Assembly (NCBI RefSeq): GCF_001542775.1
Contig: NZ_CP014145.1
Coordinates: 3,348,001 to 3,412,000, forward strand
Origin: Microterricola viridarii
Lineage (GTDB): Bacteria; Actinomycetota; Actinomycetes; Actinomycetales; Microbacteriaceae
DNA: 64,000 nt
Direction of reading: 5' to 3'
Made by a program: the position numbers and the translations under genes. Positions 1-64,000 of the stretch are shown piece after piece (positions within the stretch are counted from its first letter, which is position 1; each line of letters opens with the position of its first letter). The notes below the pieces were generated by a model. The model ran no database searches. It was not told where the DNA came from and saw only the letters and a list, made by a program, of their open reading frames with translations.

Positions 1-366
1 CGTCGCCTCGGCCGACAGGCGCGTGTAGAGCTGGGCGAGCCCCGGGACCTCGGTGTTGTGCCGCATGACCGTGGCCAGCGAGTCGAACGGGTTCTCGCTG
101 ACGGCCAGCGAGGCGAGGGAGGTGTCGCCGTCGGCGCCCACGAAGTCGCGCGAGTCCACCTCGTCGCGCTTCTGCAGCACCGCGGCGAAGAGTTCCTCCT
201 TGGAGCTGAAGTAGTGCAGCAACCCGGCCTGGCTGAGCCCGACGGCGTCGGCGAGCTCGCGCACCGAGGTGCGGTTGTAGCCATTGCGGGCGATCACCCG
301 AAGGGCCTCGGTCAGAATTTCGTCGCGCTTGGCGACTCCTTTTGCGTATGAGCCTCTGCGTGCCAT
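1..366 (-). CDS. TetR-family transcriptional regulator (C-terminus cut by window edge)
   Basis: The first 122 codons are visible, starting MARRGSYAKGVAKRDEIL; the ligand-binding part lies beyond the left edge. Residues about 12-60 form a TetR N-terminal domain: a helix after KRDEIL, then the helix-turn-helix TSVRELADAVGLSQAGLLHY followed by FSSKEELF, the usual end of the domain. It is divergent from an MFS transporter and GH3 glucosidase, so it probably represses them and itself through the inverted repeat at 394-422. A TACCAT hexamer ends exactly 6 bases before the ATG, which fits a leaderless transcript. The ligand is unknown; by context it may be a glucoside or derivative. Confidence 0.9.
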   Translation of the reverse strand, partial: MARRGSYAKGVAKRDEILTEALRVIARNGYNRTSVRELADAVGLSQAGLLHYFSSKEELFAAVLQKRDEVDSRDFVGADGDTSLASLAVSENPFDSLATVMRHNTEVPGLAQLYTRLSAEAT

Positions 367-387
367 ATCTGAATGGTATTGGCTTCT

Positions 388-422
388 TTGGAATTGAAAA
401 CCGAATGAAGTATGGTTTTCAA
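388..422 (+). promoter_or_regulatory. Promoter of the MFS/glucosidase operon overlapping a TetR-type operator
   Basis: A -35-like TTGGAA (388-393), a 17-base spacer and a -10-like TATGGT (411-416) point toward the MFS gene. The inverted repeat TTGAAAACC (394-402) / GGTTTTCAA (414-422), with an 11-base centre, fills the spacer and overlaps the -10. This is the layout expected for repression by the divergent TetR protein. The repeat is seen directly; the regulator assignment is inferred from position. Confidence 0.6.
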
Positions 423-454
423 GGTTCACAGATGAACACCCCGAAAGGAACACG

Positions 455-1732
455 ATGACGACGACGTCGGAACTCACCCACACCCTCGACGCAGACGGCC
501 AGATCGACCCACCGGCACCGGTACGCGGCACCATCAAACGGCTGCTTGCCTGGATCGTTCCGGCCAACGTCTCGATCTTCCTCATCTGGGGCGCAGTCCC
601 CGGCATCCTGCTCCCGCTCCAGGTGCAGGGGCTTGACCCGGAGAACAAGGCGGCCAACCTCGCCTGGGTGCTCACGATCGGCTCCGTTGCGGCGATGCTC
701 GCCCAGCCGATCGCCGGTGCGCTCTCCGACCGCACGCGCAGCCGCTTCGGGCGCCGCGCACCCTGGATGGTCGGCGGCGCGCTGATCGGCGGGCTCGCGC
801 TCGTCGGCATGGCCCTCGCCAACGGGCTCGTGCAGATCGCCATCGCCTGGACGATGGTGCAGCTCGCCTACAACTTCGCACAGGGCCCGCTCTCGGCCGT
901 CCTGCCCGACCGCGTGCCCCGCGCGGCCCGCGGCACCTTCTCGGCCCTCTCCGGCCTTGGCCTGATGCTCGGCGCGATCGGCGGCCAGATCGTCGGCGCA
1001 AAGCTCGCCGCTGACATCCCCTCCGGCTACATGCTCCTCGGCGGATTCACCCTGATCGTGGTCACCCTGTTCGTGCTGTTCAACCCGGACCACTCCAGCA
1101 AGCAGATGGTGAAGGAGCCCTTCTCGCTCTCCGACTTCCTGCACACCTTCTGGGTGAACCCGATCGCACACCCGGACTTCTTCTGGGCGTTCATGGGTCG
1201 CCTGCTGCTCTACACCGGCTACTTCGCCGTGACCGGATACCAGCTCTACATCCTGCAGGACTACATCGGCCTCGGCGACAACGCCGTCGCGATGATCCCG
1301 CTGTTCGGCATCGTCAACCTCGCCGCCATCCTCGTCTCGACGCTGGTCTCCGGACCACTCTCGGACAAGCTCGGCCGCCGCAAGGTCTTCGTCTTCGCCT
1401 CCTCGATCCTGGTCGGCGTGGCCCTGGTGTTCCCGATGGTGGCACCGAGCTTCACCGGCTGGATGCTGTTCACCGTCGTCGCGGGCCTCGGCTTCGGCTG
1501 CTTCCAGGCCGTCGACACCGCCCTGATGAGCGAGGTGCTTCCCTCGGCGAAGTCCTTCGCGAAGGACCTCGGCGTCGTCAACATCGCCGCCACCCTGCCG
1601 CAGACGCTCGCCCCGGCCGTCGCCGGCGCCATCGTGCTGGCCTCCGGCGGCTACGTGGCCCTGTTCCCGATCGGCATCGTTCTGTCGATCCTCGGCGCCT
1701 TCGCCGTCTGGGCGATCAAGTCGGTCCGCTAG
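455..1732 (+). CDS. MFS transporter, probable sugar/glucoside permease
   Basis: The 425-residue protein has about twelve hydrophobic segments. Loop 2-3 carries a motif-A-like stretch (SDRTRSRFGRR, residues about 91-101) and the second half repeats it (SDKLGRRKV), as expected of the major facilitator superfamily. The start is supported by AAAGGA at 444-449. The gene lies 50 bases upstream of a GH3 beta-glucosidase in the same direction and behind a TetR-type operator, so import of a beta-glucoside or similar glycoside for intracellular hydrolysis is the likely role. Substrate is not readable from sequence. Family is secure, specificity inferred. Confidence 0.88.
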   Translation: MTTTSELTHTLDADGQIDPPAPVRGTIKRLLAWIVPANVSIFLIWGAVPGILLPLQVQGLDPENKAANLAWVLTIGSVAAMLAQPIAGALSDRTRSRFGRRAPWMVGGALIGGLALVGMALANGLVQIAIAWTMVQLAYNFAQGPLSAVLPDRVPRAARGTFSALSGLGLMLGAIGGQIVGAKLAADIPSGYMLLGGFTLIVVTLFVLFNPDHSSKQMVKEPFSLSDFLHTFWVNPIAHPDFFWAFMGRLLLYTGYFAVTGYQLYILQDYIGLGDNAVAMIPLFGIVNLAAILVSTLVSGPLSDKLGRRKVFVFASSILVGVALVFPMVAPSFTGWMLFTVVAGLGFGCFQAVDTALMSEVLPSAKSFAKDLGVVNIAATLPQTLAPAVAGAIVLASGGYVALFPIGIVLSILGAFAVWAIKSVR

Positions 1733-1782
1733 GACAGCCCAGAAATCTCGTACGCTCTACAGCACCCCACGCAAGGAGAATC

Positions 1783-4056
1783 ATGACCGACTCGACCTCA
1801 ATTGCCGCCCGCGCTTCTGACATCGTGGCTGGCCTCACCCTGGAGGAGAAGGCCTCGCTCACCAGCGGAGCCGACTTCTGGAGCACCAAGGCCATCGACC
1901 ACGCTGGCGTGCCCCGCATCGTGCTGACCGACGGCCCACACGGCGTGCGCCTGCAGCGGGAGGGATCCGACCACCTCGGCCTCGCCGACAGTGTCCCGGC
2001 CACCTGTTTCCCGCCCGCCGTGGCCCTCGGTTCGAGCTTCGACACCGAGCTGCTCGAGCGTGTCGGCGTCGCCCTCGGCGAGGAGGCGAAGGCGGAGGGT
2101 GTCGGCGTTCTGCTCGGCCCCGGCATCAACATCAAGCGCTCGCCGCTGTGCGGGCGCAACTTCGAGTACCTCTCTGAAGACCCGATCGTCTCCGGTGCTC
2201 TCGGCGCCGCGATCGTGCGCGGACTGCAGAGCCAGGGCGTCGGAACCTCGCTCAAGCACTTCGCCGCGAACAACCAAGAGAACGACCGCATGCGCTCGAG
2301 CTCTGACGTCGACCCGCGGCCGCTGCGCGAGATCTACCTGCGCGGCTTCCAGCGAGTCGTCGAGGACGAGCAGCCCTGGACGGTCATGTGCTCGTACAAC
2401 CGCCTGAACGGCGTCTACACCTCAGAGAACCCGTGGCTGCTGAACACCGTGCTGCGGGAGGAATGGGGCTTCGACGGGGTCGTCGTCTCTGACTGGGGCG
2501 CGGTCAACGAGCGCGTGGTCGGCGTCGCGGCCGGCCTCGACCTCGAGATGCCCGGCGGCAGCGGCCGCACCGACGCCGAGCTGGTCGCCGCCGTCAAGGC
2601 CGGCACCCTCGACGAGGCCGTGCTCGACGTGGCGGCGCGCCGCAACGTCGAGCTGGCGCTCAAGGCGCAGGCCGGGGCAGACGCCGACGCGTCCTACGAC
2701 GTCGACGCCCACCACGCGCTGGCCCGTGACGCCGCAGCCCGCAGCATCGTGCTGCTGAAGAACGAGGGGCAGATCCTGCCACTGGCGGCGGAGGCATCCG
2801 TCGCCGTCATCGGCGAATTCGCCCGCACGCCGCGGTTCCAGGGCGCAGGCAGCTCGCTGATCAACCCGACCAAGGTCGACAACGCGCTGGACGAGATCGA
2901 GCGGGTCGTCGGCGCCGAGCGCGTGACGTTCGCCGCCGGCTTCACACTCGCGAACTCTGCGGATGACGAGGCAGCAGCGCTCCGGGCCGAGGCCGTTGCC
3001 GCGGCGGGCGCCGCCGAGACCGTCGTGCTCTTCCTCGGCGTGCCGGCCGCAGACGAGTCGGAGGGCTTCGACCGCGAGCACATCGAGCTGCCCGCTGCCC
3101 AGCTGGCGCTGCTCGACGCCGTGCTCGAGGCCAACCCGCGCACCGTGCTCGTGCTCTCCAACGGCGGCGTCGTGCGGCTCTCCGAGTTCGAGGCGCGCAT
3201 CCCCGCGATCCTCGAGGGCTGGCTGCTCGGCCAGGCCGGTGGCGGCGCCACCGCCGACGTGCTCTACGGCGTCGTGAACCCGTCCGGCCGCCTCGCCGAG
3301 ACGATCCCGCTGCGCCTGGAGGACACCCCGGCCTACCTCGAGTTCCCCGGTGAGTTCGGCCACGTGCGCTACGGCGAGGGCCTCTTCGTCGGCTACCGCT
3401 GGTACGACGCGCGCTCGATGGCGGTGCAGTACCCGTTCGGGCACGGCCTCTCGTACACCACCTTCGAGTACTCGGGCCTGTCGCTGGCCGCGGATGCCGC
3501 AGGCATCACCGCGACGCTCACGGTGACCAACGCCGGCGAGCGGGACGGCCGCGAGATCGTTCAGGTCTACACGGCGCTGGCCGGCTCCGGCGTGCAGCGC
3601 GCACCGCAGGAGCTCAAGGGCTTCGCCTCCGTCGCCCTCGCCACCGGCGAGAGCCGCGAGGTGTCCGTGCAGCTGCGCCGCGACGAGCTCGCCTACTGGG
3701 ACACCCGGGTCGACAAGTGGGTCGTCGAGGGCGGCGACTACACGGTGGCCGTCGGCGCCTCCAGCCGCGACATCCGCCTCACCGGCACCGTCGCGGTCGA
3801 CGGTGACGCGGTGCGACTGCCGCTCACCGCCAACTCCTCGATCGGCGAGCTCATCGCCGACCCGGTGGCCGGACCGATGATCATGCAGGCGATGGCTGCC
3901 ATGTTCGGCGGTGCAGGCGACGCGGGCGAGAGCGATGAGGGCATGGAGAAGATGATGGCCTCCTTCCCGATCGGCCGCCTGGCCAGCTTCCCCGGCATGG
4001 GCGTCGAGCCGGAGATGGTGGAGCAGCTGTTGGCCGCGGCCAACGCCGACAGCTAG
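1783..4056 (+). CDS. Glycoside hydrolase family 3 beta-glucosidase
   Basis: The 757-residue protein hydrolyses terminal beta-linked sugars from short glycosides. The N-terminal TIM barrel contains the substrate-binding KHF motif (K158-H159, then NNQEND) and the nucleophile in VVSDWGA (D237). The middle alpha/beta sandwich has IVLLKNEG and GFDREHIELP, and residues about 570-665 form a fibronectin-III-like domain (EIVQVYTAL, ELKGF), the BglX-type order. A Met-rich extension of about 75 residues closes the protein. There is no signal peptide, so it is cytoplasmic and works with the upstream MFS importer. AAGGAG precedes the ATG. Exact substrate (glucoside, xyloside or other) is open. Confidence 0.93.
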   Translation: MTDSTSIAARASDIVAGLTLEEKASLTSGADFWSTKAIDHAGVPRIVLTDGPHGVRLQREGSDHLGLADSVPATCFPPAVALGSSFDTELLERVGVALGEEAKAEGVGVLLGPGINIKRSPLCGRNFEYLSEDPIVSGALGAAIVRGLQSQGVGTSLKHFAANNQENDRMRSSSDVDPRPLREIYLRGFQRVVEDEQPWTVMCSYNRLNGVYTSENPWLLNTVLREEWGFDGVVVSDWGAVNERVVGVAAGLDLEMPGGSGRTDAELVAAVKAGTLDEAVLDVAARRNVELALKAQAGADADASYDVDAHHALARDAAARSIVLLKNEGQILPLAAEASVAVIGEFARTPRFQGAGSSLINPTKVDNALDEIERVVGAERVTFAAGFTLANSADDEAAALRAEAVAAAGAAETVVLFLGVPAADESEGFDREHIELPAAQLALLDAVLEANPRTVLVLSNGGVVRLSEFEARIPAILEGWLLGQAGGGATADVLYGVVNPSGRLAETIPLRLEDTPAYLEFPGEFGHVRYGEGLFVGYRWYDARSMAVQYPFGHGLSYTTFEYSGLSLAADAAGITATLTVTNAGERDGREIVQVYTALAGSGVQRAPQELKGFASVALATGESREVSVQLRRDELAYWDTRVDKWVVEGGDYTVAVGASSRDIRLTGTVAVDGDAVRLPLTANSSIGELIADPVAGPMIMQAMAAMFGGAGDAGESDEGMEKMMASFPIGRLASFPGMGVEPEMVEQLLAAANADS

Positions 4057-4093
4057 CGGAGGTGCCGGCGGCTGCCGCCGGCGAACGTTTCAC

Positions 4094-4149
4094 CGAGTGC
4101 GCAGTTTGGCGCCTTCCGGAGCCCGGGAGGCCGCCGAACTGCGCACTCG
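4094..4149. terminator. Large intergenic inverted repeat downstream of the GH3 gene
   Basis: Arms of 18 bases (4094-4111 and 4132-4149) pair with one mismatch around a 20-base GC-rich loop. There is no T-run, but the position fits a terminator between the glucosidase and CoA-transferase genes, just upstream of the latter's promoter. It resembles the hairpin classes at 21666, 24812, 26142 and 53072 in architecture, not in sequence. Confidence 0.55.
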
Positions 4150-4152
4150 TGG

Positions 4153-4186
4153 TTGAGCCGGACGGCCGCGGGCGTATGCTCGCGGC
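4153..4186 (+). promoter_or_regulatory. Leaderless promoter of the CoA-transferase gene
   Basis: TTGAGC (4153-4158), a 16-base spacer and TATGCT (4175-4180) are followed after 6 bases by the ATG at 4187. No Shine-Dalgarno sequence is present. The spacing places the transcription start at or next to the start codon, as in actinobacterial leaderless mRNAs. Confidence 0.6.
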
Positions 4187-5548
4187 ATGGGCGTGATTCT
4201 CGAGCAACTGGCCGTCACGATCGGCGATGCGGGGGCGGCCGGGCGAGTGCGCGTGCTCCCCGGTGAGACCGGCCTCACGGCGCGGTTGCGGGCGGGGGAG
4301 CTTGCGCTGGACAGCGTCTCGTTCTTCGCGGCGCAGGCCGCGCGGCTGCTCGGGTTGCCGGCCGTCGACGTCAGCCCGCGCCGGGTCGGCGTGAACTTCA
4401 GCAGCTACAACTACCTGAGCGTCGCCGGTGTGCCCGCTGCGGCCTGGGCGCCGCTCAGCGGCTTCTTCCCCGCGCTCGACGGCTGGGTGCGCACCCACGC
4501 GAACTACCCGCACCACCGGGAGCGGCTCTGTGCCGCACTCGGCCTCGACGAGACGGCGGGCCGTGACGAGCTCGGGACGGCGCTCGCTGGCATGGCGGCG
4601 GCGGATGCCGAGGCCCTCGCCCTGGCGCGCGGCGCGCTCTGCGTGCGAGTGCGCACGCGAGAGGAGTTCGAGCTGCTGATCCCCACGGCACCGCTGCTGC
4701 AGTGGGAGGCTGGCGCGCCCGCCCGCGAGGCCGGCGCGACGCGCGACTTCGCCGCCCGCCCGCCGCGCGTGCTCGACTTCTCGCGCGTGATCGCCGGGCC
4801 CACATGCACGCGGGCGCTCGCCCTGCTCGGCGCCGACGTGCTCCGCATCGACCCGCCGGAACCGGCCGAGCTTCCCGTGCAGCACATCGATACCGGCGCG
4901 GGGAAGCGCTCGGCCGTGCTCGACCTCGGCCAAAACGCCGAGCGGATCGAAGAGCTGATGGCCGGTGCTGATGTCGTCGTGCTCGGCTACCGGCCGGGCA
5001 GTCTGGCCCGGTTCGGGTTCGACGAGGCGAGCCTGCGCCAGCGGCATCCGCACCTGGTCATCGCCACGCTCAGTGCCTACCCACCGGGCAGCCTGTGGGC
5101 GGTGCGGCGCGGCTTCGACTCGCTCGTGCAGGCGGCATCCGGCATCGCGGTGGCCGAGGGGAGCCTCGAGGAGCCCATCGAGGGTCGAGTCGTCGGGCGG
5201 GGCGTGACCCCCGGGACGCTGCGAGCCCAGGCGCTCGACCACGCCACCGGCTACGTGCTCGCCGGTGCCATCTGTGCGGCTCTCGCCGACGGCACGGCAG
5301 CGACCCTGAGCTCGTCGCTGGCGGCGATGGCGCAGGCGCTGCTGGCGCTTGGGCCGAGCGCCCTGCCGGAGCCGGTGCTGCCGGTGCCTGCCGTGGCTGA
5401 CGTGGCGCTGAGCGACGAGCTGGAGACCGTGCCGAGCGCTGACGGCCCCGTGCGCCGCGCCCGCGCGATCGTGGACATCCCCGGGCGCCCCCAGGGGCCG
5501 GTGCACCCGCTCGGCAGCGCCCGGCCGGAGTGGCTGCCGGCACACTGA
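4187..5548 (+). CDS. Class III (CaiB/BaiF-like) CoA-transferase
   Basis: This 453-residue protein should move CoA between carboxylic acids. From about residue 196 it reads RVLDFSRVIAGPTCTRALA with LGADVLRIDPP, the hallmark start of class III CoA-transferases, followed by RSAVLDL, ADVVVLGYRPGSL and RHPHLVIATLSAY. The Asp in ALDHATGY sits where the catalytic aspartate is expected. The first 190 residues are a divergent, probably degenerate first half, giving a pseudo-duplicated protein seen in some actinobacteria. It stands alone, with no thiolase or dehydrogenase beside it, so acceptor and donor are unknown. The start is fixed by the leaderless promoter at 4153-4180. Confidence 0.82.
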   Translation: MGVILEQLAVTIGDAGAAGRVRVLPGETGLTARLRAGELALDSVSFFAAQAARLLGLPAVDVSPRRVGVNFSSYNYLSVAGVPAAAWAPLSGFFPALDGWVRTHANYPHHRERLCAALGLDETAGRDELGTALAGMAAADAEALALARGALCVRVRTREEFELLIPTAPLLQWEAGAPAREAGATRDFAARPPRVLDFSRVIAGPTCTRALALLGADVLRIDPPEPAELPVQHIDTGAGKRSAVLDLGQNAERIEELMAGADVVVLGYRPGSLARFGFDEASLRQRHPHLVIATLSAYPPGSLWAVRRGFDSLVQAASGIAVAEGSLEEPIEGRVVGRGVTPGTLRAQALDHATGYVLAGAICAALADGTAATLSSSLAAMAQALLALGPSALPEPVLPVPAVADVALSDELETVPSADGPVRRARAIVDIPGRPQGPVHPLGSARPEWLPAH

Positions 5549-5588
5549 GCCCCGCTCGCCCCACCCGCCGGTCGGGAGGCCGACGGCG

Positions 5589-5628
5589 GATCGGGAGGCA
5601 GCTCTCGGCCGAAAGCTGCCTCCCGATC
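5589..5628 (+). terminator. Hairpin terminator after the CoA-transferase gene
   Basis: Perfect 15-base arms (5589-5603 and 5614-5628) flank a 10-base loop and are followed by TTCC. The hairpin lies about 40 bases after the stop codon, between convergent genes, and may also act on the minus-strand transporter operon. Confidence 0.6.
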
Positions 5629-5653
5629 TTCCGGTTGCCTCCGCATCCGGCGT

Positions 5654-5860
5654 GCATTCTCCCGCTGGCTCGAGGGAGCGCCAGCGACCGAAGCCAACAC
5701 CCCGCTGGTCGAGTAGCGAGGAACGAGCGTATCGAGACCTTGCACGTGGCATGGCTTCCGGCTGGAAACTGGGTCTCGATGCGGCCCTGGCGGGCCTACT
5801 CGACCAGCGATGGGGGCTGCGCCCGCTGGCTCGAGGGAGCGCCAGCGACCGAAGCCAACG
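5654..5860. repeat. Intergenic repeat cluster: two 40-bp GC-rich units flanking a 105-bp palindromic element
   Basis: Two copies of the 40-bp unit (here called D) lie at about 5656-5698 and 5821-5859; the unit contains GGCTCGAGGGAGCGCCAGCG and ends GAAGCCAAC. Between them, 5704-5808 is a second element (E) with 13-base terminal arms (5704-5716 / 5796-5808) and inner paired arms (5731-5739 / 5772-5780). The stretch 5549-5873 contains only these repeats and the upstream terminator; I see no gene in it. Copies of both elements recur at 63236-63413. Confidence 0.85.
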
Positions 5861-5873
5861 CGCGCGCCGTGGC

Positions 5874-6968
5874 TCAGGCGGCGACGGCAGCCTCCACCGG
5901 GTTCGCGACGACCACCACGCGCGACGAGTCGAAGTTCAAACCGACCCGCTGCCCGCGCTCGGCAACGTTGGCGGCGTGCACGGTGCAGCTGATCGGCTTC
6001 GCCAGCCCCGGCACCTCGACCGAGACGGTCGACGAGCCGCCGAGGAAGAACGTGTCGATGACGGTGCCCGTGATCGGCGCGGCATCCGGGGCCACGATGT
6101 GCACGTCCTCCGGGCGGGCCACCAGGGTGACCGGCTCCCGCTCGGCGAAACCGTGCGAGACGGGGAACAGCGCCACACCGGGTACGTCGACGGCGCTGCC
6201 AGAGGAGCTCGATCCGGTCGCGAAGCCGTCGAGCAGGTTCGCCGTGCCGATGAAGCTCGCCACGAAGCGCGTCGCCGGCCGCGAGTACAGCCCGACCGGG
6301 GTATCGAGCTGCTCGATGCCGCCACGGTTCAGCACGGCGACCCGGTCGGCCATCGACATGGCCTCCTCCTGGTCGTGGGTGACGACGACGAACGTCATGC
6401 CGGCCTCGTGCTGCATGCGCTTGAGCTCCAGCTGCATCTCGGCGCGCACCTTGCGGTCCAGGGCAGAGAGCGGCTCGTCGAGCAGCAGCACCCGCGGCCG
6501 TTTGATGATCGCCCTGGCCAGGGCGACCCGCTGCCGCTGGCCGCCGCTGAGCTTGGCCGGGCGGCGCTGCGCGAACGCGGCCAGCCCGACGATCTCCAGG
6601 GTCTCGCCCACCCGGCGGCGGATCTCGGCCTTGCCGACGCCCTCGGCCTCCAACCCGTAGCCGACGTTCTTCTCCACGCTCATGTGTGGGAACAGCGCGT
6701 AGGACTGGAACATCATGTTCACCGGGCGGCGGTGCGCCGGCAGCGCGGTCAGATCCTGCCCGTCGAGCAGGATGGAGCCGGCCTGCGGTGTTTCGAACCC
6801 GGCGATCGAACGTAGCAGCGTGGTCTTGCCGCATCCGGACGGCCCGAGCAGGGCGAAGAACTCGCGGTCGGCGATCGACAGCGACACGTCGCGCAGCGCG
6901 ACGACGTCGCCGTAGCTGTGTTGCACACCGCGGATATCAAGAAGGGGAGAGGGGGCAGTGGTTGTCAT
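5874..6968 (-). CDS. potA: Polyamine-type ABC transporter ATP-binding protein (PotA-like)
   Basis: The 364-residue ATPase energises the importer. It has Walker A GPSGCGKTT (about 36-44), the Q-loop MFQSYALFPH, signature LSGGQRQRVALARA, Walker B VLLLDEPLSALD and the switch histidine in VVVTHDQEEA. The C-terminal third (PEDVHIVAPD onward) is a TOBE regulatory domain typical of the CUT1/Pot subfamily. Its ATG overlaps the stop of the upstream permease by 4 bases (ATGA), so translation is coupled. It is the last gene of a potD-potB-potC-potA order. Polyamine specificity is inferred from the family and from the divergent amine-oxidation genes. Confidence 0.92.
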   Translation of the reverse strand: MTTTAPSPLLDIRGVQHSYGDVVALRDVSLSIADREFFALLGPSGCGKTTLLRSIAGFETPQAGSILLDGQDLTALPAHRRPVNMMFQSYALFPHMSVEKNVGYGLEAEGVGKAEIRRRVGETLEIVGLAAFAQRRPAKLSGGQRQRVALARAIIKRPRVLLLDEPLSALDRKVRAEMQLELKRMQHEAGMTFVVVTHDQEEAMSMADRVAVLNRGGIEQLDTPVGLYSRPATRFVASFIGTANLLDGFATGSSSSGSAVDVPGVALFPVSHGFAEREPVTLVARPEDVHIVAPDAAPITGTVIDTFFLGGSSTVSVEVPGLAKPISCTVHAANVAERGQRVGLNFDSSRVVVVANPVEAAVAA

Positions 6969-7765
6969 AGGGCATCCGTCACTCGGGTCAGACGCTGCGC
7001 ACCGATGACGGCGAGCACGCTGACGAACAGCAGCATGGTGGCGAGGGCGTTGATCTCGGGGGTGACGCCGAAGCGCACCATCGAGTAGATCGCGATCGGC
7101 AGGGTGGGGGTGGTGGGCGCGGTGGTGAAGAACGCGATCACAAACTCGTCCAGCGAGAGCGTGAACGCGAGCAGGCCGCCGGCGACCATGCCGGGCGCCA
7201 GCTGGGGCAGCGTCACCTTCATGAAGGTGCGGAAGCTGCCGGCGCCCAGATCCCGGGAGGCCTCCTCGAGGCTTGGGTCCAGGCTGGCCAGCCGGGCCAG
7301 CACGATCGCGGTGACGAACGCCATCGCGAAGGTGACGTGCGCGATGATCACCGAGTGCAGGCCGAGCGTGACCCCGGCCAGCGAGAACAGGCTGAGCAGG
7401 CCGACGGCCAGCAGCAGGTCTGGCAGCAGCGCGGGCGCGATGGCGAAGGCGCGCACCAGCCCGCCTCGGGTGTAGCGGTGGATGCCCACGGCGATCAGCG
7501 TGCCGAGCAGGGTGGCGAGCAGCATGACGGATGTCGCCACGATGAGCGTGTTGCGCAGCCCGGTCATCACCGCCTCGTTGGCGAACACCGTCGGGTACCA
7601 CTGGAGCGAGAACCCCTTCCAGACAAACAGGTTCTTCGAGGAGTTGAACGACATGATCACCACCACGAGGATCGGCAGGTAGAGGAACACGTAGGTGAAC
7701 CAGAACGGGATCCGAATCAGGCGTGACTGAGGCCTGGGGGTATGAGGGCTGGAAGCTCTACGCAT
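6965..7765 (-). CDS. potC: Polyamine-type ABC transporter permease (PotC-like)
   Basis: The 266-residue inner-membrane protein has about six hydrophobic segments, the first near residues 21-45. The permease coupling loop reads EEASRDLGAGSFRTFMKVTLPQ, the EAA motif that docks on the ATPase. It overlaps potB upstream by 8 bases and potA downstream by 4, so the transporter is one translationally coupled unit. With PotB it should form the channel for putrescine, spermidine or a related amine. Confidence 0.92.
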   Translation of the reverse strand: MRRASSPHTPRPQSRLIRIPFWFTYVFLYLPILVVVIMSFNSSKNLFVWKGFSLQWYPTVFANEAVMTGLRNTLIVATSVMLLATLLGTLIAVGIHRYTRGGLVRAFAIAPALLPDLLLAVGLLSLFSLAGVTLGLHSVIIAHVTFAMAFVTAIVLARLASLDPSLEEASRDLGAGSFRTFMKVTLPQLAPGMVAGGLLAFTLSLDEFVIAFFTTAPTTPTLPIAIYSMVRFGVTPEINALATMLLFVSVLAVIGAQRLTRVTDAL

Positions 7766-8672
7766 TGCGCTTCACCTTCCTCTCGCGTGGGCCCTCGGTG
7801 ACGCGACGACTCGCGGTCTGTTGGGCGAAGATCAGGGCGACGAGCAGGATTGTGAGCACGAGGGCAAGGGCGGCGCCGAACGGCCAGTCCCTGGCCTTCA
7901 GGAACTGGTCGCGGATCAGGTTGCCGATCAGCACCGTCTTTCCGCCGCCGAGCAGCTCTGGGATCACGAAGTTGCTCATCGCGGGAACGAAGACGAACAC
8001 GCATCCGGTGAGCAGACCGGGCACGGACAGCGGCAGGGTGATGGTGCGGAACACCCGGAACGGGCTCGACCCGAGGTTCGTCGCCGCCTCGGTGAGCTGG
8101 GCGTCCTGGGAGGAGAGCGAGGCGTACAGCGGCAGCACCATCAGCGGCAAGTACATATAGAGGAGCCCGATGATGACGGCCGGCTGCGTGTAGAGCATCT
8201 TCAGCGGCTCGTCGATGATGCCGACCGCTTGCAACCCCTGGTTGATCCAGCCGGCGTTGTTCAGCAGAAGGATCCATGCGTAGGTGCGGATCAGGAAGTT
8301 GGTCCAGAACGGCAGCAGCACCGCGACGAGGGCGAGCGTGCGCCACTTCGGGGGCAGCCGCACGATGACCAGCGCGGTCGGGTAGCCGAGGGCGACGGCG
8401 AGCACCGTGACGATCAGCGCCGTGCCGATGGAGGTGGCGATGACGTTCAGGTAGAGCGGGTCTGCCAGCCGGGCGAAGTTGTCGAGTGTGAACGTGTAAA
8501 CCACGCCGCCGAAGCGGCCGCGCTTGAAGAAGGCGTAGGTGGTGACCAGGACGAGGGGGACGAAGACGAAGAGGGCGAGCACCAGCGTTCCCGGGGTGAG
8601 GAACGGCAGGCCCGCCCACCCCCGGCGGGCTCCGAGGGGAGCGCCGCCGGGGGTGGGGGACTTTTTTGCCAT
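7758..8672 (-). CDS. potB: Polyamine-type ABC transporter permease (PotB-like)
   Basis: This 304-residue permease starts with a basic cytoplasmic N-terminus, then about six membrane spans. NFLIRTYAWILLLNNAGWIN and the EAA loop TEAATNLGSSPFRVFRTITLP match the PotB/PotH group. It follows the substrate-binding lipoprotein gene by 18 bases and overlaps potC. It is expected to pair with PotC as a heterodimeric channel. Confidence 0.92.
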   Translation of the reverse strand: MAKKSPTPGGAPLGARRGWAGLPFLTPGTLVLALFVFVPLVLVTTYAFFKRGRFGGVVYTFTLDNFARLADPLYLNVIATSIGTALIVTVLAVALGYPTALVIVRLPPKWRTLALVAVLLPFWTNFLIRTYAWILLLNNAGWINQGLQAVGIIDEPLKMLYTQPAVIIGLLYMYLPLMVLPLYASLSSQDAQLTEAATNLGSSPFRVFRTITLPLSVPGLLTGCVFVFVPAMSNFVIPELLGGGKTVLIGNLIRDQFLKARDWPFGAALALVLTILLVALIFAQQTASRRVTEGPRERKVKRNA

Positions 8673-8690
8673 AGCTGCGGATGCCGGCGG

Positions 8691-9785
8691 CTAGCCCGCG
8701 GCCATCACTTCGGTGGCGAGCTTGGTGAACTCGGGGCTGAACTCGCCGACGTCAACGATGACCTCCTGCTTGAGCAGTTCGGCCGGCGTCATGTTGAGGT
8801 TCGGGTACGCGGCCAGGATGGCCGGGTCGACGGCCTTCATGGCCGCCTCGTTCGGAACCTTGTAGAGGATGTTCTCGGCCACCCAGGACTGCACGTCGGC
8901 CTCGAGGATGTAGTTGATGAAGGCCATCGCGGCCTCCTTGTTCTTCGAGGTCTTCAGCACCGTCATTGTGTCGGTCCAGAGGTCGCTGCCCTCGGTCGGG
9001 ACGACGAACTTGATGTTCGGGTCCTCGGCGATGCCGTAGTTGCACCAGCCGTCCCAGGCCTGCGTCAGCGACGCCTCGCCGGAGACCAGCTTGGTGTAGA
9101 ACGTCGTGTCGTCGAAGGCGAGCAGCGTCGGCTTGGTCTTGAGCAGCTGCTCCTTGACCGCGGCCAGGTCATCGGGGTTCGTGGTGTTCACCGACATCCC
9201 GAGCTGCTTGAGCGCGGGGAGCGCCATCCAGCGCTCGGTCGCGAGCATGGTGGTTTTGCCCGTCGCGTCGGGCGCCGGCGTGAGCAGGTCGTTCCAGGAC
9301 GTCGGCTCTTCGCTGAGCAGGTCGGAACGGTAGCAGAGCCCGGTCGTGCCCCAGGCGTAGGGCATGGAGTACTCATTGCCCGGGTCGTAGGCGAGCTTGG
9401 TGGCCTCGTCGTAGAGGTTGGACTCGTTGGGGATGAGCGACTTGTCGAGGTTGGCGGTGAGCCCGGCCTCGTGCAGCGCCTGCGCGTACTGGCCGGAGAC
9501 GAAGGCCACGTCGATGCCGGAGTCGCCGCCGGCCGTCAGCTTGCCCATCACGTCTTCGTTCGTGGCGTGGTTGACGATGGTGATCGGGATGCCGGTCGCC
9601 GCCTCGAACGTCTCGGCCAGGTCGGCCGGGGAGTAGTCGGCCCAGATGCTGACGACGAGGCTCTGCTTGGTCAGGTCCGCGTTGGGATCGAGGGCGACGT
9701 CGTCGGTGCCGCCGCTTGCGCAGGAGCTGAGGGTGAGACTCGCAAGTGCTGTGGCCGCGAGGAGCGTAAGTGCTTTGTGACGCAT
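8691..9785 (-). CDS. potD: Polyamine-binding lipoprotein of ABC importer (PotD-like)
   Basis: The 364-residue protein begins with a lipoprotein signal (LTLSSCASG; lipidated Cys22) and should be tethered outside the membrane. The body fits the spermidine/putrescine-binding PotD/PotF fold: VVSIWADYSPADLAETFEAATG near the N-terminus, YSMPYAWGTTGLCYRSD and AMAFINYILEADVQSWVAENI later. The start is chosen at 9785 because GGAGG lies 6 bases before the ATG. It heads the transporter operon and is divergent from an aldehyde dehydrogenase gene that probably acts on the imported amine. Confidence 0.92.
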   Translation of the reverse strand: MRHKALTLLAATALASLTLSSCASGGTDDVALDPNADLTKQSLVVSIWADYSPADLAETFEAATGIPITIVNHATNEDVMGKLTAGGDSGIDVAFVSGQYAQALHEAGLTANLDKSLIPNESNLYDEATKLAYDPGNEYSMPYAWGTTGLCYRSDLLSEEPTSWNDLLTPAPDATGKTTMLATERWMALPALKQLGMSVNTTNPDDLAAVKEQLLKTKPTLLAFDDTTFYTKLVSGEASLTQAWDGWCNYGIAEDPNIKFVVPTEGSDLWTDTMTVLKTSKNKEAAMAFINYILEADVQSWVAENILYKVPNEAAMKAVDPAILAAYPNLNMTPAELLKQEVIVDVGEFSPEFTKLATEVMAAG

Positions 9786-9919
9786 TGGTCCTCCAAATAA
9801 TCGGGTGGAACGATTTCGATTGGGAACTGCAGGAATCAAGTACTGCTCGTTGGTGTGTGAGCAAGTATGGCGAGCAGCTCCCCACATATCAATCATTTTT
9901 TGTAACCCGATTTGCTATT

Positions 9920-9949
9920 TGAGCAAAAGTGCTGTCCATTCTTTGCTCA
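9920..9949. promoter_or_regulatory. Inverted repeat of TTTGCTCA half-sites, candidate Lrp-type operator
   Basis: TGAGCAAA (9920-9927) and TTTGCTCA (9942-9949) form an 8-base inverted repeat, with another TTTGCT at 9911-9916 and a related TGAGCA at 9858-9863. Clustered half-sites between divergent potD and aldehyde dehydrogenase genes suit an octameric Lrp/AsnC protein, and such a gene is at 13074. The link is inferred. Confidence 0.45.
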
Positions 9950-9955
9950 TTAGTG

Positions 9956-9983
9956 TTGACATCCGGGGTCGAGCGGCTAATGT
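9956..9983 (+). promoter_or_regulatory. Promoter of the aldehyde dehydrogenase/amine oxidase genes
   Basis: A consensus -35 TTGACA (9956-9961), a 16-base spacer and -10 TAATGT (9978-9983) give a start about 75 bases before the dehydrogenase start. The candidate Lrp inverted repeat ends 7 bases upstream of the -35. Confidence 0.7.
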
Positions 9984-10062
9984 GAACTTCCACATGACGG
10001 CACAACAGGGTGCCGGCCCACTTCGAAGCAATGGCGCTCCGGAGCCGAGAGAGAGGTCATTC

Positions 10063-11520
10063 GTGAATTCAATGCCGACACCCCCGAGGCAGCAGCTCTA
10101 CATCGACGGCCAGTTCACCGACGGCACGTCCGGAACCTCGGTCGACGTGATCAGCCCGGTGAACGGGGAGCGCATCGCGACCCTGCCGGTGCCGAGCCAG
10201 GCCGACCTCGACCGTGCCGTCACCGCCGCCCGCGATGCACAGCGGGAGTGGCGCCAGGTCGGCGTCTGGCAGCGCGCCGCTGTCTGCCACCGCATCGGCG
10301 ATGAGATCCTGAAGCGCGCCGACGAGCTCGCCCGGCTGCAGACGCTGGAGCAGGGCAAGCCCCTGGCCGAGTCGCTCGCCGATATCAAGGAGGCGGCGGC
10401 GCTGTTCCACCTGCACGCCGAAGATGCCGTACGCCTGCACGGCGAGACATTCCCGTCCAACGACACGAACAAGCGCATGTGGACCTTCTACAAGCCGGTC
10501 GGCACCTGGGCGATCATCACGCCGTGGAACTTCCCCGTGCTGATGATGGCCGAGTTCGTCGCCCCGGGCCTGGCCACCGGCAACTCGCACGTGCTGAAGC
10601 CGCCGACACACACCTCGCTCACCGTGCTCGCCGTGCTCGAGGCCTTCGAGGCCGCCGGCTTGCCCAAGGGCCTCATCAACGTGCTCCCCGGCGAGGGCGA
10701 CTTCGGCACCAAGCTCGTCACCCACCCGGGCATCGACGCCATCGGCTTCATCGGCTCCTCGGCGACCGGCGAGAAGATCAACGCGATATCCGGCCTCAAG
10801 CGCTCGATCATGGAGCTCTCCGGCAACGGACCGCTGATCGTCCTCGAAGACGCCGACCTGCAGCGCGCAGCGCAGGCGGCCGCCGACGGCGCCTACTTCT
10901 GCGCCGGCCAGGTCTGCTGTGCAACCGAGCGCGTGCTGGTGCACGCGAACGTGCACGACGCGTTCGTGGAAGAGCTGCTGAAGACCGTCGACGGCGTCAC
11001 CCTCGGCAACCCCTTCGACGCCGCCACCAACCTGGGCCCGCTGAACAACGAGGGCGTCGCAGCCAAGATGGACCGGCACATGGCGGATGCCCGTGCCCGC
11101 GGCTTCGACGTGCTCGCCGGCGGCGGCCGCCGCGCCGGATTCCAGACCGACCTGTACTACGAGTTCACCATCGTCGATGGTGTCAGCGAGGACAGCCTGC
11201 TCAGCGTCGAGGAGTCTTTCGGCCCCGTCGTGCCCGTCATCACCGGCTCCTCTGACGACGAGCTGCTGCGCATTGCGAACGCCGACAAGCTGGGACTGCA
11301 GTCCGCTGTCTTCACGAACGACCTCTCGAAGGCCTACCGCTTCGTCGAGGAGATCGAGACCGGCCAGGTCATCGTGAACGACAGCAACGGCTTCTGGGAC
11401 ATCAACATGCCGTTCGGCGGCGCCGGCGGCAAGGGAACCGGCTGGGGTCGCATCGGCGGCAAGCACACGCTGCTCGACATGAGCGACCTGCGCACGGGAG
11501 TCATCCACCTCAACCGGTGA
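10063..11520 (+). CDS. Aldehyde dehydrogenase, probably for aminoaldehydes of polyamine catabolism
   Basis: This NAD(P)-dependent enzyme of 485 residues oxidises an aldehyde to the acid. It shows IITPWNFPVLM, the cofactor-binding IGFIGSSATGEKI, the base Glu in MELSGNGPLIV and the nucleophile in GQVCC (C285). Family length is normal. Start choice: GTG at 10063 lies 6 bases after GAGAGAGG; an ATG at 10072 is the alternative. It is divergent from potDBCA and precedes an FAD amine oxidase, so gamma-aminobutyraldehyde or gamma-glutamyl-aminobutyraldehyde is the likely substrate (PatD/PuuC role), inferred from context. Confidence 0.88.
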   Translation: MNSMPTPPRQQLYIDGQFTDGTSGTSVDVISPVNGERIATLPVPSQADLDRAVTAARDAQREWRQVGVWQRAAVCHRIGDEILKRADELARLQTLEQGKPLAESLADIKEAAALFHLHAEDAVRLHGETFPSNDTNKRMWTFYKPVGTWAIITPWNFPVLMMAEFVAPGLATGNSHVLKPPTHTSLTVLAVLEAFEAAGLPKGLINVLPGEGDFGTKLVTHPGIDAIGFIGSSATGEKINAISGLKRSIMELSGNGPLIVLEDADLQRAAQAAADGAYFCAGQVCCATERVLVHANVHDAFVEELLKTVDGVTLGNPFDAATNLGPLNNEGVAAKMDRHMADARARGFDVLAGGGRRAGFQTDLYYEFTIVDGVSEDSLLSVEESFGPVVPVITGSSDDELLRIANADKLGLQSAVFTNDLSKAYRFVEEIETGQVIVNDSNGFWDINMPFGGAGGKGTGWGRIGGKHTLLDMSDLRTGVIHLNR

Positions 11521-11566
11521 CCGAATCCGCTCGTTGGAATCTGCTGCTCCACCCCGCACCATCGAG

Positions 11567-11614
11567 ACCCGGTGTTCCACGCTGCCCTCGCGCGCCCTGG
11601 AACACCGGGTTTTG
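11567..11614 (+). terminator. Rho-independent terminator/attenuator between aldehyde dehydrogenase and oxidase genes
   Basis: Perfect 13-base arms (11567-11579 and 11598-11610) flank an 18-base loop and are followed by TTT. It lies in the 118-base gap of a same-direction gene pair, so it may cut or reduce readthrough into the oxidase gene. Confidence 0.65.
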
Positions 11615-11638
11615 CACCCCACAAGCAAGGGAATATGC

Positions 11639-13039
11639 ATGTCTGTGAGCACACGCGCCTCGGCTCTCACCGCAGCGGCGGCCACGCCGTTCTGGATCGA
11701 CACGGCGGAGGAACCGGAACGGCTGCCGGCGCTCAGCGGCCGCTGCGATGCCGATCTGCTTGTTGTCGGCGGCGGTTACACGGGCCTCTGGACGGCGATC
11801 CTGGCGAAGGAGGAGGACCCATCGGCGCGAGTCGTGCTGCTGGAATCCGGCAGCGTCGGCCACGCCGCGAGCGGCCGGAACGGCGGCTTCTGCTCGCCGA
11901 GCCTCACCCACGGGCTGGCGAACGGGCTGGAGCGCTGGCCGGACGAGATCGACCAGCTGGTGCGCATCGGCGCCGAGAACCTCCAGGAGATCGAGGCCGC
12001 GGTCGGCCGCTACGGCATCGACGCCGACTTCACGCTGAGCGGCAAGGTGGCGTTCGCCCGCACCGCATGGGAGGCGGCCGGGCTGCAGGCGGCGGCCGCC
12101 GCGAGCACGGCGCACGGCGAACCGGCCCACTACATTCCGGCCGCCGAGGTGGCCAACTGGACGACATCCGACGCCTACATCGGTGGCATGCACTCCCCGA
12201 ACTACGCGCTCATCAACCCCTACAAACTGGTGCTGGGGCTGCGTCGGGTCTGCCTGGAGCTCGGGGTGCAGATCTTCGAGGGCTCGCCCGTCGACGCCCT
12301 CGACGCTCGGGGCCGCGGCGCCGTCATCGCGCGCACCGCCGGCGGCGAGGTGCATGCGCACAAGGTCGCCCTCGCGACGAACGCGTTCCAGCCGCTGCTG
12401 CGCCGACTCTCGCTGCGCACCATCCCCGTCTACGACTACGCGATCGTCACAGAGCCGCTGACGGATGCCGATCTCGCCGCGATCGGGTGGACGGGCGACT
12501 ACGGTCTCACCGATGCGGGAAACCAGTTCCACTACTACCGCAAGACGGCCGACAACCGCATTCTCTGGGGCGGCTATGACGCGATCTACCACTACGGCTC
12601 GGCCCGTGGCGAAGAGCTCACCCAGCGCCAGGAGACGTTCGACAAGCTCGCGGCGCAGTTCCACGAGACGTACCCGCAGCTGGCCCACGTGACGTTCACC
12701 CACCAGTGGGGCGGCATTGTCGACTCCTCGACCCGCTTCTGCCTCACCGCCGGTGTGGCCAAGCGCGGACGCGTCGCCTATGCGCTCGGCTTCACCGGGC
12801 TGGGGGTCTCGGCCACGCACTTCGCCGGCCGGGTCATGCTCGACCTGCTGGCCGGGCGCCGCACCGAGCGCACAGAGCTGGCAATGATCAAACGGCCATC
12901 GATCCCGTTCCCGCCGGAGCCGGTGCGCTACATCGGCGTGCAGCTGACCCGATGGTCGATGGCGCGTGAGGATGCGACGGGAAAGCGCAACCTCTGGCTG
13001 CGCCTGATGGATGCGCTGGGGCTCGGCTTTGACTCGTAA
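11639..13039 (+). CDS. FAD-dependent amine oxidoreductase (PuuB/DAO family)
   Basis: The 466-residue flavoenzyme belongs to the D-amino-acid-oxidase (DAO) family. It has the dinucleotide-binding VVGGGYTGLW (about 42-51), ASGRNGGFCSP, the signature of gamma-glutamylputrescine oxidase PuuB-like proteins, and a C-terminal FAD segment GFTGLGVSATHFAG. The start uses ATG 11639 after AGCAAGGG. Beside a polyamine importer and an aldehyde dehydrogenase it most likely oxidises putrescine or gamma-glutamylputrescine to the aldehyde and ammonia. A ligase that could supply the glutamylated substrate (59593) is 46 kb away. Confidence 0.85.
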   Translation: MSVSTRASALTAAAATPFWIDTAEEPERLPALSGRCDADLLVVGGGYTGLWTAILAKEEDPSARVVLLESGSVGHAASGRNGGFCSPSLTHGLANGLERWPDEIDQLVRIGAENLQEIEAAVGRYGIDADFTLSGKVAFARTAWEAAGLQAAAAASTAHGEPAHYIPAAEVANWTTSDAYIGGMHSPNYALINPYKLVLGLRRVCLELGVQIFEGSPVDALDARGRGAVIARTAGGEVHAHKVALATNAFQPLLRRLSLRTIPVYDYAIVTEPLTDADLAAIGWTGDYGLTDAGNQFHYYRKTADNRILWGGYDAIYHYGSARGEELTQRQETFDKLAAQFHETYPQLAHVTFTHQWGGIVDSSTRFCLTAGVAKRGRVAYALGFTGLGVSATHFAGRVMLDLLAGRRTERTELAMIKRPSIPFPPEPVRYIGVQLTRWSMAREDATGKRNLWLRLMDALGLGFDS

Positions 13040-13060
13040 TCACGGGCGGGGCGATGCCGC

Positions 13061-13073
13061 TAGCGTGGGAGCC
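13061..13073 (+). promoter_or_regulatory. Leaderless -10 element of the Lrp gene
   Basis: TAGCGT (13061-13066) stands 7 bases before the ATG at 13074. The GGGA in between is too close for a good Shine-Dalgarno site. No clear -35 is seen. Confidence 0.45.
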
Positions 13074-13574
13074 ATGAGTCAACCGGTGAGCATGGACGAC
13101 ATCGACCGCCAGATCATCACTGCCCTGCAGGGGGATGGTCGCCGCCCGTTCAACCAGATCGCCGAGGAGCTCGGCATCCCGGCGTCCTCCGTGCGTTACC
13201 GCACGCGCAGGCTCGAGGAGCTTGGCATCCTGCAGGTCGTCGGCATCGCCAACCCGCTCGCGATCGGCTTCGACCGGTTGGCGATGATCGGCATCCGCAC
13301 GGCGCCGGGCAAGGCCCGCACGGTCTGCACCGCGCTCGCCGCGCTGCCCGAGACCAGCTATGTGATCCTGACCACCGGCCAGTTCGACGTGATGGCTGAG
13401 GTCATCTGCCGCGACATCGAGCACTTCACCGAGGTCGTCAACGACCAGATGCAGGCGATCGACGGGGTCGTCTCGACCGAGTCGTTCTTCGTGCTCGAGG
13501 CGCACAAGCTCGCCTATGGCTGGGGTGTCGGCACGGTACCCGGCCCGGCGGAGGCCGAGGCCCCCGCGGAGTAG
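13074..13574 (+). CDS. Lrp/AsnC-family transcriptional regulator
   Basis: The 166-residue protein has an N-terminal winged helix: DIDRQIITALQGDGR, then the helix-turn-helix in FNQIAEELGIPASSVRYRTRRLEELGIL. A RAM ligand-binding domain follows (TGQFDVMAEVICRDIEHF, then the NDQMQAIDGVVSTESFFVL strand). It closes the polyamine-degradation gene group and probably senses an amino acid or amine and controls potDBCA and the dehydrogenase/oxidase genes through the half-sites near 9920-9949. Start choice rests on the -10-like TAGCGT 7 bases upstream; an internal ATG at 13092 is less likely. Confidence 0.9.
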   Translation: MSQPVSMDDIDRQIITALQGDGRRPFNQIAEELGIPASSVRYRTRRLEELGILQVVGIANPLAIGFDRLAMIGIRTAPGKARTVCTALAALPETSYVILTTGQFDVMAEVICRDIEHFTEVVNDQMQAIDGVVSTESFFVLEAHKLAYGWGVGTVPGPAEAEAPAE

Positions 13575-13611
13575 CCCGCCGCCTCGTCGACGTGGATGCC
13601 GCGGCGCGCAT

Positions 13612-13753
13612 CTCCCGTTGGCTCGAGGGAGCGCCAGCGACCGAAGCCGACTCGTGCACATTCTCCCGTTGGCTCGAGGGAGCGCCAGCGACCGAAGCCG
13701 ACTCGTGCGCATTCTCCCGTTGGCTCGAGGGAGCGCCAGCGACCGAAGCCAAC
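13612..13753. repeat. Tandem array of three 40-bp repeat units with a strict 51-bp period
   Basis: Units start at 13612, 13663 and 13714; each is 40 bp, separated by the 11-base linker TCGTGCRCATT. Units begin CTCCCGTTGGCTCGAGGGAG and end with GAAGCC followed by RAC. Terminal GTTGGCT and AGCCAAC can pair in the units that end AAC. Confidence 0.9.
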
Positions 13754-13888
13754 CGCCGCGCGCGGATGTCGCGGGCTGCCGTGTCCGGTTGGCTCCGGGG
13801 CTTCGGGGGCTGCGCTGCTCCTTCGTCGCGGCGCGGCCCCCTTTAGCCAGCGTGCATCGTCCCGTGGGCGCTGGGCGAGCCCGTGCAT

Positions 13889-13979
13889 CTCCCGTTGGCT
13901 CGAGGGAGCGCTAGCGACCGAAGCCAACTCGTGCACATTCTCACGTTGGCTCGAGGGAGCGCCAGCGACCGAAGCCAAC
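13889..13979. repeat. Second tandem pair of the 40-bp repeat unit
   Basis: Two further units start at 13889 and 13940, again 51 bases apart with the same linker; each has one base change against the three-unit array. Between the arrays (13754-13888) is GC-rich DNA with a degenerate GTTGGCTCCGGGG fragment. The whole gap 13575-14072 holds only these repeats and the terminator at 14001-14043; I see no gene in it. Confidence 0.88.
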
Positions 13980-14000
13980 AGCCGGTGCGGAGGCGAAAGC

Positions 14001-14043
14001 GAGGAAGGGAGGCCAGATTCTCGGAATCTGGCCTCCCTTCCTC
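14001..14043. terminator. 20-bp perfect hairpin downstream of the lactate dehydrogenase gene
   Basis: Arms 14001-14020 and 14024-14043 pair perfectly around a TCG loop, 30 bases past the stop of the minus-strand lldD gene. The position between convergent genes suggests a bidirectional terminator, though no long T-run flanks it. Confidence 0.65.
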
Positions 14044-14072
14044 ACTATTGCCTCCCGGGGAGGCGCGCCCGA

Positions 14073-15575
14073 CTACTCGGCGGCGGGCTTCGTGGCGGCC
14101 GCGGTCTTCGCCGCTGCCGGCTTCTTCGCTGCGGCCGTCTTGGGGGCGGCCGTCTTCGCCGCGGCGGTCTTGGCCGGAGCCGCTTTCGCCGCGGTTGCCT
14201 TCGGTGCCGCCTTGACGGCAGCAACCTTCGCCGGAGCCGCCTTCGGAGCCGCCTTCGGAGCCGCCTTCGGAGCGGCCGCGCGCGGGGTGCGCACCGTACG
14301 GGGCTTCGACTCGGCGACGGCCTCTGCGGCATCCGCAACGGCACGGGGGATCGGGGCCAGGCGGGTCAGCTGGGTGACGTGCTGCGGGCCGAGCTCGGCC
14401 AGCGTAGCCACCTCGAGCAGCTTCATGGTGCGCTCGATCTCGGTGCGCAGGATCTCGATCGTCTTGTCGACGCCCCGGCGGCCACCGGCCATCAGACCGT
14501 AGAGGTAGGCGCGGCCGATGAGTGTGAAGTCGGCGCCGAGGGCGATGGATGCCACGATGTCGGCACCGTTCATGATGCCGGTGTCGATCTGCACCTCCAT
14601 GTCCGAGCCGATCTCGCGGGCCACGGCTGGCAGCAGGTGGAACGGGATCGGCGCGCGGTCGAGCTGGCGCCCGCCGTGGTTGGACAGCACGACGCCATCG
14701 ACGCCGAGGTCGGCGAGCTTCTTGGCGTCCTCGACGGTCTGCACGCCCTTGACGACGAGCTTGCCCGGCCACATCGAGCGAATGATCGCGAGATCCTCGA
14801 ACGAGATCGACGGGTCCATCGCGTCGTTCAGCAGCTCACCGACGGTGCCGCCGGTGGAGGAGAGCGATGCGAACTCGAGCTTGGGGGTGGTCAGGAAGTT
14901 GATCCACCAGGCCGGCCGCGGCAGTGCGTCGATGACGGTGCCGGGGGTCAGCTGCGGCGGGATCGAGAAGCCGTTGCGCTTGTCGCGGTGGCGGGCACCG
15001 GCGACGGGGGTGTCGACCGTGAAGAACAGGGTGTCGAAGCCGGCGGCCGCCGCGCGGCGCACCAGGTTGTACGAGACCTCGCGGTCCTTCATCACGTAGA
15101 GCTGGAACCAGTTGCGGCCGTTCGGGTTGGCTGCCTTGACGTCCTCGATCGAGGTGGTGCCGAGGGTCGACAGGGTGAACGGGATGCCGGCCGCTCCGGC
15201 CGCGCCGGCACCGGCCGTCTCGCCCTCGGTCTGCATCATGCGGGTGAAACCGGTGGGCGCGATGCCGAACGGCATGGCGCTCGGGCCACCGAGCACCGTC
15301 GTGGTGGTGTCGACAACGGGCACGTTGCGCAGGATCGACGGGTGGAACTCGACATCCTCGAACGCCTGACGGGCACGCTTCAGCGAGATCTCGCCCTCGG
15401 CCGACCCCTCGGTGTAGTCGAACGGCGCCGTCGGTGTGCGGCGCTTGGCGATGTCGCGCAGGTCGCTGATTGTCAGCGCCTTCTCCAGCCGGCGGTTGGT
15501 CGGGTTCATCGTGGGCTTCTTGAACTTCATCAGCTCGGCGAGCTCGATCGGGTTCGGGAACTGGCGTTTCACCAT
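14073..15575 (-). CDS. lldD: FMN-dependent L-lactate dehydrogenase with an Ala/Lys-rich C-terminal tail
   Basis: This alpha-hydroxy-acid oxidase-family flavoenzyme should oxidise L-lactate to pyruvate. Seen: the FMN barrel with [48 protein letters not shown], and the active-site [12 protein letters not shown] (His about 300) followed by [22 protein letters not shown]. Residues about 422-500 are an unusual low-complexity tail of AAPK, AAAKT and KPAAAK repeats, resembling a histone-H1/HupB-type tail; LldD proteins normally end before it. The gene overlaps its GntR regulator by 7 bases and shares the palindromic operator at 16318-16360. Substrate assignment rests on family and regulator; other 2-hydroxyacids are possible. 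Confidence 0.9.
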
Positions 15576-16294
15576 GGCGGCGTCTCCTGAGGGTGTGTTT
15601 CGGTGTAGTAGCCCGTGATGTGGGCGTGGATGCGAGTGCTGGCGGCTGTGGCATCCCGAGCAGTGATGGCCTCGACGATGCCGTGGTGTTCGGTGCGGAG
15701 CCGGCGCAGGGTGGTGGCCCAGTCGGTGACGGCGGGCAGCCCGGCCAGGGCATAGCTCTCGACCGCCTCACGCAGCCCGGCCATCATGGCTGTGACGACC
15801 TGGTTGCCGGATGCCTCGGCCAGCGCGACGTGGAACTGCGCGTCGAGGGCGAGGAACTCGGCGGGGGTGAGCGTGTCGACATCCATGGCCGCGAGCAGGC
15901 GTTCGGCGGCGCCGAGCGAAACGGGGTCGAGTGGGCTGCCGGCATCCGCGAGCCCGGCGACGATCTGCGTCTCGAGCAGCAGCCGGGTCTGCACGATGTC
16001 GGCGACGGGGAACCCTTGGGCGGCGACCTGCAGGCGCATCAGCGCGGACATACCGCCCTGCGGGGTGGCAATGATGATGGCGCCCGCGCTCGGGCCGCTG
16101 CCGGTCTGGGTGCGGATCAGGCCGAAGCCCTCAAGCACGCGCACGGCCTCGCGCACGCTGGAGCGGCCGACGCCGAGCTCGGTGGCGAGGGCGCGCTCGG
16201 GCGGCAGGTGATCGCCCGGCCGCAGCTTGCCGTCGAGCAGCTCGCGCTCGATGTGGCGCAGCACGATCTCCCAGGCGCGTGGCTGAAGCGGCAT
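15569..16294 (-). CDS. lldR: GntR/FadR-family regulator of lactate utilisation (LldR-like)
   Basis: The 241-residue protein has an N-terminal winged helix ([36 protein letters not shown], about residues 29-65) and a C-terminal FCD helical domain with metal-ligand-type residues ([28 protein letters not shown]). It is the first gene of a two-gene operon with lldD and has AGAGG before its ATG. Directly upstream is a double TGGTCWGACCA palindrome matching the operator type of LldR/PdhR proteins, so it probably represses the operon until L-lactate binds. Confidence 0.88.
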
Positions 16295-16317
16295 GGGAAT
16301 CCTCTGCGGTGAGTCGG

Positions 16318-16360
16318 GCTACTGTGTGGTCAGACCACTGTGGTCTGACCACACAGTAGC
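16318..16360. promoter_or_regulatory. Perfect 43-bp palindrome carrying two LldR-type operators
   Basis: 21-base arms (16318-16338 and 16340-16360) are exact inverted repeats around T16339. Each half contains its own GntR-family box: GTGGTCAGACCAC (16326-16338) and GTGGTCTGACCAC (16340-16352), 14 bases centre to centre. It is 24 bases upstream of the regulator start. Confidence 0.88.
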
Positions 16361-16383
16361 ACGCGACGCCGCGGCGCTGCCCG

Positions 16384-17679
16384 CTAGGCCAGCAGCGTCT
16401 CGCCGATGAATCCGCCGGGCGCGCAGCCGGGTGGGATCGCGAACACGGCCGAGCCGATCGGCGTCGTCCACTCGTTCAGCAGATCCAGCTCGTCCAGCCG
16501 TTGCTGGATCGGCACGAACTGTGCATCAACGTCTGCCTGGAACGAGGCGAACAGCAGCCCGGCGTTGGAGACCGAGCCGCCCGTCGGGGCCGTGTCGTAG
16601 TTGTAGGCACGGCGGTGCAGGCGCTCGTCGGGGTGCACGGGGCGGGCCCTGGCCATGTGCGAGAACTCCGGGATCACGGGGAACCCGATCGGGGTCAGCG
16701 CCTCGAAATCCGGCTCGTCGTGCTCCTCGGCTCCCGTGAGCGGCGCTCCGTTGGCGAGGAAACGGCCCATCGACTGCTCGCGCCCACCGCGGTCGAGCTG
16801 GTCCCACGTGTCCAGGTTCATCGCGATGCGGCGCAGCACGAGAGTGGTCCCGTCGGCCAGCCAGGCGTCGCCCGCATCACCGGCGCGCCAGACCAGCCGG
16901 TCGAAGTCCGCCGTGCCCGGTTCGAGGTTGACGGTGCCGTCAACCTGGCCGAACAGGTTGCGCATGGTGGTGCCGGATGCCTCCGAGGCGCGTGCCCGGC
17001 GGAACCCGGTCTGACTCCAGGCCAGTGAGGCGAAGCTGCGGGTGTCCTTCAGCAGCATCCGGGTGGCATGGGCGAGGGTGAATGCGTCATCCGAGGCCAC
17101 CTGGATGAGCAGGTCGCCGCCGCTCCAGGCCTGCTCGAGGCGGTCGATGCCGAAGGCCGGCAGCGGGCCCACTCCGGCCGGGGCCGCGCCGCCAGCCCGC
17201 TCCACGAAGCGTGGCCCGAAACCGAACGTCACCGTGAGTCGGGCCGGCAGCAGGCCGAGCTCCGGCTCGGAGTCGGCCAGTGCCGGCACACCCTGGGTCA
17301 GGCGGGCGGCATCGTCGCTGAGCAGGCGCATCAGCCGGCCGAGTGCCGCCCGGTCGCTCTGCTCGTGCAGGGTGAGGCCGAGGAACGTCGCGTGCGCCTG
17401 TGGCTCGGTGGCGATTCCGGCCTGATGGCGGCCGTGGAACGGCACGGTGTCGCCGCCGTGTAAACGCTCAGCGGGGGGTGGGGTCAGGGGGTCGGATGCC
17501 GCAGGCGGCTGCCCCGCGCCCTGCCCCGGGCGGCCGAAGGCGAGGTCGGCGCCGATCGCCGCGGCGGCGCCGACCCCGGCGACAGCCCCGCCGAAGAGCA
17601 GCCGCCGCCGGGTCAGCCCGCGCGGGCGCCCGGGGGCGGCGGTGTCGCCGCCCCGGGGCGTTTCATCGTGCTGTGTCAC
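16384..17679 (-). CDS. Tat-exported DyP-type heme peroxidase (EfeB-like)
   Basis: The 431-residue protein carries a twin-arginine signal (LTRRRLLFGG, then a hydrophobic stretch). The DyP fold shows the GXXDG motif as FGQVDGTVN (catalytic Asp about 247), VVLRRIAMNLDTWDQL-like helix segments and a distal heme-ligand region IPEFSHMARARP with HRRAYNYD. Such enzymes oxidise substrates with H2O2 or remove iron from heme outside the membrane. The GTG start overlaps the stop of the PCu(A)C gene by 4 bases (GTGA), tying it to a copper-handling locus. No EfeU permease or EfeO is nearby, so the ferrous-uptake role of EfeB is not supported here. Confidence 0.88.
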   Translation of the reverse strand: MTQHDETPRGGDTAAPGRPRGLTRRRLLFGGAVAGVGAAAAIGADLAFGRPGQGAGQPPAASDPLTPPPAERLHGGDTVPFHGRHQAGIATEPQAHATFLGLTLHEQSDRAALGRLMRLLSDDAARLTQGVPALADSEPELGLLPARLTVTFGFGPRFVERAGGAAPAGVGPLPAFGIDRLEQAWSGGDLLIQVASDDAFTLAHATRMLLKDTRSFASLAWSQTGFRRARASEASGTTMRNLFGQVDGTVNLEPGTADFDRLVWRAGDAGDAWLADGTTLVLRRIAMNLDTWDQLDRGGREQSMGRFLANGAPLTGAEEHDEPDFEALTPIGFPVIPEFSHMARARPVHPDERLHRRAYNYDTAPTGGSVSNAGLLFASFQADVDAQFVPIQQRLDELDLLNEWTTPIGSAVFAIPPGCAPGGFIGETLLA

Positions 17680-18269
17680 GGTGCCGATTCCGTGTGGGCG
17701 TCGCGGTGGCCGGCATCCGTGCCCGCGTGCTCGTCGCCGGAGTAGTTCTCGTTCGCGCCCGAGTAGTCCTTCGCCGGAGCGGTGAAGTCCAGCGTCGAGC
17801 CGTCGGCGAACACGAGCGTGAACTCGACCTCGGCGCCGGCGGTGACCGGGGTGAGCAGCCCCATCAACATGATGTGGTTGGCGCCGGGCTCGAGGAGCAG
17901 GGTGCCGCCGGCCGGAATCGTGAAACCGCCCTCTTTCTTGCTCATCAGCATTTCGCCGGATTCGGAGGCGAGCGTCTCGTGCAGCTCTACCGAGTCGGCG
18001 GCGGCGCTGGTGACCGAGCTCAGCGTGACGTCCTCGGTGCCGGAGTTGCTGAGCACGCCGAACGCGCCCGTCATGCCCGACTCGCTGGCCTTGATCCAGG
18101 CGTCGGTCATGGCGACGCCGGCGGCCTGCTCGGCCATGGTTGCGGTCTGGCTCGACGCATCGGGTGCGGCGGGCGGGGCGGTGGCGGTGCTGCAGCCGGC
18201 CAGGAGGAGGAGGGCCGCCGCGGAGAGGGTGAGGGCCGTGGTGGTGCGTGAGGTGGTGTGAGTGCGCAA
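17676..18269 (-). CDS. PCu(A)C-type copper chaperone lipoprotein
   Basis: The 197-residue protein has a lipobox LLLLAGC (Cys26). The copper site of the PCu(A)C family (formerly DUF461) is recognisable: HETLASESGEMLMS, then ANHIMLMG, giving the H-x(n)-M ... H-x-M ligand set for Cu(I). A C-terminal tail rich in His, Asp and Glu (DEHAGTDAGHRDAH) could add metal binding. It usually delivers copper to the CuA centre of cytochrome oxidase or to periplasmic acceptors. It sits between a CopC gene and a co-translated DyP peroxidase. Confidence 0.9.
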   Translation of the reverse strand: MRTHTTSRTTTALTLSAAALLLLAGCSTATAPPAAPDASSQTATMAEQAAGVAMTDAWIKASESGMTGAFGVLSNSGTEDVTLSSVTSAAADSVELHETLASESGEMLMSKKEGGFTIPAGGTLLLEPGANHIMLMGLLTPVTAGAEVEFTLVFADGSTLDFTAPAKDYSGANENYSGDEHAGTDAGHRDAHTESAP

Positions 18270-18398
18270 AATGCACTGCCTTTCTGAGATGTGAGAAGTG
18301 TTCTGCCCGTGACCTCACGGGCGGGTGCGGGCGCGACGGCGGATGCCGCGGCGCCCGGGTGGGAGTGAAATGCTCGGCCGCAGTCGGGCAGGGGCGCG

Positions 18399-19019
18399 CT
18401 AGCCGCGCGCGCGGCGGCGCCAGACCGTGAACGCCCACGCAAGCGCAAGCGCCAGCGCGGCACCGCCGGCGCCGAGCAGCAGGGTGCGCAGCAGTGGCGG
18501 CATCCCGCTCTGGGCACCCGCGACCTCCGCATCCTGCGCGTCGGGCGTCGCAACGTTCGCCCCGTCGCCCGCAGCGTCACTCGCCGGGTCGTCGGCAGTG
18601 TCGTCGGCCGGGCTCGCGGCCGCCGTGTCGCCCACCGTGAACGGGATGACGCCGCTGATCGGGTGGCCGTCGGCCGAGACGACCCGCCAGGCGAGCGTGT
18701 AGCCGCCGTCGGGCAGGGTGGCCGCGACCGAGGCCACGACGCGGGCGCCGTCCAGCGCGGGCTCGTCGAGCTCCCACGTGGTTCCGGCGGCATCGCTGAG
18801 GAGCAGCACGGTGCCGAGATCCATGATCTCGTCGGTGAACTCCACGGTGACCTCGGTCGGTGCCGTGGTGAGCCGCTCGTCCGTGCCCGGACTGCTCGAG
18901 AGCAGCTGGTCGTGCGCGTATGCCGGGCTGACCCCGGCGAACAGCATCGCCGCAGCCAGCACGGCGATCAAGGCGGCCCGGATCCGTGCCGGGCGGTGCT
19001 GCGTGGAAACAGCGGACAT
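18399..19019 (-). CDS. CopC-domain copper-binding membrane-anchored protein
   Basis: The 206-residue protein has a signal peptide (cleavage after AYA, residue 35) leaving an N-terminal histidine (HDQLLSSSPG, His36). This His, with the one in SADGHPISG, makes the Cu(II) histidine-brace ligands of CopC. The beta-sandwich is followed by an Asp/Ala-rich linker and a C-terminal membrane anchor (LLGAGGAALALALAWAFTVW) with a WRRRARG stop. The CopD membrane partner is absent. Upstream is a polytopic membrane protein gene and downstream PCu(A)C, so a role in extracytoplasmic copper capture is likely. Confidence 0.9.
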   Translation of the reverse strand: MSAVSTQHRPARIRAALIAVLAAAMLFAGVSPAYAHDQLLSSSPGTDERLTTAPTEVTVEFTDEIMDLGTVLLLSDAAGTTWELDEPALDGARVVASVAATLPDGGYTLAWRVVSADGHPISGVIPFTVGDTAAASPADDTADDPASDAAGDGANVATPDAQDAEVAGAQSGMPPLLRTLLLGAGGAALALALAWAFTVWRRRARG

Positions 19020-19151
19020 GTGTGATCCTCCCCAGGGGAACCACCGCGCGGGCGCGGCGGTGTCACCAGAAACCGCGCGGCCAAGCCGGCCGATGCGGTA
19101 CGCGGTGAGCGTGCGCGGGCAGCACCAGCGGCCAGGCGGCCGCTGCGTGGT

Positions 19152-19796
19152 CTACGCCGAGCACGCTCCGGCGGGCGGTCCACGCCGCAACGTGGTGGAG
19201 GGGAAATAGCCGAGAGAAAGCAGAACCTGCTGGAGCCAGGGCCCTGCGCCGACCGCGCTGGGGTGCGCGCTCGGCGCGACCGGGCCGAGCGGCACGGCGA
19301 CGGTGGGGGTGACCCGGGCGATGACGAACCCGGCGAATTGGGCGAGGCCGACCAGCACCGTCTCGCCGCGGTGCAGGGCCGCGATCGTCAGCAGGGCGGC
19401 CGCCGCGTGCGCGAGCCACATCCCGCCGTGCAGATGTTCGACACCGGCGGCCTGCGCCCCGACCATGCCGGGCGCTGCCAGAAGCTGGTCGGCGGCTGAG
19501 CCGGCGTGGCCGGCGTGGGCGCTCAACTGCGCCGCTGCTGCCGTGGTGGTGCCGAGCACGAACAGGGCGTGGAACAAGAGCTGGCTGATCGCGACGCTTG
19601 CGCTCAGCCGGGGCAGGCTCAACCGCTGCCCGCTCAGGAACACACAGAGCAGCGTCGAGAGCACCAGCGGCGTGATGATGCCCCAGGCGCCGGGCGTCTC
19701 GCCGCCGCCGGCGAGGTGCGAGAGCAGGGCGACGAAGGTCGAGAATGCCGCAGCGACGGCGCCGCGCAGGGCGCGAGACGCTCGAGGGTTCCGCAC
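19152..19796 (-). CDS. Conserved polytopic membrane protein in the copper locus, function unknown
   Basis: The 214-residue protein has about five to six hydrophobic segments (GAVAAAFSTFVALLSHLAGG, WGIITPLVLSTLLCVFLSG, AISQLLFHALFVLG, LAHAAAALLTIAAL, VGLAQFAGFVIARV). Several histidines lie near membrane ends (SAHAGHAG, GVEHLHGGMW), compatible with metal contact, but I do not recognise a characterised family. The GTG start is chosen because CATACT (minus strand, 19803-19808) stands exactly 6 bases upstream, the leaderless spacing used elsewhere here. It reads toward the CopC gene 132 bases away and probably shares its job. Confidence 0.7.
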   Translation of the reverse strand: MRNPRASRALRGAVAAAFSTFVALLSHLAGGGETPGAWGIITPLVLSTLLCVFLSGQRLSLPRLSASVAISQLLFHALFVLGTTTAAAAQLSAHAGHAGSAADQLLAAPGMVGAQAAGVEHLHGGMWLAHAAAALLTIAALHRGETVLVGLAQFAGFVIARVTPTVAVPLGPVAPSAHPSAVGAGPWLQQVLLSLGYFPSTTLRRGPPAGACSA

Positions 19797-19979
19797 CCCC
19801 TCAGTATGCCAGAGGGCATCCGACCGGGCGGCAGCTCCCGGGGTCGCCCGGCGACCCCTGTGCAGCATGGACCGCGCACTGTGGGAGGATCGGCGCGTGA
19901 GTGCGAGGATGAAACGGCAAGGCCAGATGATGCGGATATCGCCCGGGGGCCTTCGGTTCGTCGGCACGGCGGCAGAGCA

Positions 19980-21653
19980 GTGAGCCGCTTCCGCCTGTTT
20001 GATGGACGCACCTGGTGGCACCTGGATGCCGGCGGCCTCGTGCTCGGCCTCCTGCTGGCCGCACTCTCGCTCACTCCGTCGCTGCTGCCGCGGCCCGCAC
20101 TGCTGCAGGGCGTGATCGCCGGCCTCAGCTTCGCCGTCGGCTACGCCGCCGGGGCCCTCCTCGTCGCCCTGCTGCGCCCGCTGCTTCGCCGGGCGACGAC
20201 CTGGCGGCCGAGCGCTGCCGTCATCCGCTGGGCCTGGCTCGCCTTCGCCGTGGTCGCGCTCGCCGCGGGCAGCTGGTTCGCGGTGATGGCCGTGACCTGG
20301 CAGAACGAGGTGCGCGCGCTCGTCGAGATGCCGCCGATCGACGGTTTCGCGATCGCCGCGTTCTACCTCGGCGCGCTGCCCACCGCCGTGCTCTGCCTCG
20401 CCGTCGGCCGCGGCATTCGCGGCCTGTTCCGGGGCCTCGGCAGGCTCGTCGGCCCGCTGATCGCCACGCTCGGCACCGCCCTGCTCGTCGGGCTCGGCGC
20501 CTTCACGCTGGGCGCCGTCGTGATGGGCGTCATCGACGGCGTCTACGAGGCGCGCAACGCCGCCCCGGCGCACTGGGTGGCGGAGCCGACGAGTGAGTTC
20601 CACTCGGCCGGCGCGGATTCCCCGATGGACTGGCAGACGCTCGGCCGGCACGGCACCGCCTTCCTCGGCGGGGGACCGACGGCGGATGACATCGCCGAGG
20701 TCACCGGCCAAGCGGCGCTCGAACCCATCCGCGTCTACGCCTCACTGCGCACAGCCGACACGGCGGAGGAGCGGGCGGCGCTCGCCGTCGAGGAACTCGT
20801 GCGCACAGGCGCCTTCGACCGCGAGGTGCTCGTGGTCGCCACGGCCACCGGGTCGGGTTGGCTGGAACCGCAGACGACCGACTCGATCGAGTACCTGCAC
20901 GGTGGCGACACCGCGATCGTGTCGATGCAGTACGCCTACACGCCGAGCTGGGTGTCCTTCGTGTTCGAGCCCGACGCACCCGTCGATGCCGCCCGCGTGC
21001 TCTTCGACGCGGTGCGGGCCGAATGGCTGACGCACCCGGCATCCGAGCGCCCGAAGCTCATCAGCTACGGCCTGAGCCTCGGCGCCCACGGCAGCCAGTC
21101 GACCTTCGCCGACCTCGCCGAGGTGCGCGCCCTCACCGACGGCGCCCTGTTCGTCGGAAGCCCGAACGGCACCCCGCTGTGGCGTGAGCTGCAGGCGGCG
21201 CGGGAGCCCGGCAGCCCAGCCTGGCAGCCGGTGCTGGATGCCGGCGCCGAGGTGCGCTGGATGTCGCACCCCGGCGACTTCGACAAGCTGGCCGGCCCGT
21301 GGAGCGAGCCGCGGGTCGCCTACCTGCAGCACGCCACCGACCCCGTCACGTGGCTCGGACCGGAGCTGCTCTGGGCCGAGCCGGACTGGCTGAAGCCCGG
21401 CCAGCGCGCCGCCGACGTCAGCCCGAACATGCAGTGGATTCCCGTCGTCACTGCTCTGCAGGTCGTTGTCGACATGCTGATGGGCGAATCCGTGCCGGCC
21501 AGCCACGGCCACAACTACGGCGACGTCGTGCTCGACGGCTGGGTGGCGGTGACCGGCGACGGCGGCCTCGACGCGGCCGCGACCGACGCGATCCGCGCGG
21601 TCATCGCCGAGTACGCGCTCGTGCGCCCGGTGGGCAGCTCGGTCGGCGAGTAG
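19980..21653 (+). CDS. Membrane-bound alpha/beta-hydrolase family protein
   Basis: The 557-residue protein has an N-terminal domain of about four to five membrane spans (residues 10-190), followed by an extracytoplasmic alpha/beta hydrolase domain. The nucleophile elbow is SYGLSLGAHGSQ (G-L-S-L-G) and a late His is available in PASHGHNYGD. This two-part order matches the Abhydrolase_9_N/Abhydrolase_9 families; substrates are not known to me. Start: GTG 19980 (VSRFRLFDGRTWWHL), the first codon before the conserved hydrophobic region, with only a weak ribosome site. It has no operon partners and ends at a large hairpin shared with the convergent Lrp gene. Confidence 0.8.
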   Translation: MSRFRLFDGRTWWHLDAGGLVLGLLLAALSLTPSLLPRPALLQGVIAGLSFAVGYAAGALLVALLRPLLRRATTWRPSAAVIRWAWLAFAVVALAAGSWFAVMAVTWQNEVRALVEMPPIDGFAIAAFYLGALPTAVLCLAVGRGIRGLFRGLGRLVGPLIATLGTALLVGLGAFTLGAVVMGVIDGVYEARNAAPAHWVAEPTSEFHSAGADSPMDWQTLGRHGTAFLGGGPTADDIAEVTGQAALEPIRVYASLRTADTAEERAALAVEELVRTGAFDREVLVVATATGSGWLEPQTTDSIEYLHGGDTAIVSMQYAYTPSWVSFVFEPDAPVDAARVLFDAVRAEWLTHPASERPKLISYGLSLGAHGSQSTFADLAEVRALTDGALFVGSPNGTPLWRELQAAREPGSPAWQPVLDAGAEVRWMSHPGDFDKLAGPWSEPRVAYLQHATDPVTWLGPELLWAEPDWLKPGQRAADVSPNMQWIPVVTALQVVVDMLMGESVPASHGHNYGDVVLDGWVAVTGDGGLDAAATDAIRAVIAEYALVRPVGSSVGE

Positions 21654-21665
21654 CGCCCCCCAATT

Positions 21666-21730
21666 CCGTTGAGAGCGGTCAAATGGTCACTTTGGGGCCC
21701 GAAAAGTGGCCATTTGACCGCTCTCAACGG
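21666..21730. repeat. Large hairpin repeat, copy 1 of 3 (class C)
   Basis: Arms of 27 bases (21666-21692 / 21704-21730) pair with one mismatch. Core sequence GAGAGCGGTCAAATGG is shared with copies at 24812 and 26142. It lies between convergent genes 13 bases after a stop codon, so it can serve as a bidirectional terminator. Confidence 0.85.
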
Positions 21731-21782
21731 ACTCTGGGCGGGGCGGGAGCGGGGCGGGGTGGGGCGGGGGCGGGCGCCGGGC

Positions 21783-22280
21783 TCAGCGGCGGGACGCCCG
21801 GTACTCGAAGATCACGCTGGTGCTGGTTCCGGCCACCTCGGGGCGCACGCTGAGCGTGTCGGCCACGAGGGTGCGCAGCGCCTCGGAATCGCGCACCGCG
21901 ACGTGCACCAGGAAGTCGCGGTCGCCGGTGACGAAGAACACGCCCTCGACGGCGCCGAGCGAGGTGAGGTACTGCGAGAACGCATTGAGCTGCGGGCGGG
22001 CGTGCGAGTGCAGCCGCACCGAGATCAGCGCCTGCAGGCCGCGGCCGAGGGCGGCGGGGTCGATGTCGGCGTGGAAGCCGCGGATGACGCCGCGCTCCCG
22101 CAACACGCGGATGCGGGCCAGGCAGGTCGACGGGGCGATGCCGGCCGCCTCGGCGATGGCCGTGTTCGGCATCCGCGCGTCGTGTTGCAGGCAGCGCAAG
22201 ATGACCTGGTCGACCTCGTCGAGGCGAACAAAGTTTGCTTCCGCTGCCGCGTGCGCCGCTGAATCCGAATTATTGGTCAT
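21783..22280 (-). CDS. Lrp/AsnC-family regulator, probably of alanine catabolism
   Basis: The 165-residue protein begins MTNNSDSAAHAAAEANF and then shows an AsnC-type winged helix (VRLDEVDQVILRCLQHDARMPNTAIAEAAGIAPSTCLARIRVLRERGVI) and a RAM domain (GDRDFLVHVAVRDSEALRTLV). It is divergent from dadA-alr, the arrangement of DadR-like activators that respond to alanine. TAGCAT on the minus strand (22288-22293) lies 7 bases before the ATG, suggesting a leaderless message, and overlaps the edge of an inverted repeat that may be its autoregulatory site. Confidence 0.9.
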   Translation of the reverse strand: MTNNSDSAAHAAAEANFVRLDEVDQVILRCLQHDARMPNTAIAEAAGIAPSTCLARIRVLRERGVIRGFHADIDPAALGRGLQALISVRLHSHARPQLNAFSQYLTSLGAVEGVFFVTGDRDFLVHVAVRDSEALRTLVADTLSVRPEVAGTSTSVIFEYRASRR

Positions 22281-22287
22281 TCTTGGG

Positions 22288-22312
22288 ATGCTATTCCGCC
22301 AATAGTGCGGAA
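22288..22312. promoter_or_regulatory. Leaderless promoter and inverted repeat in the lrp-dadA intergenic region
   Basis: The minus-strand -10-like TAGCAT is at 22288-22293, and directly beside it TTCCGC (22294-22299) and GCGGAA (22307-22312) form an inverted repeat with a 7-base centre. This is a candidate site for the divergent Lrp-type regulator. Confidence 0.5.
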
Positions 22313-22389
22313 CGAAAGGCCCGAAACTGAATAAGTGGACAAGATTGCAGCCACAGCCGTCAACGCGGACGGCGTGGAATGGAGTTGTC

Positions 22390-23637
22390 GTGCCCGTGAA
22401 TTCGCCCGCCCCGAGTCGAGTCGTCATCGTCGGCGCCGGAATGGTCGGCCTCGCCACCGCGTGGCACCTGCAGGAGCACGGCGTCGCGGTGACCGTGCTC
22501 GACCGGCAGGGCGTCGCGGCCGGGGCCTCGTGGGGGAACGCGGGCTGGCTGGCGCCCGGCATGGCGATGCCGCTGTCCGACCCCAGCCTCTGGACGTACG
22601 GGCCGCGCGCCATGCTCGACCCCTCCGCGCCCCTGTCGATTCCGCCGCGCGTCGACCCGGCGCTGTGGTCGTTCCTGACACGTTTCATCGCCAGGGCGAC
22701 CAACAAGGCGTGGACCCAGACCATGGACGCACTGACCGGGATCGACCTGCTCGCGCTCGAGTCGTTCGACGAGCTCGTCGCCGGCGGCGTCAAGGCAGAG
22801 ACGCATGAGAAGCCGTTCATCATCGGCTTCGAGAAGGAGGCGCAGAGCAAGCACTTCCGGCACGAAATGGAGCTGGTCGCGCGGGCCGGGCAGTCGGTGC
22901 CGCTCTCGACCGTGGAGAACCCGAGGCAGCTTGTGCCGCAGCTCACCGACGCCGTCGAGACGGTGCTCGCCCTCGGCGGGCAGCGATTCATGGCGCCCGG
23001 CGACTTCGTCGAGGCGCTCGCTCAGTCGGTGCGCGAGCGCGGCGGCATCATCGACACCAACGCGACCGTCATCCGGGTGGCGCGCCGCGGCAACGGGGTC
23101 GTCGCAGAGCTCAAGGACGGAAGCGCGGTGGACGCCGACGCCGCCGTGATCGCCAACGGGGCCTGGTTGCCGGGGCTCGCCCGCGAGCATGGCGTGCGCA
23201 CCCTGGTGCAGGCGGGCCGCGGCTACTCGTTCAGCGTTGCGACCGATCAGCCGGCCGAGTATCCCATCTACTTCCCGAACCGGCGTGTGGCCTGCACCCC
23301 GTTCCACGGCCGTCTGCGCATCGCCGGCACCATGGAGTTCCGCCGGCCCGACGAGCCGCTGCGCCCCCGCCGCATTGACGACATCGTCAACTCGGTGCGC
23401 CCGCTGTTCACGAACATGGACCTCGACGACCGGCAGGATGAGTGGGTCGGCTCCCGCCCGGTGACCCCGGACGGCCTGCCGCTCATCGGGGCGACCGCGA
23501 CCCCCGGCATCTACGCGGCCGGCGGGCACGGCATGTGGGGCATCGTGCTCGGCCCGGCCACCGGCAAGCTGCTGGCCCAGCAGATGATGACCGGTGTCGT
23601 GGCCCCGCAGATCGCCCCCTTCAACCCGCTGCGATGA
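22390..23637 (+). CDS. dadA: D-amino-acid dehydrogenase-type FAD oxidoreductase (DadA-like)
   Basis: The 415-residue flavoenzyme opens with VVIVGAGMVGLATAWHLQEHG, the FAD-binding fold of the DAO family, then ASWGNAGWLAPG typical of DadA. The C-terminus has GSRPVTPDGLPLIGATATPGIYAAGGHGMWGIVLGPATG, the second FAD-contact region. It should deaminate D-alanine and related D-amino acids to keto acids at the membrane. ATGA coupling with alanine racemase supports L-alanine to D-alanine to pyruvate. Start: GTG 22390 follows GGAG by 5 bases; GTG 22396 is possible. Confidence 0.88.
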   Translation: MPVNSPAPSRVVIVGAGMVGLATAWHLQEHGVAVTVLDRQGVAAGASWGNAGWLAPGMAMPLSDPSLWTYGPRAMLDPSAPLSIPPRVDPALWSFLTRFIARATNKAWTQTMDALTGIDLLALESFDELVAGGVKAETHEKPFIIGFEKEAQSKHFRHEMELVARAGQSVPLSTVENPRQLVPQLTDAVETVLALGGQRFMAPGDFVEALAQSVRERGGIIDTNATVIRVARRGNGVVAELKDGSAVDADAAVIANGAWLPGLAREHGVRTLVQAGRGYSFSVATDQPAEYPIYFPNRRVACTPFHGRLRIAGTMEFRRPDEPLRPRRIDDIVNSVRPLFTNMDLDDRQDEWVGSRPVTPDGLPLIGATATPGIYAAGGHGMWGIVLGPATGKLLAQQMMTGVVAPQIAPFNPLR

Positions 23638-24764
23638 GCGGGGCGGCGGAGCCCGCCGTCGTGGCGACGATCGACCTCGCGGCGATCCGCCACAACGTGG
23701 CGCTGCTGCGCCAGCGCGCCGGGGGAGCGGCGGTGATGGTGGTAGTGAAGGCCGACGGCTATGGCCACGGCGCCGCGGAGTGCGCCCGTGCCGCGCTGCA
23801 GGCCGGCGCCCGCGAGGTCGGGGTGGCGACGATCGATGAGGCGCTCGCGCTGCGTCGGGCCGGCATTCGCGCCCCGATCCTCGCCTGGCTGCACGCCTCC
23901 GATGCGCAGTTCCGTGCGGCGCTCGAGGCCGACATCGCCCTCGGCGTCTCCTCGCTGGCGCAGGCCAGGGCCGTGCGCGCGATCGCCGCGACGCTGGGCC
24001 GCCCGGTACGGGTCGACCTCAAGCTCGACACCGGGCTGGCCCGCAATGGCGCCCAGGCCGAGCAGTGGGCGCCCATCATGCGCGAGCTCGCCGCGGCCGA
24101 GCGGGAGGGCGGGTTGCGGGTGCATGGCCTGTTCTCGCATCTCGCCCGCGCGGACGAGCCGCTCCATCCGCTCATCGACGAGCAGGCGGCCCGGTTCCGG
24201 CAGGGCGTGGCGCTCGCCCGGCGCCTCGGGCTCGCCCCGACCGCGAACCACCTGGCCAACTCGGCGGCCGCGCTGACCCGGCCAGACCTCGCCTTCGACC
24301 TGGTGCGCGCCGGCATCGCGAGTTACGGCCTGTCGCCGATCCCGCAGCTCGGCGACCTCGGCCTGCGCCCGGCGCTCTCACTCGGTGCGCGGATCGCGCT
24401 CACCAAACGCATCGGCGCGGGGGACGGCGTCTCCTACGGGCACGCCTGGACGGCCGAGCGCGCCGGCACGGTGGCGCTCGTGCCGATGGGCTACGCCGAC
24501 GGCCTGCCGCGGGCGCTCTCCGGGCGCTTCTCGGTGCGGATCGGCGGGCGCCGCTACCCGGCGGTCGGCCGCATCTGCATGGACCAGTTCCTGGTCGACC
24601 TCGGCGACAACCCCGACGGCATCCAGGCGGGCGAGACCGCGACACTCCTCGGGCCGAGCGCGCTCGACGGCACGCTGCAGGGCTGGGCAGACGAGCTCGG
24701 CACCATCAGCTACGAGCTGGCCACCCTGCTGCGGGGCCGCACCGCCCGCGCCTACGCCGGCTGA
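23634..24764 (+). CDS. alr: Alanine racemase
   Basis: This PLP enzyme of 376 residues interconverts L- and D-alanine. The Schiff-base lysine is in VVKADGYGHGA (K39), the opposing catalytic tyrosine in GVSYGHAW (Y268), and RICMDQFLVDLG is the conserved C-terminal domain signature. The ATG overlaps the dadA stop (ATGA), so it is translated with dadA; this favours a catabolic role, though supply of D-alanine for peptidoglycan cannot be excluded. A class C hairpin follows. Confidence 0.94.
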   Translation: MSGAAEPAVVATIDLAAIRHNVALLRQRAGGAAVMVVVKADGYGHGAAECARAALQAGAREVGVATIDEALALRRAGIRAPILAWLHASDAQFRAALEADIALGVSSLAQARAVRAIAATLGRPVRVDLKLDTGLARNGAQAEQWAPIMRELAAAEREGGLRVHGLFSHLARADEPLHPLIDEQAARFRQGVALARRLGLAPTANHLANSAAALTRPDLAFDLVRAGIASYGLSPIPQLGDLGLRPALSLGARIALTKRIGAGDGVSYGHAWTAERAGTVALVPMGYADGLPRALSGRFSVRIGGRRYPAVGRICMDQFLVDLGDNPDGIQAGETATLLGPSALDGTLQGWADELGTISYELATLLRGRTARAYAG

Positions 24765-24811
24765 CGCGGCCGCCGCCCGCTCCCGCCCCTTCCGCCGCTC
24801 CCGCCCTTCAA

Positions 24812-24880
24812 GTCCGTTGAGAGCGGTCAAATGGCCGCTTTGGGCGCCGAAAAGCGGCCATTTGACCGCTCTCAACGGAC
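24812..24880. repeat. Large perfect hairpin repeat, copy 2 of 3 (class C)
   Basis: Perfect 29-base arms (24812-24840 / 24852-24880) with an 11-base loop containing GGCGCC. It sits between convergent alr and solA-like genes, ending 7 bases before the latter's stop codon. Confidence 0.9.
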
Positions 24881-24887
24881 TCTGCGG

Positions 24888-26054
24888 TCAGGCGAAGCGG
24901 GCCGGATCGATGAAGGCCACATCGACGATTTGCGGCTCGTCGAGGGCGAAGCGGGCCAGGATCTCGCCGAGCGCCGGCGCGTGTTTGAAGGCGTGGCCGC
25001 TGTCGCCGCCTCCGACGATGACCCGCGGATGCCGGGGCGAGCGCCCCACCACGAACTGGTCGTCCGGCGAGACCGTCACCATGCACGGGTCGACGCGGGC
25101 CGGCAGCGGGTCGATGCCGGGCACGGCCCGGCCGAGCAGCTCGGCGACCTGCCGCCAGTCGGCCGGCGTCACGCCGCGGTCGAGCGCGTCGGGGTCGATG
25201 CGCACCCGCTCCTGCCAGATGTCGCCGATGCCCGCCTTCAGCAGCGCGCCCTTCTCCGGCCCCGCCGCTGCGCCCACCGAGCCGTGCCCCCAGAGCACCT
25301 CGCTCTCGCTCAGCTGGCGAACGAACACGGGCAGGTGGTCCAGGCCGAAGCCCGCGGCGGGCGCGCCCTCGGCCGGTTCGAACCAGGTCATCGGGGTGCG
25401 GATCGGCTCCAGTGTGACCCACGGCAGCTCGGCCGCCAGCCAGGCTCCCTGCGCGAGGATCACCCGGTCGGCCTCCCACTGCCCGCTCGCGGTGCGGATC
25501 GTGACCCCGTCGTCGCCGGGCTCGATCGCCAGCACGCGGGTGTTCTCGAGCACCGTCGCGCCGAGCGCGCTGGCCCGGTCGACGGCGGCCCGGATCGTCG
25601 GCTCGGGGAACGCAACGCCCGCGCCCGGGTCGAGCAGCGCGACATCCGTGGGCTCCAGGGTGGCCAGCAGCGGGAACCGCGCGGCCAGCTCGTCGGGGCC
25701 GAGTTCCTGCAGCTGCAGACCGTGGGCGGATGCGGCGGCCCGCGTGCCCGCGATCACGTCGGAGTCCGGGGCGCCCAGCATCACGCCGCCGGTGATGCGC
25801 AGCAGCTCCTGGCCGCTCAGCTCCTCCAGTTCGCGGAACAGTCGCTTGGAGAGCTGCGCGATCGGGGTCAGGTCGGGGTGCTCCAAGCAGGCCTCGCGGA
25901 ACAGCCGGGTGACGCCGTGTGAGGAGCCGAGCGGGTGCGCGACCGGGAACTGCTCGAAGCCGACCACCCTCACCCCGCGCTCGGCCAGCCGCCACAGGGC
26001 GTTGGCCCCCATCGCTCCGAGTCCGACAACCGCAACATCCACGCGTTCACTCAC
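24888..26054 (-). CDS. solA: Monomeric sarcosine oxidase / N-methyltryptophan oxidase family protein
   Basis: The 388-residue flavoenzyme begins VAVVGLGAMGANALWRLAERG (FAD fold) and has PLGSSHGVTRLFREACLEHP, the signature near the flavin in this family. The cysteine that binds FAD covalently is kept: DPCMVTVSPDDQFVVG (Cys324), followed by VGGGDSGHAFKHAPALG. It oxidatively demethylates N-methyl amino acids, making formaldehyde and H2O2; sarcosine, N-methyltryptophan or pipecolate are candidates. GTG start at 26054 has TAGCGT (minus strand, 26061-26066) exactly 6 bases upstream. It stands alone; no tetrahydrofolate or formaldehyde enzymes are adjacent. Confidence 0.87.
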   Translation of the reverse strand: MSERVDVAVVGLGAMGANALWRLAERGVRVVGFEQFPVAHPLGSSHGVTRLFREACLEHPDLTPIAQLSKRLFRELEELSGQELLRITGGVMLGAPDSDVIAGTRAAASAHGLQLQELGPDELAARFPLLATLEPTDVALLDPGAGVAFPEPTIRAAVDRASALGATVLENTRVLAIEPGDDGVTIRTASGQWEADRVILAQGAWLAAELPWVTLEPIRTPMTWFEPAEGAPAAGFGLDHLPVFVRQLSESEVLWGHGSVGAAAGPEKGALLKAGIGDIWQERVRIDPDALDRGVTPADWRQVAELLGRAVPGIDPLPARVDPCMVTVSPDDQFVVGRSPRHPRVIVGGGDSGHAFKHAPALGEILARFALDEPQIVDVAFIDPARFA

Positions 26055-26141
26055 CCTTCGACGCTAGCAATCGGCCGCGTGCCAGCGCGCGCCGCGCGTC
26101 TCGGGCCGTCATCCGCCCCGCCTCCCATCACCCCCTCCACT

Positions 26142-26208
26142 TCCGTTGAGAGCGGTCAAATGGCCGGTTTGGGCGCGGAAAAGCGGCCATTTGACCGCTC
26201 TCAACGGA
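26142..26208. repeat. Large hairpin repeat, copy 3 of 3 (class C), in a divergent promoter region
   Basis: Arms of 28 bases (26142-26169 / 26181-26208) with one mismatch. Unlike copies 1 and 2 it lies between divergent genes (solA-like start 26054, clpS start 26269), so simple termination of either neighbour cannot explain it. Confidence 0.85.
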
Positions 26209-26268
26209 CTTGGGGCGGCGCGGGGGAGGAGGGGACGTGCGGGCGGGGAGAGTGGGAGACTGGAGGGG

Positions 26269-26559
26269 ATGTCGAAACTGCTGGAATCAACTGACACCGT
26301 CAGCGATGTGGCGGCGCGCTTCGCGACGCCGTGGCTTGTGCTCGTCTGGGATGACCCGGTGAACCTGATGAGCTACGTGAGCTACGTGTTCCGCAGCTAC
26401 TTCGGCTTCAGCCGGGAGAAGGCCGAGCAGCTCATGCTGCAGGTGCACACCGAGGGCAAGGCGGCCGTCGCCAGTGGGAACCGCGAGCAGATGGAGCGCC
26501 ACGTCGAGGCGCTGCACGGCTACGGGCTGCAGGCCACGCTGACGAAGGCCGACGCATGA
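26269..26559 (+). CDS. clpS: ATP-dependent Clp protease adaptor ClpS
   Basis: The 96-residue adaptor delivers N-degron substrates to ClpC/ClpA. It shows [22 protein letters not shown], with the DDPVN loop, and the [22 protein letters not shown] helix of the ClpS core; [19 protein letters not shown] ends the fold. The ATG overlaps a dense GGAGGGG run, giving very short spacing. It overlaps the DUF2017 gene by 4 bases, the standard actinobacterial pair. Confidence 0.95.
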
Positions 26560-27134
26560 GCCGGATCGTGGCGGCCGCCAGCCGCACCGACCTGTTGGCC
26601 TCCGGGGGCACCCGCGCCGTGCTGCTGCAACTGGACGGAGACGAGGCCGACGCGCTGGCGTCACTCGCCGGCCAGGTCGAGACGCTGCTCGGCGAATCCG
26701 ACCCGGCATCGCCCGGCCTGACCCGGCTGTTCCCCGTCGCCTACAACGACGACGCGAGCGCGGCGGCCGAGTTCGCCCGCTACACCCGCCCCGAGCTGCA
26801 GAAGCGCAAAATCGACGCCGCCACCACCGTGCGCGAGGCCGTCGAGGCGGCATCCGCCCTCGGCATCGACGACGAGCGCTACGGCCACAACATCGAGATC
26901 GACCCCGAGACGCTGCTGGCCTGGCTGACCTTCCTCACCGACCTGCGCCTCGTGCTGGCCGACTCGATCGGGGTCGCCGATGACGGCTCTCTGTCGGATG
27001 CCGCGGCGGCCGCGTCGGAGGAGCTCGCCCAGCTGCGCGAGCTGCAGCGCGGCGTCTACGACTGGGCCGCCTTCCTGCAGGACTCGCTGATCGGTGCGGT
27101 CGAAATGGACCTGCCCGAGCCCGAGCTGCCGTAG
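26556..27134 (+). CDS. DUF2017 family protein, ClpS partner gene
   Basis: The 192-residue soluble, mainly helical protein matches the actinobacterial DUF2017 family by position directly after clpS and by features such as [24 protein letters not shown] and [17 protein letters not shown]. No catalytic motif is visible and its function is unknown; a role in Clp-dependent proteolysis is inferred only from the constant gene pairing. Coupled by ATGA to clpS. Confidence 0.88.
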
Positions 27135-27321
27135 CCTCGATCTCTGTCCGCCCCGCATACCCCCAAAGCTGGGGACGCGTGCGCGTGATGGCTGAAAGTT
27201 CAGGACCTCGTCCACGATTCTCCCCTAGTATCTGCATGTTCTGCCGAAATCGGCGAAGACCCTCGAGCGTCCCTTGTGATGAGCGCATGGAGGGACCACG
27301 GCACCCTCGAGGAAGAGATTC

Positions 27322-29196
27322 ATGAAGGCAGCGGCAACAAAGACGACCGCGTTTGTGGCGACAGCGGCCGCCATTGGGTTCACGTCGCTGTTTGGGGCGG
27401 TGTCGCCCGCGAATGCTGCCCCGATCGCGTGCATCTCGGGGGGAACGCTCCTGGATCCCAGTGGCAATGTCTGCGAGCTGCGACTCGCACCGGGTGCCAC
27501 GCACACGTTCAGTCCCACCGCCGAGATGGGAAAGCTGGAGGCTCTGCTCGTGGCCGGAGGCGGCTCGGGAGCTGTGACCACACCGGGGTACGGTGCGGGC
27601 GGTGCCGGTGGTGGCGGCCAGGTGACCCTGGTCGGCTTCGACAGCGACCCGGCCGCGCCGGTCACGATCAACGCCGGAGGCCCGGGCCAACCGAGTTACG
27701 TGGCCCAAGGGGCGACCACGACCGTTGCATCCGCCGGCCAGAACGGAATCACCGACGCGTCCTCGTCCCCCGGCCGAGGAGGGGCAAGCGGCAACGGACA
27801 CCTCGGATCGGCTAGCGGCGGCGGCGGTGCGGGCGCAGCCCCCGACAACTCCTACAACGGCGGCGCCGGCCAGATAGTCTCTGGCATCGCCGGCGCAGGA
27901 TCGCTGTTCAGCGGCGACACCAGTTGCTACGGCGGTGGTGGCGCGAGTGGGCTCCCCGGCACACCCGTGGGCGTGGCGACGTGCGGCGGTGGGTCCGCCG
28001 TCGAGGGCGCCGGCGTCATCGACCTACTTGCGGCGACGCCGAACAGCGGCGGCGGCGGTGCCGGCGGCGGGCTGTCGACCGTCGACTCGTCTCTCCGCAC
28101 CGGCGCCAGCGGACTTGTCGTGCTCCGCTGGACGATCGAAGACGTGACGGTTTCGTTTGACCGCAACGGTTACGGTGCCGGTGTCGCGCCGCAGACCTTC
28201 CGCAAGGGCGGCACCGCGGCGAAGCCGAGCGACCCCATGGCGGCCGGATTCGTGTTCAACGGCTGGTACACGGATCCCACGTTGGCGACGCCCGTCGACT
28301 TCACTCTGCCGGTGACGGCATCGACGACGTTCTACGCGTCGTGGACGGCGATTGCACCGGTGACGGTCACCTTCGACACGAACGGCCGCGGTGGGAGCAA
28401 CAGCACTCAGGCGGTTGTGCCGGGCGGCACGGCCACGCCTCCGGTTCTGACTGAGCCCGGCTACCTCTTCGACGGCTGGTTCACGGATGCCGCCCTCACC
28501 ACGCCCGCGAACTTCGCCACGGCGATCACGGCGGTGACGACGTTCTATGCGAAGTGGAGCGCGGTCGCTCCGGCGACCGTGACGGTGTCGTTCAATGGCA
28601 ACGGCCACGGTGCCGGCGTCGCCCCGCAGACGTTCCCGAAGGGTGGGACCGCGACGAAGCCGGCCGACCCGACGGCGGCCGGGTTCGTCTTCGACGGCTG
28701 GTTCACAGATGCCGCACTGACGGTTCCGGCGGACTTCTCGGCTCCGGTGAGCGCGTCGACGACGTTCTACGCGAAGTGGAGCGCGGTCGCTCCGGCGACC
28801 GTGACGGTGTCGTTCAACGGCAACGGTCACGGCGCGAGCGTTGCCCCGGTGACGGTGGCGGTGGGTGGCACGGTTGCGAAGCCGGCCGACCCGACGGCAG
28901 CTGGGTTCGTCTTCGACGGCTGGTTCACGGATGCCGCTCTGACCGTTCCGGCGGACTTCACGGCTCCGGTGAGCGCGTCGACGACGTTCTACGCGAAGTG
29001 GAGCGCCGTCGTGAAGCCGACGCCGACTCCCACCCCGAAGCCGAGCGTCGCACCGGTTCCGCCGAAGACCGAGGGGCCGTTGGCGAAAACCGGTGCCGTG
29101 ATCGACCCGAGCGCCGCATCGCTCGCGCTGGCCGCAATCGGCCTGGGCGCCGGGCTGCTCGCCGTGCGTGCACGACGCGCGCGCAAGACGGTCTAG
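27322..29196 (+). CDS. Sortase-anchored surface protein with Gly-rich domain and four InlB-type repeats
   Basis: The 624-residue precursor has a signal peptide (cleavage near SPANAAP, about residue 33), a Gly-rich region (about 75-270; GAGGAGGGGQVTLVG, ASGGGGAGAAP), then four repeats of about 70 residues of the Listeria-Bacteroides/InlB B type, each starting VTVSFxxNGxG (or VTVTFDTNGRG) and ending TTFYAKWSAV or similar. A Pro-rich spacer (KPTPTPTPKPSVAP) leads to LAKTG, a transmembrane helix and a basic RARRARK tail, a class E sortase (LAxTG) signal. Repeats 3 and 4 are nearly identical, implying recent duplication. AGGAAGA precedes the ATG. Probable adhesin or wall spacer; ligand unknown. 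Confidence 0.88.
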   Translation: MKAAATKTTAFVATAAAIGFTSLFGAVSPANAAPIACISGGTLLDPSGNVCELRLAPGATHTFSPTAEMGKLEALLVAGGGSGAVTTPGYGAGGAGGGGQVTLVGFDSDPAAPVTINAGGPGQPSYVAQGATTTVASAGQNGITDASSSPGRGGASGNGHLGSASGGGGAGAAPDNSYNGGAGQIVSGIAGAGSLFSGDTSCYGGGGASGLPGTPVGVATCGGGSAVEGAGVIDLLAATPNSGGGGAGGGLSTVDSSLRTGASGLVVLRWTIEDVTVSFDRNGYGAGVAPQTFRKGGTAAKPSDPMAAGFVFNGWYTDPTLATPVDFTLPVTASTTFYASWTAIAPVTVTFDTNGRGGSNSTQAVVPGGTATPPVLTEPGYLFDGWFTDAALTTPANFATAITAVTTFYAKWSAVAPATVTVSFNGNGHGAGVAPQTFPKGGTATKPADPTAAGFVFDGWFTDAALTVPADFSAPVSASTTFYAKWSAVAPATVTVSFNGNGHGASVAPVTVAVGGTVAKPADPTAAGFVFDGWFTDAALTVPADFTAPVSASTTFYAKWSAVVKPTPTPTPKPSVAPVPPKTEGPLAKTGAVIDPSAASLALAAIGLGAGLLAVRARRARKTV

Positions 29197-29202
29197 CGTC
29201 TC

Positions 29203-29250
29203 GCAATGACGAGAGCCGCCCGAGTCAATTCGGGCGGCTCTCGTCATTGC
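29203..29250. terminator. Perfect 21-bp hairpin terminator
   Basis: Arms 29203-29223 and 29230-29250 pair perfectly with a 6-base loop (GTCAAT), 7 bases after the surface-protein stop codon and 26 bases from the stop of the convergent ligase gene; likely bidirectional. Confidence 0.8.
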
Positions 29251-29275
29251 CGCACGGGGCGGCCCCTGCGCGGGC

Positions 29276-30730
29276 TCAGCCCTCCCGGTGCTGCGCGGCG
29301 AGGGTGCGCCGCATCGGCTTGCCCATGGCATTGCGGGGGATCTGCTCGACACGCGCCAGCAGCTGGGGGGCGGCGGTGCCGAACCGGGCGGCGAAGTCAC
29401 GGATCAGTGCCTGCACGTCGAGGTGCGGCTCTGTCACGAGCGCGATCCCGATCTGGTTGACCCCAGATCTGGTCTCGTACTCGAAGCTCGCTGCGTCGAT
29501 GACGAGGGGATTGGTCACCGCGAACAGATCCAGCTGGGTGGGATCGATCTTCACGCCTCCGGCGTTCAACACCTCGGAGGCTCGGCCGGCCAATGTGAGG
29601 CCGCCATCTGGACGAATCAGGCCGAGATCGCCCGGGTAGAACCACTCACCCTTGAAAACCGCACGTGAGGCCTCGGGATTGCCGAGATACTCGTGCACCA
29701 TGTAGGGATTGTGGTGGCGGATCCGTCCGACCTCCCCGACGGGAAGCTCGTTGTCGTCCTCGTCGACGATCTGCACCCGCGAACCCGGGAACAGATGGCC
29801 GGCGTCGAACGGGTCCTCGGAATCGTAGTAGCGGGTGGAAGCGAGTGTGGCTTCCGTTGAACCGTACAGGTTGTAGATCGCGCAGCCCTCCGCCGCAGTC
29901 CGCATGCGTGCGCCGAGCGCGGGCGGCATCACCGTGCCGGCGATGTACACGGTCTCGACGTCGGGGACCGTCTGCCCGCGGGTCTCCAACACGTCCACGA
30001 AGGCGGCGATCTGTGCCGGGGAACCTTTCAACGAGGTCGCTCGGCTCCGCGCAGCGAGATCCACGATCGCGGCCGGGTCGCCGGCCTCGATGGACCAGAA
30101 TGGCCGGTCGTCCTTGACGCTCATGTAGAAGCCGAAGTACCCGAAGGCGGTGCTTGTCGGGAGGAAGACGAGGAACGGATCGCCGGACATGTACGTCGCC
30201 AGGGCATCGGCGGCCAAGGACTCCAGCAGTGCGAGTGAGAACGCGATCCCGTTCGGGTGACCGGTGGTGCCGCTGGAGAACATGAGGCGGCCGATGCTCT
30301 GCGTCGAATCGTACTCGCGCGGCGTGATGCCGTACGGGTTCTGCTCCACTCGCTGCAGGAACGTCTCATCGACGCGGATGACCTGCGCTCCTCCCTGCGG
30401 GGCCGGGGCCGGGTCGGCGCTGCTGAAGATCCAGTCGATCGGGAACGCGCCGTCGGAGTTGTAGCCACGCGGCAGCACCGTGCTCGCGGCAGCCTCGTGG
30501 AACACGGCCTCGGTGAAGATCATGCTCAGCGTTTCGGGGAGTTCCAAGGCGACCAGATCCCCGCGCTTCATGCCGAGCTGGCGGAACTCGTAGGCGACCT
30601 TCTTTGCCAGCTCGAACGCCTCGGAGTTCCGCACCGTCTGGTTGGTGGTTTCGACGAAGACCCCGGATGGGTTCAACCGCGCGTTTCGATCGAGATAGCT
30701 GAAAGGATTGGTCACTGTCGAGTCATTCAC
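29276..30730 (-). CDS. AMP-dependent acyl-CoA synthetase/ligase family protein
   Basis: The 484-residue ANL-superfamily enzyme activates a carboxylic acid as acyl-AMP. It has the P-loop LMFSSGTTGHPNGIAFS, the adenine motif NLYGSTEATLA, WFYPGDLGLIRPDGGLTLAGRASEVLNAGG at the domain hinge and a candidate catalytic lysine in RNAMGKPMRR near the end. It is about 20-60 residues shorter than typical acyl-CoA synthetases, mainly in the N-terminal domain. The GTG start at 30730 has TACCCT (minus strand, 30737-30742) exactly 6 bases upstream, a leaderless promoter. No partner enzyme or carrier protein is adjacent, so the acid is unknown. Confidence 0.82.
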   Translation of the reverse strand: MNDSTVTNPFSYLDRNARLNPSGVFVETTNQTVRNSEAFELAKKVAYEFRQLGMKRGDLVALELPETLSMIFTEAVFHEAAASTVLPRGYNSDGAFPIDWIFSSADPAPAPQGGAQVIRVDETFLQRVEQNPYGITPREYDSTQSIGRLMFSSGTTGHPNGIAFSLALLESLAADALATYMSGDPFLVFLPTSTAFGYFGFYMSVKDDRPFWSIEAGDPAAIVDLAARSRATSLKGSPAQIAAFVDVLETRGQTVPDVETVYIAGTVMPPALGARMRTAAEGCAIYNLYGSTEATLASTRYYDSEDPFDAGHLFPGSRVQIVDEDDNELPVGEVGRIRHHNPYMVHEYLGNPEASRAVFKGEWFYPGDLGLIRPDGGLTLAGRASEVLNAGGVKIDPTQLDLFAVTNPLVIDAASFEYETRSGVNQIGIALVTEPHLDVQALIRDFAARFGTAAPQLLARVEQIPRNAMGKPMRRTLAAQHREG

Positions 30731-30736
30731 CCCGTC

Positions 30737-30742
30737 AGGGTA
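30737..30742 (-). promoter_or_regulatory. Leaderless -10 element of the AMP-ligase gene
   Basis: TACCCT on the minus strand lies exactly 6 bases upstream of the GTG start at 30730, with no separate ribosome site. Confidence 0.5.
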
Positions 30743-30821
30743 GTGCTTTGATCACGGCGCGGTTCGGTGGACGTGCCGCACCACAAATGCTGAGCAAACG
30801 GCAGTTCTGCGCCGCCTGATA

Positions 30822-30863
30822 TACATGCAGCCACTGCATATATTCAGCTTCTGCATGTAGCGT
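30822..30863 (+). promoter_or_regulatory. TetR-type operator overlapping the leaderless promoter of the ABC exporter
   Basis: TACATGCAG (30822-30830) and CTGCATGTA (30851-30859) form a 9-base inverted repeat; an extra CTGCATA lies at 30834-30840. The right arm overlaps the -10-like TAGCGT (30858-30863), which is 6 bases before the ATG at 30870. A TetR gene closes the operon. Confidence 0.6.
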
Positions 30864-30869
30864 GGCGCC

Positions 30870-31607
30870 ATGACTGAACTGATTCTGCAAGCCCAGGACA
30901 TTGGCAAGTCCTACGGCCACGGCGACGGCCGCTTCGATGCGTTGAAGGGCGTCAGCCTCGACGTGCGCAGGGGAGAGTCGGTGGCCATCGTCGGCAAGAG
31001 CGGATCGGGCAAGTCGACCCTGATGCACCTGCTCGCGCTGCTCGACGAGCCCGACCGCGGCACGATCAGCGTCGGTGGTACCGACGCGAAGAAGCTCAAG
31101 CCGCGCGCGCTGAACAAGCTGCGCAACAAGGACTTCGGCTTCGTGTTCCAGCAGTTCTTCCTCACCCCGAACTCGAGCGTGCTCGACAACGTCACGCTGC
31201 CGCTGATGATCGCCGGCGTCGGCGCGCGCGAGCGCAAGGCCCGCGGCATGGCCGTGCTCGAGCAGATGGAACTGGCCGACAAGGCCAAGAACAAGGCGAC
31301 GAACCTCTCCGGTGGTCAGAAGCAGCGCGCCGTCATCGCCCGCGCCCTCGTCAACAACCCCTCGGTGATCTTCGCCGACGAGCCGACTGGAAACCTCGAC
31401 TCCGCCACCGGCGCCGTCGTCGAGGACATCCTGTTCGAGCTGAACAAGACGCAGGGCATCACGCTCATCATCGTCACCCACGACCACGAGCTGGCCGCCC
31501 GCTGCGACCGCCAGTTCTATATCAAGGACGGCCTCGAAGCGGTTCCGGATGCCGCGGCATCCGTCGCACCGACCGGCACCGACTCGGCAGCAGGAGCCAA
31601 CGCATGA
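30870..31607 (+). CDS. ABC exporter ATP-binding protein (MacB/LolD-like)
   Basis: The 245-residue ATPase has Walker A VGKSGSGKST (about 40-49), Q-loop FVFQQFFL, signature NLSGGQKQRAVIARALV, Walker B VIFADEPTGNLDS and switch His in IIVTHDHELA. The DEPTGNLD form and the LLALLDEPDRG stretch place it in the MacB/LolD/FtsE group that works with FtsX-type permeases. It is coupled to the next gene by an ATGA overlap. Probable role: efflux of an antimicrobial, peptide or lipid-like compound, induced when the TetR regulator is released. Confidence 0.92.
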   Translation: MTELILQAQDIGKSYGHGDGRFDALKGVSLDVRRGESVAIVGKSGSGKSTLMHLLALLDEPDRGTISVGGTDAKKLKPRALNKLRNKDFGFVFQQFFLTPNSSVLDNVTLPLMIAGVGARERKARGMAVLEQMELADKAKNKATNLSGGQKQRAVIARALVNNPSVIFADEPTGNLDSATGAVVEDILFELNKTQGITLIIVTHDHELAARCDRQFYIKDGLEAVPDAAASVAPTGTDSAAGANA

Positions 31608-32872
31608 ACCCCCTCGACGTTCTGAAATCCGCCGTCTCCAACACCTTCCGCAACAAGGTGCGCACGCTGCTCACCGTCATCGCGATCTTCATCGGTGCGT
31701 TCACGCTGGCGATCACGAGCGCCATCGGCGCCGGCGTCTCCAGCTACATCGACGCCCAGATCTCCTCCATCGGCGGCGACAACATGCTCACCGTCGCGGC
31801 GGCCGTCGACAGCTCGGCCCCCACCGACGGTCCGGCGCCCTACGACCCAGACGCCAAGTCAACGGCGTCGGGGATGTCGCTGCTGAGCGCCGACGACATC
31901 ACCGCGATCAGAGCCGTCGACGGCATCGACGACGTGCAGCCGACCGTGATGCTCTCGCCCGACTACATCGAGTTCGGCGACAACGGCAAGTACCAGCTCA
32001 GCGTCAACCCGATGGCCGGCATCGCCACGATCGACCTCGCAGCTGGCAAGCAGCTGGAGTCGGGGTCGGGCCAGAACCAGATCCTGCTGCCGGCCAGCTA
32101 CGTCGAGGGCATCGGCTTCGACGACGTGGAATCCGCCATCGGCGAGACGGTCACGATCGCCATCACCGACTACACGGGCACCCAGCACACCGTCGAGGCG
32201 ACGGTGCAGGGTGTGCAGAACGACTCGCTGTTCGGCGGCGGCGCCGGCCTGAACGCCGAGCTGCGCGACGCGCTCGACGCACTGAAGTCGACGGGCATGC
32301 CCGCCGCCGTCAGCTCCGGCTACGTCATGGCGGTCGCCTTCGTCGACGGCAGCGACGTCTCGCAGATGGAGACCATCAAGTCCGAGCTCTCCGCCCTCGG
32401 CTTCCAGGGCATGACCGTCACCGACCAGATCGGCGCCATCCAGGACGTCATCAACGGCATCATCGGCGTGCTGAACGCCTTCGCCGTGATCGCCCTCATC
32501 GCGGCCGGCTTCGGCATCATCAACACCCTGCTGATGAGCGTGCAGGAGCGCACCCGCGAGATCGGCCTGATGAAGGCCATGGGCATGGGCGCGGGCAAGA
32601 TCTTCGCCCTGTTCAGCTTCGAGGCGATCTTCATCGGCTTCCTCGGCTCGGCCCTGGGCGCCGTCGTGGCGATCGCGGTCGGCACCGGCATCAGCAGTGC
32701 GCTGTCGGCCACCGTGCTCTCCGGGCTGCCCGGCCTGACGATCATGCTGTTCACGCCGGCATCCATCGCCACCATCATCGGCATCGTCATGCTGATCGCG
32801 TTCCTGGCCGGAACGCTTCCGGCACGGCGCGCGGCCAAGCAGAACCCGATTGACGCGCTGCGCTACGAGTAG
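31604..32872 (+). CDS. ABC exporter permease (MacB/FtsX family)
   Basis: The 422-residue membrane protein has one N-terminal span (VRTLLTVIAIFIGAFTLAI), a large extracytoplasmic MacB periplasmic-core-like domain (about 45-285) and three C-terminal spans with the FtsX-type QERTREIGLMKAMGMGAGKIF loop and LPARRAAKQNPIDALRYE ending. This topology is that of MacB-type mechanotransmission exporters. It pairs with the preceding ATPase. A hairpin terminator follows, before the TetR gene. Confidence 0.92.
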   Translation: MNPLDVLKSAVSNTFRNKVRTLLTVIAIFIGAFTLAITSAIGAGVSSYIDAQISSIGGDNMLTVAAAVDSSAPTDGPAPYDPDAKSTASGMSLLSADDITAIRAVDGIDDVQPTVMLSPDYIEFGDNGKYQLSVNPMAGIATIDLAAGKQLESGSGQNQILLPASYVEGIGFDDVESAIGETVTIAITDYTGTQHTVEATVQGVQNDSLFGGGAGLNAELRDALDALKSTGMPAAVSSGYVMAVAFVDGSDVSQMETIKSELSALGFQGMTVTDQIGAIQDVINGIIGVLNAFAVIALIAAGFGIINTLLMSVQERTREIGLMKAMGMGAGKIFALFSFEAIFIGFLGSALGAVVAIAVGTGISSALSATVLSGLPGLTIMLFTPASIATIIGIVMLIAFLAGTLPARRAAKQNPIDALRYE

Positions 32873-32876
32873 TGAG

Positions 32877-32906
32877 GCAGAGCCGGCTCGTTCGGGCCGG
32901 CTCTGC
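32877..32906 (+). terminator. Hairpin between exporter permease and TetR genes
   Basis: GCAGAGCCGGC (32877-32887) pairs perfectly with GCCGGCTCTGC (32896-32906) around an 8-base loop. No T-run follows, so it may attenuate rather than stop transcription into the tetR gene. Confidence 0.55.
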
Positions 32907-32920
32907 GCTAAGAAGGAATC

Positions 32921-33574
32921 ATGACCGACGAGAACCGTGAGTCACAGGCCGGCATCCCGGAGGGGCTGCGCGCCCGCAAACGCGCGGCCACGCGGGCGGC
33001 CATCGAGCAGGCCGCCATCGACCTCGCGCTCGAGCACGGCTACGACAACGTGACCGTCGACATGATCTGCGCGGCGAGCATGGTCTCGCCGCGCACCTTC
33101 TTCAACTACTTCGGGTCGAAAGAGGGGCTCGCCAAGGGGCTCATCCCGGCGGCGATCTCGGATGCCGATGCCGAGACCTTCCTCGCCGAGAGCTCGGACG
33201 ACGTGCTGGGCTCGCTCGCCCAGCGCATGGCGAACGCCCTGCTGGGCGGGGCAGACGGGGGCAGCTGGCTCGAGGAGCGCATGCGGTTGTTCCGCGGCTC
33301 GCCGGAGCTCGGCGACAAGTGGATGGAGTGGGTCGCCGCCCAGGAGCAGCTCCTGATCGACCTCGTGCTCGCCCGCTTCGCCGCGAACGGGCGGTCGGAA
33401 GCCGAGACGCCCGACCTGGTCGACGAGGCCAGGATGCTCGTCTCGCTGGCCCTCGGCGTGCTGCGGTTCGCCGTGCAGCAGCAGCAACAGCTCGGCGCCG
33501 GCGCCCCGCCGATTGACGTGGCCGTGCGGCACGCCACCGAGCTGATCGGCCGGATCGCGCAAGCGCAGCCCTAG
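32921..33574 (+). CDS. TetR-family regulator of the ABC exporter
   Basis: The 217-residue protein has a classical TetR DNA-binding domain (RAAIEQAAIDLALEHGYDNVTVDMICAASMVSPRTFFNYFGSKEGL, about residues 24-68) and a helical ligand domain with a Gln-rich patch (FAVQQQQQLGAG). AAGGA precedes the ATG. It follows the two exporter genes in the same direction and probably represses them through the CTGCATGTA repeat at 30822-30859; the inducer is likely a transported toxic compound. Confidence 0.9.
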   Translation: MTDENRESQAGIPEGLRARKRAATRAAIEQAAIDLALEHGYDNVTVDMICAASMVSPRTFFNYFGSKEGLAKGLIPAAISDADAETFLAESSDDVLGSLAQRMANALLGGADGGSWLEERMRLFRGSPELGDKWMEWVAAQEQLLIDLVLARFAANGRSEAETPDLVDEARMLVSLALGVLRFAVQQQQQLGAGAPPIDVAVRHATELIGRIAQAQP

Positions 33575-33603
33575 CGCCGCATCCACCCACCCCGGGCGCC
33601 CTG

Positions 33604-33670
33604 CAAAAAAACAGGACGAGAGCAGGGTGACCACCCTCAGGCGGCTCCGCCCGGCTCTCGTCCTGTCTTT
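33604..33670. terminator. Bidirectional terminator with 13-bp stem and A/T flanks
   Basis: Arms 33611-33623 and 33654-33666 pair perfectly; smaller hairpins sit inside. A7 precedes (33605-33611) and TCTTT follows, so a T-rich tail exists for both directions. It separates the TetR gene from the convergent sugar-isomerase gene. Confidence 0.8.
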
Positions 33671-33697
33671 GGCGCTGCCCCGAGAAGCGGATGCCGC

Positions 33698-34558
33698 CTA
33701 GAAGAGGTGCGCGTAGCCGAGGGCCACCAGATTGTCGTAGGAGGTCTGCAGACACTCGAGCGGCGTGCGGCCGTACTGCTCGTCCTGCTCGACGAGCAGG
33801 TACTGGGCGCCGATGGCCTGGCTCTGCTCGATGATGGCGGTGAAGTCGAGGTTGCCCTCGCCCACCTCGGCGAACTGCACGACGCCGGTGAACGCGTTCA
33901 TGAAGCCGGGGAAGTCGCCTTGGGTCAGGAGCCCGAACGCCTCGGCCGGAATCTGGCCGATGCGGTAGTCCTTGAGGTGCACCATGGCGACGCGCTCGTT
34001 GTACTTCGCGAGGGTCTTCACCGGGTCGAGCCCGCCGCGCTGCACCCAGTGCACGTCGACCTCGAGGCCCATCAGCGGCGCCCGGTCGGCGATGATGTCG
34101 AGCAGGTAGCGCCCGTCGTACTTCGCGAACTCGATGTGATGGTTGTGGTAGTACAAACCGATGCCCTGCACCTGCAGGCGAGCGGCCATCTCATTGCTGT
34201 TGTCGGCGAACTCAAGCACCTTGTCGAGCGAGGCCATCGCGTCGAACGGCAGCATGCCCATCCGGACCATCGTCGAGCCGAGCGCCTTCGCGTCGTCGAC
34301 GATCTTGTCGAAGTCGCTTGAGAGTGACTCGCCTGGCATGCCGGGCATGCCGGTGAGCGGCGCAGAGAGGGCGGCGATGTCCATGCCGAGCTCGGTGCGC
34401 GCACGCTGCAGCTCGGCCACGTTCTCGGCGGTCATCGGGATCTGCGAGATCTCGACGGCGTGGTACCCGATCTCGCTCACCTGGCGCAGGGTCTCGAACG
34501 GCCCCACCGCCGCAAAATTGTCTTTCAGCATCATGGCCTGTACGCCGATTTTCGTCAT
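33698..34558 (-). CDS. Xylose-isomerase-like TIM-barrel sugar (phosphate) isomerase/epimerase
   Basis: The 286-residue cytoplasmic protein is an AP-endonuclease-2/xylose-isomerase-type barrel. The metal site is complete in pattern: GLYYHNHHIEF (Glu), GLEVDVHWVQRGG (Asp), VAMVHLKDYR (His/Asp) and LLVEQDEQ (Glu). Start chosen at 34558, with GAGGAG upstream. It is the second gene of a minus-strand unit behind a GH3 enzyme and divergent from another barrel protein and two Gfo/Idh dehydrogenases. Such proteins act as keto-sugar isomerases, epimerases, inosose dehydratases or 3-keto-glycoside lyases; which is not decidable here. Confidence 0.85.
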   Translation of the reverse strand: MTKIGVQAMMLKDNFAAVGPFETLRQVSEIGYHAVEISQIPMTAENVAELQRARTELGMDIAALSAPLTGMPGMPGESLSSDFDKIVDDAKALGSTMVRMGMLPFDAMASLDKVLEFADNSNEMAARLQVQGIGLYYHNHHIEFAKYDGRYLLDIIADRAPLMGLEVDVHWVQRGGLDPVKTLAKYNERVAMVHLKDYRIGQIPAEAFGLLTQGDFPGFMNAFTGVVQFAEVGEGNLDFTAIIEQSQAIGAQYLLVEQDEQYGRTPLECLQTSYDNLVALGYAHLF

Positions 34559-34602
34559 TGAATTCTCCTCGTGCTTGTCGATGTGTGCTGCGGATGCGAT
34601 GG

Positions 34603-36339
34603 CTAGAGGCGGGTGCCCCAGGTGTCGCACCAGACGTTGTCGTTGAACGTGCCCTGGAACGCGCTGGCCCCGATGATCTTCTGCACCGATGCGTGGATCG
34701 CCTCGCGGCTCGGGGCGTGCGCGTGGATCATGGTCTTCACCATCGGCACGTCGATCAGGTGGTTCGGCTGGAACAGCGACACGAACACGGTCGGCACCTC
34801 GGTCACGTACCAGGGGATCTCCGCCGCCATCGGGGTGGACCAGCGGATGCGGATGCTGGCCTCCTGGGCGAAGCCCGCGACATTGGCGAACACGATGGCC
34901 GCGTCGTACTCCTCGGAGTAGTGCTCGTTGGCCTCTTCGCTCATCACGGTGTGGAAGTACACGTGCTCCTCGCCCTCGGCGGCACGCTGCAGGGCGTTCT
35001 TGAAGACGTGCACCTCGAAGCCGACCGCCTCGAGCTCCTCCTTGGCCATGTCGATGAAACCGCTCGGGTCGACCCCGGTGAAGTCGGCCTGGCCAGAGAC
35101 GCCATACAGGCGGATGCGGCGATGCGTCGCCGGGTCCAGGGGCAGGTTTCCCTGGGTGTCCTTGACCAGCGTGACGGTCTTGTCGGCGATGTCGGCGGCA
35201 ATCGCGTGGTGCTCGGGGCTGCCGATCACGCTGAGTGCCTCGGGGCCCGGCACCAGCTGCTCACGTGGAGTGGAGTGCAGGCCGAGTGTCGCCTTCAGGC
35301 CGAGGATGCGCTCAAGCGCCTCCTGCAGGCGCTGCTCGGTGATCACGCCGGAACGGTAGCCGTCCAGCATGTAGCGCAGGTCCTCCTCTGGATCGCGGAA
35401 GAACAGGAACATGTCGCAGCCGGCCGCGATCGAGGCCGGGACGGCGTCGCGCCGCGGCATCGCCTGGGTCATTCCGACCATCATCGACGCGTCGGTCAGG
35501 ATCAGGCCGTTGAAGCCGAGTTCGTCGCGCAGCAGATCCTGCAGCAGTTCCGGGGCGAGGGTCGCCGGCATGATCTCGGCATCGGTCATTCCCGGGCGGA
35601 AGTGCTTCGACAGCTCGGGGGCTCCGATGTGGCCGATCATGATCGACTGCACGCCGTGCTGGATCAGCTCGCGGTAGACCCGGCCGAAGGTGTCGGTCCA
35701 CTCCTCGTAGCCGAGGGTGTTGTAGGTGGTGACGACGTGCTGGTCGCGCTCGTCGATGCCGTCGCCCGGGAAGTGCTTCATGGCGGCGACCGAGTTCGAC
35801 TCGCTCAAACCGTCGAAGTACTCCTTGGCCCGCTCGATCACCACGTCGGGGGTGTTTCCGAACGACCGGGTGCTGATGACCGTGTTGCGCCAGTTGTAGT
35901 GGATGTCGACGATGGGCGCGAACGCCCAGTTGCAGCCGAGCGCCGCGGTCTCCCGGCCGGCAACCCGGCCCATGTCGCGGGCGATGGACTTGTCCGGGTT
36001 CGATCCGGCGCTCAAGTGCGTGGCAACGAGGGTGCCGTCGTCGATCGAGCCGAAGCCGCCCATCTCGGGGTTGGACGCCACCAACAGCGGCACCTTCGCC
36101 TGGGACTGCGCGTAGCGGATGTGCTCCTGCACAGTGCTCGATCCGGCTCCCATGTAGCGGATGCCGCCCACCTTGTACTCGCCGACTACGCGGTCGAGGT
36201 ACTCCGGCGTGAACGACGTGTTCAGGTTGATGAACAGCTGGCCGATCTTCTCCTCGAGCGTCAGCGAGTCGATGGTGTCGCGCACCCACGTGCTGGCCTG
36301 CTCGTCGAGATTGAACGGTTGGGCGCTGAGGTCGACCAT
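34603..36339 (-). CDS. Glycoside hydrolase family 3 enzyme of the NagZ-like subgroup
   Basis: The 578-residue protein carries the barrel of GH3 with KHFPGDG (K188) followed by an Asp-x-His loop (DERDQH), which corresponds to the flexible Asp-His acid/base dyad of NagZ-type beta-N-acetylglucosaminidases. The nucleophile is in GFNGLILTDASMMVGM. An alpha/beta sandwich domain follows (ADKTVTLVKDTQGNLPLD). No signal peptide is seen, so substrates are imported. Start 36339 has AAGGAT upstream; ATG 36366 is the alternative. A LacI-type operator lies about 70 bases upstream. NagZ-like members include N-acetylglucosaminidases, phosphorylases and glucosidases; the uronate context makes a uronide or amino-sugar glycoside plausible. 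Confidence 0.87.
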   Translation of the reverse strand: MVDLSAQPFNLDEQASTWVRDTIDSLTLEEKIGQLFINLNTSFTPEYLDRVVGEYKVGGIRYMGAGSSTVQEHIRYAQSQAKVPLLVASNPEMGGFGSIDDGTLVATHLSAGSNPDKSIARDMGRVAGRETAALGCNWAFAPIVDIHYNWRNTVISTRSFGNTPDVVIERAKEYFDGLSESNSVAAMKHFPGDGIDERDQHVVTTYNTLGYEEWTDTFGRVYRELIQHGVQSIMIGHIGAPELSKHFRPGMTDAEIMPATLAPELLQDLLRDELGFNGLILTDASMMVGMTQAMPRRDAVPASIAAGCDMFLFFRDPEEDLRYMLDGYRSGVITEQRLQEALERILGLKATLGLHSTPREQLVPGPEALSVIGSPEHHAIAADIADKTVTLVKDTQGNLPLDPATHRRIRLYGVSGQADFTGVDPSGFIDMAKEELEAVGFEVHVFKNALQRAAEGEEHVYFHTVMSEEANEHYSEEYDAAIVFANVAGFAQEASIRIRWSTPMAAEIPWYVTEVPTVFVSLFQPNHLIDVPMVKTMIHAHAPSREAIHASVQKIIGASAFQGTFNDNVWCDTWGTRL

Positions 36340-36410
36340 GGTCACATCCTTGTGTGGAAACTGCAAAAAATTGGTGGTGATAGCACCATGTCACACCATC
36401 GCTGGGAGTT

Positions 36411-36428
36411 TTGTCAATCGGTTGCCAA
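36411..36428. promoter_or_regulatory. LacI-family operator, site 1
   Basis: TTGTCAATCGGTTGCCAA, a near-palindrome, lies between the divergent GH3 and TIM-barrel/dehydrogenase operons. It matches sites at 39780, 39856, 46427 and 49463. Confidence 0.75.
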
Positions 36429-36522
36429 AATCGCGGAACCGGACGTAGAGTGGCCGCATGCCCAGCGGCGAACCGTCGCCGGGTTCTCAACGAGGCGAAT
36501 CTTCTGCGGAGGCAATTTCATC

Positions 36523-37371
36523 GTGTCAACCACGCTCACCCCCACCTGGACCCTGTCGGGATTCGGCGACGAGATCGACCCGGAACCGGCCGTTCAGGTC
36601 GCCGTCCTGAAGGCGCTCGGCGCGAGCCACATTGAGGTGCGCAGCGCGTGGACCACGAATGTCGTCGACCTCGACGACGAGCAGCTCGAGCGCCTGCGCG
36701 CGATCCTCACAGCCCAGGAGGTGGCGGTCTCGGCGATCGCATCACCCATCGGCAAGGTCGACGTCTCGCTCGATGCCGAGCTCGAGGTGCACCGCCTTCG
36801 GCGCATCATTCGCGTCGCCCACGCGCTGGAAACCCCCAACATCCGGGTCTTCTCGTTCTTCCGCGGCGAGGGTGTCTCGGTCGAGAGCACCAGGGACGCG
36901 GTCATGACGCGCATGCGGCTGTTGGCCCACGAGGCCGAGAAGGCCGGCGTCGTGCTGCTGCACGAGAACGAGAAAGACATCTACGGCGACACCCCCGAGC
37001 GCGTGCTCGACCTGGTCGAGAGCGTCGGGTCGCCCGCGCTGCGCCTCGCCTGGGACAACGCCAACTTCGTGCAGGTCGGCGCGAAGCCGTTCACCGACGG
37101 CTACGCAATGCTGCGCCCCTACCTGGACTACCTGCAGGTGAAGGACGCCGTCGCCGCAACGGGCGAGGTCGTGCCAGCAGGCCAGGGCGACGGCGAACTG
37201 CGCGAGACCCTGACCGCGCTGCGTGACGACGGCTACAGTGGCTTCGCCTCGCTCGAGCCGCACCTGGCCGCCCAGCACGCCCTCGGTGGATTCTCCGGCC
37301 CCGCCGCGTTCGGCCAGGCCGCCAGAGCCTTCGCCGGACTGCTCGCCGAGATCGGGGTCGGCGCGAAATGA
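36523..37371 (+). CDS. TIM-barrel sugar isomerase/epimerase-like protein with altered metal site
   Basis: The 282-residue barrel keeps VLLHENEKDIYGD (Glu148 or Glu150), LRLAWDNANFVQVG (Asp178) and FASLEPHL (Glu245). Where this family has H-x-K-D, it has LQVKDA, so Gln205 replaces the usual metal-binding histidine. The GTG start at 36523 is supported by GGAGG 10 bases upstream. It is first in a coupled chain with two Gfo/Idh dehydrogenases (ATGA overlaps) directly downstream of LacI site 1. The dehydrogenase partnership suggests it acts on a keto-sugar; the precise reaction is unknown. Confidence 0.82.
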   Translation: MSTTLTPTWTLSGFGDEIDPEPAVQVAVLKALGASHIEVRSAWTTNVVDLDDEQLERLRAILTAQEVAVSAIASPIGKVDVSLDAELEVHRLRRIIRVAHALETPNIRVFSFFRGEGVSVESTRDAVMTRMRLLAHEAEKAGVVLLHENEKDIYGDTPERVLDLVESVGSPALRLAWDNANFVQVGAKPFTDGYAMLRPYLDYLQVKDAVAATGEVVPAGQGDGELRETLTALRDDGYSGFASLEPHLAAQHALGGFSGPAAFGQAARAFAGLLAEIGVGAK

Positions 37372-38465
37372 CCGGAGAGAACCTCACCGTCAACGGCGAT
37401 GCTGAGCAACTGGCTCCCCACACACGTCGCGTCGCGGTCATCGGCTGCGGCGACATCTCCGCCATCCACCTGGCAGCGATCGCCGGCCTGCCCGGCGCCA
37501 GACTGGTCGGGGTGTCCGATCCGGATGCCGCCAGGCTGGCCGCGGCGGTCCACGCGCACAGGGTGCCCGGGTTCGCCGACCACCTGGAGCTGTTCGCCGA
37601 GCTCGCGCCCGACGTCGTGCACATCTGCACCCCGCACAACACGCATGCGCAACTGGCGATCGACGCCCTCGAGCGCGGCATCAACGTGATCGTCGAGAAG
37701 CCGCTCGCCGATTCGCGTGAAGAAGGCAGGCGGGTAGCGGCCGCTGCCAGGAACAGCACGGCGAGAATCGGCGTGTGCTTCCAGAATCGGTACAACGCGC
37801 CGGTTGTCGCAGCACAGGCCCTGTTGGCAGGCGGCACCCTGGGCTCGATCAGGGGAGCGTCTGCCACCGTGAGCTGGCACCGCACCGCGGAGTACTACCT
37901 CGACAGGCCATGGCGTGGCACCTGGTCCGGCGGTGGCGGCGGGCTGCTGATGAACCAGGCGATCCACACCATCGACCTGCTGCACTGGCTCGTTGGCCCG
38001 GTCTCTGACGTCGACGGTCATGCAAGCACCAGGCACCTCGGTGATGTCATCGAGGTGGAAGACACCGCAGAACTGATGCTGAGCCATGAGAACGGTGCGC
38101 GCAGCGTCTTCTACGCCACGCTGGCCCACACTATGAATTCCCCGGTCAGTATCGAGATCGTGACCGATGGGGCGGTTCTTCTGCTCAAGGGCGATCTCAC
38201 CGTCACGTACTCGGATGGCCGAACAGAGCTCATCAGGGAGACCAACGCCGCAACCGGGGAGCGTGCCTACTGGGGCATCTCGCACGAGCTGCTCATCGCT
38301 GACTTCTACCGTGGCCTCGATTCTGGAGAGCCGTTCTGGATTGATCCGGACGAAGCGCAGAAATCCCTCGACGTCGTTCAAGACGTCTATGACCTGTCGT
38401 ACGGCACGCGCACTGGCGCGCTCCCGCACACGATCGATTCCCCCTCACAGAAAGCAGTTTCATGA
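37368..38465 (+). CDS. Gfo/Idh/MocA-family NAD(P)-dependent sugar dehydrogenase 1
   Basis: The 365-residue protein has an N-terminal Rossmann fold (RRVAVIGCGDISAIHLAAIAGL, about 21-42), the VIVEKPLADSREEG motif with the catalytic Lys region, and a C-terminal domain beginning SIRGASATVSWHRT with the usual MNQAIHTIDLLHWLVGP active-site helix (His in the IHTID stretch). The family oxidises or reduces hydroxyls of sugars, inositols and glycosides. It is coupled by ATGA at both ends, between the TIM-barrel gene and a second dehydrogenase. Confidence 0.88.
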   Translation: MTGENLTVNGDAEQLAPHTRRVAVIGCGDISAIHLAAIAGLPGARLVGVSDPDAARLAAAVHAHRVPGFADHLELFAELAPDVVHICTPHNTHAQLAIDALERGINVIVEKPLADSREEGRRVAAAARNSTARIGVCFQNRYNAPVVAAQALLAGGTLGSIRGASATVSWHRTAEYYLDRPWRGTWSGGGGGLLMNQAIHTIDLLHWLVGPVSDVDGHASTRHLGDVIEVEDTAELMLSHENGARSVFYATLAHTMNSPVSIEIVTDGAVLLLKGDLTVTYSDGRTELIRETNAATGERAYWGISHELLIADFYRGLDSGEPFWIDPDEAQKSLDVVQDVYDLSYGTRTGALPHTIDSPSQKAVS

Positions 38466-39628
38466 CTAAGAAGGTACGCATCGGCATCATTGGGCTCGGC
38501 GCCCAGGGGTCTATGTACGCGAAGTTCATCACCGATGGCCTGGTGCCGAACATGGAAATCGGGGCCATCGCAGACATCGACCCGGCCAAGGCGGAGAGTG
38601 CGGCATCCGACTACCCGGGAATCCCGTTCTTCTCTGACTACCTGGAGATGATCGAGAGCGGCAGCGTCGACGCCGTCGTCACCTGCGTCCCGCACTTCCT
38701 GCACCCGCAGATCGGCATCGAGGCGCTGCAGCGCGACATCCATGCCCTGGTCGAGAAGCCGGCAGGCGTCTACACCAAGCAGGTCGCGGAGCTCAATGCC
38801 TATGCGCTCACCAAGCCGGAGCTGAGCTTCGGAATCATGTTCAACCAGCGCAACAATCCGCTGTACATCCGCCTCAAGGAGATCGTCGACGGCGGCGAGA
38901 TCGGCAGCATCCTGCGCTCGAACTGGATCATCACCAACTGGTGGCGCCCGCAGGGCTACTACGACCAGAGTGCCTGGCGCGCCACCTGGGGCGGTGAGGG
39001 CGGCGGCGTGCTCGTCAACCAGGCCCCGCACCAGCTCGACCTGTGGCAGTGGATCTGCGGCGTTCCGAAGTCGGTGTACTCGAAGGTCGCCTACGGCTAC
39101 CGCCGCAACATCGCGGTCGAGGACGAGGTCACCGCGTTGGTCGACTACGGCAACGGCGCCACCGGTGTCTTCATCACCGCCACTCACGAGATGACCGGAA
39201 CTGACCGCTTCGAGATCGTCGGATCGCAGGGCAAGATCGTCGTCGAGAACTCGAAGACCGCGACCGTCACCCGGCTGAAGCGCCCGGAGCGCGAGCTCAG
39301 CGAGAACATGGACATGAGCGACGTCATGAAGCTGTTCATGGGCCAGCTCGACACCGACGACTACTACGAGCAGGAGACCATCGAGTTCGACTCGGTGTGG
39401 GGTGCCCAGCACGCCGGCGTGCTCGAGAACTTTGCCGCGAACATCCTCGACGGGACTCCGCTACTGGCGCCCGGATCCGACGGCATCAAGGGAGTGCGCT
39501 TGGCGAATGCCATCCACCTCTCCAGCTGGACGGGCAGGGAAGTATCGCTCGACTTCGACGAGGACGAGTTCATCGCGGAGCTGAACTCCCGAATCGCCGA
39601 CGAGGACAAGTTCCCCGTGCTGGTCTAG
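38462..39628 (+). CDS. Gfo/Idh/MocA-family NAD(P)-dependent sugar dehydrogenase 2
   Basis: The 388-residue paralogue has VRIGIIGLGAQGSMYAKFI at the N-terminus, ALVEKPAGVYTKQV as the EKP motif, and GGVLVNQAPHQLDLWQWICG as the C-terminal active-site helix. It shares little beyond family motifs with the preceding dehydrogenase, so the two probably act on different hydroxyls or in opposite directions. Coupled by ATGA. It ends the transcription unit; two LacI-type operators follow before the ABC transporter. Confidence 0.88.
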   Translation: MTKKVRIGIIGLGAQGSMYAKFITDGLVPNMEIGAIADIDPAKAESAASDYPGIPFFSDYLEMIESGSVDAVVTCVPHFLHPQIGIEALQRDIHALVEKPAGVYTKQVAELNAYALTKPELSFGIMFNQRNNPLYIRLKEIVDGGEIGSILRSNWIITNWWRPQGYYDQSAWRATWGGEGGGVLVNQAPHQLDLWQWICGVPKSVYSKVAYGYRRNIAVEDEVTALVDYGNGATGVFITATHEMTGTDRFEIVGSQGKIVVENSKTATVTRLKRPERELSENMDMSDVMKLFMGQLDTDDYYEQETIEFDSVWGAQHAGVLENFAANILDGTPLLAPGSDGIKGVRLANAIHLSSWTGREVSLDFDEDEFIAELNSRIADEDKFPVLV

Positions 39629-39779
39629 CCCCGAACCTGGCCGGCTGTCGAGCTGGTCCAGCACCGCCAGCGGTGGCTGCGCGGGGCCGTGCCTGTGGCG
39701 CGGACCCGCGCTTCAGCGTGCCCGCCAGCGAGGGCGCAATGCGCACGCGCACGCTCACAGGCGATGAATTGTCACAGTT

Positions 39780-39797
39780 TTGACAATCGGTTGCCAA
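39780..39797. promoter_or_regulatory. LacI-family operator, site 2
   Basis: TTGACAATCGGTTGCCAA lies 115 bases upstream of the substrate-binding protein start, followed closely by a -10-like TATAGC region (39812-39817). Confidence 0.75.
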
Positions 39798-39855
39798 GTC
39801 CTCATTCCCTGATATAGCTTTACGGCAACAACCAAGAGCCACGCCTTCATGTCGG

Positions 39856-39873
39856 CTGGCAATCGGTTGCACC
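39856..39873. promoter_or_regulatory. LacI-family operator, site 3 (weaker)
   Basis: CTGGCAATCGGTTGCACC keeps the GGCAATCGGTTGC core and lies 76 bases (7 helical turns) from site 2, a spacing that would allow DNA looping between two bound dimers. Confidence 0.6.
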
Positions 39874-39911
39874 CTCACCGTCGAGAAACACACAGCAAAC
39901 AGGAGACAACA

Positions 39912-41453
39912 ATGAAGTTTCGTCCCCGGGTGGCGGCCGTCGCCCTACTCACCGCGGCAGCGATAACACTGACCGCCTGCTCAGGAAGCGGCGCTCAACC
40001 GGCCTCGTCCAATGGCTCGGCCGTCACGGGTGGCACGCTCACGATCGGCGCCCTCGTCGACGTGAAGTCGTTCGACCCGGCCCAGGCCCACATCGGCCAT
40101 TACGTCCAGTACTACCAGCCCGTGTATGACTCCCTGCTGCGTCGCGAAGCAGACGGCACGCTGGTGCCTATGCTCGCGACGGCGTGGGAGTACAACTCCG
40201 ACAACACCGAGCTCACCCTCACCCTCCGCGACGACGTGACCTTCACCGACGGAACCAAGCTCGACGCCGAAGCGGTCAAGATCAACCTCGACCGGTTCCG
40301 CACCGGCAACGGCCCCGACGCGTCGACCTTGGCGCAGGTCTCTGACGTCACCGTCGCCGACGCCACTACCGTGGTGATCACGCTCAAGGCCCAGGACCCC
40401 GCGCTGCTCGACTATCTCGGCAACGCCGATGGCTTCATTGCCAGTCCCGCGGCGGTAGAGGGCGGCAAGTTGGCCACAGACCCGGTCGGCAGCGGACCGT
40501 ACACGCTCGACAAGTCCAAGACCGTCGCGGCCTCCTCCTACACCTTCGTGAAGAACCCCGACTACTGGGACCCGTCGCTCCAGGTCTACGACACGATCGT
40601 GGTCAAGCCGATCCTCGATACCACCGCCATGTCGAACGCCCTCCTCTCCGGGCAGCTCAATGCGGCGCTGCTCACCGCGAAGACGCAGCCGCAGGCCAAG
40701 GGTGCCGGCCTCACCGAGTACAACTACCCGACCGACTGGCAGGGACTGCTGTTCTTCGACCGCGATGGAACCATGGTTCCCGAGCTCGCCGACGTGAGGG
40801 TGCGTCAGGCCATCAACTACGCGATCGACAAGGAAACCCTGCTCGCCCAGGTGGGCAAGGGTCTCGGTACAGCGACCAGCCAGCCGTTCGGCAAGGGCAC
40901 CGACGCATTCGACGAGTCGCTCGAGTCGGCGTACCCGTATGACGTTGACAAGGCAAAGGAGCTCCTCAGCGAGGCAGGCGTCGGTGAGTTCAGCATCACC
41001 ATGCCGACAGTCTCCGGGTTCTTGGACCCTGCCCTCACGGCCGGTATTGGCCAGAACCTCGCCGACGTCGGCATCACGGTGAATTGGGAGAACGTGGCCG
41101 GTTCGGACTTCATTTCAAGCCTGGTTCAGGGCAAATACGCCGCCAGCTGGTTCTCGCTGTTCCAGGGTTCGCCCTGGGTTGCGGTCAACCAGATCATCGC
41201 CCCCGAGGCCACGTACAACCCGTTCCACACGACCGATGCGAAGGTCGAAACGCTCATCACGGCCATCCAGACCGGTTCGGCCGAGGAGCAGAAGACGGCG
41301 GCCCAGGAAATCAACAAGTACATCGTCGAGCAGGCCTGGTTCGCCCCGTTCTACCGTCCAGACCAGATCTTCTTCACTGACAAGAACACCACGACCGAGC
41401 CGCAGTTGCAGCAGGCCGTGCCGTCGATCTACTCCTACGCACCCGCGCAGTAG
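39912..41453 (+). CDS. ABC transporter substrate-binding lipoprotein, family 5
   Basis: The 513-residue protein has a lipoprotein signal (AITLTACSG; Cys23) and the family-5 fold: GGTLTIGALVDVKSFDPAQ, YDSLLRREADGTLVPMLATAWEYNSDNTELTLTLRDDVTFTDGT and VRVRQAINYAIDKETL. The family is named for peptide binding (DppA/OppA) but members also bind oligosaccharides and other solutes. Placed between LacI operators and sugar-acid genes, it more likely captures a uronic-acid-containing oligosaccharide or glycoside than a peptide. AGGAGA precedes the ATG. Confidence 0.9.
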   Translation: MKFRPRVAAVALLTAAAITLTACSGSGAQPASSNGSAVTGGTLTIGALVDVKSFDPAQAHIGHYVQYYQPVYDSLLRREADGTLVPMLATAWEYNSDNTELTLTLRDDVTFTDGTKLDAEAVKINLDRFRTGNGPDASTLAQVSDVTVADATTVVITLKAQDPALLDYLGNADGFIASPAAVEGGKLATDPVGSGPYTLDKSKTVAASSYTFVKNPDYWDPSLQVYDTIVVKPILDTTAMSNALLSGQLNAALLTAKTQPQAKGAGLTEYNYPTDWQGLLFFDRDGTMVPELADVRVRQAINYAIDKETLLAQVGKGLGTATSQPFGKGTDAFDESLESAYPYDVDKAKELLSEAGVGEFSITMPTVSGFLDPALTAGIGQNLADVGITVNWENVAGSDFISSLVQGKYAASWFSLFQGSPWVAVNQIIAPEATYNPFHTTDAKVETLITAIQTGSAEEQKTAAQEINKYIVEQAWFAPFYRPDQIFFTDKNTTTEPQLQQAVPSIYSYAPAQ

Positions 41454-41460
41454 CTAGCCC

Positions 41461-41490
41461 GGGTCCCCGCCCGCGCATGGGCGGGGACCC
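41461..41490 (+). terminator. Intercistronic hairpin after the substrate-binding protein gene
   Basis: Perfect 12-base arms (41461-41472 / 41479-41490) with a 6-base loop, 7 bases after the stop. Such hairpins commonly keep binding-protein mRNA more abundant than the downstream permease mRNA. Confidence 0.65.
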
Positions 41491-41541
41491 CTCCCTCACG
41501 TTTGCTTCACCCCCCACCAACCACCTGACAACGGAGCAGAA

Positions 41542-42483
41542 ATGGTTTCCTTTATCGTCCGACGCCTGATTTCGGGCGTGGTGGTGCTCTTCGTAGTGTC
41601 GTCGTTGACTTTCTTTATGTTGTACTTTTCGGCGACAAGCGTCGCCCGCAACATCCTGGGTGAATCGGCCACGCAGGCGCAGGTGCACCTCAAAGAGATC
41701 GAGCTCGGTCTTGATCAGCCCCTCTTTTCCCGCTACGTGGACTGGCTGGGAGGTGCACTCAGCGGCAACTTCGGTGTGTCGTGGTTCAACAGCCAGCCCG
41801 TAGTCGACAGCATCGTCGGGCGTCTTCCCACGACGCTGTCCATCGTCCTGGTGACGATCGTGATCGCCGCGGTCTTGGCCACGTTGTTCGGCGTCGCTGC
41901 AGCTGTGCGCCGCGGATGGGTGGATCGCCTGCTGCAGATCGTCTCCATCGGCGCATCTGCCATCCCTCAATTCGTTGTCGCGATTGTGCTGGTCACTGTC
42001 TTCGCGATCGGCCTGCAACTGTTGCCCGCGACGGGTTATGTGCCCCTGACCGATAGCTTCGGGGGCTGGCTCGCCTCGATCACGCTGCCGATCATCGCCT
42101 TGGCGATCGGCGCCGTCGCCTCGACCGCCCAGCAGGTCCGAAGCGCCGTGATCACCGTGCTCAGCCGTGACTATGTGCGAACGCTCCGCAGCCGCGGCTT
42201 GGCCCCACGGGAGATCCTGTTCCGGCATGTGCTGCGTGGCGCGGCCCCGGCCGGACTCACCGTGTTGTCGCTGCAGTTCATCGGAATGCTCGGTGGCGTT
42301 GTCGTGCTCGAGCAGATCTTCGCCCTTCCTGGGCTGGGATTCCTGGCGCTGCAGTCCACTACCCAGGGTGACATGCCCGTTCTGATGGGTGTCGTGGTCT
42401 ACATCGTCATCATCGTTGTTGTTGTCAACTTGCTGGTCGACCTCGCCGTCGGCTGGCTGAACCCGAAGGCGCGTGTGTCATGA
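41542..42483 (+). CDS. ABC transporter permease (DppB/OppB-like)
   Basis: The 313-residue permease has about six spans, the first at residues 9-35 (SGVVVLFVVSSLTFFML), and a coupling loop YVRTLRSRGLAPREILFRHVLRGA. FIGMLGGVVVLEQIFALPGLG is a hallmark of the DppB/OppB group. Its stop overlaps the start of the fused permease-ATPase gene (ATGA). Confidence 0.92.
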   Translation: MVSFIVRRLISGVVVLFVVSSLTFFMLYFSATSVARNILGESATQAQVHLKEIELGLDQPLFSRYVDWLGGALSGNFGVSWFNSQPVVDSIVGRLPTTLSIVLVTIVIAAVLATLFGVAAAVRRGWVDRLLQIVSIGASAIPQFVVAIVLVTVFAIGLQLLPATGYVPLTDSFGGWLASITLPIIALAIGAVASTAQQVRSAVITVLSRDYVRTLRSRGLAPREILFRHVLRGAAPAGLTVLSLQFIGMLGGVVVLEQIFALPGLGFLALQSTTQGDMPVLMGVVVYIVIIVVVVNLLVDLAVGWLNPKARVS

Positions 42484-44297
42484 CCGAAACATTGGCTGAG
42501 ACCCCACAGCCCGCAGCAGTGGTCCGTACGGGTGTGTTCCGCCGGCTCCTGAAGAACCCCCTGGGCCTGGCGGCCCTGATCATCCTCGGGATCGTGGTCT
42601 TGACCGGAATCTTCGGACCCTTTCTCGCCCCGTTCGACCCCAACAAGGCCGACCTGGCGAATGCCTTGGCCGCTCCCGGCACCGACGGGCACCTTCTCGG
42701 TACCGACAGCGCAGGGCGCGATGTGCTCAGCCGGCTGCTGGTCGGCGCGCAGAGCACCCTGCTTGCCGCCGCCCTCGCCGCGATCGTTGCCCTGCTGATC
42801 GGACTGCCGACCGGACTGCTGGCCGGCTACTTCGGGGGCAAGTTCGACACCGTGGCGAGCTGGTGCACGAACGTGCTGATGTCGCTCCCGGCGATCATCA
42901 TCCTGCTCGCCGCCAGCGCAGCGCTGGGCCGGTCGGTGTGGATTTCTATGACCGTGTTCGGCGTGCTGATGTCGCCCGGAATGTTCCGACTCACCCGCAC
43001 GTCGGTGCAGGCGGTGCGCAACGAGCTCTACGTCGACGCGGCACGGGTTGCCGGTCTCAGCACCGCCAGCATCATCGGCAAGCACATCCTGTTCGTGGTG
43101 CGCGCACCTCTCATCATCCAGACCTCGATCGTCTGCGGCATCGCCATCGCGATCCAGGCAGCCCTTGAATTCCTGGGACTGGGCGACCCGCTCACCCCCA
43201 CCTGGGGCGTGATGCTCAACGAAGGCTTCATCAACATCTACGGCTCTCCGATCCTCGCCGTGTGGCCTGGCCTCGCGATCTCGCTCACCGTCGGCGCGTT
43301 CGTGGTCCTCGGCAACGCATTGCGTGATGCTTTGGAGGACGCGCCCAAGTTCAAACGAACCAAGCCCATCCAGCTCACCCCGCCGAAGACCGAGTCGGTG
43401 ACCGCGGTCGACCTCGCCGCAGCCGAGCACCTGCTGAGCGTCTCGCGTCTCGGCGTCGGTTACCCGCAGCAGGGCGGCTCGACCAAAGTCGTCGTCACTG
43501 ATGTGTCGTTCTACCTGGACCGTGGCGAAGTACTCGGTATTGTCGGTGAATCAGGGTCGGGCAAGTCACAGACCGCGTTCTCGATCCTCGGACTTCTTCC
43601 CGATGAGGCCGAGATCCTGGGTGGCAGCATCACCTTCGACGGCATTCCGTTGGTCTCGGCCGGTGGCAGCCGCCTGTCGCAGGGGCGTCTGTCCGAGCTG
43701 CGCGGAAAGCGCATCGCGTACATTCCGCAGGAGCCGATGTCGAACCTCGACCCGAACTTCACGATCGGCTACCAGCTGGTGCGACCGCTCACCCGAGTGC
43801 TCAAAATGTCGAAGGCCGACGCCACCGCGCGGGCGCTCGAGCTTCTCGCCATCGTGGGGATCACCAACCCGCAGCGCACATTCGACGCCTACCCGCACGA
43901 GGTCTCCGGCGGTATGGCACAGCGCGTGTTGATCGCCGGAGCCGTCAGCTGCAACCCCGACCTCTTGATCGCCGACGAGCCCACCACCGCACTCGACGTG
44001 ACGGTGCAGGCGGAGGTACTCGACCTGCTTCGCGATTTGCAGGCCCGTTTCAACATGGGTGTGATGCTCGTGACGCATAACTTCGGTGTGGTCGCCGACC
44101 TCTGCGACCGCGTGGTCGTGATGCAGAACGGTCGTGTCGTCGAATCCGGCGACGTGCGCACGATCCTCCGCGCCCCGCAGGAGCAGTACACGCGCACCCT
44201 GCTCGGGGCGATGCTCGAGGGCAAGACGCCCATGAGTGCGCTCACTGTCACCGAACCGGCATCCGAATTCGACACTTCAGTGAAAGTTGGTCTGTGA
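42480..44297 (+). CDS. Fused ABC permease (DppC-like) and ATP-binding protein (DppD-like)
   Basis: The 605-residue protein joins two subunits. Residues about 1-290 are a DppC permease with five to six spans, GTDSAGRDVLSRLLVGAQ and the loop VDAARVAGLSTASIIGKHIL. After a linker (KRTKPIQLTPPKTESV), residues about 318-605 form an ATPase with Walker A VGESGSGKS (about 355), VSGGMAQRVLIAGA signature, LLIADEPTTALD Walker B and MLVTHNFGVVADLCDRVVV. The reading frame is continuous through the linker, so fusion is real unless the sequence has an indel. It fixes these domains at 1:1 and leaves the next gene to supply the second ATPase. Confidence 0.9.
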   Translation: MTETLAETPQPAAVVRTGVFRRLLKNPLGLAALIILGIVVLTGIFGPFLAPFDPNKADLANALAAPGTDGHLLGTDSAGRDVLSRLLVGAQSTLLAAALAAIVALLIGLPTGLLAGYFGGKFDTVASWCTNVLMSLPAIIILLAASAALGRSVWISMTVFGVLMSPGMFRLTRTSVQAVRNELYVDAARVAGLSTASIIGKHILFVVRAPLIIQTSIVCGIAIAIQAALEFLGLGDPLTPTWGVMLNEGFINIYGSPILAVWPGLAISLTVGAFVVLGNALRDALEDAPKFKRTKPIQLTPPKTESVTAVDLAAAEHLLSVSRLGVGYPQQGGSTKVVVTDVSFYLDRGEVLGIVGESGSGKSQTAFSILGLLPDEAEILGGSITFDGIPLVSAGGSRLSQGRLSELRGKRIAYIPQEPMSNLDPNFTIGYQLVRPLTRVLKMSKADATARALELLAIVGITNPQRTFDAYPHEVSGGMAQRVLIAGAVSCNPDLLIADEPTTALDVTVQAEVLDLLRDLQARFNMGVMLVTHNFGVVADLCDRVVVMQNGRVVESGDVRTILRAPQEQYTRTLLGAMLEGKTPMSALTVTEPASEFDTSVKVGL

Positions 44298-45208
44298 TGA
44301 ACGCATCCACCAGCACCCAGACAGGATCGGGCAGCACCCAGACCGGTTCGAGCGCGCTGCTCCGGGTCGACAACCTCATCGTGGAATACCCCGGCACAGG
44401 GTTCCGGGCCAAGCCCTTCCGTGCGCTGGACGACGTGTCGATCCACATCGGCGCCGGAGAGACCCTGGGCCTGGTCGGCGAGTCCGGCTCAGGCAAGACC
44501 ACCCTCGGGCGCGCCCTGCTCGGCCTCGCTCCCGTCTCTGGTGGCACGATTCGCTTCGACAACGAAGACATCAGCCAGGCGAGCCGCAGCAAGCGCCGCG
44601 CACTCAGCCGTGACCTGCAGGTCGTCTTCCAGGATCCCTACACCTCGCTCAACCCGTCGATGGCGGTGGGCGACATCCTGTCGGAGCCGCTGACCGTGCA
44701 GGGCAGGAGCCGCTCGGATGCCCGCAGGCGCGTGCGTGAGGTGCTCGATCAGGTGGGCCTGCCGCAGGATTCCATCGGCCGGATGCCGCGCGAGTTCAGC
44801 GGCGGGCAGCGGCAGCGCGTCGCAATCGCCCGGGCGCTCGCCCTCTCGCCCAAGCTCATCGTCTGTGACGAGCCCGTCTCTGCGCTCGACCTCACCACAC
44901 AGGCCCGGGTGCTCGACCTGTTCCTGCAGATTCAGCGCGACACGGGCGTGTCCTACCTGTTCGTCTCGCACGACCTCGACGTCGTGCGCCACATCAGCCA
45001 CCGGGTCGCCGTGATGTACCGCGGCGAGATCGTGGAGCAGGGTCCGGCCGGGCAGGTCACCACCACGCCGGAACACCCGTATACCCAGCGACTGCTGTTG
45101 GCCTCGCCGGTGCCGGACCCCGACCGGCAGGAGCAGCGCCGGGACAACCGGCGCAGACTGCTTGAAGAGCAGCGTGCGCACGACATCCAGGCCGGGGTCG
45201 CCGCCTGA
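44297..45208 (+). CDS. ABC transporter ATP-binding protein (DppF/OppF-like)
   Basis: The 303-residue ATPase has Walker A VGESGSGKTTLGRALLGL, Q-loop VVFQDPYTSLNPSM, signature FSGGQRQRVAIARALAL, Walker B LIVCDEPVSALDLTTQ and the C-terminal oligopeptide-transporter extension (HPYTQRLLLASPVPDPD). ATG 44297 shares a base with the preceding TGA; GTG 44294 is possible. It completes the importer with 39912, 41542 and 42480 and precedes the LacI gene by 37 bases. Confidence 0.92.
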   Translation: MNASTSTQTGSGSTQTGSSALLRVDNLIVEYPGTGFRAKPFRALDDVSIHIGAGETLGLVGESGSGKTTLGRALLGLAPVSGGTIRFDNEDISQASRSKRRALSRDLQVVFQDPYTSLNPSMAVGDILSEPLTVQGRSRSDARRRVREVLDQVGLPQDSIGRMPREFSGGQRQRVAIARALALSPKLIVCDEPVSALDLTTQARVLDLFLQIQRDTGVSYLFVSHDLDVVRHISHRVAVMYRGEIVEQGPAGQVTTTPEHPYTQRLLLASPVPDPDRQEQRRDNRRRLLEEQRAHDIQAGVAA

Positions 45209-45245
45209 TGCCGGGACTGTGGCACGATACAAGCGGGAGCAATAG

Positions 45246-46358
45246 ATGAACGCCCCGGTCGGTGTCTCAACGACACCCGAAGCCACGAGAGGTGAGCAGA
45301 GCGTGACGAGTGACGTGACGAGCGACGACACCGCCGAAACGCGGCCCGGCCGACGCTCGAAAGCGCCTGCAACCATCTACGACATCGCCAAGCTGGCCGG
45401 CGTCAACCCGTCGACCGTCTCCCGCGCGCTGAGCAAGCCCGGCCGCATCAACATCAAGACCGAGGAACGCATCCACGCCGCGGCGAAAGAGCTGAACTAC
45501 CGGCTGAACCCCATGGCGCGCGCGCTGCCGACCGGCCGCACCAGCACGCTCGGGCTGCTGCTCGCCGACATCACGAACCCGATGTTCTTCGAGGTGGTGC
45601 GTGGTGCAGAGCGCGCGGCCAGCCGCCGCGGCTACACGCTGATCCTCGCCGAGTCGCAGGAGTCGGGCGAGCGCGAGGCCGAGGCGGCCGAGCGCGTCGC
45701 CCCCTCGGTCGACGGTCTGGTGCTCGTCACCACCCGCCTCGGGGACGAGCAGATCCGGGAGCTCGCTGAACGCAAGCCGCTCGTCGTCATCAACCGAGAG
45801 GTCGAGGGGGTGCTCGGCATCGTCCCCGACCTCGATCCTGGCATCGACGAGGCGCTCGCACACCTCGCCGCGCTCGGTCACACCTCGCTGGCCTTCGTGT
45901 CCGGGCCGGCGAACTCGTGGATGAGCGGCGCCCGCTGGGCGACCCTCCTGGCGAAGGCGCCAGCACTCGGAATGACAATCGTCGAGATCGGGCCAGGTGT
46001 GCCGACCCTCGACGGAGGTGCTGCAGCGCTGTCGCGCGTCGCGGCGTCCGGGGTGAGTGCCGTCATTGCATACAACGACCTGATGGCAATCGGTCTGATG
46101 CGCGCCGCGCAGGAGCAGGGGATCGACGTTCCCAGCCGGCTCAGCATCATCGGCTTCGACGACATCTTTGGCTCAGACTTCACCTCGCCCCAGCTCAGCA
46201 CGATCCGCACCCCGCTCGGCGCCATCGGCGAGCGGGCAATCCGACTGGCCCTCGAACTCATCGACGAGTACGCGGACGGCACGCCGGCGCGCCCCGACGA
46301 AAGCCCGCTGCCCACCGAGCTCGTTGTCAGGGGCTCGACCGGCCCCGTCCGCGCCTAG
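45246..46358 (+). CDS. LacI-family regulator, probable master regulator of the sugar-acid island
   Basis: The 370-residue protein has an Arg/Asp-rich 38-residue lead, then the LacI headpiece TIYDIAKLAGVNPSTVSRAL (about 43-62) with the RINIKTEERIHAAAKELNY hinge side, and a periplasmic-binding-protein-like core (TLGLLLADITNPMFFEVVRGAE, LAFVSGPANSWMSG, AVIAYNDLMAIGLMRAAQEQGIDVP, IIGFDDIFGSDFTSPQLSTIRTP). It is the only LacI protein in the window and lies in the centre of five matching palindromes whose CG centre is typical of LacI/GalR operators. The effector is likely a uronate or pathway intermediate. Confidence 0.92.
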   Translation: MNAPVGVSTTPEATRGEQSVTSDVTSDDTAETRPGRRSKAPATIYDIAKLAGVNPSTVSRALSKPGRINIKTEERIHAAAKELNYRLNPMARALPTGRTSTLGLLLADITNPMFFEVVRGAERAASRRGYTLILAESQESGEREAEAAERVAPSVDGLVLVTTRLGDEQIRELAERKPLVVINREVEGVLGIVPDLDPGIDEALAHLAALGHTSLAFVSGPANSWMSGARWATLLAKAPALGMTIVEIGPGVPTLDGGAAALSRVAASGVSAVIAYNDLMAIGLMRAAQEQGIDVPSRLSIIGFDDIFGSDFTSPQLSTIRTPLGAIGERAIRLALELIDEYADGTPARPDESPLPTELVVRGSTGPVRA

Positions 46359-46426
46359 CGCGACCCACCGAGCCGGATCCGTCTGATCGGGCGGGCAGAG
46401 CCACACGGCGGCGCTCCGGTGTGTTT

Positions 46427-46444
46427 TTGGCAACCGGTTGACAA
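46427..46444. promoter_or_regulatory. LacI-family operator, site 4
   Basis: TTGGCAACCGGTTGACAA is the best palindrome of the set. It lies 35 bases upstream of the uxaC start and 69 bases after the lacI-type stop codon. Confidence 0.78.
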
Positions 46445-46478
46445 ACGCCTGCACCCGCTGTTCACTAAAGGAGTGACA

Positions 46479-47894
46479 ATGATGACTCTTACCCTTGACC
46501 CAGACCGGCTCTTCCCGGTCGACCCGGCCACGCGCGCTGTCGCCCGCGGCCTCTACCAGCGAGTGGCAGAGCTGCCGATCATCTCGCCACACGGACATGT
46601 CGACCCGCGACTGCTGCTCGACAACGAGCCATTCGGTGATCCGGCCGAGCTTTTCATCCGCTTCGACCACTATGTGACGCGGCTCATGCACGCCGCCGGC
46701 GTGCCGCTGACCGAGCTCGGCATCCCGAGCCGCACGGGCGGGACGCCTGTCGCGAATCCTCGGGAAGTGTGGCGCACGTTCTGCACTCACTGGCACCTGT
46801 ACGCGGGCACCTCGTCCGGCTATTGGCTGCGGCACGAGTTCGCCACCCTGTTCGACATCGACGTGCAGCCGTCAGAGGCCACCGCCGACGCGCTCTTCGA
46901 TCTCATCCAGGCGAAGCTGGCGACCGATGAATTCCGGCCGCGCGCGCTTTTTGCCCGGTTCAACATCGAGGTCATGGCCACCACCGACGACCCGATGGAC
47001 GACCTGGTCGCGCATCGCGCGCTGGCCGCCGACCCGAGCTTCACCGGCCGCGTGCTGCCCACCTTCCGGCCGGACGCCTACCTCAACCCGGCCGCGCCGG
47101 GCTGGGTCGAGCGGGTCGCCGCTCTGGCCGCGTGGAACGGCTCTGACGTCTCCAGCTATGCCGGATACATCGAGGCGCTCGCCGGCCGACGCCGCTTCTT
47201 TGTCGAGAACGGGGCGGTCTCAGCCGACCACGGTGTGCTGCAGCCGCTAGCCGTGGACCTCGCACCCGCAGAAGCGGCCGAATTGTTCGGCCGCGCTCTC
47301 GCTGGGGAGCTGACCGCTGCAGAGAGCCGCGTCTTCGCCGGCCACATGCTGCTCGAGATGGCCAGGATGAGCGTCGAGGACGGCCTCGTGATGACGGTGC
47401 ACCCCGGTGTCTTCCGCAACCACAGCAGCGCCACCTTCGAGGAGTTCGGTCCGGACACCGGCCACGACATCCCCGTCACCACGACCTACGTGGAGGCCAT
47501 GCGGCCGTTGCTCGAGAAGTACGGCAACAACCCCGACTTCCACCTCGTGCTGTTCAGCGTGGACGAGACCGTGTACTCGCGGGAGATCGCGCCGCTGGCC
47601 GGCTTCTACTCCAGCGTCTACATCGGCGCCCCGTGGTGGTTCTTGGACGCCCCGGACGCCGTCTTGCGCTTCCGCGCTGCGGTGACCGAGACGGCCGGTT
47701 TCTACCGCAGCTCCGGCTTCATCGACGACACCCGCGCGTTCCTCTCGATCCCGGCCAGGCACGATATGTCCCGTCGCCTGGATGCGGCGTTCCTCGCCCG
47801 GCTCGTCTGCGAGGGCCGCATTGACCTCGATGCGGCCGAGCGCATCATCGTCGACCTGGTCGACGCCCTTCCCCGAAAGGTGTTCAAGCTGTGA
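46479..47894 (+). CDS. uxaC: Glucuronate (uronate) isomerase
   Basis: UxaC converts D-glucuronate to D-fructuronate (and galacturonate to tagaturonate). The 471-residue protein shows the metal-binding ISPHGHVDP (His38, His40), THWHLYAGTSSGYWLRHEFA, VMATTDDPMDDL, LPTFRPDAYLNP and the C-terminal GAPWWFLDAPDAVLRFR typical of the family. AAAGGAG lies 5 bases before the first of two tandem ATG codons, so 46479 is used. GTGA overlap couples it to the reductase gene. Confidence 0.95.
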   Translation: MMTLTLDPDRLFPVDPATRAVARGLYQRVAELPIISPHGHVDPRLLLDNEPFGDPAELFIRFDHYVTRLMHAAGVPLTELGIPSRTGGTPVANPREVWRTFCTHWHLYAGTSSGYWLRHEFATLFDIDVQPSEATADALFDLIQAKLATDEFRPRALFARFNIEVMATTDDPMDDLVAHRALAADPSFTGRVLPTFRPDAYLNPAAPGWVERVAALAAWNGSDVSSYAGYIEALAGRRRFFVENGAVSADHGVLQPLAVDLAPAEAAELFGRALAGELTAAESRVFAGHMLLEMARMSVEDGLVMTVHPGVFRNHSSATFEEFGPDTGHDIPVTTTYVEAMRPLLEKYGNNPDFHLVLFSVDETVYSREIAPLAGFYSSVYIGAPWWFLDAPDAVLRFRAAVTETAGFYRSSGFIDDTRAFLSIPARHDMSRRLDAAFLARLVCEGRIDLDAAERIIVDLVDALPRKVFKL

Positions 47895-49333
47895 GCATTG
47901 CCACTGACATCGACACTGCCGTCGCCCCGCTGAGCCGCGCGGCCCTCGCCGCACGCACGGGCGAGAACGTGCGCACCCCGCCGGTGCGCATCATCCACCT
48001 CGGCCTCGGCGCCTTCCACCGCGCCCACCAGGCCTGGTACACCGACCAGGTCGACGACAATGGCGAGTGGGGGATTGCGGCGTTCACCGGGCGTAGCGCC
48101 CAGGCCGCGCTCGAGCTCTCCCCACAGGACGGCCTCTACACGCTCATCGAGCGTTCGGATGCCGGCGACAGCGCCGCGCTCGTCTCGAGCATCGTCGAAG
48201 CCGTCGACGGCAGCGACACGGCGCGCTTCGTCGAGCTGATGGCCGCCGAGTCGACCGCCCTCGTGACCCTCACCGTCACCGAGGCCGGATACCGGCTGCG
48301 CGCGGATGGCAGCCCGGATCTCGGCGACAGCGCGCTCGCCGCGGATGTCGCGTTCCTGGCCGACAACCTCGATCGGGCCGCGCGTGGCGCCTTCAGCGCA
48401 GGGGGCCCGACGACGACGCTCGGCCGCCTCGTTCTGGGTCTGGAGGCCAGGCGCCTGGCCGGCGCCGGGGCGATCGCGATCGTTCCCTGTGACAACATGC
48501 CAGACAACGGGCCGCTCGTCGAGCGCGCCGTGTGGGCGCTCGCCGCGATGCTGAACACCGAGACCGCCGAGTGGATCGCGGCGCACGTCGCCTTCGTCTC
48601 GACCTCCGTCGACCGGATCACACCGAAGACGACCGCGGACGACATCGAGGCGGCCGCCGGGCTCACCGGCTGGGCCGACCGCGCCCCGGTGGTCACCGAG
48701 CCGTTCCGTGACTGGGTGCTGAGCGGCCACTTCCCGGCCGGCAGGCCGGCCTGGGAGCGGGCGGGGGCTCGCTTCGTCGACGACATCGAGCCGTTCGAGC
48801 GCCGCAAGCTCTGGCTGCTCAACGGCGCACACAGCCTGCTGGCCTACGCAGGACTGCTGCGCGGGCTCGACAGCGTCGCCGCCGCCATGACCGACCCGGT
48901 CTGCCGGGGCTGGGTGAACGAGTTCTGGGATGACGCCGTGCGCCACCTCCCGGCCGAGCTGCTGGCACTGGATGAGTACCGGGCGGCCCTGCTCGAGCGC
49001 TTCGACAACACCCGCATCGAACACCGGCTCGCCCAGATCTCGGCCGAGGCCGTGACCAAGCTGCGGGTGCGCATTGCGCCGGTGGTGCTCGCCGAGCGCG
49101 CAGAGGGCCGCCAGGCGGCGGCCGGTATCCGTGCCATCGCCTCCTGGGCCTCCCTGGTGTTGGCCGGGCGGCCGATGGTCGACGCCGAGGCTGCGCAGAT
49201 CGCCGTGATCGCCTCACGGCCCACCGACGCCGCCATCGCGGGTCTGGTGGCCCTGGTGGACGCGCGGCTGGCGCAGGATGCCGCAATCCTGGCCGACATC
49301 ACGGCTCTGATCGGGGAGCACCAGGCCGAGTAA
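47891..49333 (+). CDS. uxuB: Fructuronate reductase / mannitol dehydrogenase family
   Basis: The 480-residue long-chain polyol dehydrogenase has the NAD-binding RIIHLGLGAFHRAHQAWYTD, VTEAGYRLR and IAIVPCDNMPDNG, then FVSTSVDRITPKT and RKLWLLNGAHSLLAYAGLLRG, containing the catalytic Lys and Asn-His residues of the family. Next to uxaC it most likely reduces D-fructuronate to D-mannonate. Mannitol or other polyols are possible alternatives. GTG start overlaps the uxaC stop. A 12-bp hairpin follows. Confidence 0.92.
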   Translation: MSIATDIDTAVAPLSRAALAARTGENVRTPPVRIIHLGLGAFHRAHQAWYTDQVDDNGEWGIAAFTGRSAQAALELSPQDGLYTLIERSDAGDSAALVSSIVEAVDGSDTARFVELMAAESTALVTLTVTEAGYRLRADGSPDLGDSALAADVAFLADNLDRAARGAFSAGGPTTTLGRLVLGLEARRLAGAGAIAIVPCDNMPDNGPLVERAVWALAAMLNTETAEWIAAHVAFVSTSVDRITPKTTADDIEAAAGLTGWADRAPVVTEPFRDWVLSGHFPAGRPAWERAGARFVDDIEPFERRKLWLLNGAHSLLAYAGLLRGLDSVAAAMTDPVCRGWVNEFWDDAVRHLPAELLALDEYRAALLERFDNTRIEHRLAQISAEAVTKLRVRIAPVVLAERAEGRQAAAGIRAIASWASLVLAGRPMVDAEAAQIAVIASRPTDAAIAGLVALVDARLAQDAAILADITALIGEHQAE

Positions 49334-49346
49334 CAACGGGTCGATG

Positions 49347-49378
49347 CAGCGCGGGCGGGGGATTCTCCGCCCGCGCTG
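49347..49378 (+). terminator. Hairpin terminator after the uxuB gene
   Basis: CAGCGCGGGCGG (49347-49358) pairs perfectly with CCGCCCGCGCTG (49367-49378). It ends the lacI-uxaC-uxuB stretch and precedes LacI site 5. Confidence 0.65.
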
Positions 49379-49462
49379 TCGTGCGTGCCGGGGTGGTCGG
49401 GTATGCGTAATCGGCGGTCGCCGGCCTCGTGGGCATCCCAGCTGGGCGTCTGGTGACAATAT

Positions 49463-49480
49463 TTGGCAACCGTTTGCCAT
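49463..49480. promoter_or_regulatory. LacI-family operator, site 5
   Basis: TTGGCAACCGTTTGCCAT lies upstream of a small reading frame and the GPH transporter operon. In the 390-base gap 49334-49723 I see this site, the terminator at 49347-49378 and the small frame at 49595-49693. Confidence 0.72.
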
Positions 49481-49594
49481 ATCTTTCCAATCGTGTTTCA
49501 CTTGATCCTGTCGAACACCGCTCCGCACCGGACTCAGGCTCGACATCCCCGCCGCAACGTCGCGTGCCGCAATGACGCGAACGAAAGGTACTCA

Positions 49595-49693
49595 ATGTCG
49601 AAGCCTCAACCGATCCCCTCCCGGAAGCCGATGACCCCCGGTCGTCGCGTGGCATCCCCGGCCGCCGCGCACCGCGCCCGCCGGCCCCGCTAA
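49595..49693 (+). CDS. Putative 32-residue basic small protein or leader peptide
   Basis: ATG 49595 is preceded by AAAGG at a 6-base distance; the frame reads MSKPQPIPSRKPMTPGRRVA and continues to an Arg-rich end (HRARRPR). It has nine Arg/Lys and seven Pro in 32 residues and no acidic residue. It lies between LacI site 5 and the transporter gene (30 bases before its ATG), so it would be the first product of that mRNA. It could be a leader peptide, a small protein, or chance. I recognise no family. Confidence 0.4.
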   Translation: MSKPQPIPSRKPMTPGRRVASPAAAHRARRPR

Positions 49694-49723
49694 GGCCTTC
49701 CGATCATGGGCAAAGGAGCCTCC

Positions 49724-51202
49724 ATGTCACTCACCGAAACCACCCCGCGCACGGCGACGGCCGCACCGGCGCCCGCCACCGACAAGCTCAGCCCGCTGAG
49801 CATCGTCGGCTACGGGGCAGGCGATGCAGCAAACAACCTCGCGTTCACCACCGCGACGATGTTCCTGCTGATCTATTACACGGATGTCGCCGGCATCTCT
49901 GCAGCAGCAGCGGGCACGCTGCTCCTGGTGGTGCGCCTGTTCGACGCGTTCGCCGACATCTTCGCGGGCCGCATCGTCGACCGCACCTACAGCAAGCGCT
50001 TCGGCAAGTTTCGCCCGTTCATCATGTTCGGTTCGGTCCCACTGCTGCTGCTCTCTGCCGCCGCGTTCTCGGTGCCGCAGATCGGCGAGTCGGGAATGCT
50101 GCTCTACGCCTACCTGACGTACGCGGCGCTCGGCCTGGCATACAGCCTCGTCAACATCCCCTACGGCTCGCTGGCCGGGGCGATGACCCAAGACGGCGGT
50201 GAGCGCGCCAAGCTCGCCAGTGCCCGCTCCATCGGCGCGGCCGTGGTCGGCGCGGGCCTCGGCATCTTCGTCGCCCCGCTGATCGTGCCCGGCGCCAACC
50301 TGCAGGTGCTGTTCACCGGAATGACCCTGGGCTTCGTGGTCGTCGGCACCGCGCTCTACATGTTCACTGCCTTCACCGCGAAGGAGAAAGTCGTCCGCGA
50401 TGTCACGCACGTGACCATGAAGCAGAGCTTCGCCGTGCTGAAGAGCAACAAGCCGCTGCTCATGCTCTGCATCAGCTCCTTCGTTTTCCTCACCGGTTAT
50501 CTCGCGCTCGCCACCGTGCAGCTTTACTACCTGCGCGATGTGCTGCACGCGCTCCCGCTCTACGCCGCCATCTCCATCATTCAGCTCGTCGTCACCTTCG
50601 GGCTAGCCGCCTTCGTCCCATCGATCGTGCGTCACTTCGGCAAGCGCTCCGGATACATCGCCGGGGCCTCGGTCATGGCCGCAGGCGGACTGGTGATCTT
50701 CTTCGCCCCGGCTGGCATGGTCTGGCTCGGCTTCGGCGGCCTGGTGCTCTGCCAGCTCGGAATGGCGCTGGTCAATATGCTGGTGTGGACGCTGGAGGCC
50801 GACACCGTCGAGTACGGCGAGTGGAAGACCGGCGTGCGCGCAGAGGGCATCACCTACGCGCTGTTCTCCTTCACCCGCAAGACCGGTCAGGCCGTCGGCG
50901 GCGCCCTCGCCGCGTTCTCTCTGGCCTGGGGTGGCTACGCCGCCGGTGCAGCAGAGCAGACCGCGCACGCCGAGCTCGGAATCCGCGCCGGCGCCGGGCT
51001 GATCCCGCTCGTGGCCTCGGCGCTGGCCATCCTGTTCATGGTCTTCTACCCGCTCACCGACGCCAAGCACAAGAAGATCGTCGCCGAGATCGCCGAGCGC
51101 CGCGCGCTCACTGGGACGGCCACCCCCATCCCGCCGTCGCTGTCCACGGCCGCCTTCGCCGCACCGCGCACCGCCCACGGCCCGATTCCTCCAACAGAGT
51201 GA
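49724..51202 (+). CDS. GPH-family (melibiose/glucuronide carrier type) sugar:cation symporter
   Basis: The 492-residue protein has about twelve spans. Family features: YGAGDAANNLAFTTATMFLLIYYTDVAG at the start, RIVDRTYSKRFGKFRPFIMFG in loop 2-3, VNIPYGSLAGAMTQD and, late, LEADTVEYGEWKTGVRAEG, a strong signature of GPH carriers such as UidB, XynB/YicJ and MelB. Start 49724 is supported by AAAGGAG six bases upstream. Directly upstream of mannonate dehydratase and under a LacI-type site, it most likely brings in a glucuronide or free uronate/aldonate. Confidence 0.9.
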   Translation: MSLTETTPRTATAAPAPATDKLSPLSIVGYGAGDAANNLAFTTATMFLLIYYTDVAGISAAAAGTLLLVVRLFDAFADIFAGRIVDRTYSKRFGKFRPFIMFGSVPLLLLSAAAFSVPQIGESGMLLYAYLTYAALGLAYSLVNIPYGSLAGAMTQDGGERAKLASARSIGAAVVGAGLGIFVAPLIVPGANLQVLFTGMTLGFVVVGTALYMFTAFTAKEKVVRDVTHVTMKQSFAVLKSNKPLLMLCISSFVFLTGYLALATVQLYYLRDVLHALPLYAAISIIQLVVTFGLAAFVPSIVRHFGKRSGYIAGASVMAAGGLVIFFAPAGMVWLGFGGLVLCQLGMALVNMLVWTLEADTVEYGEWKTGVRAEGITYALFSFTRKTGQAVGGALAAFSLAWGGYAAGAAEQTAHAELGIRAGAGLIPLVASALAILFMVFYPLTDAKHKKIVAEIAERRALTGTATPIPPSLSTAAFAAPRTAHGPIPPTE

Positions 51203-51251
51203 CGCCGCGACCTCTGCGTGGCACCACCCCTCACACCCAGAAAGTAGCCTC

Positions 51252-52490
51252 ATGAAGATCGAAAAAGCCGAAGTCATCGTCACCAGCCCCGACCGCAACT
51301 TTGTCACCCTGAAGATCACGACGGATGACGGCATCACCGGCCTCGGCGACGCCACGGTCAACGGCCGTGAGCTCGCCGTCGTCACCTACCTCAGCGAGTA
51401 CATCGTGCCGCAGCTCATCGGCCGCGATCCCTCCCGCATCGAGGACGCCTGGCAGTTCTTCTACCGCAGCGCGTACTGGCGCCGTGGCCCCATCACGATG
51501 GCCGCGATCGCTGCCGTCGATATGGCCTTGTGGGACATCAAGGGCAAGGCCGCCGGCATGCCGGTTTACCAGCTGCTCGGCGGCGCGAGCCGCGAGAAGA
51601 TGATGGCGTACGGCCACGCTTCCGGCAAGGAACTGCCTGAGCTGTTCGACAGCATCCGTCACCACCAGGAGCTCGGCTACCGGTCCATCCGCGTGCAGAC
51701 CGGGGTGCCCGGGCTCGAGTCGATCTACGGCATCGCGTCGAACAAGGGGCTGCCGGGCAACGAGGGCGTGCGCTACGACCACGAGCCGGCCCAGCGCGGC
51801 AAGCTGCCGGCTCAGGAGGATTGGGACACCCGCTCCTACCTCCGCCACCTGCCGACGGTGTTCGAGGCTGTGCGCAACGAGTTCGGGCCGGACCTGCCCC
51901 TGCTCCACGACGGGCATCACCGGATGACGCCGATGCAGGCGGCCAAGCTCGGCAAGTCGCTCGAGCCCTACGACCTGTTCTGGCTCGAGGACTGCACGCC
52001 GGCCGAGAACCAGGAGGCGTTGCGCCTGGTGCGACAGCACACCACGACCCCGCTGGCGATCGGCGAGATCTTCAACACGGTGTGGGACTTCCAGTCGCTG
52101 ATCAAGGAGCAGCTGATCGACTATGTGCGCGCGGCATCCACCCACTTCGGCGGTATCTCGCCGCTCAAGAAGGTCATGGACTACGCGGCGATGTACCAGA
52201 TCAAGTCCGGCTTCCACGGGCCGACCGACATCTCGCCCGTCGGCTTCGCCGCCCAGCTGCACGTCGGCCTGGCCATCCACAACTACGGCATCCAGGAGTA
52301 CATGCAGCACGGAGACAAGACCAACGCGGTCTTCGCCCAGTCGATGACCTTCGAAGACGGCTACCTGCACCCGGGCAACAACCCGGGCCTCGGCGTCGAG
52401 CTGGACGTCGACGAGGCGGGCAAGTACCCGTACGAGACCGCCTACCTGCCGTACAACCGGCTGGCCGACGGCACCGTCCACGACTGGTGA
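51252..52490 (+). CDS. manD: D-mannonate dehydratase, enolase superfamily (ManD)
   Basis: The 412-residue enzyme removes water from D-mannonate to give 2-keto-3-deoxy-D-gluconate. It has the capping domain at the N-terminus (TDDGITGLGDATVNGRE), RVQTGVPG, then metal ligands in LLHDGHHRMTP (Asp220, with catalytic His222), FWLEDCTPAEN (Glu) and LAIGEIFNTVWDFQ (Glu), and a C-terminal WDNPGLGVE-like stretch (NNPGLGVELDVDEA). It follows the GPH transporter by 49 bases and completes the route from glucuronate with uxaC and uxuB. Some relatives act weakly or on gluconate, so activity is inferred from context as well as motifs. Confidence 0.92.
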   Translation: MKIEKAEVIVTSPDRNFVTLKITTDDGITGLGDATVNGRELAVVTYLSEYIVPQLIGRDPSRIEDAWQFFYRSAYWRRGPITMAAIAAVDMALWDIKGKAAGMPVYQLLGGASREKMMAYGHASGKELPELFDSIRHHQELGYRSIRVQTGVPGLESIYGIASNKGLPGNEGVRYDHEPAQRGKLPAQEDWDTRSYLRHLPTVFEAVRNEFGPDLPLLHDGHHRMTPMQAAKLGKSLEPYDLFWLEDCTPAENQEALRLVRQHTTTPLAIGEIFNTVWDFQSLIKEQLIDYVRAASTHFGGISPLKKVMDYAAMYQIKSGFHGPTDISPVGFAAQLHVGLAIHNYGIQEYMQHGDKTNAVFAQSMTFEDGYLHPGNNPGLGVELDVDEAGKYPYETAYLPYNRLADGTVHDW

Positions 52491-52495
52491 TTGAG

Positions 52496-53041
52496 ATGAC
52501 CGAGCGTGCCGCTGAGTTTCCGCCGGTGCCTGTGCGCCCGCTGGTCGTCGTGATGGGGGTCTCCGGATCCGGCAAGACGACGATCGGCTCACTCATCGCC
52601 GAGGCTCTGCGGGTGCCATTCACGGATGCCGACGCACTGCACCCCCGCAGCAACGTCGTGAAGATGGCCGAGGGCACGCCGCTGAACGATGAGGACCGCT
52701 GGCCCTGGCTGGCCGTTGTCGGGAGCGAGATGGCCGCGGCATCCGACACGGGCATTGTGATGGCCTGTTCCGCGCTGAAGCGCCGCTACCGCGACGCCAT
52801 CAGGGCGGCCGTGCCCGGCGCGCTCTTCCTACACCTGCACGCGGAGCAGGAGGTGCTCGCCGCCCGCATGGAGGGGCGCAGCGGCCACTTCATGCCGCCG
52901 TCGCTGCTGGCCTCGCAGTTCGCGGCGCTGGAGATGCTCGAGCCCGACGAGAACGGTGCGATCGTCTCGGTGCGCGGGAGTGTGGAGGAGATCGTGCGGG
53001 CGGCCGTGGCCCAGCTGGCTGCGCCCGCCCCCGTGGGCTAG
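52496..53041 (+). CDS. gntK: Gluconokinase
   Basis: The 181-residue P-loop kinase phosphorylates D-gluconate to 6-phosphogluconate. It has Walker A GVSGSGKTT (about 21-29), FTDADALHPRSNVVKMAEGTPLNDEDRWPWL, CSALKRRYRDAIR and SGHFMPPSLLASQFAALE, the usual GntK signatures. ATG 52496 lies 6 bases after the manD stop; an in-frame GTG at 52487 overlapping that stop is an equally possible start. With the SMP-30 lactonase it may feed lactone-derived gluconate into the pentose phosphate pathway. Confidence 0.93.
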   Translation: MTERAAEFPPVPVRPLVVVMGVSGSGKTTIGSLIAEALRVPFTDADALHPRSNVVKMAEGTPLNDEDRWPWLAVVGSEMAAASDTGIVMACSALKRRYRDAIRAAVPGALFLHLHAEQEVLAARMEGRSGHFMPPSLLASQFAALEMLEPDENGAIVSVRGSVEEIVRAAVAQLAAPAPVG

Positions 53042-53071
53042 AGGCAGCGCCAGCGCCAGGGCCCGACGCGC

Positions 53072-53128
53072 CGAGATGACAATTGAGCGCCTTCTCGCAC
53101 CACGGGAACGCGCTCAACTGTCATCTCG
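53072..53128. terminator. 18-bp hairpin between convergent gntK and lactonase genes
   Basis: Arms 53072-53089 and 53111-53128 pair with one mismatch around a 21-base loop. Convergent placement suggests a bidirectional terminator. Confidence 0.65.
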
Positions 53129-53146
53129 CCGGCCGGGGCGGATGCC

Positions 53147-54019
53147 CTAGCCGCGGAAGCTGGCGACCGGCAGCCCGCTGGTGCCGTGGCCGGCGACCAG
53201 GAACACGTGGCCGGCGAGCGCGTCGCTCTCGTCCAAGCCGTTCGCGGCCGACGTCACCCAGAGCTGGTCGCGTTCGGGGCCGACGAAGGCGCATGACGTC
53301 GGTTGCGCGGTCGGCATGGTGATGGTCTGCACGAGCGCCCCGTCCGGCGCGAACTCGTGCACGGCGGCGCCACCGTACTCGGCGACCCACAGGTGCCCGA
53401 GCACGTCCACGGCCAGGCCGTCGGGCAGCGCCCGGAACGCCTCTGGCCCGACAAGCACGCGCGGACTCGGCGTCACCGTCGACGTCTCCGGGTCGAAGGG
53501 GTAGCTGTAGAGCGTGCGGGCCATCGAGTCGATCAGGTAGAACAGGGCGCCGTCGGGGCTCCAGCCCAGCCCGTTCGGCAGCGCGAAGCCGTCCAGCACG
53601 AGCGTGGGCTGCCAGCTCTCGTCCAGCCGCCACAACCCGCCCCGCCCGGCGGCGAAGTCCAGCGCGCAGCTGCCCGACCAGTACACCCCGGCCGGGTCGG
53701 CCTTGGCGTCGTTCATGCGGATGCCGGCGGGCAGACAGTCCACGCGCCGCGTCACCGTGCCGTCATCCGCCAGGCCGACGAAGCCGGAGGTCGTGACGGC
53801 GATCACGCCGCCGGCCGCGCGCGGGGCGACTGCTCCGATGCCGAGCGGGTAGACGATGAGCGAGCCGTCGCCGGTGGCGGGGTCGGCGCGGAAGATCTCG
53901 CCGCGCTCGTTGTCGACCCAGAGCACGGTGCCGCTCGCCGCGTGCCAGTACGGGCTCTCGCCGCACACCGCGCGCCGGGGAACGACGACGCTGACGGAGG
54001 GCCGGAGGTTCTCGCTCAT
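53147..54019 (-). CDS. SMP-30/gluconolactonase family lactonase
   Basis: The 290-residue six-bladed beta-propeller hydrolyses sugar lactones. Metal-site residues are in place: CGESPYW (Glu near the N-terminus), [14 protein letters not shown] (Asn), [13 protein letters not shown] (Asn) and LPDGLAVD (Asp). AAAGGA precedes the ATG. It converges on gntK, so gluconolactone or another aldonolactone made by the Gfo/Idh dehydrogenases is a sensible substrate; this link is inferred. Confidence 0.9.
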
Positions 54020-54133
54020 GGTGTCCTTTCTGGGCCGCCGCGGCGCGGGCGTTGGTGCGCCAGCCTACAAGCCATCGGTGAACTCACAGCCCGTGCACAG
54101 GACTGCGGCTTCCGCTCCGGCATCCGCCTTGAT

Positions 54134-54160
54134 AAACTTGAGTCACTTAGACTCAAGTTT
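54134..54160 (+). promoter_or_regulatory. HAIR element (HspR-binding inverted repeat)
   Basis: CTTGAGT (54137-54143), 7 bases, ACTCAAG (54151-54157): an exact match to the HspR-associated inverted repeat, extended to 10-base arms by flanking AAA/TTT. It ends 21 bases before the clpB-type start codon, so HspR should repress the gene outside heat stress. A TANNNT-like TAGACT (54148-54153) lies inside it. Confidence 0.9.
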
Positions 54161-54181
54161 CAAGTCTCGGAAAGGAACGCC

Positions 54182-56329
54182 ATGCAGCCAGACCAGCAGC
54201 CTCCTCAGGAAGACGCCAAGAGCGCCCTCGAAACGTACGGCGTGGACCTCACCGCCATCGCGGCGAGCGGCAAGCTCGACCCTGTGATCGGCCGGGACGC
54301 CGAGATTCGGCGGCTCAGCCAGGTGCTCACCCGGCGCACCAAGAACAACCCCGTACTCATCGGTGAACCCGGCGTCGGCAAGACGGCCGTCGTCGAGGGC
54401 CTCGCCCAGCGCATCGTCGAGGGTGACGTCGCCGACTCGCTCAAGGGCAAGAAGCTCGTCTCGCTCGACCTCAGCGCCCTCGTGGCCGGCGCCATGTACC
54501 GCGGCCAGTTCGAGGAGCGGCTGAAGAGCGTGCTCAAGGAGATCACGGAGTCTGACGGCGAGATCATCACGTTCATCGACGAGCTGCACACCCTGATGGG
54601 TGCCGGCGGCGGCGAAGGCTCCGTGGCGGCATCCAACATGCTCAAGCCCATGCTGGCCCGCGGTGAACTGCGCCTGATCGGCGCCACGACGCTCAACGAG
54701 TACCGCGAGTTCATCGAGAAGGATGCCGCCCTCGAACGCCGCTTCCAGCAGGTGTTCGTCGGCGAGCCGAGCGTCGAAGACACCGTCGCGATCCTGCGCG
54801 GGTTGAAGGGCGCCTACGAGGCGCACCACGGTGTGACGATCAGCGATGGCGCACTCGTCGCGGCGGCCACCCTGAGCAACCGTTACATCACGTCGCGGCA
54901 ACTGCCGGACAAGGCCATCGACCTCGTCGACGAGGCGATGAGTCGGCTCAAGATGGAGATCGACTCCTCGCCGGTGGAGATCGACCAGCTGCAGCGCCAG
55001 GTCGCGCGGATGAAAATCGAAGAGCTCGCGCTCAAGAAGGAGAAGGACGACGCCTCGAAGGAGCGACTCGAGAAGCTGCGCGAGGAGCTGATGGAGAAGG
55101 AGTCCGAGCTGAAGGTGCTCGAGACACGCTGGGCCCGCGAGAAGCGCTCGCTCAACGCCGTCGGCGACCTGAAGAAGAAGCTCGACGAGGCGACTCGCGC
55201 CCGCGATCGCGCCATGCGCGAAGCGAACTACGCCGAGGCGTCTAAGCTCGAGTACACGACGATCAAGCAGCTGCAAGAGCAGCTGGCCGAGGCCGAGCAG
55301 GCCGAGAACGACCCGATCGAGGACCGCATGGTCAACGAGCAGGTGACGGAGGAGGACATCGCCGCCGTCATCGCCGCCTGGACCGGAATCCCCGTGGGCC
55401 GGCTGCTGCAGGGCGAGACCGAGAAGCTGCTGCACCTCGAGAACGAGCTCGGCAAGCGCCTGATCGGGCAGAAGAAGGCCGTCGCCGCGGTGTCGGATGC
55501 CGTGCGCCGCACCCGCGCCGGAATCTCCGATCCGGACCGCCCGACCGGCTCCTTCCTGTTCCTCGGGCCGACCGGTGTCGGCAAGACCGAGCTCGCCAAG
55601 GCGCTCGCCGAGTTCCTGTTCGACGACGAGAAGGCGATGATCCGCATCGACATGTCGGAGTACGGCGAGAAGCACAGCGTCTCGCGGCTCGTCGGTGCCC
55701 CTCCCGGCTACGTCGGCTATGAGCAGGGTGGCCAGCTGACCGAGGCCGTGCGCCGGCGGCCGTACTCGGTGATTCTGCTGGACGAGGTCGAGAAGGCCCA
55801 CCCCGAGGTGTTCGACGTGCTGCTGCAGGTGCTCGACGACGGCCGGTTGACCGACGGCCAGGGCCGCACGGTCGACTTCCGCAACGTCATCCTGGTGCTC
55901 ACGTCGAACCTCGGCTCGCAGTACCTCGTCGACCAGTCGCTGACCTGGGCCGAGAAGGAGACAGCGGTGCAGGCGATGGTGCGCCAGGCCTTCAAGCCCG
56001 AGTTCGTGAACCGGCTCGACGACATCGTCGTGTTCTCGGCGCTGACCCAGGACGAGCTCGGCGAGATCGTGGAGCTCTACATCGAGCGTCTGTCGAAACG
56101 GCTGAGCAGCCGTCGGCTCACCCTGGCGGTGACCCCGGATGCCCGGCGCTGGCTGGCCGAGCGCGGCTACGACCCGATGTACGGGGCCCGGCCGCTGCGC
56201 CGCCTGATGCAGCACGAGATCGACGACAAGCTCGCGAATGCGCTGCTGGGTGGCTCGGTGCGCGACGGCGATCTCGTGCGGGTCGACCTGGCCGCAGACG
56301 GCAACGGGCTCACGGTGGGCGTCGAGTAG
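54182..56329 (+). CDS. clpB: ClpB-type AAA+ disaggregase lacking the N-terminal Clp-N domain
   Basis: The 715-residue hexameric ATPase has two AAA+ modules: Walker A GEPGVGKT (61-68) with [17 protein letters not shown], then Walker A GPTGVGKT (about 462) with [15 protein letters not shown], arginine-finger and sensor regions, and a C-terminal D2-small domain. Between them is a coiled-coil M-domain (about 230-340; [21 protein letters not shown]). The roughly 150-residue Clp-N domain is absent: the protein starts [20 protein letters not shown] and the HAIR box fixes the start. AAAGGA precedes the ATG. No ClpP-binding loop is evident, favouring disaggregation over proteolysis. Confidence 0.92.
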
Positions 56330-56341
56330 CACCGGCCCGGA

Positions 56342-56415
56342 TTTCGACAGGCTCAATCAGCGGGGGTTCCCGCTGATTGGGCCTGTTGCGTTTTCGCTGG
56401 TTGAGCCTGTCGAAA
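56342..56415 (+). terminator. Terminator after clpB with nested repeat
   Basis: A 20-base stem with two mismatches (56345-56364 / 56369-56388) is followed by CGTTTTC. TTTCGACAGGCTCAA (56342-56356) also pairs perfectly with TTGAGCCTGTCGAAA (56401-56415), giving an alternative fold. Confidence 0.7.
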
Positions 56416-56431
56416 CCCCCGCCCCGGTGCA

Positions 56432-56465
56432 GGCTTCGGTCGCTGGCGCTCCCTCGAGCCAACGG
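56432..56465. repeat. Single copy of the 40-bp GC-rich repeat, inverted orientation
   Basis: GGCTTCGGTCGCTGGCGCTC and the following CCTCGAGCCAACGG are the reverse complement of the unit at 13612 and elsewhere. It sits between the clpB terminator and the permease gene. Confidence 0.85.
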
Positions 56466-56545
56466 ACACTTGCGCTGGGTGAAGTTAATGGGCTAGAACA
56501 TAGACCAATGACTCTCGCGGCTCGCCGCCCATCCCGGAGGATTCA

Positions 56546-58018
56546 ATGACGCATTCCGCAGACACCGTCGTCGCGGCCGACGACCGCCGCCTGAGCGGCA
56601 ACCTGGGCACCGTTGCCGTCACCTTCATGGTGATCGCCGCGGCGGCACCGCTCACCGTCGTCGGGGGGCTGCTCCCGATCGGCCTCCTCGTCGGCAACGG
56701 GCTGGGCTTCCCCGTCATGTTCCTGGTGGCGACGGTCATCCTGTTGCTCTTCGCCGTCGGGCTCACCTCGATGAGTCGCTTCATCCCGAACGCCGGATCC
56801 TTCTTCACCTTCGTCAGCCACGGCCTCGGCCGCACCCCCGGTGTGGCGACCGCGTGGCTGGCCCTCGCCTGCTACACCACCGTGCAGGTGGCCGTCTTCA
56901 GCTACCTGGGCGGCACGCTCAGCTCCAGCATCGCGCTGCTCGGTGGCCCGGAGATCGCCTGGTGGGTGTTCACGCTGGCCTCGATTGCCGTCGTCGGCGT
57001 GCTCGGCTACCGCCACATCGAGCTCAGCTCCAAGGTGCTCGTCATCGTGCTGGGGGCCGAGATGGGAATCGTGCTGCTGCTCGGCATCGTCATCATGGCG
57101 ACGGGCGGTCCGGAGGGCCTCTCGCTCAGCCCGTTCTCGCTCGAGAACATCTTCTCCGGCTCGCCCGCGCTCGGCCTGATGTTCGCCATCGCCAGCTTCA
57201 TCGGCTTCGAGTCCACCGTCGTCTACCGCAACGAGGTGCGTGACCCGGAGCGCACAATCCCGCGCGCCACCTACGCCTCGGCCATCATCATCGGCGTCTT
57301 CTACGCCTTCGCCGGCTGGGTCGTCATCATCGGCTTCGGCGAGTCCGCCGTCATCGACGAGGCCGCCGCCGACCCGGCCACGCTGCTCTCCCGCCTCACC
57401 GACCAGTACCTCGGCCCGATCGGCGGCATCATCATCGCCGTCCTGTTCATGGGCAGCATGTTCGCCGCCGTGCTGTCGCTGCACAACGTGCTCACCCGCT
57501 ACCACCACGGCATGGCCAACGCCCGGGTGATGCCCGACAGCCTCGGCACCGTGCACCCCCGGCACCGCTCCCCGCACCGCGCCGCCGTCGTGCAGGTGGC
57601 CACCGCCGCGACCTTCGTCGTCATCCTCGTGCTCATCGGCTTCTCGGCCGAGCACATCTTCTCCTGGTTCGCCGGCATCGGCACCCTCGCGATCGTGCTG
57701 CTGATGGCGCTCACCTGCCTCTCGGTGATCGCGTACTTCCGCCGCACCCGCGCCCTGACGAGCCCGTGGCACACGGTCATCGCCCCCGGCCTCGGCTTCC
57801 TCGGCCTGGCCGTCTCGGCCGGCCTCATCGCCGCGAACTTCCCGCTGCTGGTCGGCGACGTCGACGCCGACGGAAACCCGAGCTGGGGCGTGCTCAGCAT
57901 CGTCCTGATCGCGGTCGTCGTCATCGCTCCGATCATCGGCCTCGTGCAGGCGCTGGTGCTCCGGGCCAAGCATCCGGAAGCCTACGCCCAGGTCGTCGAG
58001 CGCTTCGGCGAGGATTGA
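56546..58018 (+). CDS. APC-family amino acid/amine permease
   Basis: The 490-residue protein has about twelve spans (for example LGTVAVTFMVIAAAAPLTVVGG, the conserved first APC helix with its unwound region, and AIASFIGFESTVVYRNEVRDPERTIPRA, the family signature). GGAGG lies upstream of the ATG. It heads the gamma-glutamylation cassette and probably imports the amine that the ligase at 59593 modifies. Substrate could be ethanolamine, putrescine or an amino acid. Confidence 0.9.
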   Translation: MTHSADTVVAADDRRLSGNLGTVAVTFMVIAAAAPLTVVGGLLPIGLLVGNGLGFPVMFLVATVILLLFAVGLTSMSRFIPNAGSFFTFVSHGLGRTPGVATAWLALACYTTVQVAVFSYLGGTLSSSIALLGGPEIAWWVFTLASIAVVGVLGYRHIELSSKVLVIVLGAEMGIVLLLGIVIMATGGPEGLSLSPFSLENIFSGSPALGLMFAIASFIGFESTVVYRNEVRDPERTIPRATYASAIIIGVFYAFAGWVVIIGFGESAVIDEAAADPATLLSRLTDQYLGPIGGIIIAVLFMGSMFAAVLSLHNVLTRYHHGMANARVMPDSLGTVHPRHRSPHRAAVVQVATAATFVVILVLIGFSAEHIFSWFAGIGTLAIVLLMALTCLSVIAYFRRTRALTSPWHTVIAPGLGFLGLAVSAGLIAANFPLLVGDVDADGNPSWGVLSIVLIAVVVIAPIIGLVQALVLRAKHPEAYAQVVERFGED

Positions 58019-58079
58019 CCGACCCGCCAGGCACCCCGCCCGCCTCTCATCCAGCACCGCCCCAGCACGAAGGAACCAC

Positions 58080-58829
58080 ATGTCTGCCCCCCTGTCCAAG
58101 CCGCTGATCGGCTTCAGCGGCCGCCGCGGTCGCGCCGAGTCGGTCGGCGCCCCGCGCGGCTTCCACGACGCCCCGCTCGACATCTACATGAGCGAGTACA
58201 CGACGTCGGTGATCCGGGCCGGCGGCATGCCGGTCAACCTGCCCATGGACGCCGACGCGAGCGAGCTCGTCGACTACTTGGACGCCGTCGTGCTCTCGGG
58301 CGGCGAGGACGTCGACCCGCGGCGCTACGGCGAGGCGCCCGGCCCGCACACGGGCTGGATCGACCCGCAGCGTGACGCCTTCGAGATCGCGCTCATCGAG
58401 GCGGGGATCGCCCGGGGCATCCCGGTCCTCGGCATCTGCCGCGGCCAGCAGCTCATCAACGTCGCCCTCGGCGGCAGCCTCGTGCAGCACCTCGTCATCG
58501 GCGAGGGCGAGTCGCACGCCTCGTACGCGTACCCCCGGGCACAGCGCGTGCACCCCGTCGCGCTCGAGGCCGGCAGCACCGCGGCCGAGCTCTACGGTGA
58601 CACCGTCATGGTCAACTCCTACCACCACCAGGCCGTCGGTCGGCTCGCCCCCGGACTCCAGGTGACCGGCCGCGCCCCCGACGGGGTGATCGAGGCCATC
58701 GAGCACGAGAGCGCAGCCGTGCTCGGTGTGCAGTGGCATCCGGAGGTCTTCGGCGGCGACCCCCTCTTCGACTGGCTCGTCCAGGCCGCACAAAACGCAC
58801 AGAACACACGACAGAAAGCAGCAGCATGA
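58080..58829 (+). CDS. Gamma-glutamyl-amine hydrolase, class I glutamine amidotransferase-like (PuuD type)
   Basis: The 249-residue peptidase C26-type enzyme has the nucleophile in VLGICRGQQLINVALGG (Cys120) and the His-Glu pair in GVQWHPEVFGG (His220, Glu222), with VLSGGEDVDPRRYGE as the oxyanion-side motif. PuuD-type enzymes split the gamma-glutamyl bond at the end of the pathway, releasing glutamate and an amino acid. AAGGA precedes the ATG; ATGA overlap joins it to the SDR gene. Confidence 0.9.
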   Translation: MSAPLSKPLIGFSGRRGRAESVGAPRGFHDAPLDIYMSEYTTSVIRAGGMPVNLPMDADASELVDYLDAVVLSGGEDVDPRRYGEAPGPHTGWIDPQRDAFEIALIEAGIARGIPVLGICRGQQLINVALGGSLVQHLVIGEGESHASYAYPRAQRVHPVALEAGSTAAELYGDTVMVNSYHHQAVGRLAPGLQVTGRAPDGVIEAIEHESAAVLGVQWHPEVFGGDPLFDWLVQAAQNAQNTRQKAAA

Positions 58830-59596
58830 CTCCCCGCCACCAGAACAAGAACGGCTTCATCACGGGCGGAGGATCCGGCATCGGCCGCGAGACCGCGCTG
58901 CGTCTGGCGCGCGAGGGCGCCCGCATGATGATCACCGACGTCAACCTTGAGGCCGCCCTGGAGACGGTGTCGCTGATCGAGGCAGAGGGCGGCGTGGCCC
59001 TGGCCGCTCGCGTCGACGTGCGCGAGCGCGAGCAGATCCGAGCCGCCGTCGACGCCGTGCGCGCCGCATGGGGCAGCCTGCACCTGCTCGTCAACAACGC
59101 CGGCGTCGTCACCAACCACTCCTTCGAAACGCTCACCGAGGATGCCTGGGACTTCGTGCTCGACATCAACCTCAAGGGCCAGTTCCTCGTCGCCCAGGAG
59201 GTCGCCCCGCTGATCGGCGAGTCGGGCGGCGGAGCCATCGTCAACCTCTCGACCGTCGAGGCCCTCGTCGTGGTCACCAGCGGCACCACCGCGCAGCCGC
59301 ACTACAACGCCAGCAAGGGCGGCGTGCCCATGCTGACCAAGGCTCTCGCCGTCGAGCTCGCGCCGAAGGGCATCCGCGTCAACTGCGTCGCCCCCGGCCC
59401 GATCGCGACCAACTTCTTTGACCTGGAGGGCGTCACCAGCCCGGAGGCGATGGAGTTCCTCGGGCAGCGTCTGCTCGTGCCGCGCGTCGGCCAGCCGGCC
59501 GACATCGCGTCGGCGGTGTCCTGGCTGCTCTCGGACGAGGCCAGCTGGATCGACGGCATCCAGCTGCCCGTCGACGGCGGATGGTTGACCCGATGA
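58826..59596 (+). CDS. Short-chain dehydrogenase/reductase (SDR)
   Basis: The 256-residue classical SDR has the cofactor loop TGGGSGIG (13-20), DVNLEAA after the second strand (Asp suggests NAD preference), NNAG, the catalytic YxxxK as HYNASKGG (Tyr160, Lys164) and PGPIATNFF. Coupled by ATGA on both sides between the hydrolase and ligase genes. The known putrescine (Puu) pathway has no such step; an SDR here fits oxidation of a hydroxyl of a glutamylated amino alcohol to the aldehyde, the substrate for 60968. Confidence 0.9.
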   Translation: MTPRHQNKNGFITGGGSGIGRETALRLAREGARMMITDVNLEAALETVSLIEAEGGVALAARVDVREREQIRAAVDAVRAAWGSLHLLVNNAGVVTNHSFETLTEDAWDFVLDINLKGQFLVAQEVAPLIGESGGGAIVNLSTVEALVVVTSGTTAQPHYNASKGGVPMLTKALAVELAPKGIRVNCVAPGPIATNFFDLEGVTSPEAMEFLGQRLLVPRVGQPADIASAVSWLLSDEASWIDGIQLPVDGGWLTR

Positions 59597-60963
59597 AGGA
59601 CTACGTGCTGGACCCGGCCGAGCTGGAGGCGCTCGGCATCCGCACCGTCATCGTCGCATCGCCCGACCTGCAAGGCCGCCTGATCGGCCGCAGGATCCCC
59701 GTCGACGGCTTCGACCGGGTCATCGAGAACGGCGTCGACGTCTGCACCTGCGTCTGGGCCTGGGACCTCGAGCAGGGGCTCGAACTCATCGACGCCGGAC
59801 TGTTCAAGCTGTGCAGCATGCACAACGGGGTTCCGGATGCCACGCTGCGGGTGGACCTCGGCACGCTTCGCCGTGCCGCCTGGCTCGAGAACGTGGCCAT
59901 CTGCTTCGCCGACCCCGTCGACGTGCGCACCGGCGAACCGCTGGCCATCTCGCCGCGCGTGATGCTCAAGCAGGAGCTGGCCCGCTACGCCGAGCGCGGC
60001 TTGCAGCCGAAGGCCGGCACCGAGCTCGAGTTCTACCTGTTCCGCAACGAGCAGCGTCAACTGCGCAAGAACGGCTTCCGCGACCTCGACCCCACCACGC
60101 TCATCCCGAGCGACTTCATGATCCATGAGGGCAACCTCTACGAACCGTTCTTCCAGAAGCTCCGTGACGACCTCCTGGCCAGCGGCGTGCAGATGGAAGC
60201 CGCCCAGTCCGAGTGGGGCAGCGGGCAGTGGGAGATGACCTTCCGCTACGGTGAGCCGCTCGAGATGGCCGACCGGCACGCGCTGTACAAGCTGGCCGTG
60301 CGCGACTCCGCCGCCCGGGCGGGCATGACGGCGACGTTCATGGCCCGGCCGCTGAACGGCCAGCCCGGCTCCTCCTGCCACGTGCACTTCTCGGTGCAGG
60401 ATGCCGCGGGCGAGCGCCTGTTCTGGAACGACACCGCCGATGAGAACATGAGCGAGATGATGCTGAGCGCCATCGGCGGCGTGCTCGAGCACGCCCCGGC
60501 CTTCATGGCCTGGTACTCGCCGACGATCAACTCCTACCGGCGCAACAACTCCGGTGATGTGGCGGGCAACGGCCGCACGTGGGGCTTCGACAACCGCACC
60601 ACGACGGTGCGCGTTGTCGGGCACAAGCCCGAGCACCTCCGCTTCGAGTTCCGCCTGCCCGGCGCCGACACGAACCCGTACCTCACCTTGGTGGCACTGC
60701 TCGCCTCGGCCAGGGACGGCATCGACCGCGCCGCTGTCGCGCCGGAGCCGATCCGCGGCAACGCATACCTGCTGCCGGCCGACGAGGAGATGCCGGCCGA
60801 TCTGCTGCAGGCCTCGAAGGCCTTCGTGGCCGCCCCATTCCCGCGCGCGCTGTTCGGCGACGACATCGTCGACCACCACCGGGTGCTGCTCGAGAACGAG
60901 TGGAAGACCTTCATGGCCGCGGTCAGCGACTGGGACCTCAACCGCTACTTCGATCGGGTCTGA
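59593..60963 (+). CDS. Glutamine-synthetase-like gamma-glutamyl-amine ligase (PuuA/GlnA4 type)
   Basis: The 456-residue protein has the GS catalytic domain: GTELEFYLFRNE (metal Glu), QMEAAQSEWGSGQWEM, GQPGSSCHVHFS in place of the GS ammonia-site GAGCHTN-type region, WGFDNRTTTVRVVGHKP and FEFRLPGADTNPYL. The short N-terminal beta-grasp (TVIVASPDLQGRLIGRRI) is typical of amine-glutamylating paralogues, and the adenylylation-loop region is not conserved. It should join glutamate to an amine using ATP. Start 59593 (ATGA overlap) is preferred over ATG 59581. Confidence 0.88.
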   Translation: MKDYVLDPAELEALGIRTVIVASPDLQGRLIGRRIPVDGFDRVIENGVDVCTCVWAWDLEQGLELIDAGLFKLCSMHNGVPDATLRVDLGTLRRAAWLENVAICFADPVDVRTGEPLAISPRVMLKQELARYAERGLQPKAGTELEFYLFRNEQRQLRKNGFRDLDPTTLIPSDFMIHEGNLYEPFFQKLRDDLLASGVQMEAAQSEWGSGQWEMTFRYGEPLEMADRHALYKLAVRDSAARAGMTATFMARPLNGQPGSSCHVHFSVQDAAGERLFWNDTADENMSEMMLSAIGGVLEHAPAFMAWYSPTINSYRRNNSGDVAGNGRTWGFDNRTTTVRVVGHKPEHLRFEFRLPGADTNPYLTLVALLASARDGIDRAAVAPEPIRGNAYLLPADEEMPADLLQASKAFVAAPFPRALFGDDIVDHHRVLLENEWKTFMAAVSDWDLNRYFDRV

Positions 60964-60967
60964 GCGG

Positions 60968-62470
60968 ATGAGCGAGACAGAGACAGCACCCGGCACGCTG
61001 GAAGCGGTCCGGGACGAGGTACCCATGCCGCGCTCGTTCCCCGAGCTGATCACCCTCATCGCCGGGCGGTTCGAGGCGAGCGCACACCGGGCGGACGATC
61101 TGTTCGACCCGAACAGCGGGCAGCCGCTGGCGGAGAACCGCAGCTCATCGCTCGAGCAGCTCGAGCGCGCCATTGCCTCCGCTCATGCGGCGCATGAGTC
61201 TGCCGAGTGGCGCGGGATGGGCATCGCCGGCCGGGCGCCGTTACTGCGGGCCTTCGCTGCGCGGCTCGACGAGCTGGGCGAGCAGATCGCGGTTCTGGAC
61301 GCGGTGAACAGCGGCGTGCCGATCTCGGTCACGCGGCTCTTCGCCGGCAGCGCCGGTGACACCGTGCGCGACGTCGTCGAGCGCGCGCTGGCGCTCGGTG
61401 ACAGCCGGGCGCTGGCGGCAGACGGTCGCGATGTGCAGCTGCACCGGGTGCCATGGGGTGCCACCGCCCTGATCATGCCGTGGAACGCTCCGTCGGCGAT
61501 GGCCGTCAAGAAGCTCGGCTACGCCCTCGCGGCCGGGGCATCCGTGGTGATGAAGCCGTCGCCGGCCTCACCGTGGAGCACGGTGCTGATCGCGCGGGCC
61601 GCGGTCGAAGCCGGCATCCCGAGCGGCGTCGTCAACCTGGTGCTCGGCGGTGGCGACATTGGCGCCGCGCTCGTCGCCGACCCGCGCATCCGGGCGATCT
61701 CGATGACGGGCTCCACACCAACGGGTCGGGCGATCGCGGCATCCGCCGGTGCCAACCTCACCCGTCTGCGCCTGGAGCTCGGCTCGAACAATCCGGCCAT
61801 CGTGCGGGCGGATGCCAACGTCGTGGAGGCGGCGAGGGTCATCGCGGCGGGCGCCATGAAGCTGTCTGGGCAGTGGTGCGAGGCGCCCCGCCGGGTGATC
61901 GTCGACCGCTCCCTGCTGCCGGAGCTCGTCGAGGCGCTGTGCGGCGAGCTCGCCGCCCTGCGCATCGGTTCGAGCCTGGACGAGGGCACCGAGCTGGGGC
62001 CGGTCGCGTTCCGCGAACGACAGACCGAGCTTGAGGCTCAGCGGGCCGCGCTCGAGGCGCAGGGCGCCGTCATCTACCGGGAAGGCGTGGTGCCGGAGGA
62101 TGGCTGGTTCTTCCAGCCGAGCATTGCCGTCGCCGAGGAGATCGACGTTGAGCTGGAGATCTTCGGACCGTTGCTGACCGTGCAGCCCTCCGACAGCGAC
62201 GAGCACGCCCTGAGCCTCGCGAACGCCGGGCACGTCGGGCTCGCCGGCTACGTCTTCGGTTGCGATGAGCAGGCAGCGCTGCGGCTGGGTTCCGGCCTCG
62301 TCGCCGGCGAGGTGAAGGTCAACGGCAGCTCGGTGCTCGATATGGCAGCCGAGTCGAAGCAGAGCTTCTTCGGGCTGAGCGGTCTGGGCGGCCATGGCGA
62401 TGCCGATGTGCTTGACTTCTTCTCTGGCACCCAGATCGTCGGCACCGATCGACCGGGGATGCCACTCTGA
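60968..62470 (+). CDS. Aldehyde dehydrogenase of the gamma-glutamylation cassette
   Basis: The 500-residue ALDH-family enzyme shows ALIMPWNAPSAMAVKKLG (substrate/cofactor entrance), KPSPASPWS, ISMTGSTPTGRAI, LELGSNNPAIV (base Glu) and SGQWCEAPRR (nucleophile Cys). It begins 4 bases after the ligase stop. It should oxidise the glutamylated aldehyde to the acid before hydrolysis by 58080. It is only distantly similar to the polyamine-locus ALDH at 10063. Confidence 0.88.
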   Translation: MSETETAPGTLEAVRDEVPMPRSFPELITLIAGRFEASAHRADDLFDPNSGQPLAENRSSSLEQLERAIASAHAAHESAEWRGMGIAGRAPLLRAFAARLDELGEQIAVLDAVNSGVPISVTRLFAGSAGDTVRDVVERALALGDSRALAADGRDVQLHRVPWGATALIMPWNAPSAMAVKKLGYALAAGASVVMKPSPASPWSTVLIARAAVEAGIPSGVVNLVLGGGDIGAALVADPRIRAISMTGSTPTGRAIAASAGANLTRLRLELGSNNPAIVRADANVVEAARVIAAGAMKLSGQWCEAPRRVIVDRSLLPELVEALCGELAALRIGSSLDEGTELGPVAFRERQTELEAQRAALEAQGAVIYREGVVPEDGWFFQPSIAVAEEIDVELEIFGPLLTVQPSDSDEHALSLANAGHVGLAGYVFGCDEQAALRLGSGLVAGEVKVNGSSVLDMAAESKQSFFGLSGLGGHGDADVLDFFSGTQIVGTDRPGMPL

Positions 62471-62492
62471 CCGTGAGTTCGAAGGAGGGCCA

Positions 62493-63230
62493 GTGGGGGA
62501 GCCTGTGAACCCGCCCGTCGAGATCGACCCCGCTGGCCTCCGCGATCGCCCGGGCTACCACGACGTCGTCGACTTCCTGCGGCGCGAGATCGCCCTCGGC
62601 CGACTGCGGCCGGGCGACAGGCTTCCGGCCGAGCGCAAACTCGCAGCGCAGCTCGGGGTGGCACGTGAGACGCTGCGCCAGGCGCTCAAGGTGCTGGAGG
62701 CCGGCGGCCAGCTGCGCATCCTGCGCGGTGCAGCGGGCGGGCCGGTGGTGCAACAGGCCGAACCGGATGCCGCGTCGCTGCGCACGGAACTCGTGGCGCG
62801 CGGCGGCGACATCATCGGGTTCACCGAGTTCCGCGGAGTCGTCGAGGGTGCGGCAGCGCGGATGGCGGCGGAGCGGCGGAGCGACGCGGTCGTCGAACGG
62901 CTCGAGGCCGCACAGGAGGAGCTCGCCGCGGCCGTCACGAAGGCCGAGTCACGGCTGGCCGACAGCGCGTTCCACCTGACTATCGCGGAGGCCGCCGGCA
63001 ACCCGATGCTCGCCCACGCCATCGACGACGCCCGCGTGCGCGTCTTCGACTCGGTCGACCTGATGCCGTTCGAGTTCATCAAGGAATCGAGCTACCTGGC
63101 GCACCAGCGGATCCTTGAGGCGATCCGTGCGCGCGATCCAGAGGCGGCATCCGAGGCCATGCGGGCGCACATCGCCACGACAAAGCTGGAGTTCGAGCGC
63201 ATCATCGACGCCCCCGGCACCGCCGGCTGA
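62493..63230 (+). CDS. FadR/GntR-family regulator of the gamma-glutamylation cassette
   Basis: The 245-residue protein has a GntR winged helix (LRPGDRLPAERKLAAQLGVARETLRQALKVLEAGGQLRILRG, about 43-83) and an FCD domain (SAFHLTIAEAAGNPMLAHAIDDARVRVF; HQRILEAIRARDPEAASEAM). The GTG at 62493 follows AAGGAGG closely; GTG 62505 is an alternative. It closes the six-gene cassette and probably represses it, with an amine or pathway intermediate as ligand. Confidence 0.87.
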   Translation: MGEPVNPPVEIDPAGLRDRPGYHDVVDFLRREIALGRLRPGDRLPAERKLAAQLGVARETLRQALKVLEAGGQLRILRGAAGGPVVQQAEPDAASLRTELVARGGDIIGFTEFRGVVEGAAARMAAERRSDAVVERLEAAQEELAAAVTKAESRLADSAFHLTIAEAAGNPMLAHAIDDARVRVFDSVDLMPFEFIKESSYLAHQRILEAIRARDPEAASEAMRAHIATTKLEFERIIDAPGTAG

Positions 63231-63235
63231 GCCCG

Positions 63236-63413
63236 CTCCCCGTTGGCTCGAGGGAGCGCCAGCGACCGAAGCCAACAGCCGGGCGCTGGCCCGCGTCGCG
63301 GCTGCCCTCCCGTTGGTCGAGTAGGCCCACCAGGGCCGTATCGAGACCTGGTTTCCGGCCGGAAACCGCTCCGCGTGCGGGGTCACGATACGCTCGTTCC
63401 TCGCTAGTCGACC
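63236..63413. repeat. 40-bp repeat unit plus inverted copy of the 105-bp palindromic element
   Basis: The 40-bp unit is at 63236-63275. From 63313 to 63413 runs the same element as at 5704-5808 but in the opposite orientation: it opens with GGTCGAGTAGGCCCACCAGG and closes with CGCTCGTTCCTCGCTAGTCG. The gap 63231-63457 contains otherwise only the next gene's promoter. Confidence 0.85.
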
Positions 63414-63445
63414 GACGGGGGCAGCTTCAGCCGACGCGGCAGGCG

Positions 63446-63457
63446 TAGGCTCAACCC
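63446..63457 (+). promoter_or_regulatory. Leaderless -10 element of the alcohol dehydrogenase gene
   Basis: TAGGCT (63446-63451) lies exactly 6 bases upstream of the ATG at 63458, with no ribosome-binding site between. A -35 is not clear. Confidence 0.55.
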
Positions 63458-64000
63458 ATGCGCGCAACGGTGATCCACGGTGAACGAGACATCCGAATCG
63501 AAGAGGTGCCCGACCCGGTGCTCTCCACCGGCGGCGACGCCATCGTGAGGGTGGTCGCGGCGTGCGTCTGTGGCTCCGACCTCTGGGGCTACCGCGGCAT
63601 CACGCCGACCCCCGAGCCCAAGCGCATCGGCCACGAGTTCGTCGGCATCGTCGAAGAGGTCGGCCCCGACGTCACCGCGGTGAAGGTGGGCGACTTCGTC
63701 ATCGCCCCGTTCTACGACTGCGACTTCACGTGCATCAACTGCCGAAACGGCGTCAGTACCTCCTGCCTGCACGGCGGTTGGTGGGGCGGCACCGACGAGT
63801 TCGGTGCCTTCGCCGACGGCGCCCAGGGCGAGCGCGTGCGTGTTCCGCACGCCAACGGCACGCTGGTGGCGACGCCGTCGATGCCGGATGCCGCGCTCGT
63901 GCCGAGCCTGTTGACCCTCGCCGACGTGATGGGCACCGGGCATCACGCCGCCGTCTCGGCCGGCGTCACCCCGGGCAGCACCGTCGTCGTCGTCGGCGAC
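63458..64000 (+). CDS. Zinc-dependent alcohol dehydrogenase, medium-chain family (C-terminus cut by window edge)
   Basis: The first 181 residues are visible. Catalytic-zinc residues are in [13 protein letters not shown] (Cys38) and [14 protein letters not shown] (His59, Glu60). A structural-zinc lobe follows with four cysteines (CDFTCINC, then Cys103). The last residues, [13 protein letters not shown], begin the NAD(P)-binding Rossmann fold; the rest lies beyond 64000. It is separated from the GntR gene by repeats and has its own leaderless promoter, so it is probably an independent gene. Substrate unknown. Confidence 0.88.

Follow-up and report, generated by a model that had tools for sequence, protein, structure and literature searches.

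What is this cluster of sugar-catabolic genes for, and do the palindromes scattered through it answer to a single regulator? The original prediction, for the window (the whole 64-kb stretch of DNA analysed here), was one local LacI regulon. We find that idea well supported by computation: its sites are unique in the genome, recur in relatives and track with the helix-turn-helix (HTH) and hinge of the LacI-type protein encoded at 45246, which would be the protein that binds them. We think it likely that glucuronide catabolism is repressed by this protein, acting as a local LacI-type regulator.

Operator sites in the window and the genome

Five palindromes had been proposed, as if of equal strength. 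All five are present, but four are strong and one is weak. Scored against TTGGCAACCGGTTGCCAA, which has no exact copy in the window, they are listed here with the regulator gene.

36411..36428, no strand: operator 1, between GH3 and TIM, which diverge from it and share it; 2 mismatches
39780..39797, no strand: operator 2, importer promoter; 2 mismatches; recurs in relatives
39856..39873, no strand: weak second importer operator, 76 bp downstream of operator 2, in a 5' leader; 5 mismatches
46427..46444, no strand: operator 3, before uxaC; 1 mismatch
49463..49480, no strand: operator 4, ahead of the transporter, manD and kinase genes; 2 mismatches
45246..46358, plus strand: LacI-type regulator, 37 bp downstream of the importer's final gene; its LacI HTH and its sensor domain (Peripla_BP_3) both exceed their cut-offs

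The distribution of mismatches among window 18-mers (none with 0, one with 1, three with 2, none with 3 or 4, one with 5, six with 6 and 65 with 7) sets the four strong sites clear of background, with 39856 as the single next-best match. Besides the strong sites, no 18-mer in the window has four or fewer mismatches, in line with the earlier remark that there was no further copy. The pattern TTGGCAANCGNTTGCCAA, allowed up to three mismatches, finds 4 sites in the window against a mean of 0.10 over 100 shuffles (largest 1). At the same tolerance the four strong sites are the only matches in the whole genome (3,689,726 bases); a reversed control pattern gives one. The genome has the core TGGCAANCGNTTGC twice, at 39857 and 49464. 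When literal operator strings were sought in literature text, the sole match was a paper on an unrelated human gene.

The sites had been described as always intergenic, and this holds apart from 39856, which lies in the 5' leader of the solute-binding protein (SBP) gene, given its probable start at 39912. A start at 39849 would make the site coding; we rejected it in favour of 39912, where both an RBS and a lipoprotein signal are present. The island had been put at 20 kb: its genes do cover 19.3 kb (33698-53041), and its sites cover 13.1 kb.

The proposed regulator and its sites in related bacteria

The 45246 protein combines an N-terminal LacI HTH (PF00356, 56.8 bits, cut-off 27) with a periplasmic-binding-protein-like sensor domain (PF13377, 102 bits, cut-off 26.5). 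It is the only LacI-type regulator in the window, as had been thought: one of the 14 LacI-type HTH matches in the genome falls inside it.

The sites recur before orthologous genes in relatives. Operator 1 has a counterpart between the same genes in loci L005-L008, and a counterpart of operator 4 precedes the transporter. Among the 38 relatives whose uxaC site has three mismatches at most, the site begins 49-50 bp ahead of the aligned start of uxaC in 37. Among 80 LacI loci, sites are present in all 42 that carry the 45246-type HTH/hinge signature versus 2 of the 38 that do not, and these two exceptions (L010, L012) have near-identical HTHs that the signature expression missed. The 42 signature loci hold 136 sites, compared with 0.67 in Markov controls. 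On the strength of shuffles, genome uniqueness and conservation relative to controls, we reject a chance origin. One palindrome (49464-49479) does score as terminator-like, in a scan that gave 10 such elements where 7.3 were expected; set against the excess over shuffles, the lack of any other genome match and the 136 conserved sites, the idea that these are chance matches or transcript hairpins rather than operators has negligible probability.

Site and LacI orthologue also occur together across 150 genomes of the family: 18 have both, 4 the LacI only, 7 a site without a LacI orthologue and 121 neither (Fisher p 3.6e-14, the genomes being taken as independent despite shared ancestry). LacI-positive genomes G032, G069, G076 and G111 have no site with two or fewer mismatches. 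In G005, over 1 Mb separates lacI from uxaC-uxuB and their site, and so the link between site and lacI is not merely one of neighbourhood. Relatives also have five sites that fall outside the lacI neighbourhood, and two of these (G006, G010) have no clear adjoining pathway gene.

Might the sites belong to another LacI-type regulator of this genome, with 45246 a mere neighbour or one of several binders? The 14 HTH matches leave room for such a protein, and a further LacI-type HTH whose hinge differs sits beside the TIM operator in 17 Arthrobacter-type loci, where that one site could serve two regulators. Yet 12 of the 13 other HTHs in the window genome align to that of 45246 at no more than 46% identity (one is not alignable), and the signature that tracks with the sites is absent from all 12. 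The four strong sites, moreover, all lie within 9 kb of 45246. We regard another owner as very unlikely, and continue with 45246 as the regulator.

Promoter geometry and paired operators

In 122 operators before orthologous genes, the gene-proximal half reads TTGCCA (51), TTGACA (45), TTGTCA (23) or otherwise (3). The motif TANNNT stands 17-18 bp beyond that half in 67 of the 122, and in three at most at any other spacing tested. The gene-proximal operator half coincides with the -35 box, and the deviation of these operators from symmetry is oriented by the box that they overlap. Within the window, a true TANNNT is found only at the TIM promoter, the remaining -10 candidates (read by eye) being degenerate; a generic promoter scan likewise recovers the TIM promoter and not the other four.

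We infer repression rather than activation. The 45246 protein would bind the 18-bp, CG-centred palindrome and, in covering the -35 box with the gene-proximal half-site, keep RNA polymerase off. Activation is known for some LacI-family members, and the sequence is compatible with a protein that is mainly an activator, or that represses some promoters and activates others; overlap with the -35 box in a conserved geometry suits polymerase exclusion instead, and we hold an activator to be highly improbable. Under repression, the weaker importer operator 76 bp downstream may add repression of a cooperative or roadblock kind, and lacI would be autoregulated through transcription that runs on from the importer genes. 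Release would come from a pathway substrate or intermediate, with glucuronide, glucuronate, fructuronate and mannonate as the candidates.

The second importer operator is itself a recurrent feature. An operator-like site lies 77-78 bp downstream of the main importer operator in L005, L006, L007, L008, L011 and L013. Among the 30 importer leaders listed, a second match (six mismatches at most) falls at 67-68 or 77-79 bp in 17 and at other spacings only in 5; the remaining 8 lack one. The second operator appears to take one of two spacings, 67-68 or 76-79 bp, about one helical turn apart; in Microbacteriaceae-type loci it is downstream, in Arthrobacter-type loci upstream. Around 143 anchors (operators with up to three mismatches) there are 50 second matches of up to six mismatches within 140 bp, some of them counted from both ends, against a background expectation of 7.9. 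The 47 distinct pairs reduce to 22 clusters when those alike in promoter, direction and spacing are merged. Among periods from 10 to 11.5 the best one gives R 0.53 (p 0.009), and a fixed period of 10.5 gives R 0.38 (p 0.04); spacings of 116-118 misfit an 11-bp period, the loci are related and part of the pairs are expected by chance, so that helical phasing is suggestive only. The importer spacings suggest repressor looping.

Predicted glucuronide catabolism and known systems

The genes of the island are as follows.

33698..34630, minus strand: second TIM-barrel protein, TIM2 (PF01261), candidate eliminase/hydratase
34603..36339, minus strand: GH3 protein (Pfam Glyco_hydro_3), beta-glucoside phosphorylase-like
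36523..37371, plus strand: TIM-barrel protein, TIM (PF01261)
37368..38465, plus strand: Gfo/Idh/MocA oxidoreductase, Gfo1 (Pfam), candidate pathway reductase
38462..39628, plus strand: Gfo/Idh/MocA oxidoreductase, Gfo2, candidate glucuronide-3-dehydrogenase by PDB homology
39912..41453, plus strand: solute-binding lipoprotein (Pfam SBP_bac_5) of an Opp-type importer; start with RBS and signal
41542..42483, plus strand: importer permease
42480..44297, plus strand: fused importer permease and ATPase
44294..45208, plus strand: importer ATPase
46479..47894, plus strand: uxaC, glucuronate isomerase (NCBIfam PRK02925, 545 bits, cut-off 387)
47891..49333, plus strand: mannitol-dehydrogenase-family protein (Pfam) in the uxuB place, candidate fructuronate reductase
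49706..51202, plus strand: GPH symporter of glucuronide transporter type (NCBIfam PRK09848, 582 bits, cut-off 528)
51252..52490, plus strand: manD, mannonate dehydratase (NCBIfam, 688 bits, cut-off 550; PDB mannonate dehydratases)
52532..53041, plus strand: GntK-type kinase, start uncertain (TIGR01313, 177 bits, cut-off 113.75)

A glycoside/uronate island had been proposed. The uronate part stands, and the content looks narrower, namely glucuronide catabolism. The best PDB match of Gfo2, a full-length homologue, is 8tdi, 'P2B11 Glucuronide-3-dehydrogenase' (E 1.6e-142; next match E 5.4e-30). This structure is reportedly part of work by Nasseri et al. published in Nature in 2024. Gfo2 is so close to a solved glucuronide-3-dehydrogenase that the island probably specifies oxidative cleavage of glucuronides as a supply for glucuronate catabolism. 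Gfo1 matches 3q2i (E 6.1e-38) and 8tdi (E 2.7e-29), and TIM has weak matches to 5tnv (E 1.5e-7) and 3dx5 (E 2.5e-7). TIM2 is best matched by 8bvk (E 1.5e-18), then 8tct, 8tcd and 8tcs. Its gene, whose start may lie 24 codons inside the open reading frame, is directly behind GH3 on the same strand, is within the importer-lacI run in Arthrobacter-type loci, and probably belongs to the regulated set.

Imported glucuronides would be cleaved via C3 oxidation and elimination by Gfo2, the TIM proteins and Gfo1, with GH3 as an accessory. Free glucuronate would then be converted to 2-keto-3-deoxygluconate by UxaC, a UxuB-like reductase and ManD in turn. The protein in the uxuB place falls below the cut-offs of both the fructuronate reductase model (213 bits, cut-off 603) and the arabinitol dehydrogenase model (235 bits, cut-off 600). 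None of the island genes was recognised as encoding a KDG kinase, the kinase beside manD being of GntK type; a KDPG-aldolase family match lies elsewhere in the genome.

The main substrate could instead be a neutral glycoside handled by GH3 and the Gfo and TIM proteins, the glucuronate genes being co-controlled since the natural polymer would hold both sugars. The best match of GH3, near full length, is indeed 5vqd, 'Beta-glucoside phosphorylase BglX' (E 1.5e-115), the importer is of oligopeptide/oligosaccharide type, and relatives of the TIM and Gfo enzymes have glucosides and levoglucosan as substrates (PMC10628242, PMC10066097). Gfo2, however, is far nearer to glucuronide-3-dehydrogenase than to any other solved protein, and the transporter exceeds the glucuronide transporter cut-off. 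The same type of operator, moreover, precedes beta-glucuronidase genes in five relatives (G004, G010, G012, G071 and G072). We consider a neutral main substrate unlikely, and glucuronide remains our preferred reading.

Of 21 genomes searched for both cleaving enzymes, 8 have the dehydrogenase only, 5 the glucuronidase only, 4 both and 4 neither. The same switch appears to be kept in related bacteria even where the cleaving enzyme differs. One LacI lineage may run glucuronide use across Micrococcales, the cleaving module being exchanged and the importer operators looped, a combined picture that we see as evenly balanced between right and wrong. Our literature search found no regulator described for the oxidative glucuronide cleavage route; here we propose one, together with its operators and a few candidate inducers. 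The operator motif would annotate the glucuronide pathway in many actinobacteria, and we predict that glucuronides can support bacteria that lack a UidA-type beta-glucuronidase.

In E. coli, the uid, uxu and uxa genes for glucuronides and glucuronate are under non-LacI repressors, and cleavage is hydrolysis by UidA. The island resembles that system in its glucuronide transporter, glucuronate isomerase, predicted fructuronate reduction and mannonate dehydration, and presumed repressor control. It differs in its LacI-type regulator. Nor does any protein of the window genome reach the NF007538 cut-off for UidA-type enzymes, 544 bits; the best one scores 71.

A parallel in cleavage is the Agrobacterium operon for oxidation, elimination, hydration and reduction of glycosides (PMC10628242). 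In both, the predicted first step is of Gfo/GlycDH type, and a further oxidoreductase goes with two TIM-barrel 'sugar phosphate isomerases'; 8bvk, the best PDB match of TIM2, is AtOGE. The island departs from that operon in its predicted dehydrogenase, which is of glucuronide type, and in combining GH3, glucuronate-pathway genes, two uptake systems and a LacI regulator in one set.

In its control, the island matches the local LacI regulons of Ravcheev et al. (2014, PMC4052901). These have an even palindromic operator with a central CG upstream of target operons, and LacI-family regulons for glucuronate and galacturonate include ExuR, KdgR, UxaR and UxuR; neither Arthrobacter nor Micrococc- is mentioned in the main text of that paper. 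Here too we find even, CG-centred palindromes upstream of sugar catabolic operons, four strong sites in one island and conservation with the regulator across genomes. Shared as well are a single pathway, few operons, likely autoregulation and occasional paired sites. The predicted island regulon would be a local LacI regulon, a known kind of system.

Genes of the island and their predicted route

Family scans name the following genes of the island:

GH3 protein; its closest PDB sequence is a beta-glucoside phosphorylase
TIM barrel (PF01261), divergent from GH3
Two Gfo/Idh/MocA oxidoreductases, one at 38462 (Gfo2)
Opp-type ABC importer that includes a fused permease-ATPase
45246-46358, plus strand: LacI-type regulator
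UxaC, above cut-off
Mannitol-dehydrogenase-family protein in the uxuB place, under the fructuronate reductase cut-off
GPH glucuronide transporter, above cut-off
ManD, above cut-off
52532-53041: GntK-type kinase
33698-34630, behind GH3 on the same strand: second TIM barrel (TIM2)

Among PDB sequences, Gfo2 matches 'P2B11 Glucuronide-3-dehydrogenase' (8tdi) with E 1.6e-142; the runner-up reaches E 5.4e-30. The best PDB match of TIM2 is 8bvk, described as the O-glycoside beta-eliminase AtOGE, whose operon reportedly also encodes a further oxidoreductase and two TIM-barrel proteins of this kind (PMC10628242). From the family scans and PDB matches we therefore read the island as one predicted route: glucuronide import, oxidative cleavage, and conversion of glucuronate to 2-keto-3-deoxygluconate. 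Since ManD makes KDG, either the GntK-type kinase would phosphorylate it or a KDG kinase lies elsewhere; a KDPG-aldolase family match is found elsewhere in the genome, outside the island. The kinase gene follows manD by less than 400 bp in 33 of the 42 loci whose manD shows 50% identity or more. The fused permease-ATPase is a single 605-residue protein (42480-44297), and relatives carry the same fusion.

Predicted operators and the 45246 LacI lineage

The original prediction placed palindromes at 36411, 39780, 39856, 46427 and 49463, and all five sequences are indeed there. Compared with the reference palindrome TTGGCAACCGGTTGCCAA, 46427 has one mismatch, 36411, 39780 and 49463 have two each, and 39856 has five; every other 18-mer in the window has six or more. 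Numerous matches of the same quality in unrelated regions would have spoken against a regulon, and the genome search (3.69 Mb) favours it: with up to three mismatches allowed, it finds the four strong sites and nothing else, and a reversed control pattern gives one. The four strong sites of the proposed five-site family thus stand, and sequence alone is insufficient to admit 39856. The core of this weak site, TGGCAANCGNTTGC, recurs just once in the genome, at the 49463 site. Moreover, 39856 lies 76 bp downstream of the main importer operator, and six relatives (L005, L006, L007, L008, L011, L013) have an operator-like second site 77 or 78 bp downstream of theirs.

The genome has 14 LacI helix-turn-helix (HTH) matches, one of them within the window. 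Thirteen, including 45246 itself, could be aligned to the 45246 HTH and one could not; the 12 others aligned share at most 46% identity with it, and all 12 lack its signature (GV[NS][PA]STVSRAL plus ARALPTG[RK][TS]).

The site follows this signature. Searching the LacI protein against genome contigs, we kept the best 80 of at least 206 relatives; among these 80 loci, a site with up to three mismatches is present in 42/42 with the signature versus 2/38 others. The two exceptions (L010, L012) have near-identical HTHs missed by the expression. Sites occupy orthologous positions in Microterricola pindariensis, Cryobacterium, Planctomonas, Microcella, Arthrobacter, Paenarthrobacter, Pseudarthrobacter and others. 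The 42 signature loci hold 136 sites (up to three mismatches) in 837,586 bases, against an average of 0.67 in Markov controls. One cluster (L015; 79% identity to the window in manD, 60% in LacI) sits on a contig labelled as an Acidobacteria MAG, reflecting either transfer or misbinning.

In a survey of 150 family genomes (sites with up to two mismatches, LacI at E <=1e-90), 18 have both, four LacI only (G032, G069, G076, G111), seven the site only (G014, G028, G040, G061, G065, G098, G137) and 121 neither (Fisher p 3.6e-14, a value that overstates independence because of shared ancestry). The 18 genomes that carry both have 45 sites, 40 of them no more than 25 kb from lacI. The distant five fall one each in G005 (before uxaC-uxuB, >1 Mb from lacI), G006 (neighbouring genes without evident link), G010 (before a short-chain dehydrogenase gene), G072 (at the start of the TIM2 gene, on a different contig from lacI) and G075.

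Seventeen Arthrobacter-type loci have a second, different LacI HTH beside the TIM operator, so two regulators may share the site there. This second gene (for example L026 4696-5670, L037 4663-5643) has the hinge AKALSSG and is divergent to TIM, with the operator in the gap.

Operator placement at the promoters

We compared 122 operators (up to three mismatches) that precede orthologous genes, counting the window's five. The half nearer the gene is TTGCCA in 51, TTGACA in 45, TTGTCA in 23 and another sequence in three. TANNNT begins 17 or 18 bp past this half in 67 of the 122, and none of the remaining spacings between 5 and 44 accounts for more than three. At uxaC the gene-side half is TTGACA in 38/39 operators and the far half TTGCCA in 39/39. 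The asymmetry is therefore oriented and located in the -35 box, which a bound LacI dimer would cover, repressing by exclusion. Of the 38 relatives with a uxaC operator (up to three mismatches), 37 have it starting 49-50 bp ahead of the aligned start of the gene.

Within the window, a true TANNNT is found at TIM only (TAGAGT, 18 bp; a promoter scan agrees). At the other promoters, -10 candidates read by eye are TTCACT at 17 (uxaC and transporter), TATAGC at 16 (importer) and TGACAT at 18 (GH3). Because its candidate -10 lies just upstream of the starts, the uxaC transcript may have little or no leader; in-frame starts are GTG 46473, ATG 46479 and ATG 46482. The transporter leader is long (225 bp from operator to start, 49481-49705) and holds a short ATG-started frame after an RBS-like stretch, a possible leader peptide. 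Finally, lacI starts 37 bp past the last importer gene, so it probably regulates its own expression from the importer's operators.

Second importer sites vary. Arthrobacter-type importers have weak ones upstream: in five loci the distance is 67-68 bp, in a further five 77-79 bp. A spacing of 78 bp separates the two sites of L068; another 13 of the 30 leaders have different spacings (5) or no second site (8). The one-turn gap, 67 versus 77 bp, hints at looping or phased binding. Testing the collapsed clusters for a helical period gave p 0.009 when the period was searched and 0.04 at 10.5, which is no more than suggestive.

Possible exchange of the cleavage enzyme, and known systems

In G004, of the same genus, a UidA-type beta-glucuronidase gene (864 bits, cut-off 544) has an operator (three mismatches) directly ahead, in the same run as manD, gntK and lacI. 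In G010, G012, G071 and G072 an operator (up to two mismatches) precedes a beta-glucuronidase match by about 90-120 bp; the matches of G010, G012 and G092 contain one in-frame stop each. Across 21 genomes (Gfo2 type at E <=1e-80, beta-glucuronidase at E <=1e-100; G032 and G069, both without a site of up to two mismatches, included), eight, the window genome among them, have the Gfo2 type only, five beta-glucuronidase only, four both and four neither. Glucuronidase is present in G076 and G111 (outside the Gfo2 search); G001 and G003, without sites, have no Gfo2 and no glucuronidase above cut-off. This distribution, and the operators before glucuronidase genes, suggest that the regulon's substrate is a glucuronide. 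In G004 an alpha-L-rhamnosidase gene (L134 9727-14157) precedes uxaC, shares its strand and is separated from it by an operator, which hints that the substrates may include plant rhamnosyl glucuronides.

Among the literature matches listed, none describes LacI control of glucuronate or 3-keto-glucuronide genes for these bacteria; LacI-type factors are reported among the neighbours of levoglucosan genes (PMC10066097). Local LacI regulons of the same design are already known (PMC4052901); the main text of that paper includes LacI groups for glucuronate/galacturonate and does not mention Arthrobacter or Micrococc-. The points of interest here are a possibly exchangeable cleavage module and an oriented overlap of operator and -35 box, within a known regulon design.
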